Assembly (NCBI GenBank): GCA_018296165.2
Contig: JACKQL020000050.1
Coordinates: forward strand, 124,001 to 188,000
DNA length: 64,000 bases
Source: Termitomyces sp. T153
Taxonomy: Eukaryota > Basidiomycota > Agaricomycetes > Agaricales > Lyophyllaceae
Reading direction: 5' to 3'
Each line of letters starts with the position of its first letter. The stretch's first letter is position 1. The position numbers and the translations under genes are program-made. Below are positions 1 to 64,000 of the stretch, in pieces. The notes beneath the pieces are model-generated. The model searched no databases, was not told the origin of the DNA, and was given only the letters and a program-made list of their open reading frames with translations.

Positions 1-95
1 GAACCTTCAGTAGAAGTTAACAAATCCTAGAAAGGCCTGTACTTCCTTCTTGTTCCTTGGCTCAGGCCACTCTGCTATGCCTGCCACCTTGATGG
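1..95 (-). pseudogene. Gypsy element A, reverse-transcriptase C-terminal fragment
   Basis: Read on the minus strand, these bases give a typical Ty3/Gypsy RT connection segment (core [13 protein letters not shown]), then a stop where an arginine is expected (FY*RF). They continue directly the RT fragment that stops at about 2203: the DPI at the right edge joins [10 protein letters not shown] here, so the two pieces are one gene split by insertion B. CpG is almost absent and the stop is of the CGA to TGA type. The rest of A lies outside the window to the left. Confidence 0.75.
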
Positions 96-2202
96 TGATG
101 AGACTCTATTCTTGCTGAGTACTGATTTCTGTCTTTTCCTATGTTTTGGTAACTTCCAGAATTTCTGGTTTCTACACAATGTGATGATCATGTGACTTCA
201 TCACATGTGGTCTAGACCCCCAGCCCATTGGATGACTTTTCCCTAGCAACCTCTAGCAACCTCTTAGCAAAGTTACCAACAATATTTCCTTTCTTGGTAT
301 TATTGCTACAGTTTCATGACTTCTTGATTTAGTCTTATTCCCTTGATACATGCCACTTTAGCAACCAGCATACTGACTGTCATTCCAGGTGTTGGATTTA
401 GCTACAGTTTGGGTTATTTGGTTTATTGACTTTCACAAGCCATTTCTCCTGACTAACCTAGGTCACTAGTGACCCTTTTCACTGCTATTGACTCCTTTCA
501 ATTTCATGACTTTTACTTACTATAAATACTGTCATGTTTTCTATACAGACACCAAAGAATTGCACTGCATTATGAGCCCCAAACTTCAGATCTAAGTCTA
601 GCAACTCTAGAACTTCTTCTATTGCTCTAGCACTCTCTCTATTGAGTTGATGTCCTTGTTGTTTTGTTCAGCTAGTACCACATTAGGGTACTATTTTCCC
701 AAGTCCACATCTAGCACTAGCACCTATGGCTAGTTTTGTTTTGGTATTATTCCCTTTTGCTAACACCTTCTTTGCTATCTCTAGCACTTGCCTTTAGAAT
801 TCTTTTGCTAGCAACCCCTCTCTAGTTACTGTACCTCTGCTCTAGTCAGGTTTACCCAGAGTATCCCCTTCCTTATTTGCTATCTCCTCCTACTGACCTT
901 GCACTAGCAACCTAGCACATCTCTTGTATCTAGCAAGCTTTCCAGGACCTTGCTCAACTTGTGCCCTCATTTCTCATATGTCAGGTTCCACTGACCATGG
1001 GGGCTCAGCTGCACTGGGCAAGTCCTTACTAGGCAGACACAATGCCCTGCACTGATAATCTAGCACTTTGGAGAGGTCTGGACTTCGGATACTTGTGAGG
1101 GTAAGTAAAGGAGGAGTGGTCTGAGCAAGTCCAAAGTGGTCTGGGGAGGTCCAAGACAAGGTACAAGGGAGGCTTGGGCTTTGGGAAGTTCCAGGTACAA
1201 GTCTGGGGGCAAGTATTGGTGATGTGGGGCAAACAGAGGCTATGCAAGTGATGGAAGTGGGGCCAGAGTTTGATGGGAGATCAAGGGATGTTGATGGGTT
1301 TTGGAGTGAGTGAATAGCAAGGTCTGGAGTTGGTTTATGAATGTTTGGGATTGTAATTGTAAGTGCAGGGTTCATAATGGCATTAGAGTTGAAAGGACTT
1401 GGACACAACAAAGGAAATAGAGATGATCAAGATGAGATGGAGTTGAGGCAAGATTGAGATGAGAATGAAAATAGATTCAAGCAGAGATACAAAATGATAA
1501 TGAGACAATAACAGAGATAGAGACAAGACAAGACTGGGAGACTGAGATAAGACCAGGTGACTGAGAGAAGAGGAAATGTAACAAGAAACACAAAACACAA
1601 GAGACAAACAATCAGAAACACATCAGGTAAGGCAATATCAAGACTAAAGTATGGGATGTTACTCTACAACTTATATACTAACTACTGGAACATCTCCAGG
1701 GATAGCAGGTTTGGCAGCAGGGCTCATTGAGGTCATGCAGAGCCAACAGGTGTTGGTTGTGATCAGGGGGTGGGCTGCAGTGATATACTGATGAGATCAG
1801 CCAGGGATGTGGGCCATCCCAGAGTCATTGTGATGCTCCAGAGCTGGTTGGGTAAACCAGTGTGACAAACTGGTGACATATGCCAGTGTCAGGAACAGTG
1901 GGGGAGGGTTCCAGGGGCTCAGGAGAGGAAGGGGAAGCATTGAGGTCTGTGGAGAAACACATTGGAGTTAGCCAGGGAGCCATTGGGGTTTGCCAGAGAA
2001 GTGTTGGTGTTAGCTGGAGTAAGCATCATGGGTGAACAAAGGTTGGAGGAGTCAAAGGGGGAACTCCAGGGAAGCAAGGTGGCTTGGGGAGAGAGGGGCT
2101 CTGGAAATGGGTCATGAAATTATAGTCTGTTTATACTCTACTTATGAAATCACTAGTTGTTGTGTTCTTTGCACAGCAGCTAGGTGGCAACAGACATCAT
2201 CA
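96..2202. mobile_element. Element B: CpG-decayed insertion, probable solo LTR or non-autonomous LTR element
   Basis: This 2.1-kb block splits the RT of element A. It starts TGATGAG and ends CATCATCA, i.e. with the same inverted TGATG/CATCA ends as the LTRs of element C. It is flanked by GATGG (91-95) and AATGG (2203-2207), a target duplication with one difference, or a perfect 4-bp ATGG. Removing it restores the RT reading frame around DPIKV. No coding region is recognised. Bases about 240-960 hold roughly a dozen TAGCAA/TTGCTA hexamers and many CTAGCAC/CACTAG variants, the expected decay products of the TAGCGA/TCGCTA motif of element C. A TATAAATA box lies at 531-538 on the plus strand. A solo LTR of a related family is the simplest reading; a truncated element is possible. 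Confidence 0.65.
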
Positions 2203-4134
2203 ATGGGATCCTTCTCTGCCATTCTATGCCAGATGATCAAACCTAGGTACTCAACCTTAGTCTGTTCAAACTCACACTTCTCAGGCTTCAAGTAGAGCTG
2301 GTGTTGGTGGAGGCATTCCAAGACAATGTGCATGATCTGGCAATGCTTTTCCAAAGTCTTGGTGTAGATGAGGATATCATCAAGCTACACACAAACAACA
2401 CCTTCTGCAATCAGACCATAGAAGATGTCATTCATCATTGTCCAAAAGGTGGACAGGCTGTTGGTGAGACCAAAGAACATCACCAGAGGTTTAAAGAGAC
2501 AATTGGTTTGCAATGCTGCCTTTGACTCATCTCCTTCTTTGATGTGCACAATGTTGCAGCCCCAACAGACATCCAACTTGGTGAAGTAGCATGCAACTCA
2601 AAGGTTATTGACAAGTTCAGAGATTAGTGGTAAGAGATAGCCATCATTGCATCCAAGACTCAATAGTCCTGAATCAGACAGAGAGACCCATCCTTCTTCT
2701 TAATAATAAAGACTGGGAAGGCCATTGGGGATCAGAGGGTTGTATGCAGCCTGAGCTAAAATTTTCCTGCAGAACCACATCCAGCTCATCCTGCTCACAG
2801 GGCACAAGTGGATAGACTTTGCAGCTGTAGGATTCTGCATTGGGTATCAGCTCAACTGCACAATCCTATTGCTTGCACTCTAGGAGTGAATCAAATGATG
2901 CCTTGGAGAATATGTCCTCAAAATCATGGAGGTGACCAGGAACTGTGCTACAAAAGGACTTGGGCTGAGAGTTTGCTGTAAAACAGCTTGGCTAGTCATT
3001 GAGAAGTGGATTGACTGGCCTGGATCTCTGCCACTATAAGAGGAGGGCAGAGGGTCATAGCATATATCCTATCACCTACCTCAATAGTCTTGTGGTCCAG
3101 AGTGCTGACAGATTCTCCTTTGCATTCATCTTCCTCCTGATATTCACATCCAATACCTCAGACATCCTTGTAGAGAGCCTCTCTATTGAGGGATGCCAGA
3201 GGAAGGGGATCTAGGAGGTTGAGATCAGCATAGAAAAGATGCCCAGCACAACAGGTGCACATGGCAGCATGCTCACAAACTTTTGCTCTGTGCTCCTTGT
3301 GGGCCTCTTTGGCACAAGTCATGCACTGATGAGAACAGCAACTCATATTCCCCTCACCCTTAGTCCAGTCAATCTTGGGGTTATGTTCATGTAACCAGGT
3401 GAACCCCAAGTTCATGTCTTGCTTCCCCAAACTGGTGACAGGAGAAGTGGCTTGCTCAGAGTGGTCCTGGTAACAAAGAACCAGGTCCACCACTAAATGA
3501 ATAGAGCCAGCTTCATTGAGCATGCCATCAACATTGTACACAGGGATAGAACAAGAGAGGGGGCAGGTGATGAGGCAATGTCATTGCACATAGTCTGTGT
3601 TGAGGTAGAGGCCCATTGCCCCACTGTCAAGCAGAGCAACAACACTTTGGGTCTGCTGGGTGTCTGTTGTCTCAATTTCTATCTGTAACTTTGAAGAGTT
3701 GGCAGAAGGGGTGGAAGCAACAATGTAGCAACAGGAGAGACAATGTTTCCATGCAGAAATCCAAAGGCATGAGTTAGAAGGTGTATTCCCAGCTGAGACT
3801 TTAGCTGGAGGGGGCTTTGTATGTCTGGGGCTTATTGTTCTGGGCATAGTATCAAGGACAGCAACAGATATATTTTATTCTATGGACAGAGGAGCAAAAT
3901 AATTAGCACTGAGCAATGGGGGCATACAGATCATCTGTTGACTGTTTATAAATCCTCCTTCAACTCTACAGGTATGACCTCCAATTCATCAGCAAACTTG
4001 ATGGACAGCAAACTCAGTGGAGAGAGCAGCTATGGGCACATTGGAAGAGGGGCCTCCTATTGCATCCTGGGCCACCAGGAGTTGGACAAGCAGCTCTTTC
4101 TCTTTTTGCTCTGATGAGGAGAGGTAGTGCACTT
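2203..4134 (-). pseudogene. Gypsy element A: gag end, protease and reverse transcriptase, broken
   Basis: Minus-strand relic of an old Ty3/Gypsy polyprotein. In coding order it has: a gag tail (about 4134-3960); an aspartic protease with VALLDSGAMGLYLN near 3600-3640; a linker with LGKQDMNLGFTWLHEHNP (about 3400); and RT pieces, namely IIKKKDGS near 2700, a segment with KLDVCWGC near 2560, FFGLTNSLSTF near 2450, and YLKPEKCEF with YLGLII near 2240-2290. Several stops and frameshifts interrupt it, many of the CGA to TGA or CAG to TAG kind, and CpG is nearly absent. This fits deamination of methylated cytosine in a silenced repeat. Element C sits at its 5' edge, element B at its 3' edge. It is not functional. 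Confidence 0.8.
4131..4134. repeat. Target-site duplication ACTT, left copy
   Basis: ACTT directly before the TGATG of the left LTR; the matching ACTT is at 15449-15452 directly after CATCA. Joining the flanks through one ACTT restores the gag reading frame of element A (CPQG-LEV-H). Confidence 0.85.
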
Positions 4135-5267
4135 TGATGTGCTCCTATGCCGCCTAGTGCCGTGCAGGAAACCAAAAAGAGAGGACCAAACACTAGTCAC
4201 TAGATAGGGTAGCTGGCAGTAGGAAGTTAATAATGAGGGCGAGTCAGTAACCGTCCCAGAGAACGAGAGTTGAAATGGTGTATTCGAGGTGAAGTAGAAG
4301 TTGGTCGCTATCGCTAGCTGCGGTCGCTAGTGATAATAAGGGGAAGATGAGTGAAGACGGATAACGTTGCTAAGACTAAGCGATCCCTTAACGGTGGTGA
4401 AAGGGATAGAGCGAAAGAGAGGAAATGACAAAGGGAAAGACTGAAATCAAAGGACGAACGTAAACTAGTCGTTAGCCGTAGTCGCTAACGTCGCTAAGTC
4501 GAAATAACGCTAACGGGCACCCGTAATTGGTACCACACGAAGTCGATGCCGAAGTCGAAGAGGCTTGTCGCTAAGCCTAAGTCGAAGACGAGATGAGAGA
4601 GAGACAAAGGGGTAGACGAAATCTTAAGCTGGTAGGCTTATAGAGAGGTACGATCCGATGGTGGAAGTCGATGGTAATTGCCCTTCTATGAGTTCTATGT
4701 ACAAGCAGTATTTATATGTTCCCAGAGTACAGTAAGGGAGGGTAAGCAATTAAGTGCCACTAGCGACGGCGTCTGTCACTGTTTACGGTGCGTGCCAGAC
4801 GTCAGTCTTGTAACTAAGTAAAAGGGTCGTAGATGAGGTCTTAGCGACGACTAATTGCTAATAAAACCAAAAAAAAAAAAGAACGAGTCCGCTGTCAACT
4901 CCTGAAGCGCAAACGCCGTCCCAGTATATGTGTAAGCTCGGTAACTAAATGATAGGGAAAAAGGTACGCGTCTGATAATTTGTCCATATATGGTAGAGCC
5001 TTGTTTGGTCGCCAAGATCGCTAGTGTCGCTAGTAATCGTCGCTAGGGGGAGTCTAGGCCTTGAGGATCTAGACCTAAGTTCCAGACTTCACGTGATATT
5101 CCTCGTGATTGATAAGTCTCGTGATTGCTAGAGTCTCGTGATTCGGTCCCATCCTCGTGCTAAGTCCCGTGCGCTGAGTGTTGTGACTTGTGTCGGGTTC
5201 AAAGTAGTCAGCTGCCGCTAAGTCCGAAATGTCAAAAATGGTGCTCAGCGATAACTGGGGCTCATCA
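4135..5267 (-). repeat. 3' LTR of Gypsy element C
   Basis: 1133 bp, near-identical to 14320-15448. Differences seen by eye: an A-run of 12 versus 8, and four substitutions. Ends are TGATG and CATCA. On the coding (minus) strand a TATAAATA box falls at 4716-4709. It holds 11 TCGCTA/TAGCGA hexamers, against about 0.5 expected in random sequence of this length, and it is non-coding, so codon choice cannot explain them. Confidence 0.93.
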
Positions 5268-5276
5268 TCCTCCCCC
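5268..5276 (-). other. Polypurine tract of element C
   Basis: On the minus strand GGGGGAGGA abuts the 3' LTR (next bases TGATGAG). This is the expected position and composition for the primer of plus-strand DNA synthesis in an LTR retroelement, and it confirms the minus-strand orientation of C. Confidence 0.8.
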
Positions 5277-5439
5277 GTACTGAAATATTGACTGTCCTCA
5301 GTCAACCTCGAAATCACGTGCTCGAATGCCTGGTCCGTGCGCCAAGGAGATTCGAGTAAAAGTAGCTGGCGGTATCGCTCGAACTTCATCATCCCACTTC
5401 CTTATCGTCTAATCATCTCTACATCTCGATCTTATCGCT

Positions 5440-7447
5440 ATGTCTGACCTCGCATCGCAACTTGAAAAGATCACGATGGCCCACGCCTTTCTGGACCGCG
5501 TCGACCGATTGCTCGCTGTGGCTCGTGCGTCGTTGGCGAAGGATCCTCGCTTGGCGGTCACCGCCATATTTCAGACGTGGCTGCAATGGTTCAAGACCTC
5601 GGGGAGTGGAATGGAGTGGCCGGAGTTGGCGACTGTCGAGAAGGAGTGTCGCCAGCTGTATGAGGAGTACAAGGGGGAAGAATGGGTTCGCCCATTTGAT
5701 GTCCACTTCGTAAGTGTCTTCTTCTCTTCTTGTTAGCGATGACTTCTGACGCGATCGCCAGGCGCCAGTCGACCCTTCGCTGGAGTTCTTAATGGACGAC
5801 CTCACGGCGGGAATGACGGTAAGTGCCCCAGTAGTCGCTAGCGCTAGCGACACTGCTAAGGTACGTTAGCTCTTTGAAGACTTGTCACCAAATGACCAGT
5901 TTTTCTTCCAGCACCCGGTAGGTGCGACAGCGGTGGCGAGGGGGGAGGAACGAGGCGAGGGTCGGGGGAACGAGGAGGCGGCGAATCGTGGGGACATTCA
6001 AGAAGCGGGCCCCTCGACTCCCAAGGCTGCGCCTGGCGGCGTCGCTAGGGGGTTGGCGACGTCGCCAAGATTGGCGACAACCCCGAGGAGCAAAGGGAAG
6101 GGGAAGGGAAAGGCAAAAGCACAAGATGAGGAGGACGAGGATATTGAGGTGAGTCTTCTTTCTTTTTCGCTAATCCTTGGCGACAATCGCTAACCTTTCC
6201 TGCAGGATCATGTTGAAGAAACGTTTACCGACAAGCGCTTGGCGACACTCCTTCGATGGCGAAGGACGACGACGGTGGTGGATACAGGTCTGGGAGCAGG
6301 AGTGAAGTTGGACAAGGCTAAAGGCAAGGTAACAGTGTCGCTAGAGAGGCGGCAAGAATATAAGCGCACGCAAGGAGCGGTGAGTACTTAGCGATCTTTT
6401 CTCTTCTTGTCGCTAACACCTTCTTTTAGTGCGACAACTGCTGGGCCGACAATGACCCAGAAGGCTGCTGGTACCCCACGGGGGTCCAGCCGTGCTATCG
6501 CTGCGACAGTACCAGGAAGAGCTGTTCGCACAGCGGCCAGTCATCGAGGAGCACTGGCAGTAAATTCGCTAAGAAGATAGCGATCAAGGCGGCGTCGGTA
6601 AGGAACGCGCGGGCTTTTGTGGAGCGGCAGAGGGAGCGGGCGATGCGAGGGGAGGCGATCGAGGTCGAGCATTCGAGCTTGAACTTGCCGACGTCGCAGG
6701 AGGAGGCTGGGGTTAGCGGCAGCGGAGGCGCCAAGGTGAAGAGCAGGGCAGTGGTGGAGAGCGACGAGGACCGCAGTGACGACGATGGCGACGACGACGT
6801 GCCTCTGGCGCGGAAACGGCCAGCAAGTCCTTCGTCGGTCGCTAGCGCTAAGCGACCTCGAACAGTCGCCAACGAGGGGGAAGACGAGGACGTGGGGATG
6901 AGAGAGGCGACTCCCTTGGCGACGGTCGCCGAGGTAGAGCGGGAAGCGAGCGACATGGAGGTCGAGGGCGAGGAAGAAGAAGTTGTACCCGTCGCTGCTG
7001 AGGAGGAGGAGCAGGCTGAGGAGGTTGAGGTCGTTCGACGAGTAAGTTCTTTCCTTTTGCTAACTTCTTGATCGCTAACTGCTTTGTTAGGGAACCTGGA
7101 GCGATACTCCATTGCGCCAGGTTGGCGACGACGAACTGGAGTGGCTGGGCGAGGACCTTGGCTGGCCGACGCCGCTAACGACAGCGGCGTCGCTACTGGA
7201 CTTCGATGAGAGGGCGGCGGGAGTGGAACGACGGTTCCAGAGGGAGCTGGAGGCGGCGAGGGAGGAGTTGTTAGCGGCACGGGCTCGCTATACAGTCGCT
7301 AAGCGGACGCTGGCGACTCTGGCGGGATATCGGCGAGACTGTCAGGCTTTCCTGGCCTGGCAGGAGGAGAACAACGTTGGCGAGGGGGATTGGGAGGAGG
7401 CGGAGGCGAGGGAGGTTCCCGAAGACGACGCCGACCTCGACGCCTAG
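5440..7447 (+). CDS. Spliced antisense gene inside Gypsy C; Zn2Cys6-like cysteine-cluster protein, 568 aa
   Basis: Function unknown. The model has six exons (5440-5709, 5762-5818, 5912-6148, 6206-6379, 6430-7041, 7091-7447) joined by five GT-AG introns, all phase 0. The gene runs opposite to gag and pol. Its start follows the 3' LTR by about 170 bp and its end converges on pol. Residues 1-85 look helical. A basic lysine-glycine stretch near residues 170-182 could be a nuclear signal and is followed by an acidic run. Exon 5 opens with six cysteines spaced C-x2-C-x8-C-x8-C-x2-C-x6-C (C247, C250, C259, C268, C271, C278), close to a GAL4-type binuclear zinc cluster. Long acidic tracts follow (about 320-450), then a coiled coil (about 480-540). 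Intact frame, consistent splice sites and normal CpG argue that it is a real gene. A DNA-binding or silencing-related role is inference; loss of unrelated coding capacity or a captured host gene are alternatives. Confidence 0.8.
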
Positions 7448-7780
7448 CGACTGCCGTCCCCTGTATATAAATTTTTAGTTTTATCTTCGTATGGACACAG
7501 ACTAGCCCCCTTAAGGGGCCCCAAAAATGTATAGTACTTTGTTCACGATTCAGGAACTGAGAGGGAAATGAAAGAGAAACAAGGAATAAGGCGTACTAGC
7601 GATTGTCGCCTAGCGCTAGCGACGCTTTGAAGGCAAACGCTCAGTAGATCATCATGGCGAATTACCCCTAGAGGCGTGCCGAGCGCTGGCGACAGAATAG
7701 CCTAGCGCAGCATCGAAAACAAGACAGTAGTAAGTAAAGTGTCTGTGAAAGATTAATGTTTTTGTAACGTATTTGCGGAT

Positions 7781-7781
<1 letters not shown>

Positions 7782-7854
<73 letters not shown>
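7782..7854 (+). repeat. Homopolymer of 73 T between the two convergent genes of element C
   Basis: Uninterrupted T run, equal to A73 on the pol strand, beginning 26 bp after the pol stop and 334 bp after the stop of the antisense gene. It could be a relic of a polyadenylated transcript joined to the element during reverse transcription, or a grown slippage tract. The exact length in the genome is uncertain because such runs are error-prone in sequencing. Confidence 0.9.
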
Positions 7855-7855
<1 letters not shown>

Positions 7856-7880
7856 AATAATAGGGAGAAAAGAGGCAAGG

Positions 7881-10800
7881 TTAGGATAGACCGCTAAGGC
7901 TTAGCGAGAGGTAGTATTCTTCTTCACTGGCGACCTCGCCAGTATCATCGTCGTCGACGAGGTCTGTTTGCTCCAGTTCTCTGAGACGTGAGGTGTCGAT
8001 GTCGAAAGCGTCGCTAGGCACGGCTATGTGTTCTCTAGCGAAATAGGGGACTAGGCGAAAGGCAGCAACAGGGCGATGTAGCACGGAGCCATCTAGTTCA
8101 CAAAGAATGTAAGCGCCGCCACGGTTGCGAGATATTACCACAAGTGGGCCTAGGTAGCGCGGCTTCATCTTCTTGTTATGCGTTACTTCGATCCTAGTAT
8201 TCCTCATTAGTACGAGGTCACCGGTTTTGAAATTGTAATCGCGAATAGTGGCGGAATGATCTTTCTCAAAGCGAATAGCGGCCAAGCGACGGGCGCTAAG
8301 TACTTGGCTGTGCAAGCGGTCGAGATCTTCTTGGCGACGCTGGAGGTCAATTGCTCGGCGGGCGATGAGATCTGTGGTCGATAGTAGCGAGTTTGGCGGT
8401 GGTTGCAAGTATGTCGCTTCCACTATGTCAGCCGGCAGGAGCGGGTGGGTACCGGTAGCCGCGAAGTATGGGGAGCAACCCATTCGCTTGCGAACCGTAA
8501 CGCGTTCTGACCAAAAGACAGAGTAAGTAGCAGTACTCCACCTAGACTGATCGCCATCAACTGCTTTGAAGAGAGCTTGGCGAACATCGAAATGCGGCCG
8601 CTCGACTATTCCGTTAGCGCGCTTATTGTAACCTGAAATCCGGATGTGGCGCAAGTTATACTTCTTCGCCAAATAGGCAACGGCCTTTAGAATTGGGGGT
8701 CCGTTGTCGGTAACGATTTCGCTAAGCGCTCCCCAACGACAAATGACGTCCTCGTATAGCCATTTAGCGATGGCTTCGGTGTTTTCTCTGGCGAGCATGC
8801 GGAACTCGGGGTAATGGGTTAGCGAACAACGTCCCTGGATGATGTACTTGAACTTGTTGGAGGGCGGCATGAACATGGTGTCGACGTATATCTTACTGAA
8901 CAATGGCGCGGGCGTTGCGACGGTTGGCGGAATAAGCACCTTGGTCGTTTGGTGAATCTGGCAGAGATGACAAGTCCGAAGGTACCACATGATATCGGCG
9001 CTAACTTGAGGCCACCAAAACCGTTCCAGAAGTGCCGAGCGGGTAGCGAAAAGACCTCTGTGTCCCAAGTCGTCATGCATCGCTTTCAGGACTCGTAAGC
9101 GACTGGCGATAGGAACGAACAACTTGTGAGCGCCATCTCGACTTCTGCGCCAAAGTTTGCCTCCCGTGACGAAAAACATGGATGCGTAGCGAACGAAGGT
9201 GGCGTAGTCCTTGTCGCTAACGCCATCAGGTCTGACGAGGTCGTGAAGCCATTTCTCTACTAGGAGTACTCGAGCGTCGCTGGCGATAGCTTTTGCACTA
9301 CGGGGTACGTCGCTATAAGTGGTGGTGCCATCGTCTCGGAGGGGTGTTATATCGTCGCTTGTCGCTAGTCGTGGGGGGGTGTCGGTGTCGCTGGCAAAGG
9401 TCGCTAAGGTATGCGAACGTTCGTACTCGGCCAAAGGGGGTAAGCGATGCGAGGCCGTCGAGACCTGGCGAAGTAGCGGTAGGGGTAGCTGAACTTGGTG
9501 TACGAACCCATGTAAGCGGTCGATCCAGTCTTCGTAAACCGAGTTATCGCTATCGTCGCTCGGAGGGTCGCCAGGCTGTGGCGGGCGTCGCGAGAGACCG
9601 TCAGGGCCGTGGAACGTTCCTTTGACGTGAACCAGCTTAAAGTGAAACATCCAAATCGCCATAATCCAGCGGTTCATGCTAGCGGAAGGTTGGATGTCAG
9701 GGTTCTGAAGCATACCCTTAATGTAGCGAGCGTCGACTTCAATGATAAGGTTCCTGACGCCGATGAGGTACATTCGTAACGCTTGTAAAGCTCGATAGAG
9801 GCCATAAAGTTCCAACTTGGGCTGGCTGAATCGGGCTTCCCTGTCGTTTAGCGTAATAGACCCAAAGCGGTTGTAGCGGCGTTCTTTGCGATTGTCGCCA
9901 GTGCACTGACAAAGGTAAAATCCGACCGCTATGTATGACGTATCGACCGCTAAGATGACTGGGTCAGGCGATTCATAATCGATAGGAACAAGGGGCTTAG
10001 CGTCTTGTAGGGCTTTTACGAGATCGCGTTGAGCATTTATTTGATCGGGGCCAAACTCGAAAGGAACGCCAACGCGTGTGAGCTTCGTTAAATTATGGGC
10101 TCGATGTGCAAAGTTCTTGACGAAAATCCTTAGTACCCCGACAGTACCTAGGAAGGCTCGAACTTCCGATAGCGACTTGCAAGGACCCCATCGCTCGATT
10201 AGCGCTAGGCGACTTTCGTCAGGGACTCGACCGCTAGGGGTGCAAACGTGTCCTAGAATCTTGAACGTCGGGGCGCAGAGAACCAATTTATGACCTGAGA
10301 AGGTGCCACCGCAATACTTCATTCGCTGAAGAATCCTGTTGAGAAGTTCAAAGAACTCCCAGAGCGCTAGGCGAATATTCGGGTTAGCGGGATGCTTAGC
10401 GGGTTTACCGTTAACGATTTTCCAGTCCTTGGGTCCCTTAGCGCCAACGTCATCGATAAAACTGAGCACGTTATGGGGGATCTCTGGCTGCAAGATAAAG
10501 GTAATGTCGTCGTGGAATATAGGCACAGAGTTGGTCCATCCCATCGGCAGGGTCACTAGGCGAAGAGCGCCAAATGGAGTCTGGAACGTCGTTAAGTCGC
10601 GTGATGCCGAGTCAATAAGTCGCTCGTCGTAGCCAACGTAGAGATCGAGGGTGGCGCCACAGATGCGTCCAGCGAAGGATTCGGCAACGTGATCTGGAAA
10701 AGGTGGTACTCCAGAATGACGGATGGTGACACGGTTTAGCGGCTCGAGACTGTGTACAATCCTGAGCTTACCATTCTTCTTGAGTACGCAAAACCATCGG

Positions 10801-11657
10801 GAGCGGTAAGCGGAGTTCGAAGGTTCATAGACGCCAGCGCTAATCTTGTTGCGAATAATTTCACATACTTCCTTTTCTAGACCTGGCGGTATGGGGCGAT
10901 TGTGCTGGACCCATGGTACGTGCGGAATCGTCGGTATGCGAACAGGTGGAAAGAAGTCGGGGCGCAAACTTCCTCGTTCGGAATCTTCCCAAGCGAAGGC
11001 TTTGTCTTGTTTGGCGACCATGTCGACTAGTACGTTGATTTCGTCGCTAGTGAGGAACCCTGTGTCGTGGTCGTCAACTAGTTTCGCTTGTCGCTCGCTG
11101 GTGAATCGCTTTGTCGGAACGAAAGGCGGTGGATTTGGATTAAGTGGGGGCATTGTCGCTAGTGGATCGCCAATAATCTGTCGCTCGATTCGAAAGTCTT
11201 CGCTAACGTGGCTGGCGACAGGTTTGGTTTTCATAGCGACGGGTTTGTACTTCTTCTTTACCTGGACTCCTTTTCGCTTAGGGGGTTCGTTAGCGATATA
11301 CTGAGCGGGGAAGGGGATGTTAACATAAGTGGGGGTAATGTCTGTAACGCATGGGTCAAAAGGTAAAGTCTGTCCAAGAATCAAGGGATTAGATGTATCA
11401 GTAGAAACAAGATAAGAACGAGGTGGAAGGGACGAATCAGAAATGTTGCTAGCCGTAGCGTATAGGTATGCTAGCGCAGGATTAGTCTGTGTGTCGGAAT
11501 TAGTAGGTAAAACGTCTTTGTCCAAATCACAAGAGGCTATACAAGTCGCTAGACCAGTTGAATGATCGTAGCTGATAACGACCGCTAGGTCGCTATCTTC
11601 TTCTTTACTGCTTTCGGCGATGAAAGCAACGGGGTGCCTCGGTCTCGAAGCGAACAT
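7881..11657 (-). CDS. Gypsy C pol: reverse transcriptase, RNase H, integrase (1258 aa)
   Basis: Makes and integrates the cDNA of element C. One open frame. RT core: LEPLNRVTIRHSGVPPFPDH, LDLYVGYDE and PMGWTNSVPIFH, with the catalytic aspartates in FIDDVGAKG (in place of YxDD). RNase H: VILAVDTSYIAVGFY, ELYGLYRALQ and VDARYIKG. Integrase: an HHCC zinc module (HDDLGHRG ... TCHLCQIH), then the DDE residues in YVDTMF, VTDNGPP and GIVERPHFD. The C-terminal part (MKPRYLGPLVVISRNRGGAY) resembles integrase tail domains; no chromodomain is seen. The frame is +1 relative to gag-pro and overlaps it by 53 bases, so expression needs a +1 shift or reinitiation. All catalytic residues are present, so the product is probably active. 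Confidence 0.92.
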   Translation of the reverse strand: MFASRPRHPVAFIAESSKEEDSDLAVVISYDHSTGLATCIASCDLDKDVLPTNSDTQTNPALAYLYATASNISDSSLPPRSYLVSTDTSNPLILGQTLPFDPCVTDITPTYVNIPFPAQYIANEPPKRKGVQVKKKYKPVAMKTKPVASHVSEDFRIERQIIGDPLATMPPLNPNPPPFVPTKRFTSERQAKLVDDHDTGFLTSDEINVLVDMVAKQDKAFAWEDSERGSLRPDFFPPVRIPTIPHVPWVQHNRPIPPGLEKEVCEIIRNKISAGVYEPSNSAYRSRWFCVLKKNGKLRIVHSLEPLNRVTIRHSGVPPFPDHVAESFAGRICGATLDLYVGYDERLIDSASRDLTTFQTPFGALRLVTLPMGWTNSVPIFHDDITFILQPEIPHNVLSFIDDVGAKGPKDWKIVNGKPAKHPANPNIRLALWEFFELLNRILQRMKYCGGTFSGHKLVLCAPTFKILGHVCTPSGRVPDESRLALIERWGPCKSLSEVRAFLGTVGVLRIFVKNFAHRAHNLTKLTRVGVPFEFGPDQINAQRDLVKALQDAKPLVPIDYESPDPVILAVDTSYIAVGFYLCQCTGDNRKERRYNRFGSITLNDREARFSQPKLELYGLYRALQALRMYLIGVRNLIIEVDARYIKGMLQNPDIQPSASMNRWIMAIWMFHFKLVHVKGTFHGPDGLSRRPPQPGDPPSDDSDNSVYEDWIDRLHGFVHQVQLPLPLLRQVSTASHRLPPLAEYERSHTLATFASDTDTPPRLATSDDITPLRDDGTTTYSDVPRSAKAIASDARVLLVEKWLHDLVRPDGVSDKDYATFVRYASMFFVTGGKLWRRSRDGAHKLFVPIASRLRVLKAMHDDLGHRGLFATRSALLERFWWPQVSADIMWYLRTCHLCQIHQTTKVLIPPTVATPAPLFSKIYVDTMFMPPSNKFKYIIQGRCSLTHYPEFRMLARENTEAIAKWLYEDVICRWGALSEIVTDNGPPILKAVAYLAKKYNLRHIRISGYNKRANGIVERPHFDVRQALFKAVDGDQSRWSTATYSVFWSERVTVRKRMGCSPYFAATGTHPLLPADIVEATYLQPPPNSLLSTTDLIARRAIDLQRRQEDLDRLHSQVLSARRLAAIRFEKDHSATIRDYNFKTGDLVLMRNTRIEVTHNKKMKPRYLGPLVVISRNRGGAYILCELDGSVLHRPVAAFRLVPYFAREHIAVPSDAFDIDTSRLRELEQTDLVDDDDTGEVASEEEYYLSLSLSGLS

Positions 11658-14385
11658 TTTGGCGGTTGTTTCTTTTGGTCTTGCCGCGCGGAAAGGTAGG
11701 GATAGTTCGTCGTTGGCCAGTGTTGGGGTCCGAAATAGTTATAGTTGTTTCGACGTCGCTAATTGTGTTGACTGTGCTTCGAGTTAGTACGTCGAAAGGA
11801 CGGCCGAGTAGAATGTCGTAGGCGGGAGACCGTAAAACGTGGATTTGAAGATAGACCGTGATGTCGCCAAGGGTGCATGGTACGTTGCGAGCAAGTCCTA
11901 GCGATCGATCCATGGTACCGTTGGCGCTCTGCATGTTTAGCACGATGTTGGGGTCGTATGATAAACCAATATCGCTAGCGATTTCGGCCGACATGGAGAT
12001 TATTTGGGAACCGCTGTCGTGGATGCATTCTACTTCTTCTTTGTTGTCAATTAGCATCATGACGGTACGAAGTGACTGAGATTCCTTAGCGACAGTGAGT
12101 ACTACAGGTTCTTCTCCAGGGGGTAGCGAATCGATATAGGCCTCGACAGGGTCAATGGAAGCGAAAGGGGCTTTGTCAGCGGCAAGTCCGTTAGCGGTGT
12201 CAGTGTCTAGCGAAAATTGTGGTTCTCCAATAGCGAAGGTCGGCAGAATATCTTCAAAGATGTCGCTAGAGTCCTGTACGGTGCTAGCGCCTACCAAACG
12301 TTTGGGCGTGACTGCGGTTCTGAGCTGATTTCTGACGTCCTGAGATACCGAGCATAGTTCGCCCACTGTTACAGTCACCGGAGTGCTTAATACTCGATCA
12401 AAAACCGCTTTAGACTGCTCAATGCTGTAGATGGGTGGCATAGTTCGATAGGCGCTGTCGTTGGCTTTGTCGGGAGCAGCGAAATTCCTGTTAGCGGGCG
12501 GGGCGTAGCGACTGGGGATGCCAGAAAACGGATGGACGGGAGGCTGAACGACGGGTTCCTTAGTGACGGGCGGTTGTTCCTTAGCGACGGTTTGTTCGGG
12601 TGCTTTGCCTTTGTCGGCAGGCTTAGCTGCAGGAGCTGGAGTTGAATTGGAAGGGGGTGAAGTCACCGGAGTGTCGCTAGTCGAGGGTGTTACTTTTGGG
12701 GCTTCATTCGCTGGTCGGTAAGCCGCACGAGGAACTTGTACGCCGTCGAACTTTTCGCCATTTCGCCTGAGTGCAAAGAGTTCGCGCTCCAAGGCCTGGA
12801 TCCGTTCTTCTTTGCTTAGCGATCGGCCCATAGCGACATCCTGCTGCATTACCTCGTGTATTAGCGCCTGCTGCATAGCCGCTTGCTCGGGATCCGGATT
12901 AGCGTTGGGAGAGAGTCTGCCTGTAACGATTTGTCCTGGGTTAAGCCTATGCCATTCCTCGATGCGTTCCATGTATAGTCGCTTGCCAAAATAGTTGGGA
13001 ATCATAGCGCCAGACGGTAGGATGATTTTGCCTTCAGCGTTTCGACGGATCTTACCCTGTAGGATCATTTGCTCCAGCTTTATACAGGTACCTCGGACCA
13101 TGGTGTGACCAGTTTCGCCACAGAAATGGCATGTGCTGTTAGAGAATTGCTGGCGAGGTTGGGCGTTACCGTTAGTCAAAAGAGCTTCCAGACGTTCCAA
13201 GGCGCTGACGATCGCTGTAGTGGTCGCTAATTCCAAGGTTTCTTGTTTAGGTACAGGTGAAGGGACAACTGGTGGGTTAGCGATTGGCGATGACGAATGA
13301 ATACCGCTGGTGCCATTGTTGGTTTTGGTCGTAGAGGTGTCCGTTCCTTTTAAAACCCATTTAGCGCCTTCGAAGACTTGGTCAACATCATAAGGGTCCT
13401 CAGGATGGTGGTCGGGGAGAGTGATTTCGAGACGGCGAACGATTTTAGACCATAGCGACGTGGGGATACCTTGCTGGAACAGGCGACGTTCCTCATTGCG
13501 GTAGAGCTTGCCATTAGCGAGTAACCATCTGGCGATACGTTGGAAGTCCCGGTAGTAATCAGAGAACCTTCCTAAAGTCGCTAAGCCACTGTTAAAGGTC
13601 TGGTTTACGAGTCTTTCCAAATCGCCAAGGTTATAACGCGCGCTAGCGTCAGCGCCAGGGTACAGCCTAAGCACTGCCGCCTTCCATTCGTGATAAGTGT
13701 ATGGCCGAGGATCGTTGTTGCCGATAGTGACGTTGTCGCCAAATTCGGGTAAGCCAAGCCAGGTTTCTGCCGTGTCATATGAGACATATCGAGCCGCATA
13801 TTCCTTCTTCTGCGTGTCGTCAGCGATGCCGCAGTCAGCGAAGAGATATTCCAATTCTTTGAAGTATTGAGGGAGTTCCCTAGGGCGACTCTCATCCCAT
13901 TTAGGAGCAGTTGTGTCGTTGCGAGGCGGCATTCTAGCACGCCGAGCGACGGGGTCGTTGCTCATAGTAGCGATTGTCGGATTTAGCGAAGGGAGGGGGT
14001 TAACTGTCGATGATGGGATAGACCGAGCTTCTGGGAAGAATAGAGAGTCGGTAGGAGTTAAAGGTGAAAGAGGTGCGTCGAGGAAACTTTCGATAAAAGC
14101 GCCTGGAAAGTCGGCAAGGATTTCGCTAACGTCGCGAAGGTGTCTAGCGATTTCAAGTTCGTCGGCCAGAGGTCGAGGATAAACTGTGGGCGACAAGTGC
14201 TGAGGGGTCGAACGAGTAGACTGGGGTGGTTTAATAGGGTTTTCCAAGCGACGTTTCGCTTGAGCTCTTGTTTCTGGCGGAATGGTTAACCTCAAATCCC
14301 CTCGCGGTGGGCTCCAAAATGATGTGCTCCTATGCCGCCTAGTGCCGTGCAGGAAACCAAAAAGAGAGGACCAAACACTAGTCAC
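11605..14385 (-). CDS. Gypsy C gag and aspartic protease (up to 926 aa)
   Basis: Capsid/nucleocapsid precursor with protease. The open frame begins with an ATG inside the 5' LTR (22 codons before the LTR edge) and reads through the primer-site region. A later start at MSNDPVARRARMPPR (about 13966) would give a more ordinary gag and is an equally good choice. The gag core lies around ELPQYFKELEYLFADCG to the WVLKGTD segment. A zinc knuckle follows: CHFCGETGHTMVRGTC, spaced C-x2-C-x4-H-x6-C, longer at the last step than the usual x4. The protease active site is CIHDSGSQIISM with a downstream flap-type ILLGRPFDVLTRS. Codons are CpG-rich like the rest of element C. The stop at 11605 overlaps the pol start. 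Confidence 0.88.
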   Translation of the reverse strand: MTSVWSSLFGFLHGTRRHRSTSFWSPPRGDLRLTIPPETRAQAKRRLENPIKPPQSTRSTPQHLSPTVYPRPLADELEIARHLRDVSEILADFPGAFIESFLDAPLSPLTPTDSLFFPEARSIPSSTVNPLPSLNPTIATMSNDPVARRARMPPRNDTTAPKWDESRPRELPQYFKELEYLFADCGIADDTQKKEYAARYVSYDTAETWLGLPEFGDNVTIGNNDPRPYTYHEWKAAVLRLYPGADASARYNLGDLERLVNQTFNSGLATLGRFSDYYRDFQRIARWLLANGKLYRNEERRLFQQGIPTSLWSKIVRRLEITLPDHHPEDPYDVDQVFEGAKWVLKGTDTSTTKTNNGTSGIHSSSPIANPPVVPSPVPKQETLELATTTAIVSALERLEALLTNGNAQPRQQFSNSTCHFCGETGHTMVRGTCIKLEQMILQGKIRRNAEGKIILPSGAMIPNYFGKRLYMERIEEWHRLNPGQIVTGRLSPNANPDPEQAAMQQALIHEVMQQDVAMGRSLSKEERIQALERELFALRRNGEKFDGVQVPRAAYRPANEAPKVTPSTSDTPVTSPPSNSTPAPAAKPADKGKAPEQTVAKEQPPVTKEPVVQPPVHPFSGIPSRYAPPANRNFAAPDKANDSAYRTMPPIYSIEQSKAVFDRVLSTPVTVTVGELCSVSQDVRNQLRTAVTPKRLVGASTVQDSSDIFEDILPTFAIGEPQFSLDTDTANGLAADKAPFASIDPVEAYIDSLPPGEEPVVLTVAKESQSLRTVMMLIDNKEEVECIHDSGSQIISMSAEIASDIGLSYDPNIVLNMQSANGTMDRSLGLARNVPCTLGDITVYLQIHVLRSPAYDILLGRPFDVLTRSTVNTISDVETTITISDPNTGQRRTIPTFPRGKTKRNNRQNVRFETEAPRCFHRRKQ
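14297..14316 (-). other. Candidate primer-binding site of element C
   Basis: Three bases inside the 5' LTR on the coding strand begins TGGAGCCCACCGCGAGGGGA. Retroviral-type primer sites usually start TGG, pairing with the tRNA CCA end. I could not match the rest to a specific tRNA, so self-priming or a rarer primer remain open. Confidence 0.5.
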
Positions 14386-15448
14386 TAGATAGGGTAGCTG
14401 GCAGTAGGAAGTTAATAATGAGGGCGAGTCAGTAACCGTCCCAGAGAACGAGAGTTGAAATGGTGTATTCGAGGTGAAGTAGAAGTTGGTCGCTATCGCT
14501 AGCTGCGGTCGCTAGTGATAATAAGGGGAAGATGAGTGAAGACGGATAACGTTGCTAAGACTAAGCGATCCCTTAACGGTGGTGAAAGGGATAGAGCGAA
14601 AGAGAGGAAATGACAAAGGGAAAGACTGAAATCAAAGGACGAACGTAAACTAGTCGTTAGCCGTAGTCGCTAACGTCGCTAAGTCGAAATAACGCTAACG
14701 GGCACCCGTAATTGGTACCACACGAAGTCGATGTCGAAGTCGAAGAGGCTTGTCACTAAGCCTAAGTCGAAGACGAGATGAGAGAGAGACAAAGGGGTAG
14801 ACGAAATCTTAAGCTGGTAGGCTTATAGAGAGGTACGATCCGATGGTGGAAGTCGATGGTAATTGCCTTTCTATGAGTTCTATGTACAAGCAGTATTTAT
14901 ATGTTCCCAGAGTACAGTAAGGGAGGGTAAGCAATTAAGTGCCACTAGCGACGGCGTCTGTCACTGTTTACGGTGCGTGCCAGACGTCAGTCTTGTAACT
15001 AAGTAAAAGGGTCGTAGATGAGGTCTTAGCGACGACTAATTGCTAATAAAACCAAAAAAAAGAACGAGTCCGCTGTCAACTCCTGAAGCGCAGACGCCGT
15101 CCCAGTATATGTGTAAGCTCGGTAACTAAATGATAGGGAAAAAGGTACGCGTCTGATAATTTGTCCATATATGGTAGAGCCTTGTTTGGTCGCCAAGATC
15201 GCTAGTGTCGCTAGTAATCGTCGCTAGGGGGAGTCTAGGCCTTGAGGATCTAGACCTAAGTTCCAGACTTCACGTGATATTCCTCGTGATTGATAAGTCT
15301 CGTGATTGCTAGAGTCTCGTGATTCGGTCCCATCCTCGTGCTAAGTCCCGTGCGCTGAGTGTTGTGACTTGTGTCGGGTTCAAAGTAGTCAGCTGCCGCT
15401 AAGTCCGAAATGTCAAAAATGGTGCTCAGCGATAACTGGGGCTCATCA
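14320..15448 (-). repeat. 5' LTR of Gypsy element C
   Basis: 1129-bp partner of 4135-5267. It holds the promoter for the full-length RNA and carries ten TCGCTA/TAGCGA hexamers; one present in the other LTR (GTCGCTAAG) is GTCACTAAG here, a CpG to CpA change. The right end CATCA is followed by the ACTT target duplication. Confidence 0.93.
14894..14901 (-). promoter_or_regulatory. TATA box in the 5' LTR of element C
   Basis: Coding-strand TATAAATA within CATATAAATACTGC, about 550 bases into the LTR from its upstream end. It is the best core-promoter candidate for gag-pol transcription; the start site would fall near 14865. Confidence 0.55.
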
Positions 15449-15818
15449 ACTTCCAGCCCTTGAGGACAGTAACTGGCAAAGTGGCCAGCCTTTTTGCAGT
15501 GTTGACACAACTCACTGCCTAGAGCCTTCATGTAGGAGAGGACCCAGGAAATTTTCAGGGGATTGGAGGCAAAGTTTCACTACTCAACTGGATATAGGTG
15601 ATGAAGGATTGAAGGAAACATTCTCCAACCTTATAGTCCCCATCAAATACATCATGGAGTGCTGTGCAAGGAGGTTTGGAGCAGGAGGCTAAAAGGACCA
15701 AGCTAAGTGCAGAAGGGAACCTTCCTACATCTGCTGAGGGTTCAGTGGGAGGAGTAGGAGCAAGGGGGAGGCATTCAGGGCCTGGAGGGAGAGGGACACA
15801 GCTTTGGTGGTTTGACAT
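15449..15818 (-). pseudogene. Gypsy element A gag remnant with CCHC zinc knuckle
   Basis: Continuation of element A beyond insertion C. The minus strand shows a gag segment FDGDYKVGECFLQSFITYIQ (about 15640-15580) and then a canonical zinc knuckle CQHCKKAGHFASYC (C-x2-C-x4-H-x4-C, 15515-15474). The gag core between them appears deleted. Stops interrupt the frame and CpG is scarce. The knuckle is followed at 15452 by the target duplication of element C. Confidence 0.75.
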
Positions 15819-16493
15819 AATCCAGTAAGTTCAGCCATGTGGGAGGTAAGAAAAGCTTGTGTCAGTTGGATGTGTGTCTCCAGGGACAACAAACAACTTC
15901 AGGCATTGTCCTGGGGGCTTGAAGCATCAGGGGGAGGTGCTGGAGGCATTGATTGGGTCATAGGGGGGCACAGGGAGTAGCAAGACACTGATAGGGAGAG
16001 ACCTTTTGAAAAACCAAACAGAAAGACTGAGGCAGTCAAAAAAGGGGGCCCTGAGACCAAATCTAGAGACTTGTTCTCCTGTAAGGGCAACCTCTGTAGG
16101 CTGTGGCTCAATCACACAACTGGCAAATGGAGATCTAAAGTCTATCCAACATTTACAAGAAGTTCCAGAGTTCTAGCTACTCACCTGGCAGAGGGAGATC
16201 CAAAGAGAACAAGTCTAAGGATTCCCAATGCCAGTGTTTGGAAAATAACTCTAGAGCTTCTGGAAAAAAACACTCAACAACAACCAAATCTGGAATCTGA
16301 TCCAAAAATGGAAATCCATTGTAAATGGCCCCAATCTCCACACTCACAGCATGTGACCACATACAAATATGACCAAAAGATAACCCTTGGTCAAAAGTAC
16401 TTGTGATCAGAAGATGGGAGGTTAATAATGAATGGCAGGCTTGGAATGAAGGAAACAGAGTGCCTGGTAAGAGCAGTCCTCTGACAAGAATAC
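15819..16493. other. CpG-depleted transposon debris without a recognisable gene
   Basis: The upstream part of old element A would be expected here. Short open frames on both strands contain nothing I recognise. CpG is rare. No LTR border of element A could be located. Confidence 0.5.
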
Positions 16494-18405
16494 ATGCTAT
16501 GCATCATTGACTTTGATCACTCTATCCTGAATGGAGCTGTTATCACAATTCATCTTAGTATTGATATGCAGAATTGTTACACACCCATGCATCCTATATG
16601 GACAATATTAACAAGCTTCATGTTCCTTTCCTGTCTCAACTTCTCAGCTCTCCATCAGTTCTTGCAGGAACTAAGCATAGTGCTCCATCCCATATTGGCC
16701 CTCACAAGAAAATGCCATCAATTTGCCAGAACTGGAATTTGGAGATTTGTTCATCAGGACCATGCCCTGGTGGTCATCACCACCATGTCTCTTGTGAATG
16801 CAATGGTTCCCATAAAGCTAGGGAAGTCAATGACTGCTTTAAAGAGCTCAACCTTCAATGACAGCAGCAATATAGAGCCTTGGTTGGAGGCAGTAATCTA
16901 CAGCTGCTGCTGCAAGGTCAGAGGTCCTAGATCTTTGAAAAGCTCTGGCATGAAATGACCACTAGAAGTGATGGATTTTGAGGGCCAGAAATCTAGACAT
17001 GGCTTTGTTTGGGATTGAGATAAACCAATCACACCTATCTCTCTTTCAGCATTCAACATTGAGACAGCTCCTCCACTCCCATTGCCCCCACATCACCTCT
17101 GAGAAAATCTGGTCTACTGGGCAACCATAAAGGCATTGCAGAATAATATACATGTCAAGACTCCTTTCAACATGGATAAATTGGAACAAATCTTATGGGA
17201 TCATCCAAATCAATCTTTTTGTCAAATTGATAATGAGAAACTTACATGAGAGATTTTGGCCATTTGACAAAGAAGACTGACTAGCCAATAACAAAGACCC
17301 CCTGTCAAATTATTCTACAGAAGAAGTAGTTTCAACACCATACCCATATGAGCTTCCCAGGATCAAGAAATTCAAGCAGGTAGATGGTCAAAGGCCGACT
17401 GCCTGGCATGAAGTCATCACCGCTATTTGTTGTCTGGCAGAAGAATAAAGCACAGGTTGTCACTGATCATTCTGCATCGGGTCTGAATGACAGCATATAT
17501 AAGGTAGAGGCCAAGGTCCACTACGATGACATGAGAACTTTTAGCCAGGCAATGTTCAAAGCTAAATGCAGCTTCCTCAACGAGACCTTGGTTACGTGGA
17601 AATCGGATGTAGCAAGCGCATTCGTGAACCTACCAGCACACCGTTGTGGCAAATCCGTCAGGTGATGAATGTAGACGAGTCTGGCACATTGTCCATCGAC
17701 TCGTTTTCAGAAATCGAGCTTCGCCACGCTGTTGGTGCGCGATATCTTCACTTATGTGCTGGGTTGGCATGAAGGAGCTCGACATCAGAAATCGATCTGC
17801 ATGTATTTATGGACGATTTCGGGATCGGAGTGACAATCTTATTGTCAATGAAAGTATTTCCAGACCGCAGAGTCAGGCTCAATTGCTAGTTTTCTGGGAT
17901 GTGATCAGTTGTCTGTGGGAAGAAAAGAAACAGGACTTTGAGGAAAGAAAATATTTGGACTTTTGGGTGGACATTAACCCAAGCACTATTACACTCACCA
18001 ATGAATCAACGGCTGAATACAGTTGTCGAGACACGATCACGCCGACCACCGTTACGTACCTGGCAACGATTGGGCGGTCACCTAAACTGGTTACTCAACG
18101 TCTTACCTTGGGGCAGACTGGCGCTTACAGAGATGTACCGAAAGTGCCCACATTACTCCTCAAAAATCGTGACCCGATTCCTTTCAATTCTCCATCATTC
18201 TCTTGCCAGTAGCTCCATCAAACAAGCCTTCTGTGTGGTATGCCTGCTTTCTTCCCGGCCTGCAGTGTGTGCAGTGATTTTGTCTGATACCAGGGAAGAA
18301 GAGCTGCCAGATTTCAAATTTTCCAGGAGGCATTATGATATGGGAGTGATAGAACCGGCTAGTTCATCTCTATATGTAGTTCATCAGAAATTTCTGGACT
18401 ACTAA
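16494..18405 (+). pseudogene. DIRS/Ngaro-like retroelement fragment, multiply frameshifted
   Basis: Plus-strand relic. At about 16720-16830 is a cysteine/histidine module ICQNWNLEICSSGPCPGGHH ... CECNGSHKARE, typical of the gag-like N-terminus of basidiomycete DIRS-type elements. From about 17450 an RT follows in three successive frames: VTDHSASGLND, YDDMRTFSQAM, WKSDVASAFVNLPAH, LVFRNRASPRCWCAISSLMC, then FMDDFG at about 17800 (DLHVFMDDF) and GGHLNWLLNVLPWGRLAL at about 18080. At least three frame changes break it, and no tyrosine recombinase is seen. The first half is CpG-poor, the RT half less so. It is not functional. Confidence 0.7.
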
Positions 18406-18575
18406 AAAAAATTGAATGATTGATATCACTGAGCACTATGTATCTAAAGGTCAGGTAGAGGTTATGAACCTTTCGGGTTGAACCCTTACTATTAAAACAC
18501 CTAAGTCTTAAGCCTTAATAACCCATAACTCTTAGGGCCAGAACTAACAATCTTCTCATTAGTACAGATGTGTAG

Positions 18576-20267
18576 CTATGTTGCACTTCCAAAGATCTGG
18601 TAGCGCCGACAGATACTTGGTCCGATCTCATCGTATTGCGCTTTGGTATGGCACGACGTGTAAAATTCGGGCTGAAACAATTCCGTAGTCAAATATCTCA
18701 ATCGACATTGTTGTAATGCTTACCAGAGACGCAAGAAGAGATCCACCGTACCAGACGGCGTATCTGTAGATTGTGTTAGCTGATTAACGAAAGTGAGATG
18801 TAACGGACCTTTGGCGTTTGTGAGAGATGACGTCTACTTCAACACCTGAGGACTGGGGGAACGGTTGGTTGTTACAAAAGTCAAGTGAAGAAAAAGCCAA
18901 ACCTTCTGCACGGTGCCACTTGCGAGCGCGCTGGCATCGAGCCTGCGGTCGACCAGCTGCTTGAGATCGCGCTTCAGACGATTACCGAAGTGTTGGAACA
19001 TGGTCGAGCCTCCCGACAACACAATGTTCTTTCGGACCAGTTAGTCTGTATGGAAATTAGGAACCTTTGAACGGACCTTGTACAAGCCGCGACGAACGTC
19101 AATGGGAGATGATTGGATTACATCGTCGACGATTTCGGGGAGAGGCGTGAGGAAATCAGACGAATAGATTTCGGGATTGAAGAAGATTTCGGGTGCAAGG
19201 AAGCGCTCGTATCCCACGTCGATAGTGTATTTCTTTAGCACAATCAGTTTCACGAGTTAAACGAAAATAGCACTGGTACTCGCCCTGCCCGTAACCGAAT
19301 GCTCACCCTCGTATCTCTCGAAATGCTTCAATGGATCTTCATCATACTTCCTAAATTCCCTCACGATGTCTTGACAGACGTAACTATAATTCTCCTTCAC
19401 CCTTCCTGCGACACGAAGATGGTCTTCAGGAGGCACGTTCAGCATCTCTCCTCTCTCACGCATAAGGTTCAGGACGAACTGCGAGATGTCGCGGCCGGCG
19501 ATGGGGATGTGCTTGATCGCGCTTCCGATCACGTAGCCTTCTGCGCAGGGGATGACATGTGTGACACCATCGCCCGAGTCGATGACAGTGCCAGTGAGTG
19601 TACGGTCTGTGGCGCGGTTGGACGTCCAGGATGCGGCGAGGGCAAGGACAGCTTGCACGGCGATGTAGAGGCCCTTGATGTTGAAGGATTCAAAGAAGAT
19701 CTCGGCAGTTTGCTCGCGGTTCTCAGGGGGGTTGAGGGGGGGTTCGGTCTATGGGTGAGAGTAAGGAGTTGTAACCGGGGCTGAGAAATGATACACACGA
19801 GGAGGAAATAGTGATCCTCCGGCTCAGCTCTGAGATATTTGAAAATAGTCTGTTCCCAGTACCTCTCCATGTAATCCCAGTTGTCGATCATGCCATGTCG
19901 AATGGGATAATATACGCCATATCCTGGTGTCTTGGCGTTGGCGAGTGCTTCATCGCCGATGAAGAAATCAAGGTCCTCGGTGCCACGCTTGGACGCGAGG
20001 TGACCTGGTTTGGAGGGAATGGTGGGCCCGCGTGCAGTTTGACCGGGCGCGTCGCGAGTTGCAATGGCAGTTGGGAAAACACTGTGTCACTAAGTCAGTC
20101 AATTACTGGAATTGAAAGGGTTTACAAGACGGACAAGGAGGGATCAGAGTTGCCGGCGAATCTAGATGGAGTAAGTTATTTATGAGATTGCAGAGATAGA
20201 AGAGAACGCACCCAACTTTGGAGTAGCCGGTCCCGTTGTCGCAGATAATCGGCGCGAGCACAGACAT
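18576..20267 (-). CDS. arp3: Actin-related protein 3 (Arp2/3 complex)
   Basis: Subunit of the Arp2/3 complex that nucleates branched actin at the cell cortex and endocytic sites. Nine exons (20267-20212, 20161-20135, 20081-19799, 19748-19284, 19232-19077, 19028-18903, 18852-18809, 18763-18724, 18671-18576) give 430 aa, the usual length. Actin-fold ATP-binding elements are visible: [13 protein letters not shown] at residues 7-19, [13 protein letters not shown], and [15 protein letters not shown]. Arp3-specific segments include [18 protein letters not shown] and [20 protein letters not shown]. The C-terminus is [17 protein letters not shown]. Intron 4 (19283-19233) fits only as a GC-AG intron (donor AGG/GCGAGT). 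The start is 77 bp downstream of the PGS1 stop, same strand. Confidence 0.95.
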
Positions 20268-20344
20268 TCTTGTGAGAATGAGCGAGCAATTGACAAGTTA
20301 CAGCTGCGCCCACGTGCAACAAACTCGGCACAACAACGCGTCAA

Positions 20345-22279
20345 CTACAACATTCCTTTAACTAGTCTAACAATTACTTTGGTCCACAATCTAACATTCC
20401 TCTGCCCACCCTTCCATCCCGATGCATGTACTCTCAATCCATCTATCTCATCTTTCAACTGTTTCTGAACGGGGGACGAGTCCCCCTGCAGGATCATGAC
20501 AAAGGACAGCTCGGTGTCGATGTGTGCTGAGCGGGAGTTAAGGTTGGTCGAACCAAACAGCGTAAGAACGGGAGGAGACGAAGGGGAAGGTGATACCCAT
20601 ATTCCTAAAACCCAATTATAACGACAATCGAGACTACGCATAGAAATGAGCACCTTTAGCATGATATGTCCAGCCATCTTTTTCCCATTCCGTAAGCTGA
20701 ACTCCTGTTCCTTGTTTCCATAAGCGACCGGCCCTCTTCACGGCTGTCATAAATTGTTGTTCGAGCAAGGTATATCCCTCCGGTATTCGCCCCGAAATGC
20801 CTTTCGATCCGTAGAAGCCGTTAGCCTGACGAGATGCCCCGATCGATATTACATGTGGGTCGGAAGTACAAGTCACGTACCTTGGGACTCGCTGCGATTA
20901 TTCTTGTCGTTACGTCGTTCGCAAGAACAAGATTTTGGTACGCTACATAAAGGCCAAAGTAGCCACTTGTAAGATCGATCAGGGGCCGACGCTGTTCTGC
21001 AGGTCGTCCCTCAGAGGCATGGAGATTGCGGAAAAGTAGCGATAGTGCCGACTCTTCTTCGCGAATATTGAATTGCCCTGCTTGAATGATGGGAAAGAGT
21101 AGAACATCATTTGAATCAAGATTATTGCTCGATGACGGTATCTGTATTCCATGTATCGTACGTTGGGACAGCTGGAAGGCGGAAAGCGCCTCTTGTGCCT
21201 TCACATGTATTTCATGCGGATGCGTCTGCGGATCGGGCCAATCAAGAAAGTAATTCTCCTGTTGGTATGAGTGAGGTTCAGCGCCAGGCTTCGTGGATAA
21301 CCTATAGGAGAAAGTAGATATAGTTTGTAGGAAATTGAAGCAGTATTGAGCAAGACTGGGCTGATTTGCAAAATGTATATAACGATCTTGACGATTTGTG
21401 AAGTAGGACTTGTTCAGGTTGGCTCTAGACGCGATATAGAGAAGCCGTTGTTGGTCTATGCAACGTAGCCACGCACCCACTTATGATGACTTCATCGTCA
21501 ACACCATAGATTTTGGCGTGCCAAGTACCCCAGCCCTCATTAAACCGTGGAGGTACAATCTTGGCGAGGAACCCTCGAAGACTTGGACTACGAAACATTG
21601 AGACTGTGACCCTGTCCGGAAATTCTTGCAGCAAGGGCAAGAGTATTTTGGCTGTGGAGGATACTCCTGGGCGAGTTGACCGATTCAAATCTAATTGTAG
21701 GTGAAGTCGAAGAGATGGCTTCTCTGAGAGAGATTTTTGAATAGCCTCTATCTATTAAAAACATATGGTTACACATACACATCCTCGAAAATACGCCGAA
21801 AACGTACCAGTTCAGACTCGGCTGAACCTATATAAAGTGAAGATATGAATATACGTTGCTCGGCGCGTCGAATCATGTCCTTTTGGTCATTGAAAGATTT
21901 TAGAGTGAGCGCAATTTACTCCATGGCTACGTACAAGTAGGAGGCCATAAAAATCTGTGGGTTCCCTCAAGACCGTTATCATGTTTGCAGACACCGTGAA
22001 AGCTGGTTGCGTTTGAGCCAGTCCTGAAGCGACTTTGCGTACCGAAGCATCGATTGCGAAAGTCGACTTGCATCGTTTACAGATTCGCAGTGCATTTGGT
22101 GAGTCCTGAATTGTTCGGTGTATTACGGACGAAAGAACTTTGCTCCGTGTTATTATTGGTCTGCAAGGGTTGAGAGCCGTAGAATGTATTCTCCGAGCAT
22201 TTGAGGCAGCCTGCGCACTGAAGGTCGTAAACAGTTGGCTAGCACATTTTCGTGTAAGAGTACCCGTCAATCCAAGCAT
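20345..22279 (-). CDS. pgs1: CDP-diacylglycerol-glycerol-3-phosphate 3-phosphatidyltransferase, mitochondrial
   Basis: Makes phosphatidylglycerophosphate, the first committed step of cardiolipin synthesis, in mitochondria. Six exons (22279-21935, 21879-21808, 21751-21477, 21424-20881, 20825-20654, 20604-20345) give about 555 aa, matching fungal and animal PGS1. It has two phospholipase-D type motifs: WHAKIYGVDDEVIISG, followed by ANLNKSYFTNRQDRY, and in the second half WTYHAKGIWV with GSTNLNSRSAHIDTE. The chosen start gives a typical mitochondrial presequence (MLGLTGTLTRKCASQLF, rich in R/S/A). An upstream in-frame ATG at 22372 would add 31 residues and weaken that signal. Helix region FYGLLLDMIRRAEQRIFISS aligns without gaps to the family, which supports the 55-nt first intron. 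Confidence 0.92.
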
Positions 22280-22567
22280 TCGTGGGTAGCCAGCGCAAGT
22301 GCCCGCGATTTGAAAAAGATTATGAGGGTTCAAACGTTCAAGAGTATTAGAATAGTGATCGGGAAAATTCAAGCAGGCAAAGCCATATGCATCGATCGGT
22401 CCACCACTTTTTTTTCATCATGCAAATAAGTCCGTCTTGATATTGTCGTAAATTAAGAGTCCGTAATACTACCTCTCTACACTGACGAGGCGCATGCGGC
22501 GCCACGAATGAGATAAGATATTTACTAATGATCCCTGAAACGTGAAGCGCTACATAACTAATACTTT

Positions 22568-24457
22568 TCACTGCTGGCTTTTGAACATCTTCTCAATAGC
22601 CGCAGTCGAGTAGGACTTGGGACGCTCAAGAGCTGTAGAAACGGGATGATCAATGTAAAGTGAAAGAGGAGGGAAGCGAGACGTACGAGCACCGAGCGCG
22701 CGATCCCAGATCAATTGGGCAGCGACACCGAAAGCACGAGATACACCAAATAGAACGGTATAATATTGCATCTGAGTTAGACCATAGTAAGAAAGCAGGA
22801 CACCAGAGTGGGCATCGACGTTGGGCCAGGGATTCTTGGCCTTGCCAGCCTACAACGAAAGCCGTTGAGTTACGAATAGACGTTGAAAACCCGTGAGTAC
22901 AAACCTTGAGAAGGATGTCGGGAACAATGTTGAAGATCTGTCCAACGAGCTTGAATAACTTGTCTTCAGGGAGATGCTTCAAAGCGAATTCGCGTTGAGC
23001 AGTGTAACGAGGATCGGTCTTGCGGAGGACTGCGTGACCGTACCCAGGGACAACCTGTCCACTCTTGAGGGTTTCCCAGACGTACTCGCTGACCGCCTCA
23101 TCAGAAGCATCTTCGCCAATCTTGGCTTGCATCTTGCGGAGCCAAACGAGGACTTCCTGGTTAGCGAGGCCATGGAGAGGGCCAGCGAGACCATTCAAGG
23201 CAGCAGCGTAGGCAAGGAAGGGGTCTGAAAGAGCAGAGCCAACAAGTTTACCAGTGTGAGCAGAAACATTGCCGCCCTCGTGGTCGCTGGGAAAAAGGTT
23301 GATACATGCTTTGATCTGAAAATAACATAAATATACCTGTGAATGGTAAGGTAGAGGCGGAGAAGCTCGACGAATGCATCGTTGTCGCCAAAGCCTAGAA
23401 GGGTGGCGAGATTGTGGGAGTAATCCTTGCTCTGGTCAATAGCAGGCAGCTTGCCTTGCCCAAAGACGTTGCGGTAAATGCGACCAGCAATGTTAGGGAG
23501 CTTGGCAATCCTGTGACCAAGTGATGAGTAAAAATAGATTGAACCATTCATATGAAACCTACAGGTCCATGGAATCCTCAAAGGTAGGTCCCCAATATTC
23601 CCTCTTGGAAATGCCATCCTGGTACGCTTTGGCAAACGCAGAATTGTGATTTAGCTAAACGGAAAGCAAATGAGCATTTACTCATTGAAGCAATGTACAA
23701 ATCGACAAACAGCAGTGACAGCCAAACTAAATTGGCTCATGGGGTGGAGGGTCGGGGGGCATCGATCGAGAATTTCTTCGACAAACTCGGGAATGGCGGA
23801 ACGAGCAGCCCAATCCTTGGAGAGTTCAGTGACTTGCTCTTGCGTGGGAACCTCTCCTGTAACCAAAAGCCAAAAGAGGCCTTCAGGAAGAGGCTCTGAA
23901 CCGCCGGGTGCCTTGGGGAGTTGTTCCTGACACTCAGGGATAGTTTTGCCGCGGAAGCGAATGCCTTCCTCTGATGTTGCATAAAAATCAGCAAGTCTTC
24001 GCACGGAAATATGTAAGACATGCCGGAATCGAGTACTGAACCATCCCAGATGAGCGCGGGAAGACCTCTCATTCCACTGGAGAAGAAGTGAGACCAGACA
24101 TAGAAATATCTGTCTGGATAAGAATACTCACCCATAAAGCTGGTCAACAACGACGGGGCCGAAGGACTTTTTACCATACTCTCCACGAACAGCTTTGACC
24201 TAGAGTGATATGAAAACTGGAACAGACAGGAGCGAGGTACAACACACATGTTCTATCTGAGCAGGAATGAGTTCTGCGAGCCGTTCCTTCAACGTGACGG
24301 GTTTTGAGGCTGTTGACGAGAACCGGACCGAAGCAAGCGTGGAACGGGCAGCAGAGGAGCGCGACTGAGAAACTTCTCGTAAGATATTCAATGCTCAAAG
24401 ACAAGAAGTAAGTAAATAACTTGCAGCTCTGAAGAGGGAGCGAGCAGAGGCAGCCAT
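22568..24457 (-). CDS. cit1: Citrate synthase, mitochondrial
   Basis: Condenses acetyl-CoA and oxaloacetate in the TCA cycle. Ten exons (24457-24421, 24372-24248, 24199-24132, 24076-24024, 23970-23711, 23654-23563, 23510-23337, 23286-22905, 22849-22687, 22632-22568) give 472 aa, standard length. The first 30 residues form a mitochondrial presequence ([12 protein letters not shown] ... [13 protein letters not shown]). Landmarks: [13 protein letters not shown], catalytic histidine regions [12 protein letters not shown] and [12 protein letters not shown], then [15 protein letters not shown], and [13 protein letters not shown]. The C-terminus is [10 protein letters not shown]. Intron 4 (24023-23971) fits only as GC-AG (donor GCATGT), restoring [10 protein letters not shown]. 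The start codon lies 119 bp from the divergent TRM8 start. Confidence 0.95.
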
Positions 24458-24576
24458 GGTCGGAAGAGAGAAGTATTTCGCTAGCAAGCCAAGCGCTCGT
24501 AAAATATATGGACTCGATCACGTGTCCGCGGGCTTCCCTCTGGGTCATTGACCGGCTTCCACCTCTCACAGCAGCC
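24458..24576. promoter_or_regulatory. Divergent promoter region between citrate synthase and TRM8
   Basis: Only 119 bp separate the two outward-facing start codons, so both 5' UTRs and core promoters must fit here or overlap the neighbouring gene. No clear TATA box is seen apart from AAATATATGG near 24502. Confidence 0.6.
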
Positions 24577-25514
<938 letters not shown>

Positions 25515-25535
25515 CTTTCCACAACTGCACACCGG

Positions 25536-26433
25536 TTAAAATTCATTCATCCGGTCATCGTTATCTTTGTCTACCACATCCCCTCCACCAACTCGAGGAG
25601 CTGACCCCATGGCTGTGACGAGCATGCTTGTTCGTGATTGAACCGCGGTTTTCATCTCTCCGTGGATCACCTTTGCTGCGTCCGTTGCAAGCTTGAAAAT
25701 TTCTTCGAATCTATCCACATGTAGTCGTGTTTCCATCGTCAGTAATGTCACCTTGCCCGTCTTGGGCATCACAGCAATTGTAACATTAGGGATATCGTTT
25801 TCTTCGAGTAATGTGAGATCAAGAAGGGGTGAAGTTGAGTGGACCCCGCCCGTGACAGCACAGACAAAGTCCAGGAGAGGGATACCAGCGTTGACTAGGG
25901 CCAGAGTCGTGGCATTGATACAGGCTTGAAGGAGCCCGCCATCTTGCTGTAGCACTTGTACAAATACATCTATCTGTGAACGAGGATAGAGGTTCGTCTG
26001 TATCACAGGCTCGAACGTAGACTTGATAGAGGCAGCTAGCTCAAGGATGCGTCTGTAGAGTTGTCAACCAATTTTTCTGTGCTGGGTCCATAGACGACCT
26101 CACTTGTCACCCCGGGTACGCTTTCGCCGGTCGCCGGTGCTAAAAGCAGCAACACCTACTTCGACATTGACGTTGGCGCGATCATGTATGGTTTGCGAGC
26201 GTATTTTTGCTTCTCGGGGCCCGAAAATAGACACAAGAACGTGGGTCAGACCGTGTGTCACGACAGCAGAGCCATCAGCCTGGCCTTGCTGAGAGAGATC
26301 AATGGTGATATCGCGCAATTCGAACTGACGCCTGCCATCGGAGCGAAAGCCGCCCTGGTTGAGTATCTCGATCCTAGAGCCCTGTGGAAGTGTGAGCAGC
26401 AGGACGTGCTTGGCAGAGGATAGACCGGACCAT
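25536..26433 (-). CDS. rrp41: Exosome complex component RRP41 (Ski6)
   Basis: RNase PH-fold ring subunit of the RNA exosome (3' processing and decay of RNA, nucleus and cytoplasm). Exons: 26433-26431 (the ATG alone), 26381-26104, 26052-25536; 265 aa. Recognised by FRSDGRRQFELRDITI, the GSAVVTHGLTHVLVSIFGP strand region, RANVNVEV, LYPRSQIDVFVQVLQQDGG, ACINATTLALVNAGIP and DFVCAVTGG. The single-codon first exon is inferred: ATG/GTCCGG with an acceptor at CCACAG gives MGSRIEIL, which aligns with other RRP41 starts. No alternative ATG in frame precedes the conserved region in exon 2. Its start is 199 bp from the divergent nicotinate phosphoribosyltransferase gene. Confidence 0.9.
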
Positions 26434-26632
26434 TACAGATGGACGCAAGAAGTAAGCAATGGAGTTGAATTAGAATAAGGTCACGAGTAGGTATGCATAC
26501 TTTAAAGTTTGATCGTCATTTATTGTATCCCCTTTCTGCTGCTCCAAAAGTCCAATATACTCATATCAAGTTCTACTTACTGACTAGTACTTAACCGTCC
26601 ATTGTAAGCCACTCCCCTTACCCCGGACCATT
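26434..26632. promoter_or_regulatory. Divergent promoter region between RRP41 and NPT1
   Basis: 199 bp between opposed start codons. It contains the AT-rich stretch TTTAAAGTTTGATCG and CAT-box-like runs but no definite element. Confidence 0.5.
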
Positions 26633-28390
26633 ATGTCTTCAGCACCAGCATCCTCTCCTACCTCCATCCTCGACACCGATCTCTACAAGGTCTGACCTCA
26701 CAGCTTACTTGGTTCTTCTCCTTCTCAGTTACTTCTAGCTCACTATGCAGCAAGCCGTCCTCCACCACTTCCCCAATGTGTCGGCTAAGTATCGCTTCAC
26801 CAATCGCGACAAGACGCGCCTCTTTTCTCGCCACAGCGTCGAACGCTTCCGTACCGCCGTGTCGCGTTCGTCTTGACATCCCGAGAATGGTCCATCTCGT
26901 TGATCTCTTCCCTACAGAGTTCACTGATCTCACACTTACTCAGCAAGAACGTCAATGGCTTCACAAAACCTGTCCATACTTCAAGCCCGCCTATCTTTCT
27001 TTTCTCGCTTCCTACAGATACAAACCTGAGCAGGTTCGCATCACGTTTGTCCCAGTCTCTGCCGACGGGTTACTAGGAAATGTGGAAATCCAAGTCTGTG
27101 GTCCTTGGACAGAAACAATCCTTTGGGAGGTCCCGTTGATGGCCACCCTGAGCGAGTGCTTCTTCCATTCAGTTGATGTCGACTGGAATTATGACAACCA
27201 AGAACGTAAGCAATTTGCTCATTAAACGTTAAAGTTCTTTGTTTTAGTACGAGTTGTCCTTCACAGAAGCCGCTTATATCAAAGGCCGGAGTCTTTTAGA
27301 AGCGGGCTGTATATTTAGTGAATTCGGTACCAGGCGAAGACGGTCATATCACACTCAAGACCTTGTAGTCGGTGCCCTCGTTCGCGCATCACGCGATGCT
27401 CCTAAGAAAGGTCGGCTCAGCGGAACGAGCAACGTAAGTCTTTAGTAAGTCACTCCGCGGCAAGTACTTTTGACACTGCCACAAGGTGCACTTTGCACAA
27501 AAGTATGACCTCACCCCTATAGGCACAATCGCCCAGTAGGTTTTAATCTGATCACTCACGTCACTATCCATTCATATCACATCGAACCTTCCAGCGAATG
27601 GTTCATGGGTGTAAGTCGGCCATCTTAGCACGAAGAAAACCCGGCTAATTGGTAATCATACACCAGGTTGCGGCCATAAAGGGTTATGAGAACACACATT
27701 CAACATCTCTAGACCTCTGGGAGGCCGTTTACTCCGACTCTCTTTTGGTTGCGCTGACGGACACATTTACGACAAGCGCATTTTTCAAAGTGCGTCCAAG
27801 TTGATTCCATTTCTCGATCAACATGGCATGATTGTTCGCGCAGGACTTTACTGCAGATCCGGAACGCGTGCAGAAATGGAGAGGCTTGCGTCAAGATTCC
27901 GGCGACCCCTTCGCTTTCGGTCCGCGTGTGAAAGAGATGTATGAGTCTCTTGGGATCGATCCTCGCCGAAAAGCCATCATATATTCAGACTCCCTGAGTG
28001 TCGACAAGGCCATCCAACTGCAGGGACAGGCCAAGGAGCTCGGTTTCGAGCAAGGTATGCGTTTTGTTTTCCTCTTCAGCATGATTGATTGCCCGCTAAT
28101 CATCTTGTGTCTTTCCAAGTGTCTTACGGCATCGGTACCTTCTTCACGAATGATTTTCATACCGCTTCCAGCGGTGGAACGGAGAAGAGCAAGGCGCTGA
28201 ATATCGTGATCAAACTGTCATCGGTGAATAACAAGCCTTGCGTTAAGATCAGCGACGACATCACCAAGGTATGTGACACAGTCTCTAGCCCGATATTTGG
28301 TCGGACTGAGTTACCATACAGAACACTGGAGACCAAGCAACTGTGGAATATGTTAAACGCCTCTATAATCTGAATATCGTAGATACTTAG
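26633..28390 (+). CDS. npt1: Nicotinate phosphoribosyltransferase (NAD salvage)
   Basis: Converts nicotinate and PRPP to nicotinate mononucleotide (Preiss-Handler pathway). Ten exons (26633-26689, 26739-26865, 26918-27205, 27267-27433, 27486-27535, 27595-27610, 27667-27789, 27844-28054, 28120-28268, 28322-28390) give 418 aa, close to yeast Npt1. Landmarks: [43 protein letters not shown] (substrate-binding FGTRR), [22 protein letters not shown] (the conserved HEW), [23 protein letters not shown] and [13 protein letters not shown] [12 protein letters not shown]. Exon 6 is a 16-nt micro-exon coding only the EWFMG piece. Codon phases agree at all nine introns. Confidence 0.95.
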
Positions 28391-28542
28391 TATGGCCACG
28401 TAATTGTACAGCTTGCACATTCTGGTGTCTGACATACGTCTGTGTATACATATGGCGATGTACGATAGATATGTGCCTGTAGCACGGATATGAAATTGGG
28501 TTTATTTGTGGTAAAGCAAGAATGTTGCGGAAAAAGCAACAA

Positions 28543-28630
28543 TGGGGGCACCGCGGATCGAACGCGGGACCTTCAGAAAGACTCTTGTATTATCTTCAGT
28601 CTGCTGCTCTCCCAGCTGAGCTATGCCCCC
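28543..28630 (-). tRNA. tRNA-Phe (GAA) with a 15-nt intron
   Basis: The minus strand folds as a cloverleaf. Acceptor stem is GGGGGCA with TGCCCCC and discriminator A; D arm is GCTC ... GAGC (contains A-box TAGCTCAGCTGGG); T arm is CCGCG TTCGATC CGCGG (B-box GTTCGATCC). Anticodon loop CTGAAG has GAA at 28597-28595. The canonical eukaryotic intron position after base 37 holds about 15 nt. The outer pair of the anticodon stem would be G27 against A43, a mismatch. CCA is not encoded, as expected in eukaryotes. Confidence 0.93.
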
Positions 28631-28765
28631 ATGTTTGCATCAACAAACATATATAATATGTTTGAGGGATATTCCTCTCGCCGAACCACAACGACGAACA
28701 TGTTAGGGACCGCATGAAGTGGCCCAGCTTACCTCCTGTCACCTTGTTCTCCTTATCCCCTCGCC

Positions 28766-31622
28766 ATGCCTAACAGGCATTGTTCACTATCTCAGCGCCA
28801 GCACCCTGGTAAATTTCATCGTCTTCTCCACGTTATATATACTAATATTTTTGACAGCCCAGCCTGCGGTCCTGGCCCGTTTTCAAGCTCTCTTACCACC
28901 AATGCCTAATGTAATACCGGAAAAGTTTCTTCCACCCGTTCCGCCGCCAAAGTCCGCGTCAACAACTCGCAAGGCCCTTAGATGCCTCAAGATCCGTATA
29001 GTTACTTGGAATATGCATGATTCCGTCCCAAAGGCATGTTCTGTGCCTTATGAGAGTCGGCGTGTATTGCTAATTTCTCTTCAGGGCGACTTAGAAGAGT
29101 TCTTCGGTAAGGTGCCTCTTTGGAGCCCGTCAAGCTCAACTTCCTCGGGGACAATCCCAAATTTCCCACTTGAAGCTGTTCACCCCTATCATCTCGTCGT
29201 TGTGTAAGCTAGAACGCGCATTTTATCCTAGCTTTGCTCTTATACGGGAATTCAGTGCAGGACAGGAGTGTCCATCCTTGTCGGGTACGTTATTGAGTAC
29301 CTAGATATGCTGTCTTCGTCTCTTAGTTTTTCTCAGGAATTCCGATGGGTCTCGGCGCAGGTTTGAATAAGCTGATGGAAAAGGACAAGAACAAGGATCG
29401 CGAAAACTTGGAAAAATCACGAACACGACATAAGGACAAGGATGAGGACCAATCCCATGAGCCTCCGTCCGGGTGGACGTCCATGATCGATGACTGGTTA
29501 TGCCAAGGCAGTGGAACGCGCACAAGCTCTCCTACTGTGGCTGACATTGGATTTCCCAAGCCCCTTGCGCCGCGACCGCTATTTAAGGAGCCAAGAAAAG
29601 GCCCGTATCAGCTTCTTGTCAAAGAACGCATGATGGGGATATATCTCGCAGTATTCATTCATCGTGACTTGCACCCGCTTGTACGCGGTACCTCCCGCTC
29701 TGCAGTCACTGCAGGACTCATTGGTGGGCGTGTAGGGAATAAAGGTGCTGTCGGGATTACAATAAATCTAGATGGCACAACGTTTTTGTTTCTCAATGCA
29801 CACCTTGCAGGTAATTCGTGTTTGGTTGTGTTTTTGCATCGCATTAACGACTTCTTCCAGCGCACGAGGCGAAGCTGAATCACAGGCTGTCCAACTTGAT
29901 TAAAATCAAGGTAGGACACAGTTCTCTCAGTTTGTTCTTGGTTCATCAGAGACTAGAATGAACTCGCTGTGGATGACTTTTTGGGAAATGATGACCCACG
30001 AGTCATGGCTGAAGGTAGTGTAATGAACCCAACGTAAAGACGATGCTCATGCGTTATCTAGATCTCACCGACAAGTTTGATCACACGTTTCTTTTCGGTG
30101 ATCTTAATTTCCGACTCGACATTTCTCGACTTCACGCGGACTGGCTGTTGTCGAGAAAAGGTCAGCGTAGTGTCATTCTTATCGGTCACCTTCTTAGTCT
30201 CTGCCAGAATATGCACAAGCGCTAGCTTTCGACCAACTTACCAACTTGATGAAGAGCGGGGAAGCGTTCGTCGGTTTCAAAGAGGCACCAATTAACTTTC
30301 CTCCGACTTTCAAATATGATGTTTTACGATCATTGAAGCACATTAAACGTGGGAAGTCGCAGCCTGGCTCATGGCGACGACCAGATGGACAGTCATGCCG
30401 TTTGACCGAAGTCGAAAAGGAAGTCGAGGACCTTGAGAAGAAAGAGGCAGAAGAAGAGGCAGAAGAAGAGGGTGAGGAAGCTACATCTGTTGCCTCATCC
30501 CAGTGTATGTCAACACCTTCACGAGCTACCGAGCGCGACCCTGAGGACGAGGAGGTTTTCACGTCACCATCCTATCAAACTATGGCGAGTTCTACTAGCA
30601 AGACCTCTGTAGCAGCTGTCACCCACGGAGTCAAGGCCAGGTGGTTGCATTTCTTTTCTTCTCACAGAATCAAGCCATATCAGGCTCAGCCGCGCGAGAA
30701 TGTCATAACAAAGGCGCATAGCTCGGTTGACATCATATCAAATGGGTTGTTGACGCCAGCTACTGCTTTTGATTCCATTGATCCTACTGAAAAGACGCGT
30801 CTGCAGCCACCACGGATAATCTCAGTGAATTCCACTAAATCTAGCCTTCTGAGTAAAGAAGAGGACGATAACAGCGACAAAGGAGTGTACGATTCTTCTC
30901 ACAAGAAGCGTGTACCAAGCTGGTGTGATCGGATACTCTGGAAATCCACAGTAAAGCCTGAGCCTGAACCCGAGGAAGAGACTCAAGGGCCCTTTTGGCG
31001 CCCCCGTACTAGAGTGAGCCAATTTCTCGTTAACGCCTTCCGCCCCTTGTCCGCACGCATGCGCAAAGATTCTGTAGCATCCTCTGAAACTTCCAGCTCC
31101 ACCGTGACGGATGAAGTACATCATGAGCTGCAATCACCATCTTCATCTCTGGAAACACCGGATGACTCTGCTCCCCTTACCTGCGTTGTTCAACCTTCAC
31201 TTGCAAACAATCGATTACGATCTACACTACACAAACATCACGCACATCCCGAAATTGGGCTCCGGCAGACGACCTCATCAACAACCTTGCCGTCTGGCGC
31301 GAACGACCATCATGACCAAGTCCAACGGCGCATGACAGAGTCGGGAGCGACGTCGTCTTCTCTGAATTTGCAACAATACCCACATCTAGATACCCAGCCA
31401 TCAGCATCCTCATCTCGCTGGCGGTTTCTCCCCTTTTTTTCGCATAATACACGGAGCAGTACATCTATAGAGCCACCTTCGAGTGCAGATGCGGTGCCTG
31501 CGCCCAGGAAAGGTGATGTGGTTTGTTTAAGCTACCACACACTGGATGACCGTGGAATGCGACGGCTGGAAGGTAGGAGCGACCACCGGCCAGTGATCGG
31601 GTCATACGTAGTCTATGTATAA
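28766..31622 (+). CDS. Inositol-polyphosphate 5-phosphatase (IPPc domain), 820 aa
   Basis: Removes the 5-phosphate from inositol phosphates or phosphoinositides. Nine exons (28766-28808, 28858-29033, 29085-29203, 29256-29284, 29337-29810, 29861-29910, 29957-30014, 30062-30160, 30208-31622). All catalytic blocks of the endonuclease/phosphatase fold are present: VTWNMHD (63-69), VVAGQECPS, SAVTAGLIGGRVGNKGAVG, FLNAHLAAHE, HTFLFGDLNFRLD, FPPTFKYD, KKRVPSWCDRILWKS and the final SDHRPVIGSY. A long low-complexity insert with acidic EEEAEEEGEE and Ser/Thr-rich stretches splits the domain before RVPSWCDR, and a second one precedes the last motif. Intron 2 (29034-29084) is GC-AG and has a length divisible by three, so retention would leave the frame open. 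The start ATG is the least certain part. Confidence 0.88.
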
Positions 31623-31697
31623 TACTTGTGCAAAACATGACCATAAAAGGAGAACAAACCCTAGAGTGGGGTCAGGCTTGTAATTTAAGCAACCATC

Positions 31698-33019
31698 ATG
31701 CCACCACAAAATCTCGCGTTTGGGTCGACGCACCATCGCAACCATTCAACATACACGCTGGCCACCGTCAACAACGACGACTCCGACGACCGGGCGCCCC
31801 TCCTCACCCCAGTCACTCCCTCTTATGGCACCGCCAACCATCCCCATTCCCCTTCCAGACCCTCTTCGCGCAAGGTCATCCTCAATGCCACTCTCAAGAT
31901 GGCCGCCATCTTTGTTATCTCTTCTCTCTTTCTTGCCCTGTCTCTGTGGTTAGCTCTTCCAACGCTAGAAGAGTAAGTCTGTGATAGTCCTCATTTGGAA
32001 GAGTCGACTAATGTCTTTACAGAGACGACCGGCCGCGGTTGCGAATTCCGAAATCATTTGTGCAGCTGCAGGACCTCAATGCCCTGCTCAAGAAATACCG
32101 TGACATATATCCCTACCGCATCGTCGTCTGCTATGTGATCACTTACTTTTTGTCCGTTTCTTCTTTTGGCTCTCACACGCTGTACTTATATTGACCCATA
32201 CACAGCCTCCAAGCATTCTCCCTACCTGGATCAATGTATCTTTCCATCCTCGGCGGCGCCGTATGGGGTGTCGCCCGTGCCCTTCCCCTCGCCTGTACTT
32301 GTGTCGCCACCGGTGCCTCTCTCTGTTATCTCATTTCTGCTGCCCTCGGGCCTGCTCTCCTTACTCTGCCTAAATGGAAAGCTGTCCTCGACAAGTGGGC
32401 CAACAAGATCCAGGCTAACAAAGAGAATGTGATCTCTTTTCTTATTGTCCTGCGCATTGCCCCCCTTCCGCCACATTGGGTTGTCAACGCTGTGTGCCCC
32501 CACGTTGGCATCGGTCTGGTCCCCTTCTGGATCAGCACCTGGCTCGGCGTTTTTGGTGTCTCCGTGATACACACTACTATCGGCGGCGGCCTTGACGAGA
32601 TGACAAGCGCAGATGACTTTCATTTAATCAGCTGGCGCAACTTTTTCGGGCTAGCTGCGATTGTCGTTGGAGTGATGATCCCCGTTGGGCTTCGCTATTG
32701 GTTCCGAAAGGAAGTGAACAACGCCGTCGAAGAAGAAGAGGCAACAGAAAGTGAACGTGGCGTTCAACTTGTGGATGATGAAGAAGGCGGTGATACTGTC
32801 CTAGCCGTTGGCCCACCGCCGGTGGTCAAGAAGTTTAACGGTGTGAATGCGCTCGTGGCCCGTGGTGATGACGATGAATACGATGATTCCGATTCTGACG
32901 CAGATGTGATACTAGAGTCTGGACCTCCAATCTCCAATCAAGACGATGATTCCAGCGACCACAGCGACGAGAATATAACCGACTTGAATGTTGCCGCTGA
33001 CTCAAGCAGCCGTTCATAG
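31698..33019 (+). CDS. TMEM41/TVP38-family (VTT domain) membrane protein, 405 aa
   Basis: Multipass protein of the VTT family, whose TMEM41B/VMP1 members are lipid scramblases of the ER; fungal members are often called TVP38-like. Three exons (31698-31972, 32023-32151, 32206-33019). One membrane segment (about residues 71-88, AAIFVISSLFLALSLWLAL) follows a hydrophilic N-terminus. The VTT core begins at FSLPGSMYLSILGGAVWG (about 140-157). Then come further membrane helices, the signature FLIVLRIAPLPPHWVVN, and a last helix AAIVVGVMIPVGL. The C-terminal 110 residues are strongly acidic (DDDEYDDSDSDAD). Only 75 bp separate its start from the stop of the upstream phosphatase, so the two may share regulation. 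Exact substrate unknown. Confidence 0.87.
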
Positions 33020-35449
33020 AATTCATGACCCCATTTACGACTGTATCATTTCCTGTATCCCTCATCGTCATCGTTTCTGCACTTTGCACATACTACATCT
33101 TCACGATCCATTTTCGTTTCGCATTTAGCTATTCCTTTATCCGATTCCCTGTAAACAAACAACTTGTAATAATTTCTGCTGCGCTCCTCCTGGTTTGCGG
33201 AATTCTACATATATGAATTTCTCTCAAGAAGTCAACGATCACCTGTACATTTGTTGCTTCTGGTAAGTACTTTCAGTGGTGCTTCCACTATTCATCTTTT
33301 GCACTGAAGTAACTCCTTTTGTATTAGAGTAATTCCTGCAAATCACCAGATTTGTCCGAACATGCAGGTCTTTGTTCATTTTCTGTTTAGAGTCTGTGGA
33401 CCTGCATACATACCAGCCACTGACCATATGAGCACAGTATCTAAAGGAGATCATGATGGGGATGGGACATGAATAGCAGATAACGAGGCCTTATTTAGAC
33501 ACCTTGTAGTATACTGCAGTCATACAATTCCCTCTGTGTACTCGGGGCTGAAATAAATGGCTAATCCGAAATGGACAAGCCTAGATACCTTTTTTTACTC
33601 TCTGTGGATGTACAACTAACGCATCCGAATCTGACTCTGGTCTCCAGTTTTATTGTTGAAATACAGATCTCGCGCCCCAGTATCCAGGCTCACTCAAACT
33701 TCATTGTAAGACTCGTAAGGACACGTTCCGAACGACATCAGCTGCCACATAGCTATTGGCCCTCCAATATGGCATGCAATTTTACGGCCGACTGAGCGCT
33801 GGCCGTGTGCGCTATGGATTCTTCTTCGTAAGCTTGTAGCTTAGTCGGTCGTGTTGCCTATGGGCATCATATAACAGCTATTTTGTCACTGTCTCCAGAC
33901 CTTTGGACGTTTAGATGCCCCACATGCCAAGGGAAGGGCTTTTCCAGACTCACGTCGATGGAATTACTCTCAGGAGACTCGAAGGGAAATGGAAAGCCAA
34001 TCTCAAACAGACGAAATAAGTCATGGTTTTGACACACGACGTACGTCTGTGTGGCTCGAAATCAAAAAGATACCTGAAAAGCAGATAAGGATTGTAAGAC
34101 CTACGCTCAATGCACTATGTCGGGGATGTAAAATTGACTAAACGACCTGACTCCTTCACATCAAGTGGTTTCCACTCCTGAACGGAATCTCTTAGGCAGT
34201 AAGTGATCTCTGGTAGAATGCAAAGCCCAAATATACAGATGCCAACCGGTCCGAAGGCAACTAGGTGTAGATCGAGGTGCCATGTGTGACGAAAAGGCAG
34301 ATCCTTGGTGTATGATGTATTCAAAGCGGTTTTGAGCAGCATTCTAGAACTCACTTTCTGTGATGTCATTGAAGCCGAGGAGTTTTTTTTGTCCTACTGA
34401 TAGGAGGAGTCATGGACTAGAATGGAGAAGCCTGGTAAACTGTACTGCAAAAAGTGTTCCTGTGTCTTGTGTTAAAAACTTTGGTCTAGTACGGGTGAGT
34501 CAAAATCCGAAAATCTGATTTTCATAGTGTTGGCTCGTACCGGTCCTGTCCCATGCAACCGCAAGAAGCCGAAGTCCTCGGCACTCGCCAGAAATGACAT
34601 TAAGTTGCATGCGATTCCAGAGATTTTCTGTTATTCACCCGAAAATGCCACATATTGTGATATTGATGGATCTTTGTGCAACCATGGCGAAGGTTACTTA
34701 CATGTACTCGAATTTTCCGAGGGACGTCGGAGTAGATACAATCATCTCATATGGTCGGTAGCTGACGAATAGTGGTAGGGAACAGAGACGAAGAAGCCTA
34801 CTTAGACGAAAAGTCGGGAAGGAGGGACTGACTGATTAGGCAGTCCGCGGGCGGTTGACATGTACGGGACAATTCAAGGCCCGAGGCAAGGACATTGATG
34901 ATACCTGCCAAATGCTTGCATTGTCGGTAAGACCAGAATCGGAAAGGGGCCGTGGAGGTCGGGGACGGTGATACCCAAGTGAGACGCGTTTCGGAATACA
35001 AAGTACATATATACAATACGAAAAGGGTGGCGTCAAGCGAAATGGACCGTGCGTGGTAACGAAGACTACTATTGTTGGGGATAAACACAAGGCGCAGTCA
35101 AGAGGTGCTCTGCCACGATGACTACAGAACAGAACTCGAAGTGTGGCCGCAATTGGGAATGGGAAAGGTCAGATGGATGGTCATGCAAGCCATAGGAGTT
35201 ATTGTTTTATAGCAAGAGCAGAGTTAGCAAAAAAAATAATTGATAATAACTTGTCAACTGTCACAAACATGGAATCTTGTCAGCCACAGCTAAGTGCGAC
35301 TCTCGTTTCGCTCCCACCACTGCGCCCTCCAATCTCCTCCCCGTCCCCCGTCCCCAACAGCTTGCTCGCTGTCCAGGACATCCTACACCGCCCTATACCG
35401 CCCCCTGTGGCCCCCGTGTCATTGAGGGTTTCCGGAGTCCCCAGGATAA
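33020..35449. other. Intergenic region of 2.4 kb, no gene recognised
   Basis: CpG content is host-like, unlike the transposon blocks. Short open frames (for example near 34527-34772) show no family I recognise and no consistent splice structure. The last 150 bp before 35450 are pyrimidine-rich (runs of CTCC/CCCC), as in many basidiomycete promoters, and probably belong to the ARID gene. Confidence 0.5.
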
Positions 35450-38400
35450 ATGGCTGATCGTTTACCCCAATACCCCATGATGCCCAACTTCAGTCCTGCG
35501 CTCATGCAGCAACAACAGCAGACGCAACAGCAACAGCAACAGCTCAATCAGCAGCAGCAGCAGCCTCAGCAGACACAAGACTCCCAACAGCCGTTTCCAG
35601 ACGCTGGTCGTATGTGGCAGCAAATGCAACAAATGCCATATAATCGACCGTCAGGTGCGGGAGGTGACATGAATCAGCAACAGCAGAACCCTCAGGCAAG
35701 CTTTTTTTTACTTTTGGTCCACCCGCTGCCTCTCCCATTCGACTCCGCTCGCGCAGTTTGCGTTCTCTTACAGCACTGCAAATACATCGTGTTAGCACAT
35801 TTGCACGAGGTCGTGCAGTACCCGTGATTACTAGCCTTGCCGTTCTACTTTCATCACGTTCTCTTCATCTTATCATGACCCCCTCACCTACCCTCCGACC
35901 CTGTTACTGTTACGTAAAGCCTTCGATTCTCGACTAACCGACGCTGTTCTTCTCCAGATGATGGATCTTATCAGAAATCAGAACCTCGCTCGTATGCAAG
36001 GCATGCAACATAACCAACAACAATTTCCCCTAGGTGGTCAACAAGTGGGCAATATGAGTGGTGGACCTGGAAACAACCAACCACATATCCAAAACCAGTC
36101 TTTCCTCGACTCGGGTTCCAGCCCTTCACAGGTGCCTGGCTTTCCACCGGGCATGTCAAATCCTGGCATGCAGCAGCAGCCACCGGCAAATCGCAATGCC
36201 ATGCTACAAGCTTTACAAGGAAACAACGGTCATGTCAGACAACTCGAAATGCTGCTTGCTCAAAACCAGTCCGGACCAATCAATCTTGCGCAGCGTCTCG
36301 AGCACCAGCGAGTTGTGCAACAGCAAGCTCAGCAGCTACAATCCATGGGCCAGTCTTCACCCGCAGAGCTTTTTGCATCAGGAGCAGTCGATCGTCACCC
36401 TTCTCCTGGCCATCCAAATATTTCCGGTCCGAATCCAATGGGATCTACTAGCGGGGTCAACGCACAGCAGCAGCAGCAGCAACCACGCAGGGTCTCTCCC
36501 GCTGAACTTAACGAACGGATCATGGCTCTTCGTAGTTACATCGCGAACCAGGAGCGGACCCTGGCGCAACTGGGTAGTCAACGAAATCTCACGTCGGATG
36601 GGCAGACCTTAGGACGAATGCGGGGTTTGTCAGATGATATCAAAGTTAAGAAGGAATACTTGGCCAAGATGGTATCAGCCATGAATAACTTGTGAGTAAT
36701 CTGCTCCGTCACATCGCGTTTCGCTCTCATCTTTCTGTCTGTGTATTTTCGCCAGTACTGCCATGACACAGGCGCAAGCACAACAGGCTAATGGTTCAGG
36801 ACAATCTCCCTGGAACTTCAATACGTCTTCCCAATTGACGCCCGGGCAGCCACCGAATGCTCAACAGGTTGGCCATACCAGCATTCCTCAGGGCCATTCC
36901 AGCCCTCTAATTCGCCAACAGGCTCAACAATTACAGCAAATCAATCGCCCATCAGGCCTTACAGGCGCTGTTCCCCGGCCGCCCTCTGTGCAGCGATCTC
37001 ATCCACCCAACCCAGTGCAGGGACCATCTTTAGCTAACCAGTTGTCGCCTAATATCAACCCCCAATTCCCCTTTGCCATCAATAGTGTCAACGGTCCGGC
37101 GTCGTCACCCTTGGCTGGCCCCACTGTTCTGCAACCGTCACTATCAGGAACAATGCAGCTTCCACCCCCATTGGAAAAGAGCCGTTTTGACAGTTCATAT
37201 AAGAATTTCTGTGCGACCAAAGGGGTCAAGCACGATCCTCGTATGATTAATTACGAAGGTCGCGACATCGACCTCTTCATATTGCACACCCATGTCATGC
37301 AAGAAGGAGGGTTTATGAAGGTAAATCTTTTCCCTAATCCAACAGCGAGCTGTTCATTTATAAATCATCGTCACAGGTTGCTTCGCAGGATCTTTGGGGC
37401 GTAATTGGAGGGAGGATGGGCTTCGTTAATTTTCCAGCCAGCGAAACAGAGCCAGCGAAGGCGGGGCCTGGTCTTGCCCAGCGCCTTGCGCAAGTATATC
37501 GAGAGTATCTCGCCCACTTTGATCAAGCTTACATCAGCTCGATAATGGATTCCAAGCGGAAGATGCAAGCGCTTCATCAGGCTCAGATGGCTCAAACACA
37601 AGCAGCAGCAGCAGCCGGAAATACCAATAACGCCCTTGCTTCGAATCAACCTTTGCGCGGAGCGTTGAACGGCAACCAGATCCAGATGGTTGTTGGCTAT
37701 GCTCACCAGTCTGTCGAAGAGCTGAGGCGTCAAGGTGTTCAAGAAAGGATAATATCTTTTGTTGAAACAAACAGAGCTTACCTACAAAGGACCGCCATGG
37801 AGCAGGGAATATTCCGAGGCCAGTTGAGTCAGGGGATGCGTTCCGCTGAGCAGCACAGCACTTCAACCACAGTATCACCATTTCAGAATGGTTCTCATCA
37901 AAACGCTCCCAGCCAACATGCGAATTTCCTTTCACAATCGAATGGGTTGCCGACGTCAATGTCAAGCAACAACTTCGTGGACAATCGCCAACCCTCAATA
38001 CCTCAGCCACAGCATCCGACCATGCAGAATGGGAGTCTCGTCGGCCAGCCTAAAAATATCGGTGAAATACTGCACAGAATAAAAGTCGAGTCTAGGGCTC
38101 ACTGTTAGTTTCTTATAATCCTCGTTCTTTATAGAATTTGATTGATTTTTTTTTCAGTTATGCGGAACACACGAGTCGTTGATGTGCCTATAGAGCAACG
38201 AGCGGAGTTCAATCTTGTCCTCAATCAACTCTTCGTAGCTGCACAAGAGATCGACAAACAACTCCCCAGTTATCTCTTTGTTTTGAAAGCTGAAGAAATT
38301 AAGAAGCTTGCTTTGATAGTACGTGTCTCAGCTACTTTGTCTTCGCTTTGTCCAGCAATGAATTCGTTTTAAGATCCTCACCGTCACACAACAACGAACT

Positions 38401-39651
38401 TTGTTGAATACCGCCAGTCCTCGTTATATTGCCACGCTGGAGTTTCTTAGAACGATGATGCAGCAAATACAACAATCCACTGGTCATCTTCGGCAGCATA
38501 TGGGGCCTTCTCCGCAACAACCCCATCACCCTGCGGGCAATATACCACTGAACAATTTACCCGTACAGGAGATATCTCGACCTTCTTCTTCACTTCCCCA
38601 ACAACCTGTGCCACTCCAGTCCCTCGCGCCTCCCAACCGCCTTCCGATGAACCTTCGTCCACCACCTGTAGTCAAGAAGCCTTCCGGCTCGACGTCGAAT
38701 GCTGCTGTATCCACACCCACACCCCCTTCCTCCTATTCTGCCTCTACTCCCGTTCCCAGTGCCTCTACACCCTCACAAACTGTATCATCTCCCCCTGCCC
38801 CAAAATCTCCTAAAGGCAGAGTATCTATGAAATCCAAGAAACGTCGTCCCTCCGTCAAACGCCCTCCGTCCACACCGGCACCACCCGCAATCGAGCAGGA
38901 ATCCACGCTACCTGTTCCAGGTGGCGTATCATCCAAACGACTTAGAGAAGAAGATGTCATTAATGCACCTGAAGTCAGCCCAGGTGCTTCAGGCTCTGGT
39001 GTCATCAATGAGCCCTCGCCGCCAAAGCGCCCGAAGACTGAAGGCGAATGGGGTGGCCCACTCAATGAGGCTATAACCAAGAAGGCCGAGACCGTTGAAA
39101 ACATCAAGACTGAAGAGGATACCAGCGCATTCTTAGAGCAGATGACGGAGCTCATCAAGATGGCGGGCGAGGGACAGCAAGAGGCGTTATCATCCGATAT
39201 TTCAGAGACATTAGATCAGATTCTCAAGGGATACGGCAGCGTGCCCGACGATTCAGACTCGCTTCATGGTTTCTCCTCCTTCGGCTCTCTAGGAGAGCCA
39301 AGCTCGCAAGCCTCAACGAGCAAACCTCATCCCGACGAATTTGTCGAGTTCTTTGACTTTTCGTCTTTCACCGCGGCTGACGAAGAGAATGATACCGATT
39401 CAAAGGCGCCGACACCGGAGCTATCGTCTACTGGCCCCAGCCCTGATTCAGGCTCGGAAGCTGATGCTGCGCAACATGTAGCGCTTTCAATGGAGCCGCC
39501 AAAGACAGAGGAACTATCGGATCTTCTGAGGATCGGTTCTTGGAAAGAGATTGACGGAGGAGAATCTGCATATTATCACACTGCTGATGGATGGAAATGG
39601 GACAGTCCGATGCCTACACTGGAACAACCGTGGGCTATCTTCAATTCATAG
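35450..39651 (+). CDS. ARID/BRIGHT-domain chromatin protein, SWI1-like, 1236 aa
   Basis: Likely the ARID subunit of a SWI/SNF-type remodeller, nuclear. Six exons (35450-35695, 35958-36691, 36756-37320, 37377-38103, 38158-38318, 38374-39651). The N-terminal 400 residues are glutamine-, asparagine- and proline-rich, with polyQ runs. The ARID domain (about 475-590) reads FCATKGVKHDPRMINYEGRDI, DLFILHTHVMQEGGFMKV, ASQDLWGVIGGRMGF and LAQVYREYLAHFDQAYI. A conserved helical region follows (RRQGVQERIISFVETNRAYL; later LRTMMQQIQQST). The C-terminal half is Pro/Ser-rich with basic KSKKRRPSVKRPP. Intron 1 (35696-35957) is the longest host intron here and fits as GC-AG (donor CAG/GCAAGC). The stop converges on the CCDC130 gene. 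Assignment to SWI1 rather than another ARID family rests on architecture only. Confidence 0.85.
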
Positions 39652-40025
39652 TACGTACAGGATTTGTAGCTTATTCTCGTCATTCCTTATCCCCCACTAA
39701 CATCACCCATCGGCCCATAATGCAACCTGGTGTTTGGTTTATTCTATATTATGGTCTCTCCAGGAGTATTCTCGCTCTATTATTCACCATTTTTTCATAG
39801 CATTGTCATTATATATTCCTTGGTTACGTGCTCTCTGTACTACATAACTGTTGTTTTACTTACTGCTATCGATTTCATGCTGATTCAAACGAGCATCAAT
39901 CATTCCGTTAACAATAATACTACAGCAGTCCGGAATATGAATACAGGGGATGAAGTAATAATAATCGCTACAAGTCTTACATAGAGGTATAGATAATCTC
40001 ATGGGAATTTCATTTCCTCGCGCCG

Positions 40026-41196
40026 TTAGCTGCTCGTCCCACTTGTGAATCGACCGAATGGATCTGTACGACGGGCAGTATTCTCCAAAATGCGAGCCCG
40101 TAAGGAGTCAATGTGTTTACTGGACTGTGTCTTGACTGTTGATGGACTCGATGAGGATGACTGGATTGAAACGATGTCGACAGCTAATCGCCGTCGTTTG
40201 TTGCTCACTCTTGTAGCCAATTCGCGTTGTCCTCGGTCCCATTCTTCCTTAGCTTCCTTGATCGAGGCCTCGTCTTCCTCTAACAGGCGTAGTGTGGCTG
40301 GCAATCCATAGCGATTTCTGATATGGTCATCTGCCTTTTGCTTTTGCTGTTCCACCTTCTTTATCTCCCGAAAACGTTTCCGTACTTTGCTCGACAGTGT
40401 ATATGGATCGGCGTTGTAATTTTCGGACAAGGTTTGCAGGGATTCAAGACGTGGCGCTTCAACTCTTCTTAAATGATTCTGTGCGTCAGTCGTTTTCTCA
40501 AGGGTTGCCAAAGGATCTGCAGCTACAGTTGTTTCTTCGGTATCTGGACACAAAATCAGGCGACAGATAAAGATGCGCGAACAATCTCATACGCACCATG
40601 GATAGCAAACCCGCCGTTTTCCTCAGGGTTCCAATCCTCATTTTTTTGTTTTGCTCCTGAAACAACCACATAGCGAGTGTTCTATACAAGGATGAGGACT
40701 CAGCATCGTGAACACTCGGCGGAGAATGAATGGGCTCACTTTGGGGTCAGTCTGAATCTCGAACCACCCGTCACACAGATGGCATTTGCATCGAAAAGAG
40801 TATATAGGCGTAGAATAATAGTTGCCAATCTTCTTCTTTTCGGCATTGTAGCGTACGCCCATGCCGATATGGTTATTGCATGTCCCGCTACATGAACACT
40901 TGATGCAGGGGTAGCAGACACAAATCAAAATATGCACGCACCACCAAATGTTGAAAGGCAGTTCAAAGCGTGTGATAAGAATCCCTTGATCAATCTTACG
41001 AGCCCTATCGCCTAGAGCATGCTTGCCTACCAAAGAGCCAGATTAAATACGATCTACGGCAGCATGGAGTGGAGGAACCTCTGTATGAATTAAGACTGCC
41101 ATGAGAAGGATCATAGTCTGGAGGATAGTATCTAGGATCGATATCAATTCAGTAAGTAGGTGAATATGAAATGACACACTTATTAAATCCTTGCAT
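40026..41196 (-). CDS. saf4: CCDC130/Saf4-type splicing factor (Yju2/CWC16 family), 301 aa
   Basis: Spliceosome-associated protein of the CWC16 family. Six exons (41196-41180, 41131-41079, 41026-40942, 40887-40740, 40681-40597, 40543-40026). It starts MQGFNKYYPPDYDPSHGSLN, typical of the CCDC130 branch. Then GKHALGDRARKIDQG, FELPFNIWC, and two CxxC pairs (C-G-T-C and C-H-L-C) around NNHIGMGVRYNAEKKKIGNY form the zinc-binding core. KQKNEDWNPEENGGFAIHDT leads into a coiled-coil/basic C-terminal half (LATLEKTTDAQNHLRRVE, KVRKRFREIKKVEQQKQK, VSNKRRRL). The 17-nt first exon encodes only MQGFNK. All introns are GT-AG. It is convergent with the ARID gene and tandem with GH79 (158 bp apart). Confidence 0.92.
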
Positions 41197-41353
41197 GTCG
41201 TCTTAATTTTGACGTCGCTGTAGCTTTAAGAAGTGCCAGTGGAGATTTAAGTAGAAGTTCGAGAGATGCCCATTACGTAATTAGACAAGGCGATCTTTAT
41301 GTAAGTCTCTAAAACCCGACCTTGACAATATCTTATACTGCTACTTATTATTA

Positions 41354-43371
41354 CTATGATTCAAAAACCACTAGAATGACCTCTGTCTCCTGGATGTCAA
41401 GCCCATCTGAAACTAATCTGGTTTCGGTCACGACAGAATTCGCGACACGACCGTCACTCGTTTCATACGTCTGCCCACCCCACGTTAGACCAGATGCATC
41501 TGTTGCATACCTGCACACCAGACATGAGTGATTAAAATCAATAAGAATGGTTCAGAGAATTCACGCTATGGCTAGGCGCTTCAGTGTCATTGTCGTAGCT
41601 GCCTTAAAACCATGGACATTTGTAAATTTAAAATCAAGGTGAACGCTTGTCCTGATTGTACTCTCTGGTAAGTATGCCTTGGAGTTGATGAATACGGCTC
41701 TAACTAGAAGGTAATCTTCGTAGAAGCTGTATCCTGCGATCTGAGGATGGTCTATGTCGATCTCAAGGACCTGAGCCTTCCCAGTCTTGCCGATGGCTTC
41801 TCCAGCAATGACTGCCGCATAATACTGTGGTTGAACATGTGGCGGTGCAGGTGTAGGCAGACTTGATCCATCTAGTGTCGAACGTGCCAATGTAGTAGGT
41901 TGTATCTGATACATCATATTCTTCAATCATCCCACTGACTTTCAAGGAAGGCTGTACTTGCCAAAGAATACTTGAATCCAACTCCTTCGTGGAAAAAGAC
42001 TGTCGATATCCCCAGCTGTGTTCTACAATGGCTCTAGCAATCTTCGATGTACTGAGTTGTCGACTCACGCGAAGAGCGCATAATCGAGGGTCCATAAAGC
42101 TGCTCCTGCTGTGTTGCTGACTCCAGGCGCTCCCTCGGGCGAAAGTTGAGAAAGGTATCTGCTCAATTATAGAATCACATACATGGCAGGAGTAACTGTT
42201 TGTCTCCCCAAGAATATATCCAAGACCTTGGGAGACGGTTGCTTGGATATCGGGAGCAAAGACGGTCAGGTTGCTACGGATGGTGGATTTTGTCATGAGG
42301 TCCGAGAGCAAAGCACTGCCTCCTGTACAAAAGGAACCACTATAGCGATGTTGAGATATTCTAAATCAATGATTAGGTGCGGTTACAACTGACTCTTACT
42401 GCAGTGAAGTTAATACTGACGCGGAGATCAACTTTCCGGGGCCAGTAAGAAGGCCAGCCTGAAAGGCATTCTGTGGAGAAAACCCACTCGCGCCATGTGA
42501 TGAACCAGCAAACGATGCTCCGAGGAACTTCGTACGTGAAGTTGGGCCCAGGTTCGCTGCGGCAGAGACGTTCTGGGCAAAAGCAAGCCATCTTTGGGTT
42601 GGTATATCGAGTTAGATTCCCGTTTCGTAAGTATGATACAGGAAGTACTCAACTCATCAACCCACTGGGTGATATTATATGTGCTAGGTCGAAGGCCGTT
42701 GTTCTTATAAAGATCAGGTTCATTCCCAATCTCCAGATAGTCCAAAATAATTCCAGCCTTCTTGGTCTCGGGCAAAGCGAACGCTTTAATAATTGAAGCA
42801 GTTTCTAGAACAGCAGTGGTGATGTTGTATAACCCAAGATTGACTCCCCAAGTGACGTGGGTATCTGTCAAGCATGAACTTAACGAACTTGATCAGGCAA
42901 AGGTAATATACTTGGAGGGAGGAAACGTGTTGTCGCATAAAAACTGTCCCCAACGGTGACATTTGTAGCTTCCGGATAGGGTACAACCGGAGTGAATGGA
43001 GGGAAGATTGTTTCAGAAAACTTTTGACTGTCACTTTAGAAGCAGATCCACTAAGATTCGTTGCTTACCTCTACGTCTTGGTGGAAGTTTGTATGATCTT
43101 CGGTGTTCCCTCCTATACGGATGTTTGGCGGCTGTCCAGTTAATTGCCGAAGGTTGTCTAAAGTGTTGAAGAAAAATTCATTCCTCGATGTGGTCCCTGC
43201 CCAATCAGTCCACCTGTCCAGTTCAATTGACAGAGATATTAGGGAAGGTAAGACTCGAGGCGCGTTTATTGCAGCACGAGGTGGGATGGAGATAGAGACA
43301 TTGAAAGCAGATATGCGAGATACGATGACTGCAAAAAAGAGGAACTTTTGCACTGGCAGAAAATAAGGCAT
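41354..43371 (-). CDS. Secreted glycoside hydrolase family 79 (beta-glucuronidase type), 531 aa
   Basis: Predicted extracellular enzyme that removes glucuronic acid (or 4-O-methyl-glucuronic acid) from glycans. Nine exons (43371-43069, 43020-42912, 42864-42654, 42591-42421, 42360-42183, 42133-42069, 42022-41962, 41905-41565, 41510-41354). It begins with a signal peptide (FLFFAVIVSRISA). Family segments: RWTDWAGTTSRNEFFFNTLD, PPNIRIGGNTEDHTNF, NTHVTWGVNLG, the acid/base region YLEIGNEPDLY (Glu186), FAGSSHGASGFSP, ISQHRYSGSFC, the nucleophile region YILGETNSYSC, FHEGVGFKYS and LPPHV-like APPHVQPQYYA. Intron 7 (41961-41906) fits as GC-AG (donor GCAAGT). All frames join cleanly, so this is a functional-looking gene at the edge of a repeat block. 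Confidence 0.9.
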
Positions 43372-45856
43372 GATTGTCAGGTAGTCAGCACGCTGGCCAT
43401 ACTAGTACATATATAATAATTAGAATGGAAGACGTTTCATTTAGAATGAGGTAAAAGCCAATGCGTTGTTAGGAGGGATATATAGTATTAACAGCATCAA
43501 GGTATTGTTTGGGCATTGTTCATGCAAATGGATATAGGATAAACTCAAGGCAGGTGACACAATACACCTGGCATGGTCTTTGGCAAAGTAGGTTTGTACA
43601 TAGACTAAACATGTTCATAAGACCTACGGATGTAGGGGTTGAGGGAAACTGAGGTTCTAAACAAGCGCCCCTTAGCGACCGGCTTTCCGGTTCCGAACAT
43701 TCTATTTATTCTATTCTTTTGCCAATCTCAATCTGTAGCACCCATTGCGCATCCCTAACTCCTGAGCAAGCAGTACGGGATCCGAAAAAGGGACTAGATA
43801 CTGAAATTCTGTTTCGAGCTATAGACGAGTCCACCTGTCTAACTAAGTCTATGGACAATCTATGTAAGCACACCATTGAGGAGTTTGAACCCCGCTGTCT
43901 CTGCCCACTGGATATCCACTTGCCATCCAGAGTATCCCATCCCAGAATGAGCTTCCATGCCCTCGGGTAATGATTACAACACTGATGCTTGAGCTGGTGT
44001 ATAAGGAAGCTCCTGGGTCATGATCTCATCAGTCAAGGTTACAAGGGAGTCCCCATATTGTGGGATGCAGCACAAATGGACTATCATGATTTGTTCTGTA
44101 CTCTCTGGCTTGATGAGGAATGCACAACCATCAGGTATACCAGAGATGCATGAAGCAGCTTACCATGAAGCTGCTGAATATCCTGTAGGATATGGGCCCT
44201 TGACTATTCCATGCTGCAATGGCTTGCAATACTTTTCTGTATTCCCACCCCAATGCCTGCAGTGTAGTCTCCCAGATCCCAAGATAGCCCAAGAATATGT
44301 TTCATGTTGCAAATGGCCTGCCATTTTCTCCTAGTGCCCTGGACATTTCATCAATGTTAGTGCTCTTCTCCTTCTCCTCTTTTCAAAACAACTCATGTGG
44401 CAAACCTGGAATTCTTAATGAACTCCTTCACCACCCCCAATTTTTGACAGATTCCTCCACTACCCATCCTCAAATATCTGAGCTCCATACCAAAGCTATC
44501 CCCCATCTTGGTGCTCATCCCTACTTTGTCTGTCTCTATGTCATTCCTCTTCCAAATCCATATGAATGAGTGGCCATCAATCTATCTGGTCTGATCACTC
44601 TGTATTGCATGATGTTGAGACCAGCATTGGCTGAATATCCTAGAGGAATGGTGATGACATTGACTTCTGTCAAACACAAAAGCCACACCACACACACAAA
44701 GGGGTATGAGAAAACCTCTTGTTTCTATTCATGGAGGGGTTTTTGGTTGTATAGCAGAAGGGATTGGTGATATACTAGATGGGGCCAAGTCTCTGGTGGT
44801 CCTATTCTGCAACACAAAATTTGACTGAGATGTTTGATTTTTAATTTGTTGTGATGCCTGAGTTCAACATAAGTTCATGGCACATCTAGTTCCCTAAAAG
44901 ACCAAAAGCAACTCAACCTAACACAACTAGGCCTACACAAGTCAAACTCCTGGTCAGTATTGATACTTGGTAGCAATCAACAAAATCTTGAGTTTTTCTA
45001 GTTCTGTACTCAACACAAAACATATTTGGTAGCCAAAAAGAATCCCCATTCCCAATCTATCATGTGTCAAATCAGGTACAGTATAAGATATCATCAAAAT
45101 TGATTCATTTCTTGCTTTTTCAAGAGTACTCAAAGGAGGAATAGATGAGTCAAGCTGGTGGTGCTGACACTACCAAATGACTGGAAGTTGTTGCTACAGC
45201 CATCAGCAGGTGGAGCTGATTATTACTACTTCATCAAAGGTTGTGTGCTGGAACTAGTATATATATTGTACTATAGATTAAGGAAGGAAGATTCTTTTGT
45301 CCACCAATTACATTTGTGTTATGTGCTGAACTTGAGATTTAATTGATTGCTACTGTGTACCCAGACTGAATTAGAGGTCAACAGGTGTTGGCTTAGTTGT
45401 GATAACTTGTGTTTTTCCTCCAGGGATTTGGTTGAGTCACAAGCACACATAGAAGTTGGGTACCAAGATGAGTCAAAACATTGAATATCACAGGTCAAAT
45501 TTTGCATTGAAAAAGAAGGTCAATTGGGCTGATTTATATGCTATGTAGCTTGGTACAGGCTTGATTCCATATACATAATATACCACCGATCCTTTCTGCA
45601 GCACAAGCAAAAACTCCTTTTTGTCTGTCCATTTGTGTTGTGGTTTTGTGTTTAGCAAAAGTGAGTGTCATCATTTTAGAGCCCATCACAAGGGTGCTAA
45701 AGTCAAGAGTGGGAAAAAAAGAACTGAGCATTTCTAATGTTTTGCTAACTTTCTGTAATGTTTATCAAGTTGTTGTTAGAAGTCAATGTTGGCAAAAATG
45801 AACTCTTTGAGTTGAGAGTGTAGTGAGCTAGGGGATTAGAAGGGTAGTAAGGAAAA
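43372..45856. other. Repeat-rich, CpG-poor DNA; no gene identified
   Basis: CpG drops sharply after about 43,980. Plus-strand open frames near 44020-44570 are unusually long for such DNA but match nothing I know; they may be remains of an unidentified transposon. Bases about 45249-45700 resemble 54383-55150 and look like two diverged copies of the same repeat. Confidence 0.5.
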
Positions 45857-46088
45857 TGTTGAAGTGGTCAGGGTGTCTGCATATGACACCCCCTTTTGGA
45901 TTCCAATGTGTACATACATCATAGTTTAGTTCTGTGACATTCCATACATTTTTACACACCATCACAATACTACTGCCCATGTCATCTCATGTTCAGTGCA
46001 TTGTGTGCATCTCTATGGACCTGAAAAGGTTTCTGTGCCACTCTTGCATGTTTTCTTGTGTTCTTCTGCCCTTTTGCTATCTTTAACA
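45857..46088 (+). repeat. Left LTR of the gag-only Copia element
   Basis: 232 bp, starts TGTTGAAGTGGTCAGG, ends TTTAACA. It matches 47211-47447 over its whole length with many single-base differences, largely of the C/T and G/A kind. Confidence 0.82.
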
Positions 46089-46089
46089 A

Positions 46090-46106
46090 GTTATGGGCCC
46101 CAGCCC
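46090..46106 (+). other. Half-tRNA primer-binding site
   Basis: GTTATGGGCCCCAGCCC is complementary to the anticodon-loop end of the 5' half of eukaryotic initiator tRNA-Met (loop containing CATAAC). Ty1/Copia elements such as Drosophila copia are known to prime this way. Confidence 0.6.
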
Positions 46107-46186
46107 CAGACTTAATCAAACCATTGCTGCTTCTTGTGCTTCTTTCACATGTCACCTCAATGATTATATTCTATTAACTTCCTCAT

Positions 46187-47062
46187 TTGTTCTTGACCAC
46201 ATTGCATCACAATGTCCCTGAAAAACTTGATGATTCTAATTGGTTTATATGGACCAAGAAAATGATGGGTGCTCTTTGCACCATCAGCATGACTGGGATT
46301 GTTACTGGCAAGATCCCTGCACTTAATCTGGAGGAGAGGAAGAATTGGGATAGGTCAGATGGGATGTTGAGTGGGTACATTTATAGAAGGGTCTCAGATG
46401 GGTACCAGTATCTTGTTGAGGAATGTGAGACTGGTACTGCTGCCTGGGCTGTCCTCAAGGCTCATTTCAAGAAGTCAACCATTGGTAACCAGATGATTGC
46501 TCATGCAGCATTCTACCAGGTCCAGCATGAGTCTGATTGCCCAATCTCCAGGCTGCTTCAGTCCACTAAGCAGAAGCTTGCTGCATTTGGTGTCTAGATC
46601 GACAATACCAAGTTCAAGAATGTCCTCCTCATGCACCTCAATGATTTCTTCCATACTGTTTGCCTCAGCATCCTTGCTCAGTCTCCTGAACCTGATCTTG
46701 CCAAGATCAAGGAGATGCTTGCCAGCTCTGCTGCCACTGACCCTGTCAATATCAAGTCAGAGGATGCTCTTGCTGCTTGAGGCCAGAACTCTGCTAGGTC
46801 TGACAACCCTTTGGTAGATGACAAGGGCCATTGCTGGTGCAACCCCAAGTCTGATGGTTGTCATTGCTGTGGCAGGAAAGGTCACCATGCCTATGCCTGT
46901 ATTTATGACATGTCTTGCAGTATCAAGGACCATGTCATGAAAAACCCTTGCTGTGGCTCATCCTCCCCTTCACCTTCCCACTCTCCACCTTGCCATGCTT
47001 GTATTGCTGGTTTCAACATTGATCCTGTTTCAGTTTGTGCCAGCTCAGCCTCTGCTAACCTA
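46187..47062 (+). pseudogene. Copia gag with CCHC zinc knuckle, two in-frame stops
   Basis: The frame reads PEKLDDSNWFIWTKKMMGAL (UBN2-type gag start), then WAVLKAHFKKSTIGNQMIAH and LASSAATDPVNIKSEDAL. It continues to a zinc knuckle CHCCGRKGHHAYAC (C-x2-C-x4-H-x4-C, about 46862-46903). Stops at about 46597 (TAG) and 46778 (TGA) interrupt it. The frame is otherwise preserved over 290 codons, which suggests it was coding until recently relative to the decay of its surroundings. The true start codon is unclear. Confidence 0.75.
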
Positions 47063-47210
47063 TAACCTGATCCTGATTATGTTGACCTGACCTCCAACAA
47101 TGAACAGTATGCAGTACTCTCTGCTCAGGAACAGGCCCCTTGTGTACTTTGATGGATAAGCTGGATTTGGTGGGAGTATTTCTTCATGTGTCATGTGGGA
47201 CAGGTGGGAG

Positions 47211-47447
47211 TGCTGAAGTGGTCAGGCTGTCTGCACATAACACCCCCCTTTGCATTCTAATATGCACATACATCATAGTTTAGCTCTGTGACATTCCATA
47301 GATTTTTACACACTGTTGCAATACTACTGCCCATGTCATCTCATGTTTGGTGCATTGTGTGCATCTTGTGGACCTGAAAAGGTTTCTGTGCTACTCTCAC
47401 ATGTTTTCTTGCGTTCTCCCACCCCTTTGCCATCCCTACCTTTAACA
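47211..47447 (+). repeat. Right LTR of the gag-only Copia element
   Basis: 237 bp, starts TGCTGAAGTGGTCAGG, ends TTTAACA, followed by the GAAAA duplication. Confidence 0.82.
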
Positions 47448-48664
47448 GAAAACATGAGAGTACTTGGATATCTATGTCAAGAGATCAATCCAAAATGAGA
47501 TGGTAAGAGTAGGTAAGGCTTAGAGTCAGGTAAAATGTAAGTAAATGAAGTAAGGATCCAAAATGACACCTGGAATGACACCAAGCATGGCATTTGCAAT
47601 GTTGACACAGGGTTCAAGCTATAAGACTATATATGGTCTGCAGCTACTGCATATCCCAAAGGTGGTAGAGGAGCATAGACTCACATGACTGTCATGTCAC
47701 ATAGTACTTGGGAAACTCTGTGAAGTTGGTTATCTCAGGAATCCATGCTTAATAGTTATATCATTTCCAATTGGTGTGTTTCTTATTGAAAGGCTTTAAA
47801 AAATTAAAGATGTCTTTTTCCACAGTGACTAGTGATGTTCCAGGCTTGGTTTGGTCATGACTGTCACAAGCCATGAAAAGCCATTTGAAAATAAGGGCAG
47901 CAGCATAGACTGATGAAAATGTTACTCAACATAAATGATTGGATTGTAATAGTAGTCTTATACCAGATCAAGAAATCCAAATACAGATTCCAGATCTTTA
48001 ACTTTCTTAAGGTGGCTGAATATCAGGACCAACAAGTCTATGTAGCAAGCATGACACAAAAATGGGTTTTTACACAGCTCTTGTCACAGACTGGGCACAC
48101 CATTAAGAATGACAAGCAACCAGAAAAAATAGTATAACATATTTCTTGGCCCTTTTTATCTTTTGGAAACAGATTTCAGTGCCAGTCAGTATGTATTTAC
48201 TTTTGGGGCCAGAGTGAGTTATTTATTATTTTTACATGGTTAAAAAGCTTACCATAAAATGTAAAATCCTGCCATAAAAGGCAGGTGGAATGTTCCATGG
48301 TAGCTTAAACCTGAAATTGGGCACCCCACTTATTTATTTCTGTTCTGCTCCTGCTTCTAATCATAACTTGAGTCAATTTTTTAACGTGGTTATAAGAGCT
48401 CTTTCTGCCTGTTACACGTGGAACAATCTCCATGTACTTATCTGTAGCAAGTACAATAGCCCCATATACTATCATTTGTGGTTGCTTCTTCTATGTATTT
48501 ATCTTATGCCAATAGCAAGACTATTTGATTTATGTGAAATGAGAAGGTCATGATCAGTGAGTGATCCCACTGTTGGCTTCATTTAGCACTCTAAATCTTT
48601 ACCTTTGGAAGATAGAGAAGTTATGCGTTTTCCATAGGTATCAGCTGAGCCAAAGCCATAGCTG

Positions 48665-48766
48665 GGCCATCCTCTATGGCCTCAGCTTGGTCAGCTAGGC
48701 CATCCTCTATGGCCTCAGCTTGGTCAGCTAGGCCATCCTCTATGGCCTCAGCTTGGTCAGCTAGGC
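48665..48766. repeat. 33-bp tandem repeat, about three copies
   Basis: Unit GGCCATCCTCTATGGCCTCA plus GCTTGGTCAGCTA, repeated three times without differences and followed by a partial unit. The identity of the copies inside decayed DNA suggests recent expansion. Confidence 0.9.
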
Positions 48767-49774
48767 CTACAATATAGACCCTAATTGAGCAGGGTAATAA
48801 TCAAATATGAGCAGAATGCACATCAAACATACACCATGAGAAGGTTAGTAAGCGATCCCACCGTTGACTTCACTTGGTAAGTCTAACTATTAATTCTGTC
48901 ACATTTTTGAACTTTTGGTTTGGCGACTTCCGTGATTCATAGGTCCGGCTGGTCCGAGAAGCCGGTGCCCTGGCACATCTCTTCTCATTCCGATTCATTC
49001 ACAGACCATCATTATTCTTCTTCAATGCATCTAATACTTACGTCTGAACGGGGGGGTTCTTCTGACGTCAGAAGCAATTTTCGGAAGCAAAGATCCAACC
49101 AAGGCTCTCATTATACCAATCATCAATACAAGTTCGCCCAAAATATTCACGGTCGCACTCAATCTTTTTATGACCGTGTGCTCGAAAAAATGTACATCTA
49201 AGATCTTGATCCATTCAAAATGAGATACAATCGCGCTCAGTACTTGATTCGTCGGTCACTGGCCACCTGGCAGGCGCTGCTTCTTACTACATATGGATAC
49301 TTACTCCGACTCGGAATTCTATAGATAGCTTCACATCTGCACATCTCATTTCAGCGCTCATCTGTCAGGTCAGTTCACACAGCACCTCGTGCCTTCGCCT
49401 ACCAAAACAGGCATCGCCATTATCCAGTGATGAAGTCATTCAGAGGGTTCACAAGGACAGAGTTATCCCCCATTAGTAATTTTTTCCCTTTAGATTTTCT
49501 CTGTTTGCGATTCGATGAGGTAGAATGACAAAGTAGTTGGAAGCTTAACAGAAAGAGGGGCAGGAAGGTCAGGCTTATTGTGCCAATTTGGAACCATGCA
49601 TGAGATAATTTGAACGCAAGTCGTAGAAGCACACACGTTGGAAAATACGGTAGATAATATTATACTGATCGTACGCGTACCGTTCCAGCGGCAAAAGGGG
49701 ATCCAAGACAAAAGTCAAGAACAAACAAGATGCTAGTAGAATAGCGAGCTAGCTGATCTACAGAAACAGTCCTC
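48767..49774. other. Transition from CpG-poor repeat DNA to host-type DNA, no gene seen
   Basis: A degenerate direct repeat of about 50 bp (around 48539-48590 and 48837-48890, each with ATGAGAAGGT and GATCCCA-C-GTTG) flanks the 33-bp tandem repeat. After about 48,900 CpG becomes normal. The open frame 48920-49201 has no recognisable content. Confidence 0.45.
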
Positions 49775-51707
49775 TCAATCAATCGCTCTACCCGCCCTAC
49801 GTTCCTCGCCCGCAATCCTCCTCTTACTTTCCGGCTCTCCCTGCATCGCATTTGACAACCCTCTCTTCACGCCCGGCCTAACAACGTGCCCTTGTCCTCC
49901 CAGCCCGTCGCCCTCACCCGTCCCGACCAACTCACTCACAGACGTGCCCGCCGACGCAGAACTTCCCGACGAACCAGGTCTTTCCCGATGTACAGCAAAA
50001 CCCGTACCATGCTCGAACCGACGTGGTCTTTGACGAGCATCGGGAGGCGGACGAAGCACGGTTTCGTTCTCCCGTGCACGGGCGAGCACAGCTTGGTGAT
50101 ACCTCGATAGATCGTCGGGTTGTTGTGTCTGCTGCAGGGTGTGGGACACGTAGCGAGGCTGGTGGAACGAAGGCTGGGACGAGCGGGAGTGCTTTTCTTG
50201 GGGATGAGCAGAGGAGCGGTGGTAAGGGTGCGCGATGTTGGATACTGTCGCACGACGGGCGTGGTGCTCGCGATGAGGCTGCTCGCCGACGGGCGTGCTG
50301 TGCATGAAAGCACGCCAGAGATTTCCGTCGCCTTCGGCGGGATGTGGAGGCATGGGCGTGGTGTTGAAATCGGAAGTGGTGTCGTCGAGAACGTCGGAGA
50401 AAAAGGGCGGGGCGGCGGTGGCAATAAGGGCGGGATCGTCGAGGGATAGAGCACGAAATGTCGACTCGTCGAATGTTTCGCTGGAGTTGGAAGGGGAGGC
50501 GGCGACAGCAGACGTAGAGTGAATGATGTTTGTAGTGCTATGGAAAGATGAAGATGGATGAAAAGGTTGGAAGGGGGCGAATATTGGGTCCTAGTAAAGG
50601 CTTGTGAGATTAGATTCTACGCATGTAGATGGATGATACTTACAGAGCCATTAAAAGCCCCTGTCACCTCGTCCGGTGGCAAAGGCAGGTGAACTTCTGA
50701 GCCCGCTGAAGAGGGAATGGAGCTGGCGCTCCCGTCGCTGTAATCCAAGTCCTGTTCGAACTCTGGCTTCGGTCGCTGGATCGAATGACGGTAGACTGTA
50801 GAGGTATCGATCGGTGGATACTGGTGTTGCGGTTGGTGGCGGTGTATCTTTTCTGACAAGAGGTGGATGAATAAAATAGCAGAAAAAGACGATGAAACAG
50901 ACCTTGAGCATAGCGAGTGTGGTCCCAAGTACCTCCCCAGCCGTCATGAGGATCTGGAAAGTGATGTGCAGGCGTGTTGTGTTCGTCATTTCGCCTCAAC
51001 AAGTCGGCGCGGGCGCGATAGCGAGAGGAAAAATCGGCTGATTCGGTTGGGGTGTTGTCTAGGTAGGTCGGCGTGAACATGAAAGCATCAGAGAAGAGAT
51101 TTTCTGCCATGGAGGGCACAGTGAGCGAGGGATTGAAGTCATCGCGAGACGGAGAGGGAGGGACGTGGCCCGGGCCGACAGGGGCTGTCTGACGGTGGAA
51201 CTTGACGAAGGTGCAGCGAAGCTTACGCTGACAGCATTTGGCTGGAGTCGGATTAACAAAATAAAATAAGAATTAAAGACAAGGTACCGCATGGATTGGC
51301 GCCGTCGCACGGGAGGGAGTTCTGGACGCACTGGTCACATGCCTGCTTGGATGTGGTGGCGCGGGAGGCAGAGGCAGAGCCCTTTCTGCGGGCGGCAGCG
51401 GGGGGGAGCAGGGGCTTCTCGGAGGGATGGCACTTGTTGACGTGCCGTGCGAGGAGATCGCTGTGGAAGGCTGAGCGCGCGGAGAGGGGCAGAGGGCAAA
51501 CGAACCTGCGGGCGAACTGATCGCCACAGACTTGGCACTTGTATGGTCGGTCGCCAGTGTCTGTCGGAATCGTCAGCGTGATCTGGCGAGCCACGCGACG
51601 CGGTGGAGCAGCTCCACCGCGGACTTACGCGATCGCATGTGGCGTGCTACGTGCTGTGGGCGGGTAAACGTCGAGTTGCAGACCGGGCACTTGTGGTCTC
51701 CCCCCAT
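49775..51707 (-). CDS. Transcription factor with two C2H2 fingers fused to a Zn2Cys6 cluster, 556 aa
   Basis: Probable sequence-specific nuclear regulator; target unknown. Six exons (51707-51629, 51560-51506, 51460-51288, 51241-50903, 50852-50644, 50590-49775). C2H2 finger 1 is CPVCNSTFTRPQHVARHMRSH (C7, C10, H23, H27). Finger 2 starts CQVCGDQFARSDLLARH (C35, C38, H51, H56). A Ser/Ala/Lys linker follows, then a canonical fungal Zn2Cys6 cluster, C-x2-C-x6-C-x5-C-x2-C-x6-C (C86, C89, C96, C102, C105, C112), followed by basic QRKLR. The remaining 440 residues are low-complexity, rich in S/T/P/H/D, with EFEQDLDYSDGS and ETFDESTF acidic patches that could activate transcription, and a basic C-terminus (PESKRRIAGEERRAGR). 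Splice phases agree throughout. No fungal-specific middle homology domain is evident. Confidence 0.88.
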
Positions 51708-54596
51708 TTTGGCTGCCAACAAACGAGCCCAGCGCATTCATATCCCTCCTCACCAACGACGTCATGCCCCTTCCCACGCAGTCATGACAACCGTCCATCA
51801 CGACGTCACTGAAAAAAACGAGGGTGCAATCTATATTTGCACAACGCGAATGACCTCATGCGACACGCCCTCAGAGCTGCCCAAGCTGACGTATGCCAAG
51901 ATCCACTGCATGAGCATTCCGCGGAAGATCATTGTCAAAAGCTACGTCCGCAGCGTCTCCCATCTGGAGAAGAATAGGACAAACAACTCACGCTCGGTGC
52001 CTATTCGGTCTTTATTGACACTTTCTCCTTCCAAACTTGACCTCGTTTCTCCCGAGATATTAACCGACAGCCATGGTCATCTGTCCCATGTTTGCGGTGC
52101 ACTGTTATCGGTGCGCGTTTCAACAAGGCCACGTAATCGCCCCGACCGTTTTCGATTCAATGCCCTTAACTAGCTCTACGGCGCATTATCCAACGATTGA
52201 ACGCCACCCATATTCGTTATCAACGTCATCCGCAAACACTGATCAGCGTGTGCCCATCTATATCAACATCTCGTGATAATCTCGTTTCGTCGTTTTCCCC
52301 GTCTCCCTATCTATCCATAGACGCACATACCAGGCAACTAGAATCTCACAGCTGGCAATCCACATGGTTAGATAGCTTGTTGGCCTGACGTCAACCACTT
52401 GCGTATAGATCTGTACACGCGGCCACAAAGTTTTTAGCCCAACGTCGCTTATCAGATATCCAACCCATGTTCCGACAGACCCTGTGGGAACCACTGGCAC
52501 AATTACCGTGATCGACTACATTTCACCGGGGGCATGCTCGTTGCGGTATCTGATCCGACGCCACCGGTATATTGTCACTCAGAAACATATCCAGAATGTC
52601 CAAAATGGTACAGCCTGACTATATCTCCATGAAATAAGGAATCTAGTGCATGCATTCAGATAGATCTCAGATTCACAAACACCTTGTCTACAAAGTTAAG
52701 CTATTCGTGGTATCTTATCTTTCAACAGTTATTTAAAAGGAACATCAAAAGGCACTACCCTGCTTCTGATATCTTATCATGCCGTCATAACAGGGATATT
52801 GAGTCTGTGACCTGTTGTTTAGTGTGATCTTGAGATTGCTGATCAATAAGATGCTTAATGGCACATTCCACAATGGATTCTGATTGCTGGGATGAACACA
52901 GATTTGGCATTCTGGTATCAAAAAGTGTTGCATCTGAGCCTGCATTGCTTATAACATTGAGCACATTCTGCAGATTCATGTGTTGTCAGAATAGAGACAA
53001 CTGCTGTTCAAATTGGTTTTGATGTTGTTTGATGTTTGCAAGGGAGCTGGCTGTACAGTTTGTGAGTGGTTTCTTGGTGCCTGAGTGCCTCATGACCCCG
53101 ATCAGGAACACAAAACTAGAATTGACCTGAATGGAAGCCTTTTGCAAGACTAGAACATGCCTGGACTCAAATCAGGGGAGGTGTTCAAGAATGAAGAATT
53201 CTTGTTTTGGGAAATCAGATGACTAGCAGGTAATTTCTTGGTTTGAAAAATAGGATGGGTGAAAAACATTTTCCAGTCAATGATTATTAACAAGTCATGA
53301 GTAATGGCTTGATTCCTGAAGTCAATTTGATTGTTGTGTTGCATCTACCCTGTCAATGTTTAAGGGTCCATCTTTAGGCCAGACATGGGATGCTATCTAC
53401 AAATGGGTAGTCAGTGCAACAAAAACTTCAAAGTTTTCTTTATATTAGCTTTCTTTAAGGCCAGCTTTGGTGGTCTCTGCAAAGACAATGTGGTTCTTTC
53501 ATGAAGCATAGCATGCTTATTAAATAGCTTCTGAAGTGAAGAATCTTGTGTTGTGCATGAAGCATGGTGCTAAAGTTGCCAGGCTTACAGAAGATTGAGC
53601 AGGTAAAAAGTCAAAAAATTCTTGGATGGAAGGAGGTTTAGAGTTTAGGGCCATTTATATTCATGAGTCATTGATCCTAAAAGGCAGTGACCACATACCT
53701 GTTTATTGTCAAGTGATTGGTACAATTGAGAATGCTTAGTGCTTACATACCATTTTATATGCACATGCCATTTGTTTCAGATGTCATCACACAAAAATCC
53801 CTGGGAAGCTCTTGTAAAATTTCCTCCTTTGCTGTTGAGGAACATGCAGGCTTAACAAGAAAGCTGAGACAGAGTCTTAAGAGGAAGGCATATTATTAAA
53901 TGTGAAATAGTACAATATGTAATAAGAGATCATAAAGTAGAGAAATATATTTCACTTCTGCATGCACTTACTGTCAAGTGATTGTCTGGAAAAGAAAACT
54001 CAGTGGTGCCCCAATTTACAGAAAGATTGCATATTTTGAGCCAGATTTCAAAAAATTTCTGGACAAGTTACTGGCTGTTAATCAAGTACATACATTTACT
54101 GAAAGTATGTGAAGAACTATCTGAAACACACAGCTGCAAAAAATACTCAGGTGCACCAAATGACATATCTTCATCTGCCTCACTTTATTTTCCTTGTTGC
54201 AGAATCATTTGTAAAGGTGTTTGGGTGTTTTTCCTGTACTCAGTACTGGTAGGCTTTAATGACCATTGGGGGAGGAACAGAGCAACATGGTAAATTTGGT
54301 GTAGCATAAGGTAGAATCAACTCTAGCCTGATTCTTGCTTGCTACAATTGTATCCAAATTCCCATCAATGCCCACAAAAGTCATGTGTTGGAACTGGTAT
54401 ACATTGCACTATAGATTTAAGAATAAGGAGACTTCTTTTTGACTCTGATTGATATTTGTATTACATGCCAAACTTAGGATTTTGTTGATTGCTACCAAGC
54501 ACCAGTACTAAAATTGGGCAAACAAAAGTTGACTTAATTATGACAAGTTGTTCTGGTCCTTTTAGTGAGTTAGCTAAGTTTTGAGAGCAAGTTGAG
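51708..54596. other. Intergenic region passing into CpG-depleted repeat DNA
   Basis: 51,708-52,600 has host-like CpG and probably includes the promoter of the zinc-finger gene. From about 52,650 CpG nearly vanishes and the DNA is AT-rich. No coding relic was recognised until 54,597. Confidence 0.5.
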
Positions 54597-54960
54597 GTGG
54601 AGTGCCAAGACTCATTAATGTCTAACTGGTATGCACTCAAAGACTCAGCAGCACAGATTGCCTTAGTACTGTTCAATGGGTGGTATTGCAAGAATGGACT
54701 CATGACTCATGTTGTATCTGACCATGACAAACTTCTCATTGCTGAGATCTGGATAGAACTTGCACAAACTCAAGATGTCTACCTCCTACTACCCCAAGAC
54801 AGATAGTGACAGCAAACACACAAATAAGACCATTGTCCAGGCTATACACTACCTTGTAGACTGAGACTAGAAGAGATAGCTTGCCACACTGCCCCCTGTA
54901 TAGTTTGCAATCATGAACACAGGCAATTCCTCAATGTAAGACCCCATACTTCTGGATGAG
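54597..54960 (+). pseudogene. Ty3/Gypsy integrase remnant
   Basis: Plus strand, broken frames: THVVSDHDKLLIAEIWIEL (TDRD-type second aspartate region of the integrase catalytic core), then in another frame a TNKTIVQAIHYLVD-like stretch and FAIMNT. Order and spacing fit the Gypsy integrase core. Stops and shifts are frequent and CpG is absent. Neighbouring DNA (54383-55150) resembles 45249-45700. Confidence 0.55.
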
Positions 54961-56799
54961 TTTTGTATTGGATGAAAAGACTGATTAGGCTGCTTCCTAA
55001 CATAGTTCATTTAAGACTTGACCCCATATAATATACTCACCTATTCTTCTTGCAGCACAACTAAAATTATTCAACCATGAGCTTTTTGTGTATGTATTGT
55101 AGTTTTTTGTTTAGAAGGACTCCACTGCAAAGGGTCTTTATCTAGGAATTGCTATGCTCAAGAGCAAAAAAAAAACTATGGTTATCATTTACTGACAGTT
55201 CACCAACTTCTTATAAGTTACTAGATTGTTGGAAGACAATGTTGATGAGATACTGATCATGGATGCCTCTAGGGAGGAATTTTCAACACCCTCATAGGAT
55301 GAGAGCAAACTCAGAAAATTAATGCACTATTTCAGAGAACTGATATATATATCTTAGACCTAGCTGGACCAATGCCCTATGTTGGCAGCCCATGCAGCCA
55401 AAATTATACATTATTGTGTCTAATGGAACATAATGCATCTATTTTTCTGTGTAATTATTTGTAATGCATTATGCATGATGCCCAGTACAAGAATAATGTA
55501 TTAATTAGCATTAAACAATGAATACAGTAATCTGGGATTGAATTAGCATCCTCATATGCTATGATGATTAATTGTCAAAATCATTCTATAGTCAGTATGT
55601 ATCTTATGTTGCTTACCTATCATGTTTGTTTGTTGAAGAGGGAGGGACTTCAGAAATTGTTGCCTCTCAGTAAAAAGGAGACATATTAGCAATCACTTAA
55701 GGTTTTCCATGTAGTGAATCTGAATGATATATACTCAGCCAGGTTTGAATTTGTGGGATCACTTAAATATGGTGATACTCAGCCTCTTCCTTCTGAAGGT
55801 GTCCTTTCTCTTTGTCTCTATGTGTGGTTCATTCCTGGTATTTGGTGCTAGTCCTGGGACTGCCTCCAATGCCTGTGTGATTAGCATGGCCCTTGTTGTT
55901 GTGCCTGTCTGTGAATTCAGTAGTGCCTGCCATATTAGTGGGGCTGTTGGATTTGTACCTCATCCACCTGGGAACTTTCAAGAAAGGACAGTTAAAGGAG
56001 TTATAGTCCACAGATTTGCATCCCATTCACAGTAGCTAGTCCTTGATTATCACATGTCCCTTCCTGAAGCAGGGATTTTAAAGATACATGCTTGCATCTT
56101 CTTCCAGAGGAGCTTATAGTTCTCATGGTCATATTCAGGGACCATTGTTGAATAGCTGTTCCAGCATCATAGATATAGTTGTGTGACATTTTGGGGCAGG
56201 AAGACAATACTACCTCTAGGTTAAGTGGGCACCAAGTTTGGTGGTTCTCTATCCTGCATGCACATGCCCACATAATCAGCTCTTTGGATTCCTCCTAGTC
56301 TGACACCTGCTCCAAGTTGATGTTGAATGGTGTTGCAGCCAGGTGAACTTCTATCCATTCCCCTTCCAGTGCAGCAGTTCTACAGAATCCTCTGCTATTA
56401 GTTATAATTCCATCTTTGACAGTTTCATTCCAGAGTTTGTTGTCATTTTCTTCTGGGTTTCATCTTTTCCTTTTTTTCAGTATCAGAAGGGTGTTGCCCC
56501 TCTAGGTCCATGTTCATAGAGAGGATCCCACTTTGTCTATCTATCCCCATTTGAGTCTGCCTCTGGATGGTCTCTCTCAGGTTTATGGAGGTGAGGATAG
56601 TGGGTCTCTGGTGTGATCAGACTTATCTTCCTGGTTGGAGTCACTCAGTGCTTGCCCTCCTATCCTGGGGAGTTGGGAATAAAGGAGGGCATGCAGTGTG
56701 GTAATGTCTTAAGCTCTTCTGCTATGGCTTTTGGGTTTTGGAGTTGATCTGAGCAGGGAATTGCTATTTGCTTCCATAGATTGTTCAGACATAACAATG
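54961..56799. other. CpG-depleted repeat DNA, no gene recognised
   Basis: AT-rich, with short chance frames on both strands. The right part may contain the 5' region of the LINE that is clearly recognisable from about 56,810. Confidence 0.45.
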
Positions 56800-57115
56800 T
56801 CCTTGTCATAGTTGAATGCCAATATGAACAGTGTTCACCCAAAGGTGTACCCCTCAATAGCATGGTTTGTTCCATGCACAGGCCCACTGAATCCCAGCGA
56901 CAGGAGCAGTATCAATACAATTGAAAAGGAGAATAACCTCCCTAGAGGCTCAATTGCATTGGCAGCATGGCTCAAGAAACCAGAGTCCAGATCTCTGAAA
57001 CAAGTGGTGGCAACCCTCTGTATCTCTTGTGCTGACCCTGACATGGCAAACAACATGATTAGCAGCCACATTTTCATAGGAGGTTGACAGGTAGTCATCC
57101 ATAAAGACATAAAAG

Positions 57116-57642
57116 AGCCCATCTGGTGTAACAACTGTTAGCAGTACACACACTACAGAGGGGACTGCAAAGAACCTCAAAACTGTTCAAAATGTTCTGA
57201 GGAGGGTCACACTACACAAAACTGCAACACCTTGAGGTGGAGGTGCATCAATTGCGGCCCCAACTCAACTCACAATTGCACAGACAGGGTTTGCCCAATG
57301 TTCAAGAGACTTTGTGAGGAGCTTGATGAATGCCTCCTAAAAAACTGCATGCCATACTTTTCCACCAAGGAACTGTCAACTTGGGTAATGGCCTCAGCAT
57401 GGCAGCTGCAACAAAAGTCCTCACTAAGACCCTCAGCCTCTAGTAGGGTGGATGCAGAAGCTGCTGGGCCACCCATGGCAACAGAACAGCTGTCTCAACC
57501 CAAGGGGCCTACCCCCCAACAATGGACAATGACAAGCAGGGCTCCAAGCCACATAGGTAACCTCAATAATTTCAGGTTCACTCAGCAGTTCTCTGGAAGG
57601 AACTGCCAGCAGGAAACAGGTGCAACAGCTGATCCTCAATAA
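57116..57642 (+). pseudogene. LINE ORF1 zinc-knuckle segment
   Basis: Reads IWCNNC*QYTHYRGDC, then CSKCSEEGHTTQNC (perfect C-x2-C-x4-H-x4-C), then CINCGPNSTHNC, and on to VCPMFKRLCEELDECL and NCMPYFSTKE. A stop (TAG for CAG) interrupts the first knuckle. This nucleic-acid-binding module is typical of LINE ORF1 proteins of the I/Tad group in basidiomycetes. Confidence 0.75.
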
Positions 57643-58412
57643 ATAGATTACAATCAAGAATACTGGAGAAACTATGCATCTGGCAGCAAAACATCCACAA
57701 GTCCAATGTGGCACAAGCCACAATGCTAATTACAGCCAACCCAGCAGAGTGAGATGTACTTGCTATCCAAGAGCTGTTCCTCAATTGTCTGGGCAACACA
57801 AAAGCATCAGCATTTTGGAGGATCATTTACCTGACCAATCATTGCAGAGATGGGAGCACACACTCCAGATCAGTGCTACTAATAAACACTAACATCTCCA
57901 CAGGGGCCTTTACTCCACTAACCATCCACTCAACAGACATAACAGCCATCCAGTTTGCATGTGAACACAATGATGTCCTCTTCTCTCTTGATTCCTTTCT
58001 CTCCCTTTTGCTAGCTTTGGCTAGACCAACCCCTTCAGATCACATGCTCTGGCTGGGAGACTTTAATTGCCATCATCCCCTATGAGAATCAACTGACAAC
58101 TGCTGTCTCAATGATCTGGCAGACTTTATTCAGCCCCTCCTTAACCTCCTTAAGAAATTTGACATGGACTTAGCACTCTCTCCAAAGATTCTGACACTCC
58201 AAACAGTGTGGAACTGGACATGACTGGACAACATCTGGAGCTTGCATGCTGACTCTAGCCCAGTAATCTCCTGTGAGGTGATCTCAGCTCTCTGCCCCCC
58301 AATCACTGACCATTTGCCAGCGATAACAGAACTGGAACTTCTGGTTCCTCACTCAATCCCCCCTACATCAAAAGATTTTGAAAATGTTGACTGAGACAAA
58401 TTCTGTGGAGCT

Positions 58413-60359
58413 TTGAAGGAGTGCCTAGATGCAAGACTACCACTCAAACATATACTGACCAAGAGAAGTTTTGACATGGTTGTAACTAATCTGACATCAG
58501 TGATCCAGGAAGTGATCCAGGATGAGGCCATAGTCCCAATGAGATCACCATGCCTGTACATGAAGAGATGGTGGACCAAAGACCTTGTAAGGCTCAAGGC
58601 CCAGAGGCACAAGGCTTGTAACAAGGCATTCAAATTCAGTGACCTTCCGGATCATTCTGCCCACAAGGAAGTGAAGAAGCTCTCATGGGAAATGACCAAG
58701 GTAATAAAAGATGCCAAAGTTGAGCACTGGAAAATGTGGTTGGAAACAATCAATGTGTGGCAGATTTACACTGCCAATAAATATGCAGTGAAAGAACCCA
58801 TGGACTTTGCCTGTGATAGAGTCCCAGATCTGAAGAATCCATCGACTACACCACCTGCTGTCATCTTGACAAATGCAGAGAAGGCAAGAGTCTTAGCCTT
58901 GTTTTTCTTTCCTGCTGCCCCAGTGTCTCTGCCCATGCTGTACATGGCTTACTCCTTACCCCTCCCTGACACCCCCTACTTTACAAGGGCCCACATTGAT
59001 GAAGCCATTAAGGACCTTCAGCCCTTTAAGGCCCTAGGCCCTGACAGCATTCCAAATGTGATCTATAAAAGATGCAAGTCCACACTGATTGACTACTTAT
59101 ATTTTATATTTCAGGCAGTCTCTGAACTAGGTGTCTACCATTTGAGCTGGCTTGAATCAACTACCCTGGTCCTAAGAAAGCCCAGGAAGCTGTCATACAC
59201 CACGGCAAATGCTGACCACCCAATAGGCCTCCTGAACACCTTAGGGAAGCTTCTCTCCACACTAGTAGCAGCTGACATATTGCACTTAGTCAAGAAGCAT
59301 GATCTGCTGCTGCTAGGACAGTTTGGCAGGCATCCCAGAAGCAACATGATGGATGCTATGCACTTAGTGGTATACAAGATCAAAAATACCTGGTGCACTG
59401 GCAAAGTGGTGATGGTGCTATTCCTAGATGTGCAAGAGGCCTTCCTAAATACAGTGCCACATTGTCTCATCCACAATATGAAGGAGAGGGGCCTCCCATC
59501 CCAATACATTTGCCTAGTGGACCAGATGCTCTCCTGCAGGTGCACCCAGATCTGTTTTGATGATTACTATTCAGAGTGGATTTCAGTCAACAATGGCACA
59601 ATGCAGGGATGCCCACTATCAATGATTTATTATGCTTTCTATAACGCACCCCTCTTATTAATGGCACATCCCACTGACAGAGCAGAAACATCAATTGGCT
59701 TCATGGATGATGCAATGCTGTTAGTAGTTGCTAAGTCTTCAACAGAGACACACAAGATGATAACAACTATGATAAAGCATGCTGATGGCAGCTTTGATTG
59801 GTCCATCACTCACAATTCTCTATTTGAACTAACTAAACTAGCTCTCATGAACTTTCCAAGGTCTCTGGCAAATACTGCCCTTACTGACCTCACCCTCTCA
59901 AGGACTAACCTCAATGGAACAACCATGAAGCAAAAGGTCACAACAGTCCTGACCTACAAATACCTAGGTGTAGTATTTGACTCAAGGCTGAGGTGGTCAG
60001 CACATGCCCAAAAAGTCACAGCCAATATGGCCTGGTGGTCACAACAGGTTGCCAGACTATCCTGTATCTCAGGAGAAATGCTAGCAGGTAGAGTCTACCA
60101 ACTGTACAATACAGTATCAGTCCCAGCTTTTACTTATGCAGCTGATGTGTGGTATGCTAGTGTCAGTGAGGTTTCTGGTGAGGCCAGGCAGTCCAGCTCA
60201 ATTGCAGCAACAAAATGGCTGATCCCAGTGCAAAGATTGGCAGCAAGGCTAGTCACCAAAGCAATATGGACAACAGCTGGCAATGTCCTAGATAGCATGG
60301 CAAACCTGCTCCCAATTGACCTTCTCTTCAGGAAAGTACTGATGAGAGTGGCACTTTGA
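58413..60359 (+). pseudogene. LINE reverse transcriptase, long open segment (648 codons)
   Basis: Contains IDEAIKDLQPFKALGPDSIPN, LSWLESTTLVLRKPRK, HPIGLLNTLGKLLSTLVA, LLGQFGRHPRSNMMDAMH, VMVLFLDVQEAFLNTVPH, NNGTMQGCPLSMIYY, then GFMDDAMLLV where the active site is normally YxDD, and TYKYLGVVFDSRLRW. The frame ends at 60357 with a TGA where CGA (Arg) is expected, and continues in the same frame as RNase H after it. The endonuclease part upstream has several stops. An open RT of this length amid decay is notable, but the downstream stop makes the protein truncated. Confidence 0.8.
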
Positions 60360-62080
60360 CTTGCCTCTCTACCACCTACACACTCCCTACACAATCTAGT
60401 CAAAACAGTAGCAGGGAGGTTTGTGCATAAACACTGCTCACTCCTTCACAACCTTTTCCACTACACAGCTATTGATCCAAACACCATGGAGGAAGTAAGT
60501 CCCACTAGGTGCAGCCACAATTACAAGCCAGCTTTCTCTACCTACATTCCAGAATCAAAGCCTGAAGTGCTAGACAAGATAGAAGCAGTGTTTGACAGAT
60601 CCCACACTGTGGTATTCTGCAATGGCTCAGGATACAAGGGTGGTGGTATAGGAGCATTGGCAGTCCTCTTTATGGATGAAAAAGAGAAATCTAACCTAAA
60701 ATATCACCTAGGCTCTGGTACTGAGCACACAGTATATGAAGCCAAGATAGTAGGCATCTGTCTTGGGCTCCATGCCCTTCAAAACCTCAACAGACAGCTC
60801 CAAGGGCAAACAATGTGTGGAAGTGACAGTCAAGCAATGTTGAAGGCCCTCAACAACTAGAAACCTCACCTGGTGCATTACCTCCTGAACAAGGTTCTAT
60901 CCATGGCAGAGCACATCCATAGAAAGCAGAATTGACTACTCAACACACCACAATTGATGCAGGCACAGAGTGAAATCCTCACACTAAGGGGGTAATCTCA
61001 TTTCAACTCCACTGGTCATTTGGTTATGAGGGCTTCATACTAAATGAGCAGGCCAACCAACTGGCAAAGGAAGCCACGTCAGGAGAATCAAGCCCACAAT
61101 CAGCCCTGCCTGTGTTCCTTTGCCAAAAGACCTTGCCTATCAGTATCCCAGCATGGCAACAGGCAGAACTCACTGCAATGCAAGTCATTTGGAAGCACCA
61201 ATGGAAGAAATTGCCACAGGCACAAGCAGCAGGATGTCTGGATAAAACAATGCCTTCCAAGAACTACATGCACACAATCATGCCATTAGACTGCAAGCAA
61301 TCAGCCATCCTGACTCAGCTGAGAATGGGCTATGTCCCTCTCAACCACCATCTGTTTTGCATCTGGCATTCCAAAACCCTAATATGCCCACACTGTAACG
61401 ACCTCTCAGTGGAGACGGTAGAACACTTCCTGGTCTTATGCCCCCATCACACTTGAGAAAAATTCATACATCTGACAAGACCACTAAAGAGAAAAGCTGA
61501 GTCAACCTCTTACTTATTATCTGTGCCCAATGCTCTCAAACACCTCCTTAGATTCATAAATGCTACAAAACGACTATATGCCCCACAAGACCCTCAAGGA
61601 AACCAGCCCAACCAGCCCCCAGCCCCCAGTTACAACTGCTCACAATGAACCAATGACAGATTCAGCACATGGCATAGGGTGGACCAGCTCTGCCCTCCTA
61701 ATCCAAAAGTACCACATCTAACAAACTTATTCCAAATACTAATGGCATGAGGCATTGCACCCATCATACAGGCTCATAGAGACACTTATAATGGGATTGC
61801 AGACCTGCTGCATATCCCACCCTCCTGTCCACACTGCCAGACACTAGTCATGAAACTGCTTCACTTCCCAGTACAGATGAAAGCTCCAAACAGCTTGGAA
61901 TCTACAGTCACTACCAGGGAAGTGCAGCCTAAATAGTGTATGGAAGCACTAACTTGTTCATTCTCCACATATGTGGGGGGACAAGGATTCTGCAGCTCTC
62001 ATACAGTAGTTAGTCTGTCATATGTAATGTGTAAAATGAGTGCTAAGCACTCAGGGTACAATAATGGATATAAAAAAAAA

Positions 62081-63206
62081 TGAACAGTGTGGGGCTTAGG
62101 CACAGCCAGATCTGTTGTCATTTATTAGGCCTAAATATGTTGAGCTTGTTATGTGTTAACTAACTGCTTGACCATTCTCTGAGGTGTGGGAGCTGTACAC
62201 ACTTTCTCTATCATTGTGGTCAATTGTAGGTCTCTTGTGATACCTTCTCTTTAATAGAGAGCTTCATAGTTTTTTTTTGGCCTGCTTACTTTTTTTTTTA
62301 CTTTTTAGGAGTGATATACTTCCACTCTGTATTATTCTGCTATTTTGTTGTCTTAGGGGCTTTTTCTTGATCCAGTACTAGCTCAATAGGCAGTTTCTAG
62401 TCTTCTGTATTGATGCACATACTTTTTTGATGTTAATTTGTTCCTAAGTTGATATCATAGGCAGCAGAGATAGAGCAATGTCAGGGGAGGTTCAGTTAGA
62501 GTGTTTCAGAAGGCTGTAGGGACCAGTGGGGGAAAAGGGTCTAGATCCTGCCTTTGAGGGGGACTTGGAAACTGCTTCTGTGTATGATTTTATGAGTCCA
62601 AGGAGGATTGCTGACCTACTTATGTCTATCTGTATTTTTAAAGTGATGATGAGGGGGTTAGGAGAATGTCCTGGGTTGCAACCTATGTCTGAATCCAAAC
62701 GATTGTTTTCATATTTGTTAAGGTATATTACACTTTTCTGCAGTGTAATTGCAGGCTCAGGAGTGAGATTTCTAGTACTAGTTGTCAATATGCTGCCTGA
62801 TGTAAAGATAAGTATTCTAATTAGTATTGAGAGGTATGTATATGCATTCTTGTATCCTGGCTCTTTTCCTGTTGTGGGGCCATACAGGTGAACATGGCAG
62901 TCTTCCTGCTTCCTCCCCCTCAAGTGCACAGGCAGTCAGCAAAGCATTCTCCATTCTAGGATCTTCTGTATGCATACCTGTTGTAGGTGCTGGCCCTCAG
63001 TGTGAGGATGCAAGTTGTTGTGGTAAGACTTTGTCATTGTGGTGGTGGTGTTTGTCAATGCTTGAGTTCTTGGATCTATTTCCCTTTCTGGTCACTATGT
63101 TACATCTGACTCAGAACAAACCCTTGATTGCTACTGTACAGTTTTTCTTTTGTTAGCCACATTTCAATTCTTATATAAAATCCCTTTGTATTTTGAATAC
63201 CCTCAG
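62081..63206. other. CpG-poor DNA, probably upstream part of a Copia LTR in its last few hundred bases
   Basis: No coding relic was recognised. A TATATAAAAT box at about 63170-63179 fits the promoter of the LTR whose 3' end is at 63453. The left border of that LTR was not found. Confidence 0.4.
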
Positions 63207-63453
63207 TTCTATTTCCACAAACTGAGGGTATGTAAACTCTTTTGTTGTTACCTTACTTCTACTTACCATGACTTGTAGATGTTGTACTTATACTTAGTTC
63301 TGCAGATCAAACAGAGTTCTATTTCCATGAACTGAGGATGTTGTACTTTTACTTACCATGACTTGTAGATGTTGTACTTATACTTAGTTCTGCAGGTCAA
63401 ACAGAGTTCTATTTCCATGAACTGAGGATGTTGTACTTATACTTAGTTCTGCA
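63207..63453 (+). repeat. 3' part of a Copia LTR with 90-bp tandem repeats
   Basis: A 90-bp unit (for example CATGACTTGTAGATGTTGTA at 63268 and again at 63358) is present in slightly more than two copies, with the sub-block GTTCTATTTCCA-GAACTGAGG at three places. The block ends TTCTGCA and is followed at once by a half-tRNA-Met-type primer site GGTTATTGGCCCCAG (63454-63468), which marks it as the end of a 5' LTR. Confidence 0.6.
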
Positions 63454-63546
63454 GGTTATTGGCCCCAGTTTTTGCACTTTTAAGCACACACCTGACACCA
63501 TGCACAATAACAAACATTATACATCCACTTTATATAAAAATTAAAA

Positions 63547-64000
63547 ATGACAATAATGAATTCAGGAGGAAGCAACCCTCCTATTTTTCCAGACAACTGT
63601 CAGTTCAACAGAATGAACTATATACTGTTCAGAGACAGAATCAATATAGCAGCTCAATTAAAAGGCATGGATGGATACCTCAATGGATCAATCTTGGCAC
63701 TACACTTAGACACAAAACAAGCTTCAACCACTCTTCCAGCAATGGAATGGTGGTTCCCAAAATTCCTTGCTACAGGAGTGGCATACCAGAAACACATGGG
63801 CACTAGTGTTGATCATGTATAACACAAAAAACCCAGTAGGACTGGGTATCCAAATGTTGGGAATGGCTGCAAAAGCTTGGTCAACACTAAAAGAGAGCTA
63901 TGGAGCAGTATCTGACCTAGGAGCAGCTTCAGCAGAAAATGCACTCAGAATAACCAAGTATAAGGATGTAGCAGACTTTCCTGAACATATTGCAGATCTT
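63547..64000 (+). pseudogene. Copia gag, 5' part, cut by the window edge
   Basis: Starts MTIMNSGGSNPP and continues LFRDRINIAAQLKGMDGYLN and TLPAMEWW. The frame stops at 63820. A shifted frame from about 63818 carries on with the conserved NTKNPVGLGIQMLGMAAKAW, LGAASAENALRITKYKDV and DFPEHIADL of basidiomycete Copia gag. So a single frameshift, or decay around it, breaks the gene. The rest lies to the right of the window. Confidence 0.65.

Follow-up and report, generated by a model that had tools for sequence, protein, structure and literature searches.

Why should a single hexamer, TCGCTA or its complement TAGCGA, recur along almost an entire retrotransposon, and which molecule, if any, would read it? 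The question is raised by a 64,000-nucleotide stretch of the Termitomyces sp. T153 genome (hereafter the window), in one Gypsy element of which, designated element C, an earlier note had counted by eye some 86 copies of this word and taken them for a selected DNA-level site. Our count of positions 4135–15448 gave 87 copies (49 TCGCTA and 38 TAGCGA), with 13 copies in the remaining 52,686 bases of the window.

Anatomy and age of element C

Element C is an 11.3-kb LTR retrotransposon (4135–15448; 11,314 bases). Its LTRs at 4135–5267 (the left one, 3' with respect to gag-pol) and 14320–15448 (the right one, 5' with respect to gag-pol) form a direct repeat with 4 substitutions and one 4-base gap between them, and a 4-base target duplication, ACTT, flanks the element. 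On the minus strand a gag-protease open frame (11605–14511, 968 aa from stop to stop; Pfam Asp_protease_2, E = 1.1e-5) is followed by a pol open frame (7881–11738, minus strand, 1285 aa) with RNase H and integrase H2C2 domains. LTRs with a target duplication, and gag-protease followed by pol with RNase H and integrase, make the element a member of Gypsy/Metaviridae; PF00078 gave no match in its pol at E ≤ 1 and is annotated in some close homologues. A further gene, hereafter the antisense gene, lies on the plus strand at 5440–7447, convergent with gag-pol, and a plus-strand run of 73 T (7782–7854) sits between the two. Besides the LTRs we found no repeats of at least 60 bases in 3000–17000, and the viral contigs that were scanned contained no relative of element C pol. 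The antisense exon is identical in 7 copies, element C included, in the genome of 72.4 Mb (307 contigs), and 14 LTRs in the same genome are 99–100% identical, which indicates that element C was recently active.

TCGCTA is over-represented in every part of the element

The sites are spread over the LTRs (11 in the left and 10 in the right one), the region 5268–7880 (20), pol (23) and gag (11739–14319; 23). With one LTR counted, element C holds 77 sites, against 6.8–6.9 expected and a maximum of 14 in 200 dinucleotide-preserving shuffles, and each part taken alone exceeds every such shuffle (LTR 11 vs 0.9, 3' region 20 vs 1.4, pol 23 vs 2.6, gag 23 vs 1.6). Under an order-2 Markov model 11.4 sites are expected, and TCGCTA attains the top score among all hexamers with at least three different letters. 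Synonymous-codon shuffles, which preserve the protein and the codon counts, gave 5.4 sites in pol (maximum 13, n = 1000) where 23 are present, and 4.6 in the gag-protease frame 11605–14511 (maximum 12, n = 1000) where 25 are present; codon bias is hereby ruled out as the cause of the excess. In coding DNA the word uses all reading frames save those that would create a stop. Its density is 6–10 per kb in LTRs, pol and gag, compared to 0.43 per kb (13 copies in 30.5 kb) in presumed host-gene stretches, for which we used the CpG-normal positions 18000–44000 and 48500–53000, taken as genes without annotation.

The best-fitting motif, found on both strands, is (G/A)TCGC(T/C)A(A/G). Position 5 of the hexamer tolerates T or C, since TCGCCA reaches 44 copies against 5.6–5.8 expected. 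Four further neighbours are raised two- to threefold (CCGCTA 18 vs 6.0, GCGCTA 22 vs 6.9, TCGCTG 15 vs 6.7, TCGCTT 21 vs 8.7), and the remaining one-base neighbours less than twofold. Gaps between adjacent sites show no fixed spacing (coefficient of variation, CV, 1.06), and all four orientation pairs are present. The spacer at 5268–5439 has no TCGCTA site, and the longest site-free stretch, 10176–11043 on the minus strand (874 bases from start to start), covers what appears, from its conserved residues, to be the reverse-transcriptase core. Codons within the motif depart from the pol consensus no more than others do (3 of 24 vs 62 of 581).

Most of what the earlier note had described is borne out by these counts: copies in LTRs, introns and coding DNA, the use of different coding frames, a frequent relaxed form (TCGCCA) and scarcity in host genes. 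It had named as grounds for rejection a rank no higher than that of comparable hexamers after shuffling, or an equal density in host genes, and neither was found. Two of its statements need qualification. Both orientations are about equally common over the one-LTR element (41:36, p = 0.65), but locally they are uneven (9:2 in the LTR, 7:16 in gag); and the saturation it described holds for the element overall but is not uniform, as the two site-free stretches show.

Sites are retained in related copies while their positions turn over

Saturation, with 14–27 TCGCTA per 3.6 kb, was seen at each of 30 related loci taken from the same genome (L009–L038, of which 7 are near-identical to element C); as these loci were found via the antisense gene or the LTR, the co-occurrence of motif and antisense gene is partly due to the choice of loci. 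Diverged copies were aligned to element C, and retention of the motif was compared with that of control hexamers, which also contain a CpG, match the motif in composition and lie clear of any motif site. For each site we took the mean retention over all copies of a set, to keep related copies from inflating n. In 23 copies (L016–L038) motif retention was 0.66 vs 0.41 for the controls (p = 0.0044). When sites whose CpG had become TpG or CpA were scored as kept, the contrast in these 23 copies was weaker (0.75 vs 0.57, p = 0.03), and the values were 0.81 vs 0.48 in 22 further copies (L052, L054–L074; p = 6.5e-5) and 0.57 vs 0.28 in 6 old copies (L047–L051, L053; p = 4.3e-5). For gag-pol of two relatives retention was 0.64 vs 0.44 (p = 0.008) and 0.46 vs 0.30 (p = 0.02). 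The relaxed form TCGCCA was likewise retained in the antisense region of close copies (0.66 vs 0.41, p = 0.0056) and old copies (0.46 vs 0.28, p = 0.0068), reached p = 0.056 and 0.06, a borderline result, in two further comparisons, and showed no retention above controls in gag-pol (p = 0.30 to 0.43). Copy by copy, motif retention in the antisense region exceeded that of all hexamers in 13 of 15 loci; in the partly decayed copies L033 and L054 it was 0.41 vs 0.41 and 0.33 vs 0.36, and there it still lay above the values for CpG hexamers (0.32 and 0.24).

Among 11 hand-picked relatives, those of 85–86% identity to element C have 5–7 private sites and those of 68–71% identity have 10–20. In total these relatives carry 24–36 sites, intact or CpG-decayed, where 4–5 are expected; other words may also give rise to decayed forms, a source only partly allowed for in the Markov expectation. 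An example is L049 (71% identity) with 36 intact or CpG-decayed sites (4.6 expected), 16 of them shared and 20 private. The density of sites is kept while their positions turn over.

Two unrelated Gypsy families of the same genome, the comparison that the earlier note had proposed, stay at chance level. Eight loci of one family (L001–L008, 3.5 kb each, 94–99% identical to L001) have 1 TCGCTA per locus, and so has L077 (4.3 kb), which belongs to a further family. L001 and L077, both of which were scanned, contain protease, RT, RNase H and integrase domains, and the RT-RNase H of all nine loci has 23–24% protein identity to element C pol. In synonymous shuffles no hexamer of L001 or L077 rose above z 4.6, whereas element C pol reaches 8–10. 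Among the matches listed, none to the antisense gene lay within 15 kb of the nine loci. These loci represent two families rather than nine independent controls and, as both families are distant, they cannot separate an effect of the antisense gene from one of pol ancestry. A milder enrichment of CTCCGC was seen in L001–L008 (10–15 copies vs about 3–4 in 3.5 kb where listed); CTCCGC is absent from the top four hexamers in the synonymous shuffles of L001.

CpG decay at the sites

The word is centred on a CpG, and in old copies the sites have decayed there to TTGCTA and TCACTA. Most studied Agaricomycotina are reported to carry two to three DNMT1-type CpG methyltransferases, and methylation to be enriched at transposons in all fungi studied (PMC13297926). 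Where the CpG o/e of a copy is 1 or more, 94% of the cells for motif CpGs are intact, as against 72% for other CpGs that have a T before or an A after them; these cells pool related copies. Dead copies (CpG o/e <0.3) have lost motif CpGs in 91% and the others in 93%, and no protection of motif CpGs is seen in such copies. In half-decayed copies motif CpGs were decayed in 41% and 65%, other T-before/A-after CpGs in 49% and 75%, and the remaining CpGs in 39% and 69%, about as the motif CpGs. Half-decayed copies thus lose motif CpGs a little less often than other T-before/A-after CpGs and dead copies about equally, so that no clear lasting protection is seen. The CpG o/e of element C is 1.22 (1.13 without its motif sites); this high value needs no anti-silencing as its explanation, since the element is young. 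With sites being lost to methylation-type decay, the element would gain from unmethylated CpGs at its sites.

The antisense gene and its predicted protein

The antisense gene (5440–7447) is predicted to have six plus-strand exons in a GT-AG model (5440–5709, 5762–5860, 5912–6148, 6206–6379, 6430–7041 and 7091–7447), encoding 582 aa. Its five exon joins are supported jointly by the annotated Termitomyces proteins P0001, P0002, P0006 and P0029, and the public proteins matching the antisense exon at E ≤ 0.01 are from Termitomyces in 44 of 44 cases. The exons contain 10 TCGCTA and 15 TCGCCA in 1749 bases. The five plus-strand introns (5710–5761, 5861–5911, 6149–6205, 6380–6429 and 7042–7090; 49–57 bases each, 259 in total) contain 6 TCGCTA and 2 TCGCCA, with none in intron 2. 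In the last three of these introns TCGCTAAC terminates in a likely branch site, CTAAC, and the TCGCTA word may therefore double as a splicing signal.

A cysteine cluster of the form C-x2-C-x8-C-x8-C-x2-C-x6-C (6430–6525, plus strand) is the candidate DNA-binding part of the protein. An alignment of 19 sequences from several Termitomyces, chosen for spanning the region, has all six cysteines without exception; several of 26 antisense gene models lack the region. Fungal Zn2Cys6 domains follow the pattern C-x2-C-x6-C-x5-12-C-x2-C-x6-8-C and are accompanied by a coiled coil. The antisense protein has six invariant cysteines, but its first loop is x8 instead of x6; a coiled coil is predicted in it. 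PF00172 (Zn2Cys6) matched none of 5 homologues at E ≤ 10 and none of the window frames at E ≤ 1, in searches where HMMER filters drop most weak matches. For the cluster no Pfam or NCBIfam model rose above its cut-off; DUF3716 gave the antisense protein a sub-threshold hint (E about 1). AlphaFold predicts a C-terminal coiled coil in the homologue P0002 (pLDDT >90), as well as an acidic stretch of low confidence in the same protein, and assigns a pLDDT of about 40 to the cysteine cluster of an antisense homologue and to the cysteine region of the window. Comparison of solved structures with the antisense profile returned one weak match, a transposase (E = 0.05), which we do not count as evidence. 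The Termitomyces strains T159 and T32 (in full T159_Od127 and T32_za158) possess versions of this protein peculiar to each strain, present in many copies (P0028, P0034, P0045–P0099) and about 40% identical to that of element C.

Imprint of the word on protein sequences

We scored how well each hexamer could be encoded by a given protein under uniform codons. TCGCTA ranked 1st of 2034 hexamers from the antisense protein sequence alone, 2nd of 2080 from element C pol and also 2nd from gag; the DNA word is imprinted on the amino-acid sequences. In a set of 121 pols, 120 of them related ones from other sources, the inferred TCGCTA score peaks in that of element C. After normalisation to the pol family TCGCTA took no better than 19th place among element C hexamers, and the method is underpowered to name the words of other elements.

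We ranked 18 antisense proteins, our own choice out of 103. For six from the lineage of element C the ranks of TCGCTA were 4, 12, 4, 243, 30 and 3. Those for seven T159 proteins were 553–1873 apart from one at 55, and those for five T32 proteins 533–1110, so that the 12 proteins of these two clades (about 40% identical) show no clear TCGCTA imprint, the best rank being 55. These ranks hint that the word may differ between Termitomyces lineages. A conserved WYP stretch of the cysteine region is a plausible source of the words that recur in T159 (TACCAA, for instance), and for this reason we claim no alternative word for T159.

Candidate readers of the site

The excess over synonymous shuffles, the occurrence on both strands and in introns and LTRs, the retention above controls in all five copy sets and the turnover at kept density make it very probable that selection acts on TCGCTA as a DNA-level site, as the earlier note had proposed. 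We infer that a protein reads this site as DNA. That a transposon-encoded protein would bind it is plausible because the antisense gene with its cysteine cluster sits in element C, and we put the chance that the antisense protein is the reader at about even. In the full mechanism that we propose, TCGC(T/C)A sites would be recognised as DNA by the predicted cysteine-cluster protein of the antisense gene; by coating the DNA of its own element, this protein would counter silencing by CpG methylation. The predicted coiled coil suggests a dimer, and since the sites are dispersed with neither fixed spacing nor fixed orientation, their density rather than their geometry may be what is read. Taken as a whole this mechanism is possible, its likelihood falling just short of even; a role as activator or as self/non-self tag would give the same look as the anti-silencing purpose that we favour.

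The main rival is a host DNA-binding protein (an activator, an insulator, or a chromatin or replication factor) that reads TCGCYA, the element having multiplied the sites to recruit it. Any sequence-specific DNA-binding protein would yield the same pattern, and the site is short and thinly spread over the presumed host-gene stretches, which fits such a reader. Saturation through coding DNA is however extreme for recruitment, the two other Gypsy families do not use the word, and the inferred TCGCTA score is lower in the 120 related pols than in element C; we consider a host reader unlikely, but it deserves to be kept in mind. Sites over most of the length and on both strands would also fit double-stranded cDNA, on which the element's own Gag or integrase could read them within the particle rather than on chromatin, for packaging, cDNA protection or the integration complex. 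The word is not a property of the pol family, as element C scores highest of the 121 pols, gag-pol function leaves the extra cysteine-cluster gene unexplained, and the antisense introns are site-rich as well (6 in 259 bases), all of which makes this reading quite improbable.

An RNA-level signal for packaging, RNA stability or splicing would account for the local strand bias in LTR and gag and for the branch-site-like CTAAC ends in three introns. It is opposed by the overall strand balance and by the dense sites in the exons of two convergent genes on opposite strands, and we give it very little weight. The earlier note had judged codon bias and an RNA signal unlikely, and the shuffles, the strand balance and the sites in introns and LTRs agree with that judgement. 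Equally slim is the chance that no selection is involved and that mutation bias or the copying of a motif-rich ancestor produced the pattern: a CpG-rich lineage does favour words containing CG, but CpG controls of the same composition are retained less, lost sites are replaced by private ones, and synonymous shuffles stay below the observed count.

Comparison with known systems

TnpA of Spm/En and the transposase of Ac are element-encoded proteins that bind many short copies of subterminal sites in both orientations, and TnpA activates methylated Spm. Their sites are confined to the ends of the elements, whereas those of element C span most of its length. The Su(Hw) sites of Drosophila gypsy, which form one compact cluster and have a host protein as their reader, are another case of repeated short sites in a Gypsy element, from which element C differs by its element-wide saturation.

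VANDALs are Mutator-like DNA transposons. Sequence-specific transposon-encoded anti-silencing has been described for those of Arabidopsis, where the motif bound by VANC21, YAGTATTAY, is dense in VANDAL21 and rare elsewhere, and where VANC21 removes methylation; the motifs lie mainly in non-coding arrays, in the same orientation and often as tandem repeats (PMC5735166). Element C shares with VANDAL/VANC, as characterised in these reports, an accessory transposon protein (predicted in the case of element C), a dense short motif, rapid motif turnover and, presumably, silencing by methylation as the opponent (PMC5735166, PMC10398659). A restriction of the motif like that in VANDALs was seen relative to the rest of the window and to the two other Gypsy families. 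In contrast to VANDALs, element C is a fungal LTR retrotransposon, and its sites are CpG-centred, lie in coding DNA and on both strands, and are irregularly spaced (the gap CV of 1.06 given above) instead of lying in long non-coding tandem repeats of one orientation. A Pfam search of the antisense open frames and of five homologues matched neither of the VANC domains, DUF1985 and DUF287. Element C hence resembles the VANDAL/VANC system without belonging to it.

Fungal DNA transposons carrying TET/JBP dioxygenases have been proposed to escape methylation via the captured gene (PMC12730594). Like element C they are fungal transposons with an extra gene for which an escape from methylation is proposed, but they use an enzyme, on DNA transposons, and the part of that report available to us describes no dispersed self-motif (PMC12730594). 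No TET-like Pfam match was obtained in the antisense protein. The literature that we covered, with subscription journals largely outside it, held no report of antisense ORFs in basidiomycete Gypsy elements, of extra opposite ORFs in fungal Gypsy elements, of over-represented hexamers in LTR retrotransposons or of Zn2Cys6 proteins with Agaricomycetes LTR retrotransposons. On Gypsy elements in Termitomyces it yielded one paper, which concerned another fungus.

More tentatively still, and with considerable doubt, one may think of a VANC-like anti-silencing by self-labelling that evolved independently in fungal LTR retrotransposons, with the word for the element's own DNA-binding protein spread even through its protein genes and hence readable from the proteins, and possibly a word of its own in each Termitomyces lineage. 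If true, an anti-silencing strategy would have arisen independently in a mushroom retrotransposon, and a self-motif could shape codon choice as well as protein sequence. The imprint of a DNA word on proteins may allow such systems to be found from sequence alone, and the claim is directly testable with one recombinant protein and one predicted motif.

Genomic surroundings of element C

CpG content varies strongly along the window. CpG-poor stretches have an o/e of 0.00–0.05 and presumed gene regions one of 0.67–1.09; positions 1–4134, 44000–48500 and 53000–64000 have values of 0.00–0.03, with neighbours near 0.7–1.1. The CpG-poor stretches are likely old repeats or transposons after intense CpG decay. 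An older, CpG-depleted Gypsy-like gag region (3158–4134 and 15449–15830) seems to surround element C, with a minus-strand frame that contains a zinc-knuckle-like CxxC motif, the domain being named by eye. At 244–1315 a region devoid of CpG contains a cluster of 14 TTGCTA/TAGCAA, which may be what is left of a completely decayed element C relative.
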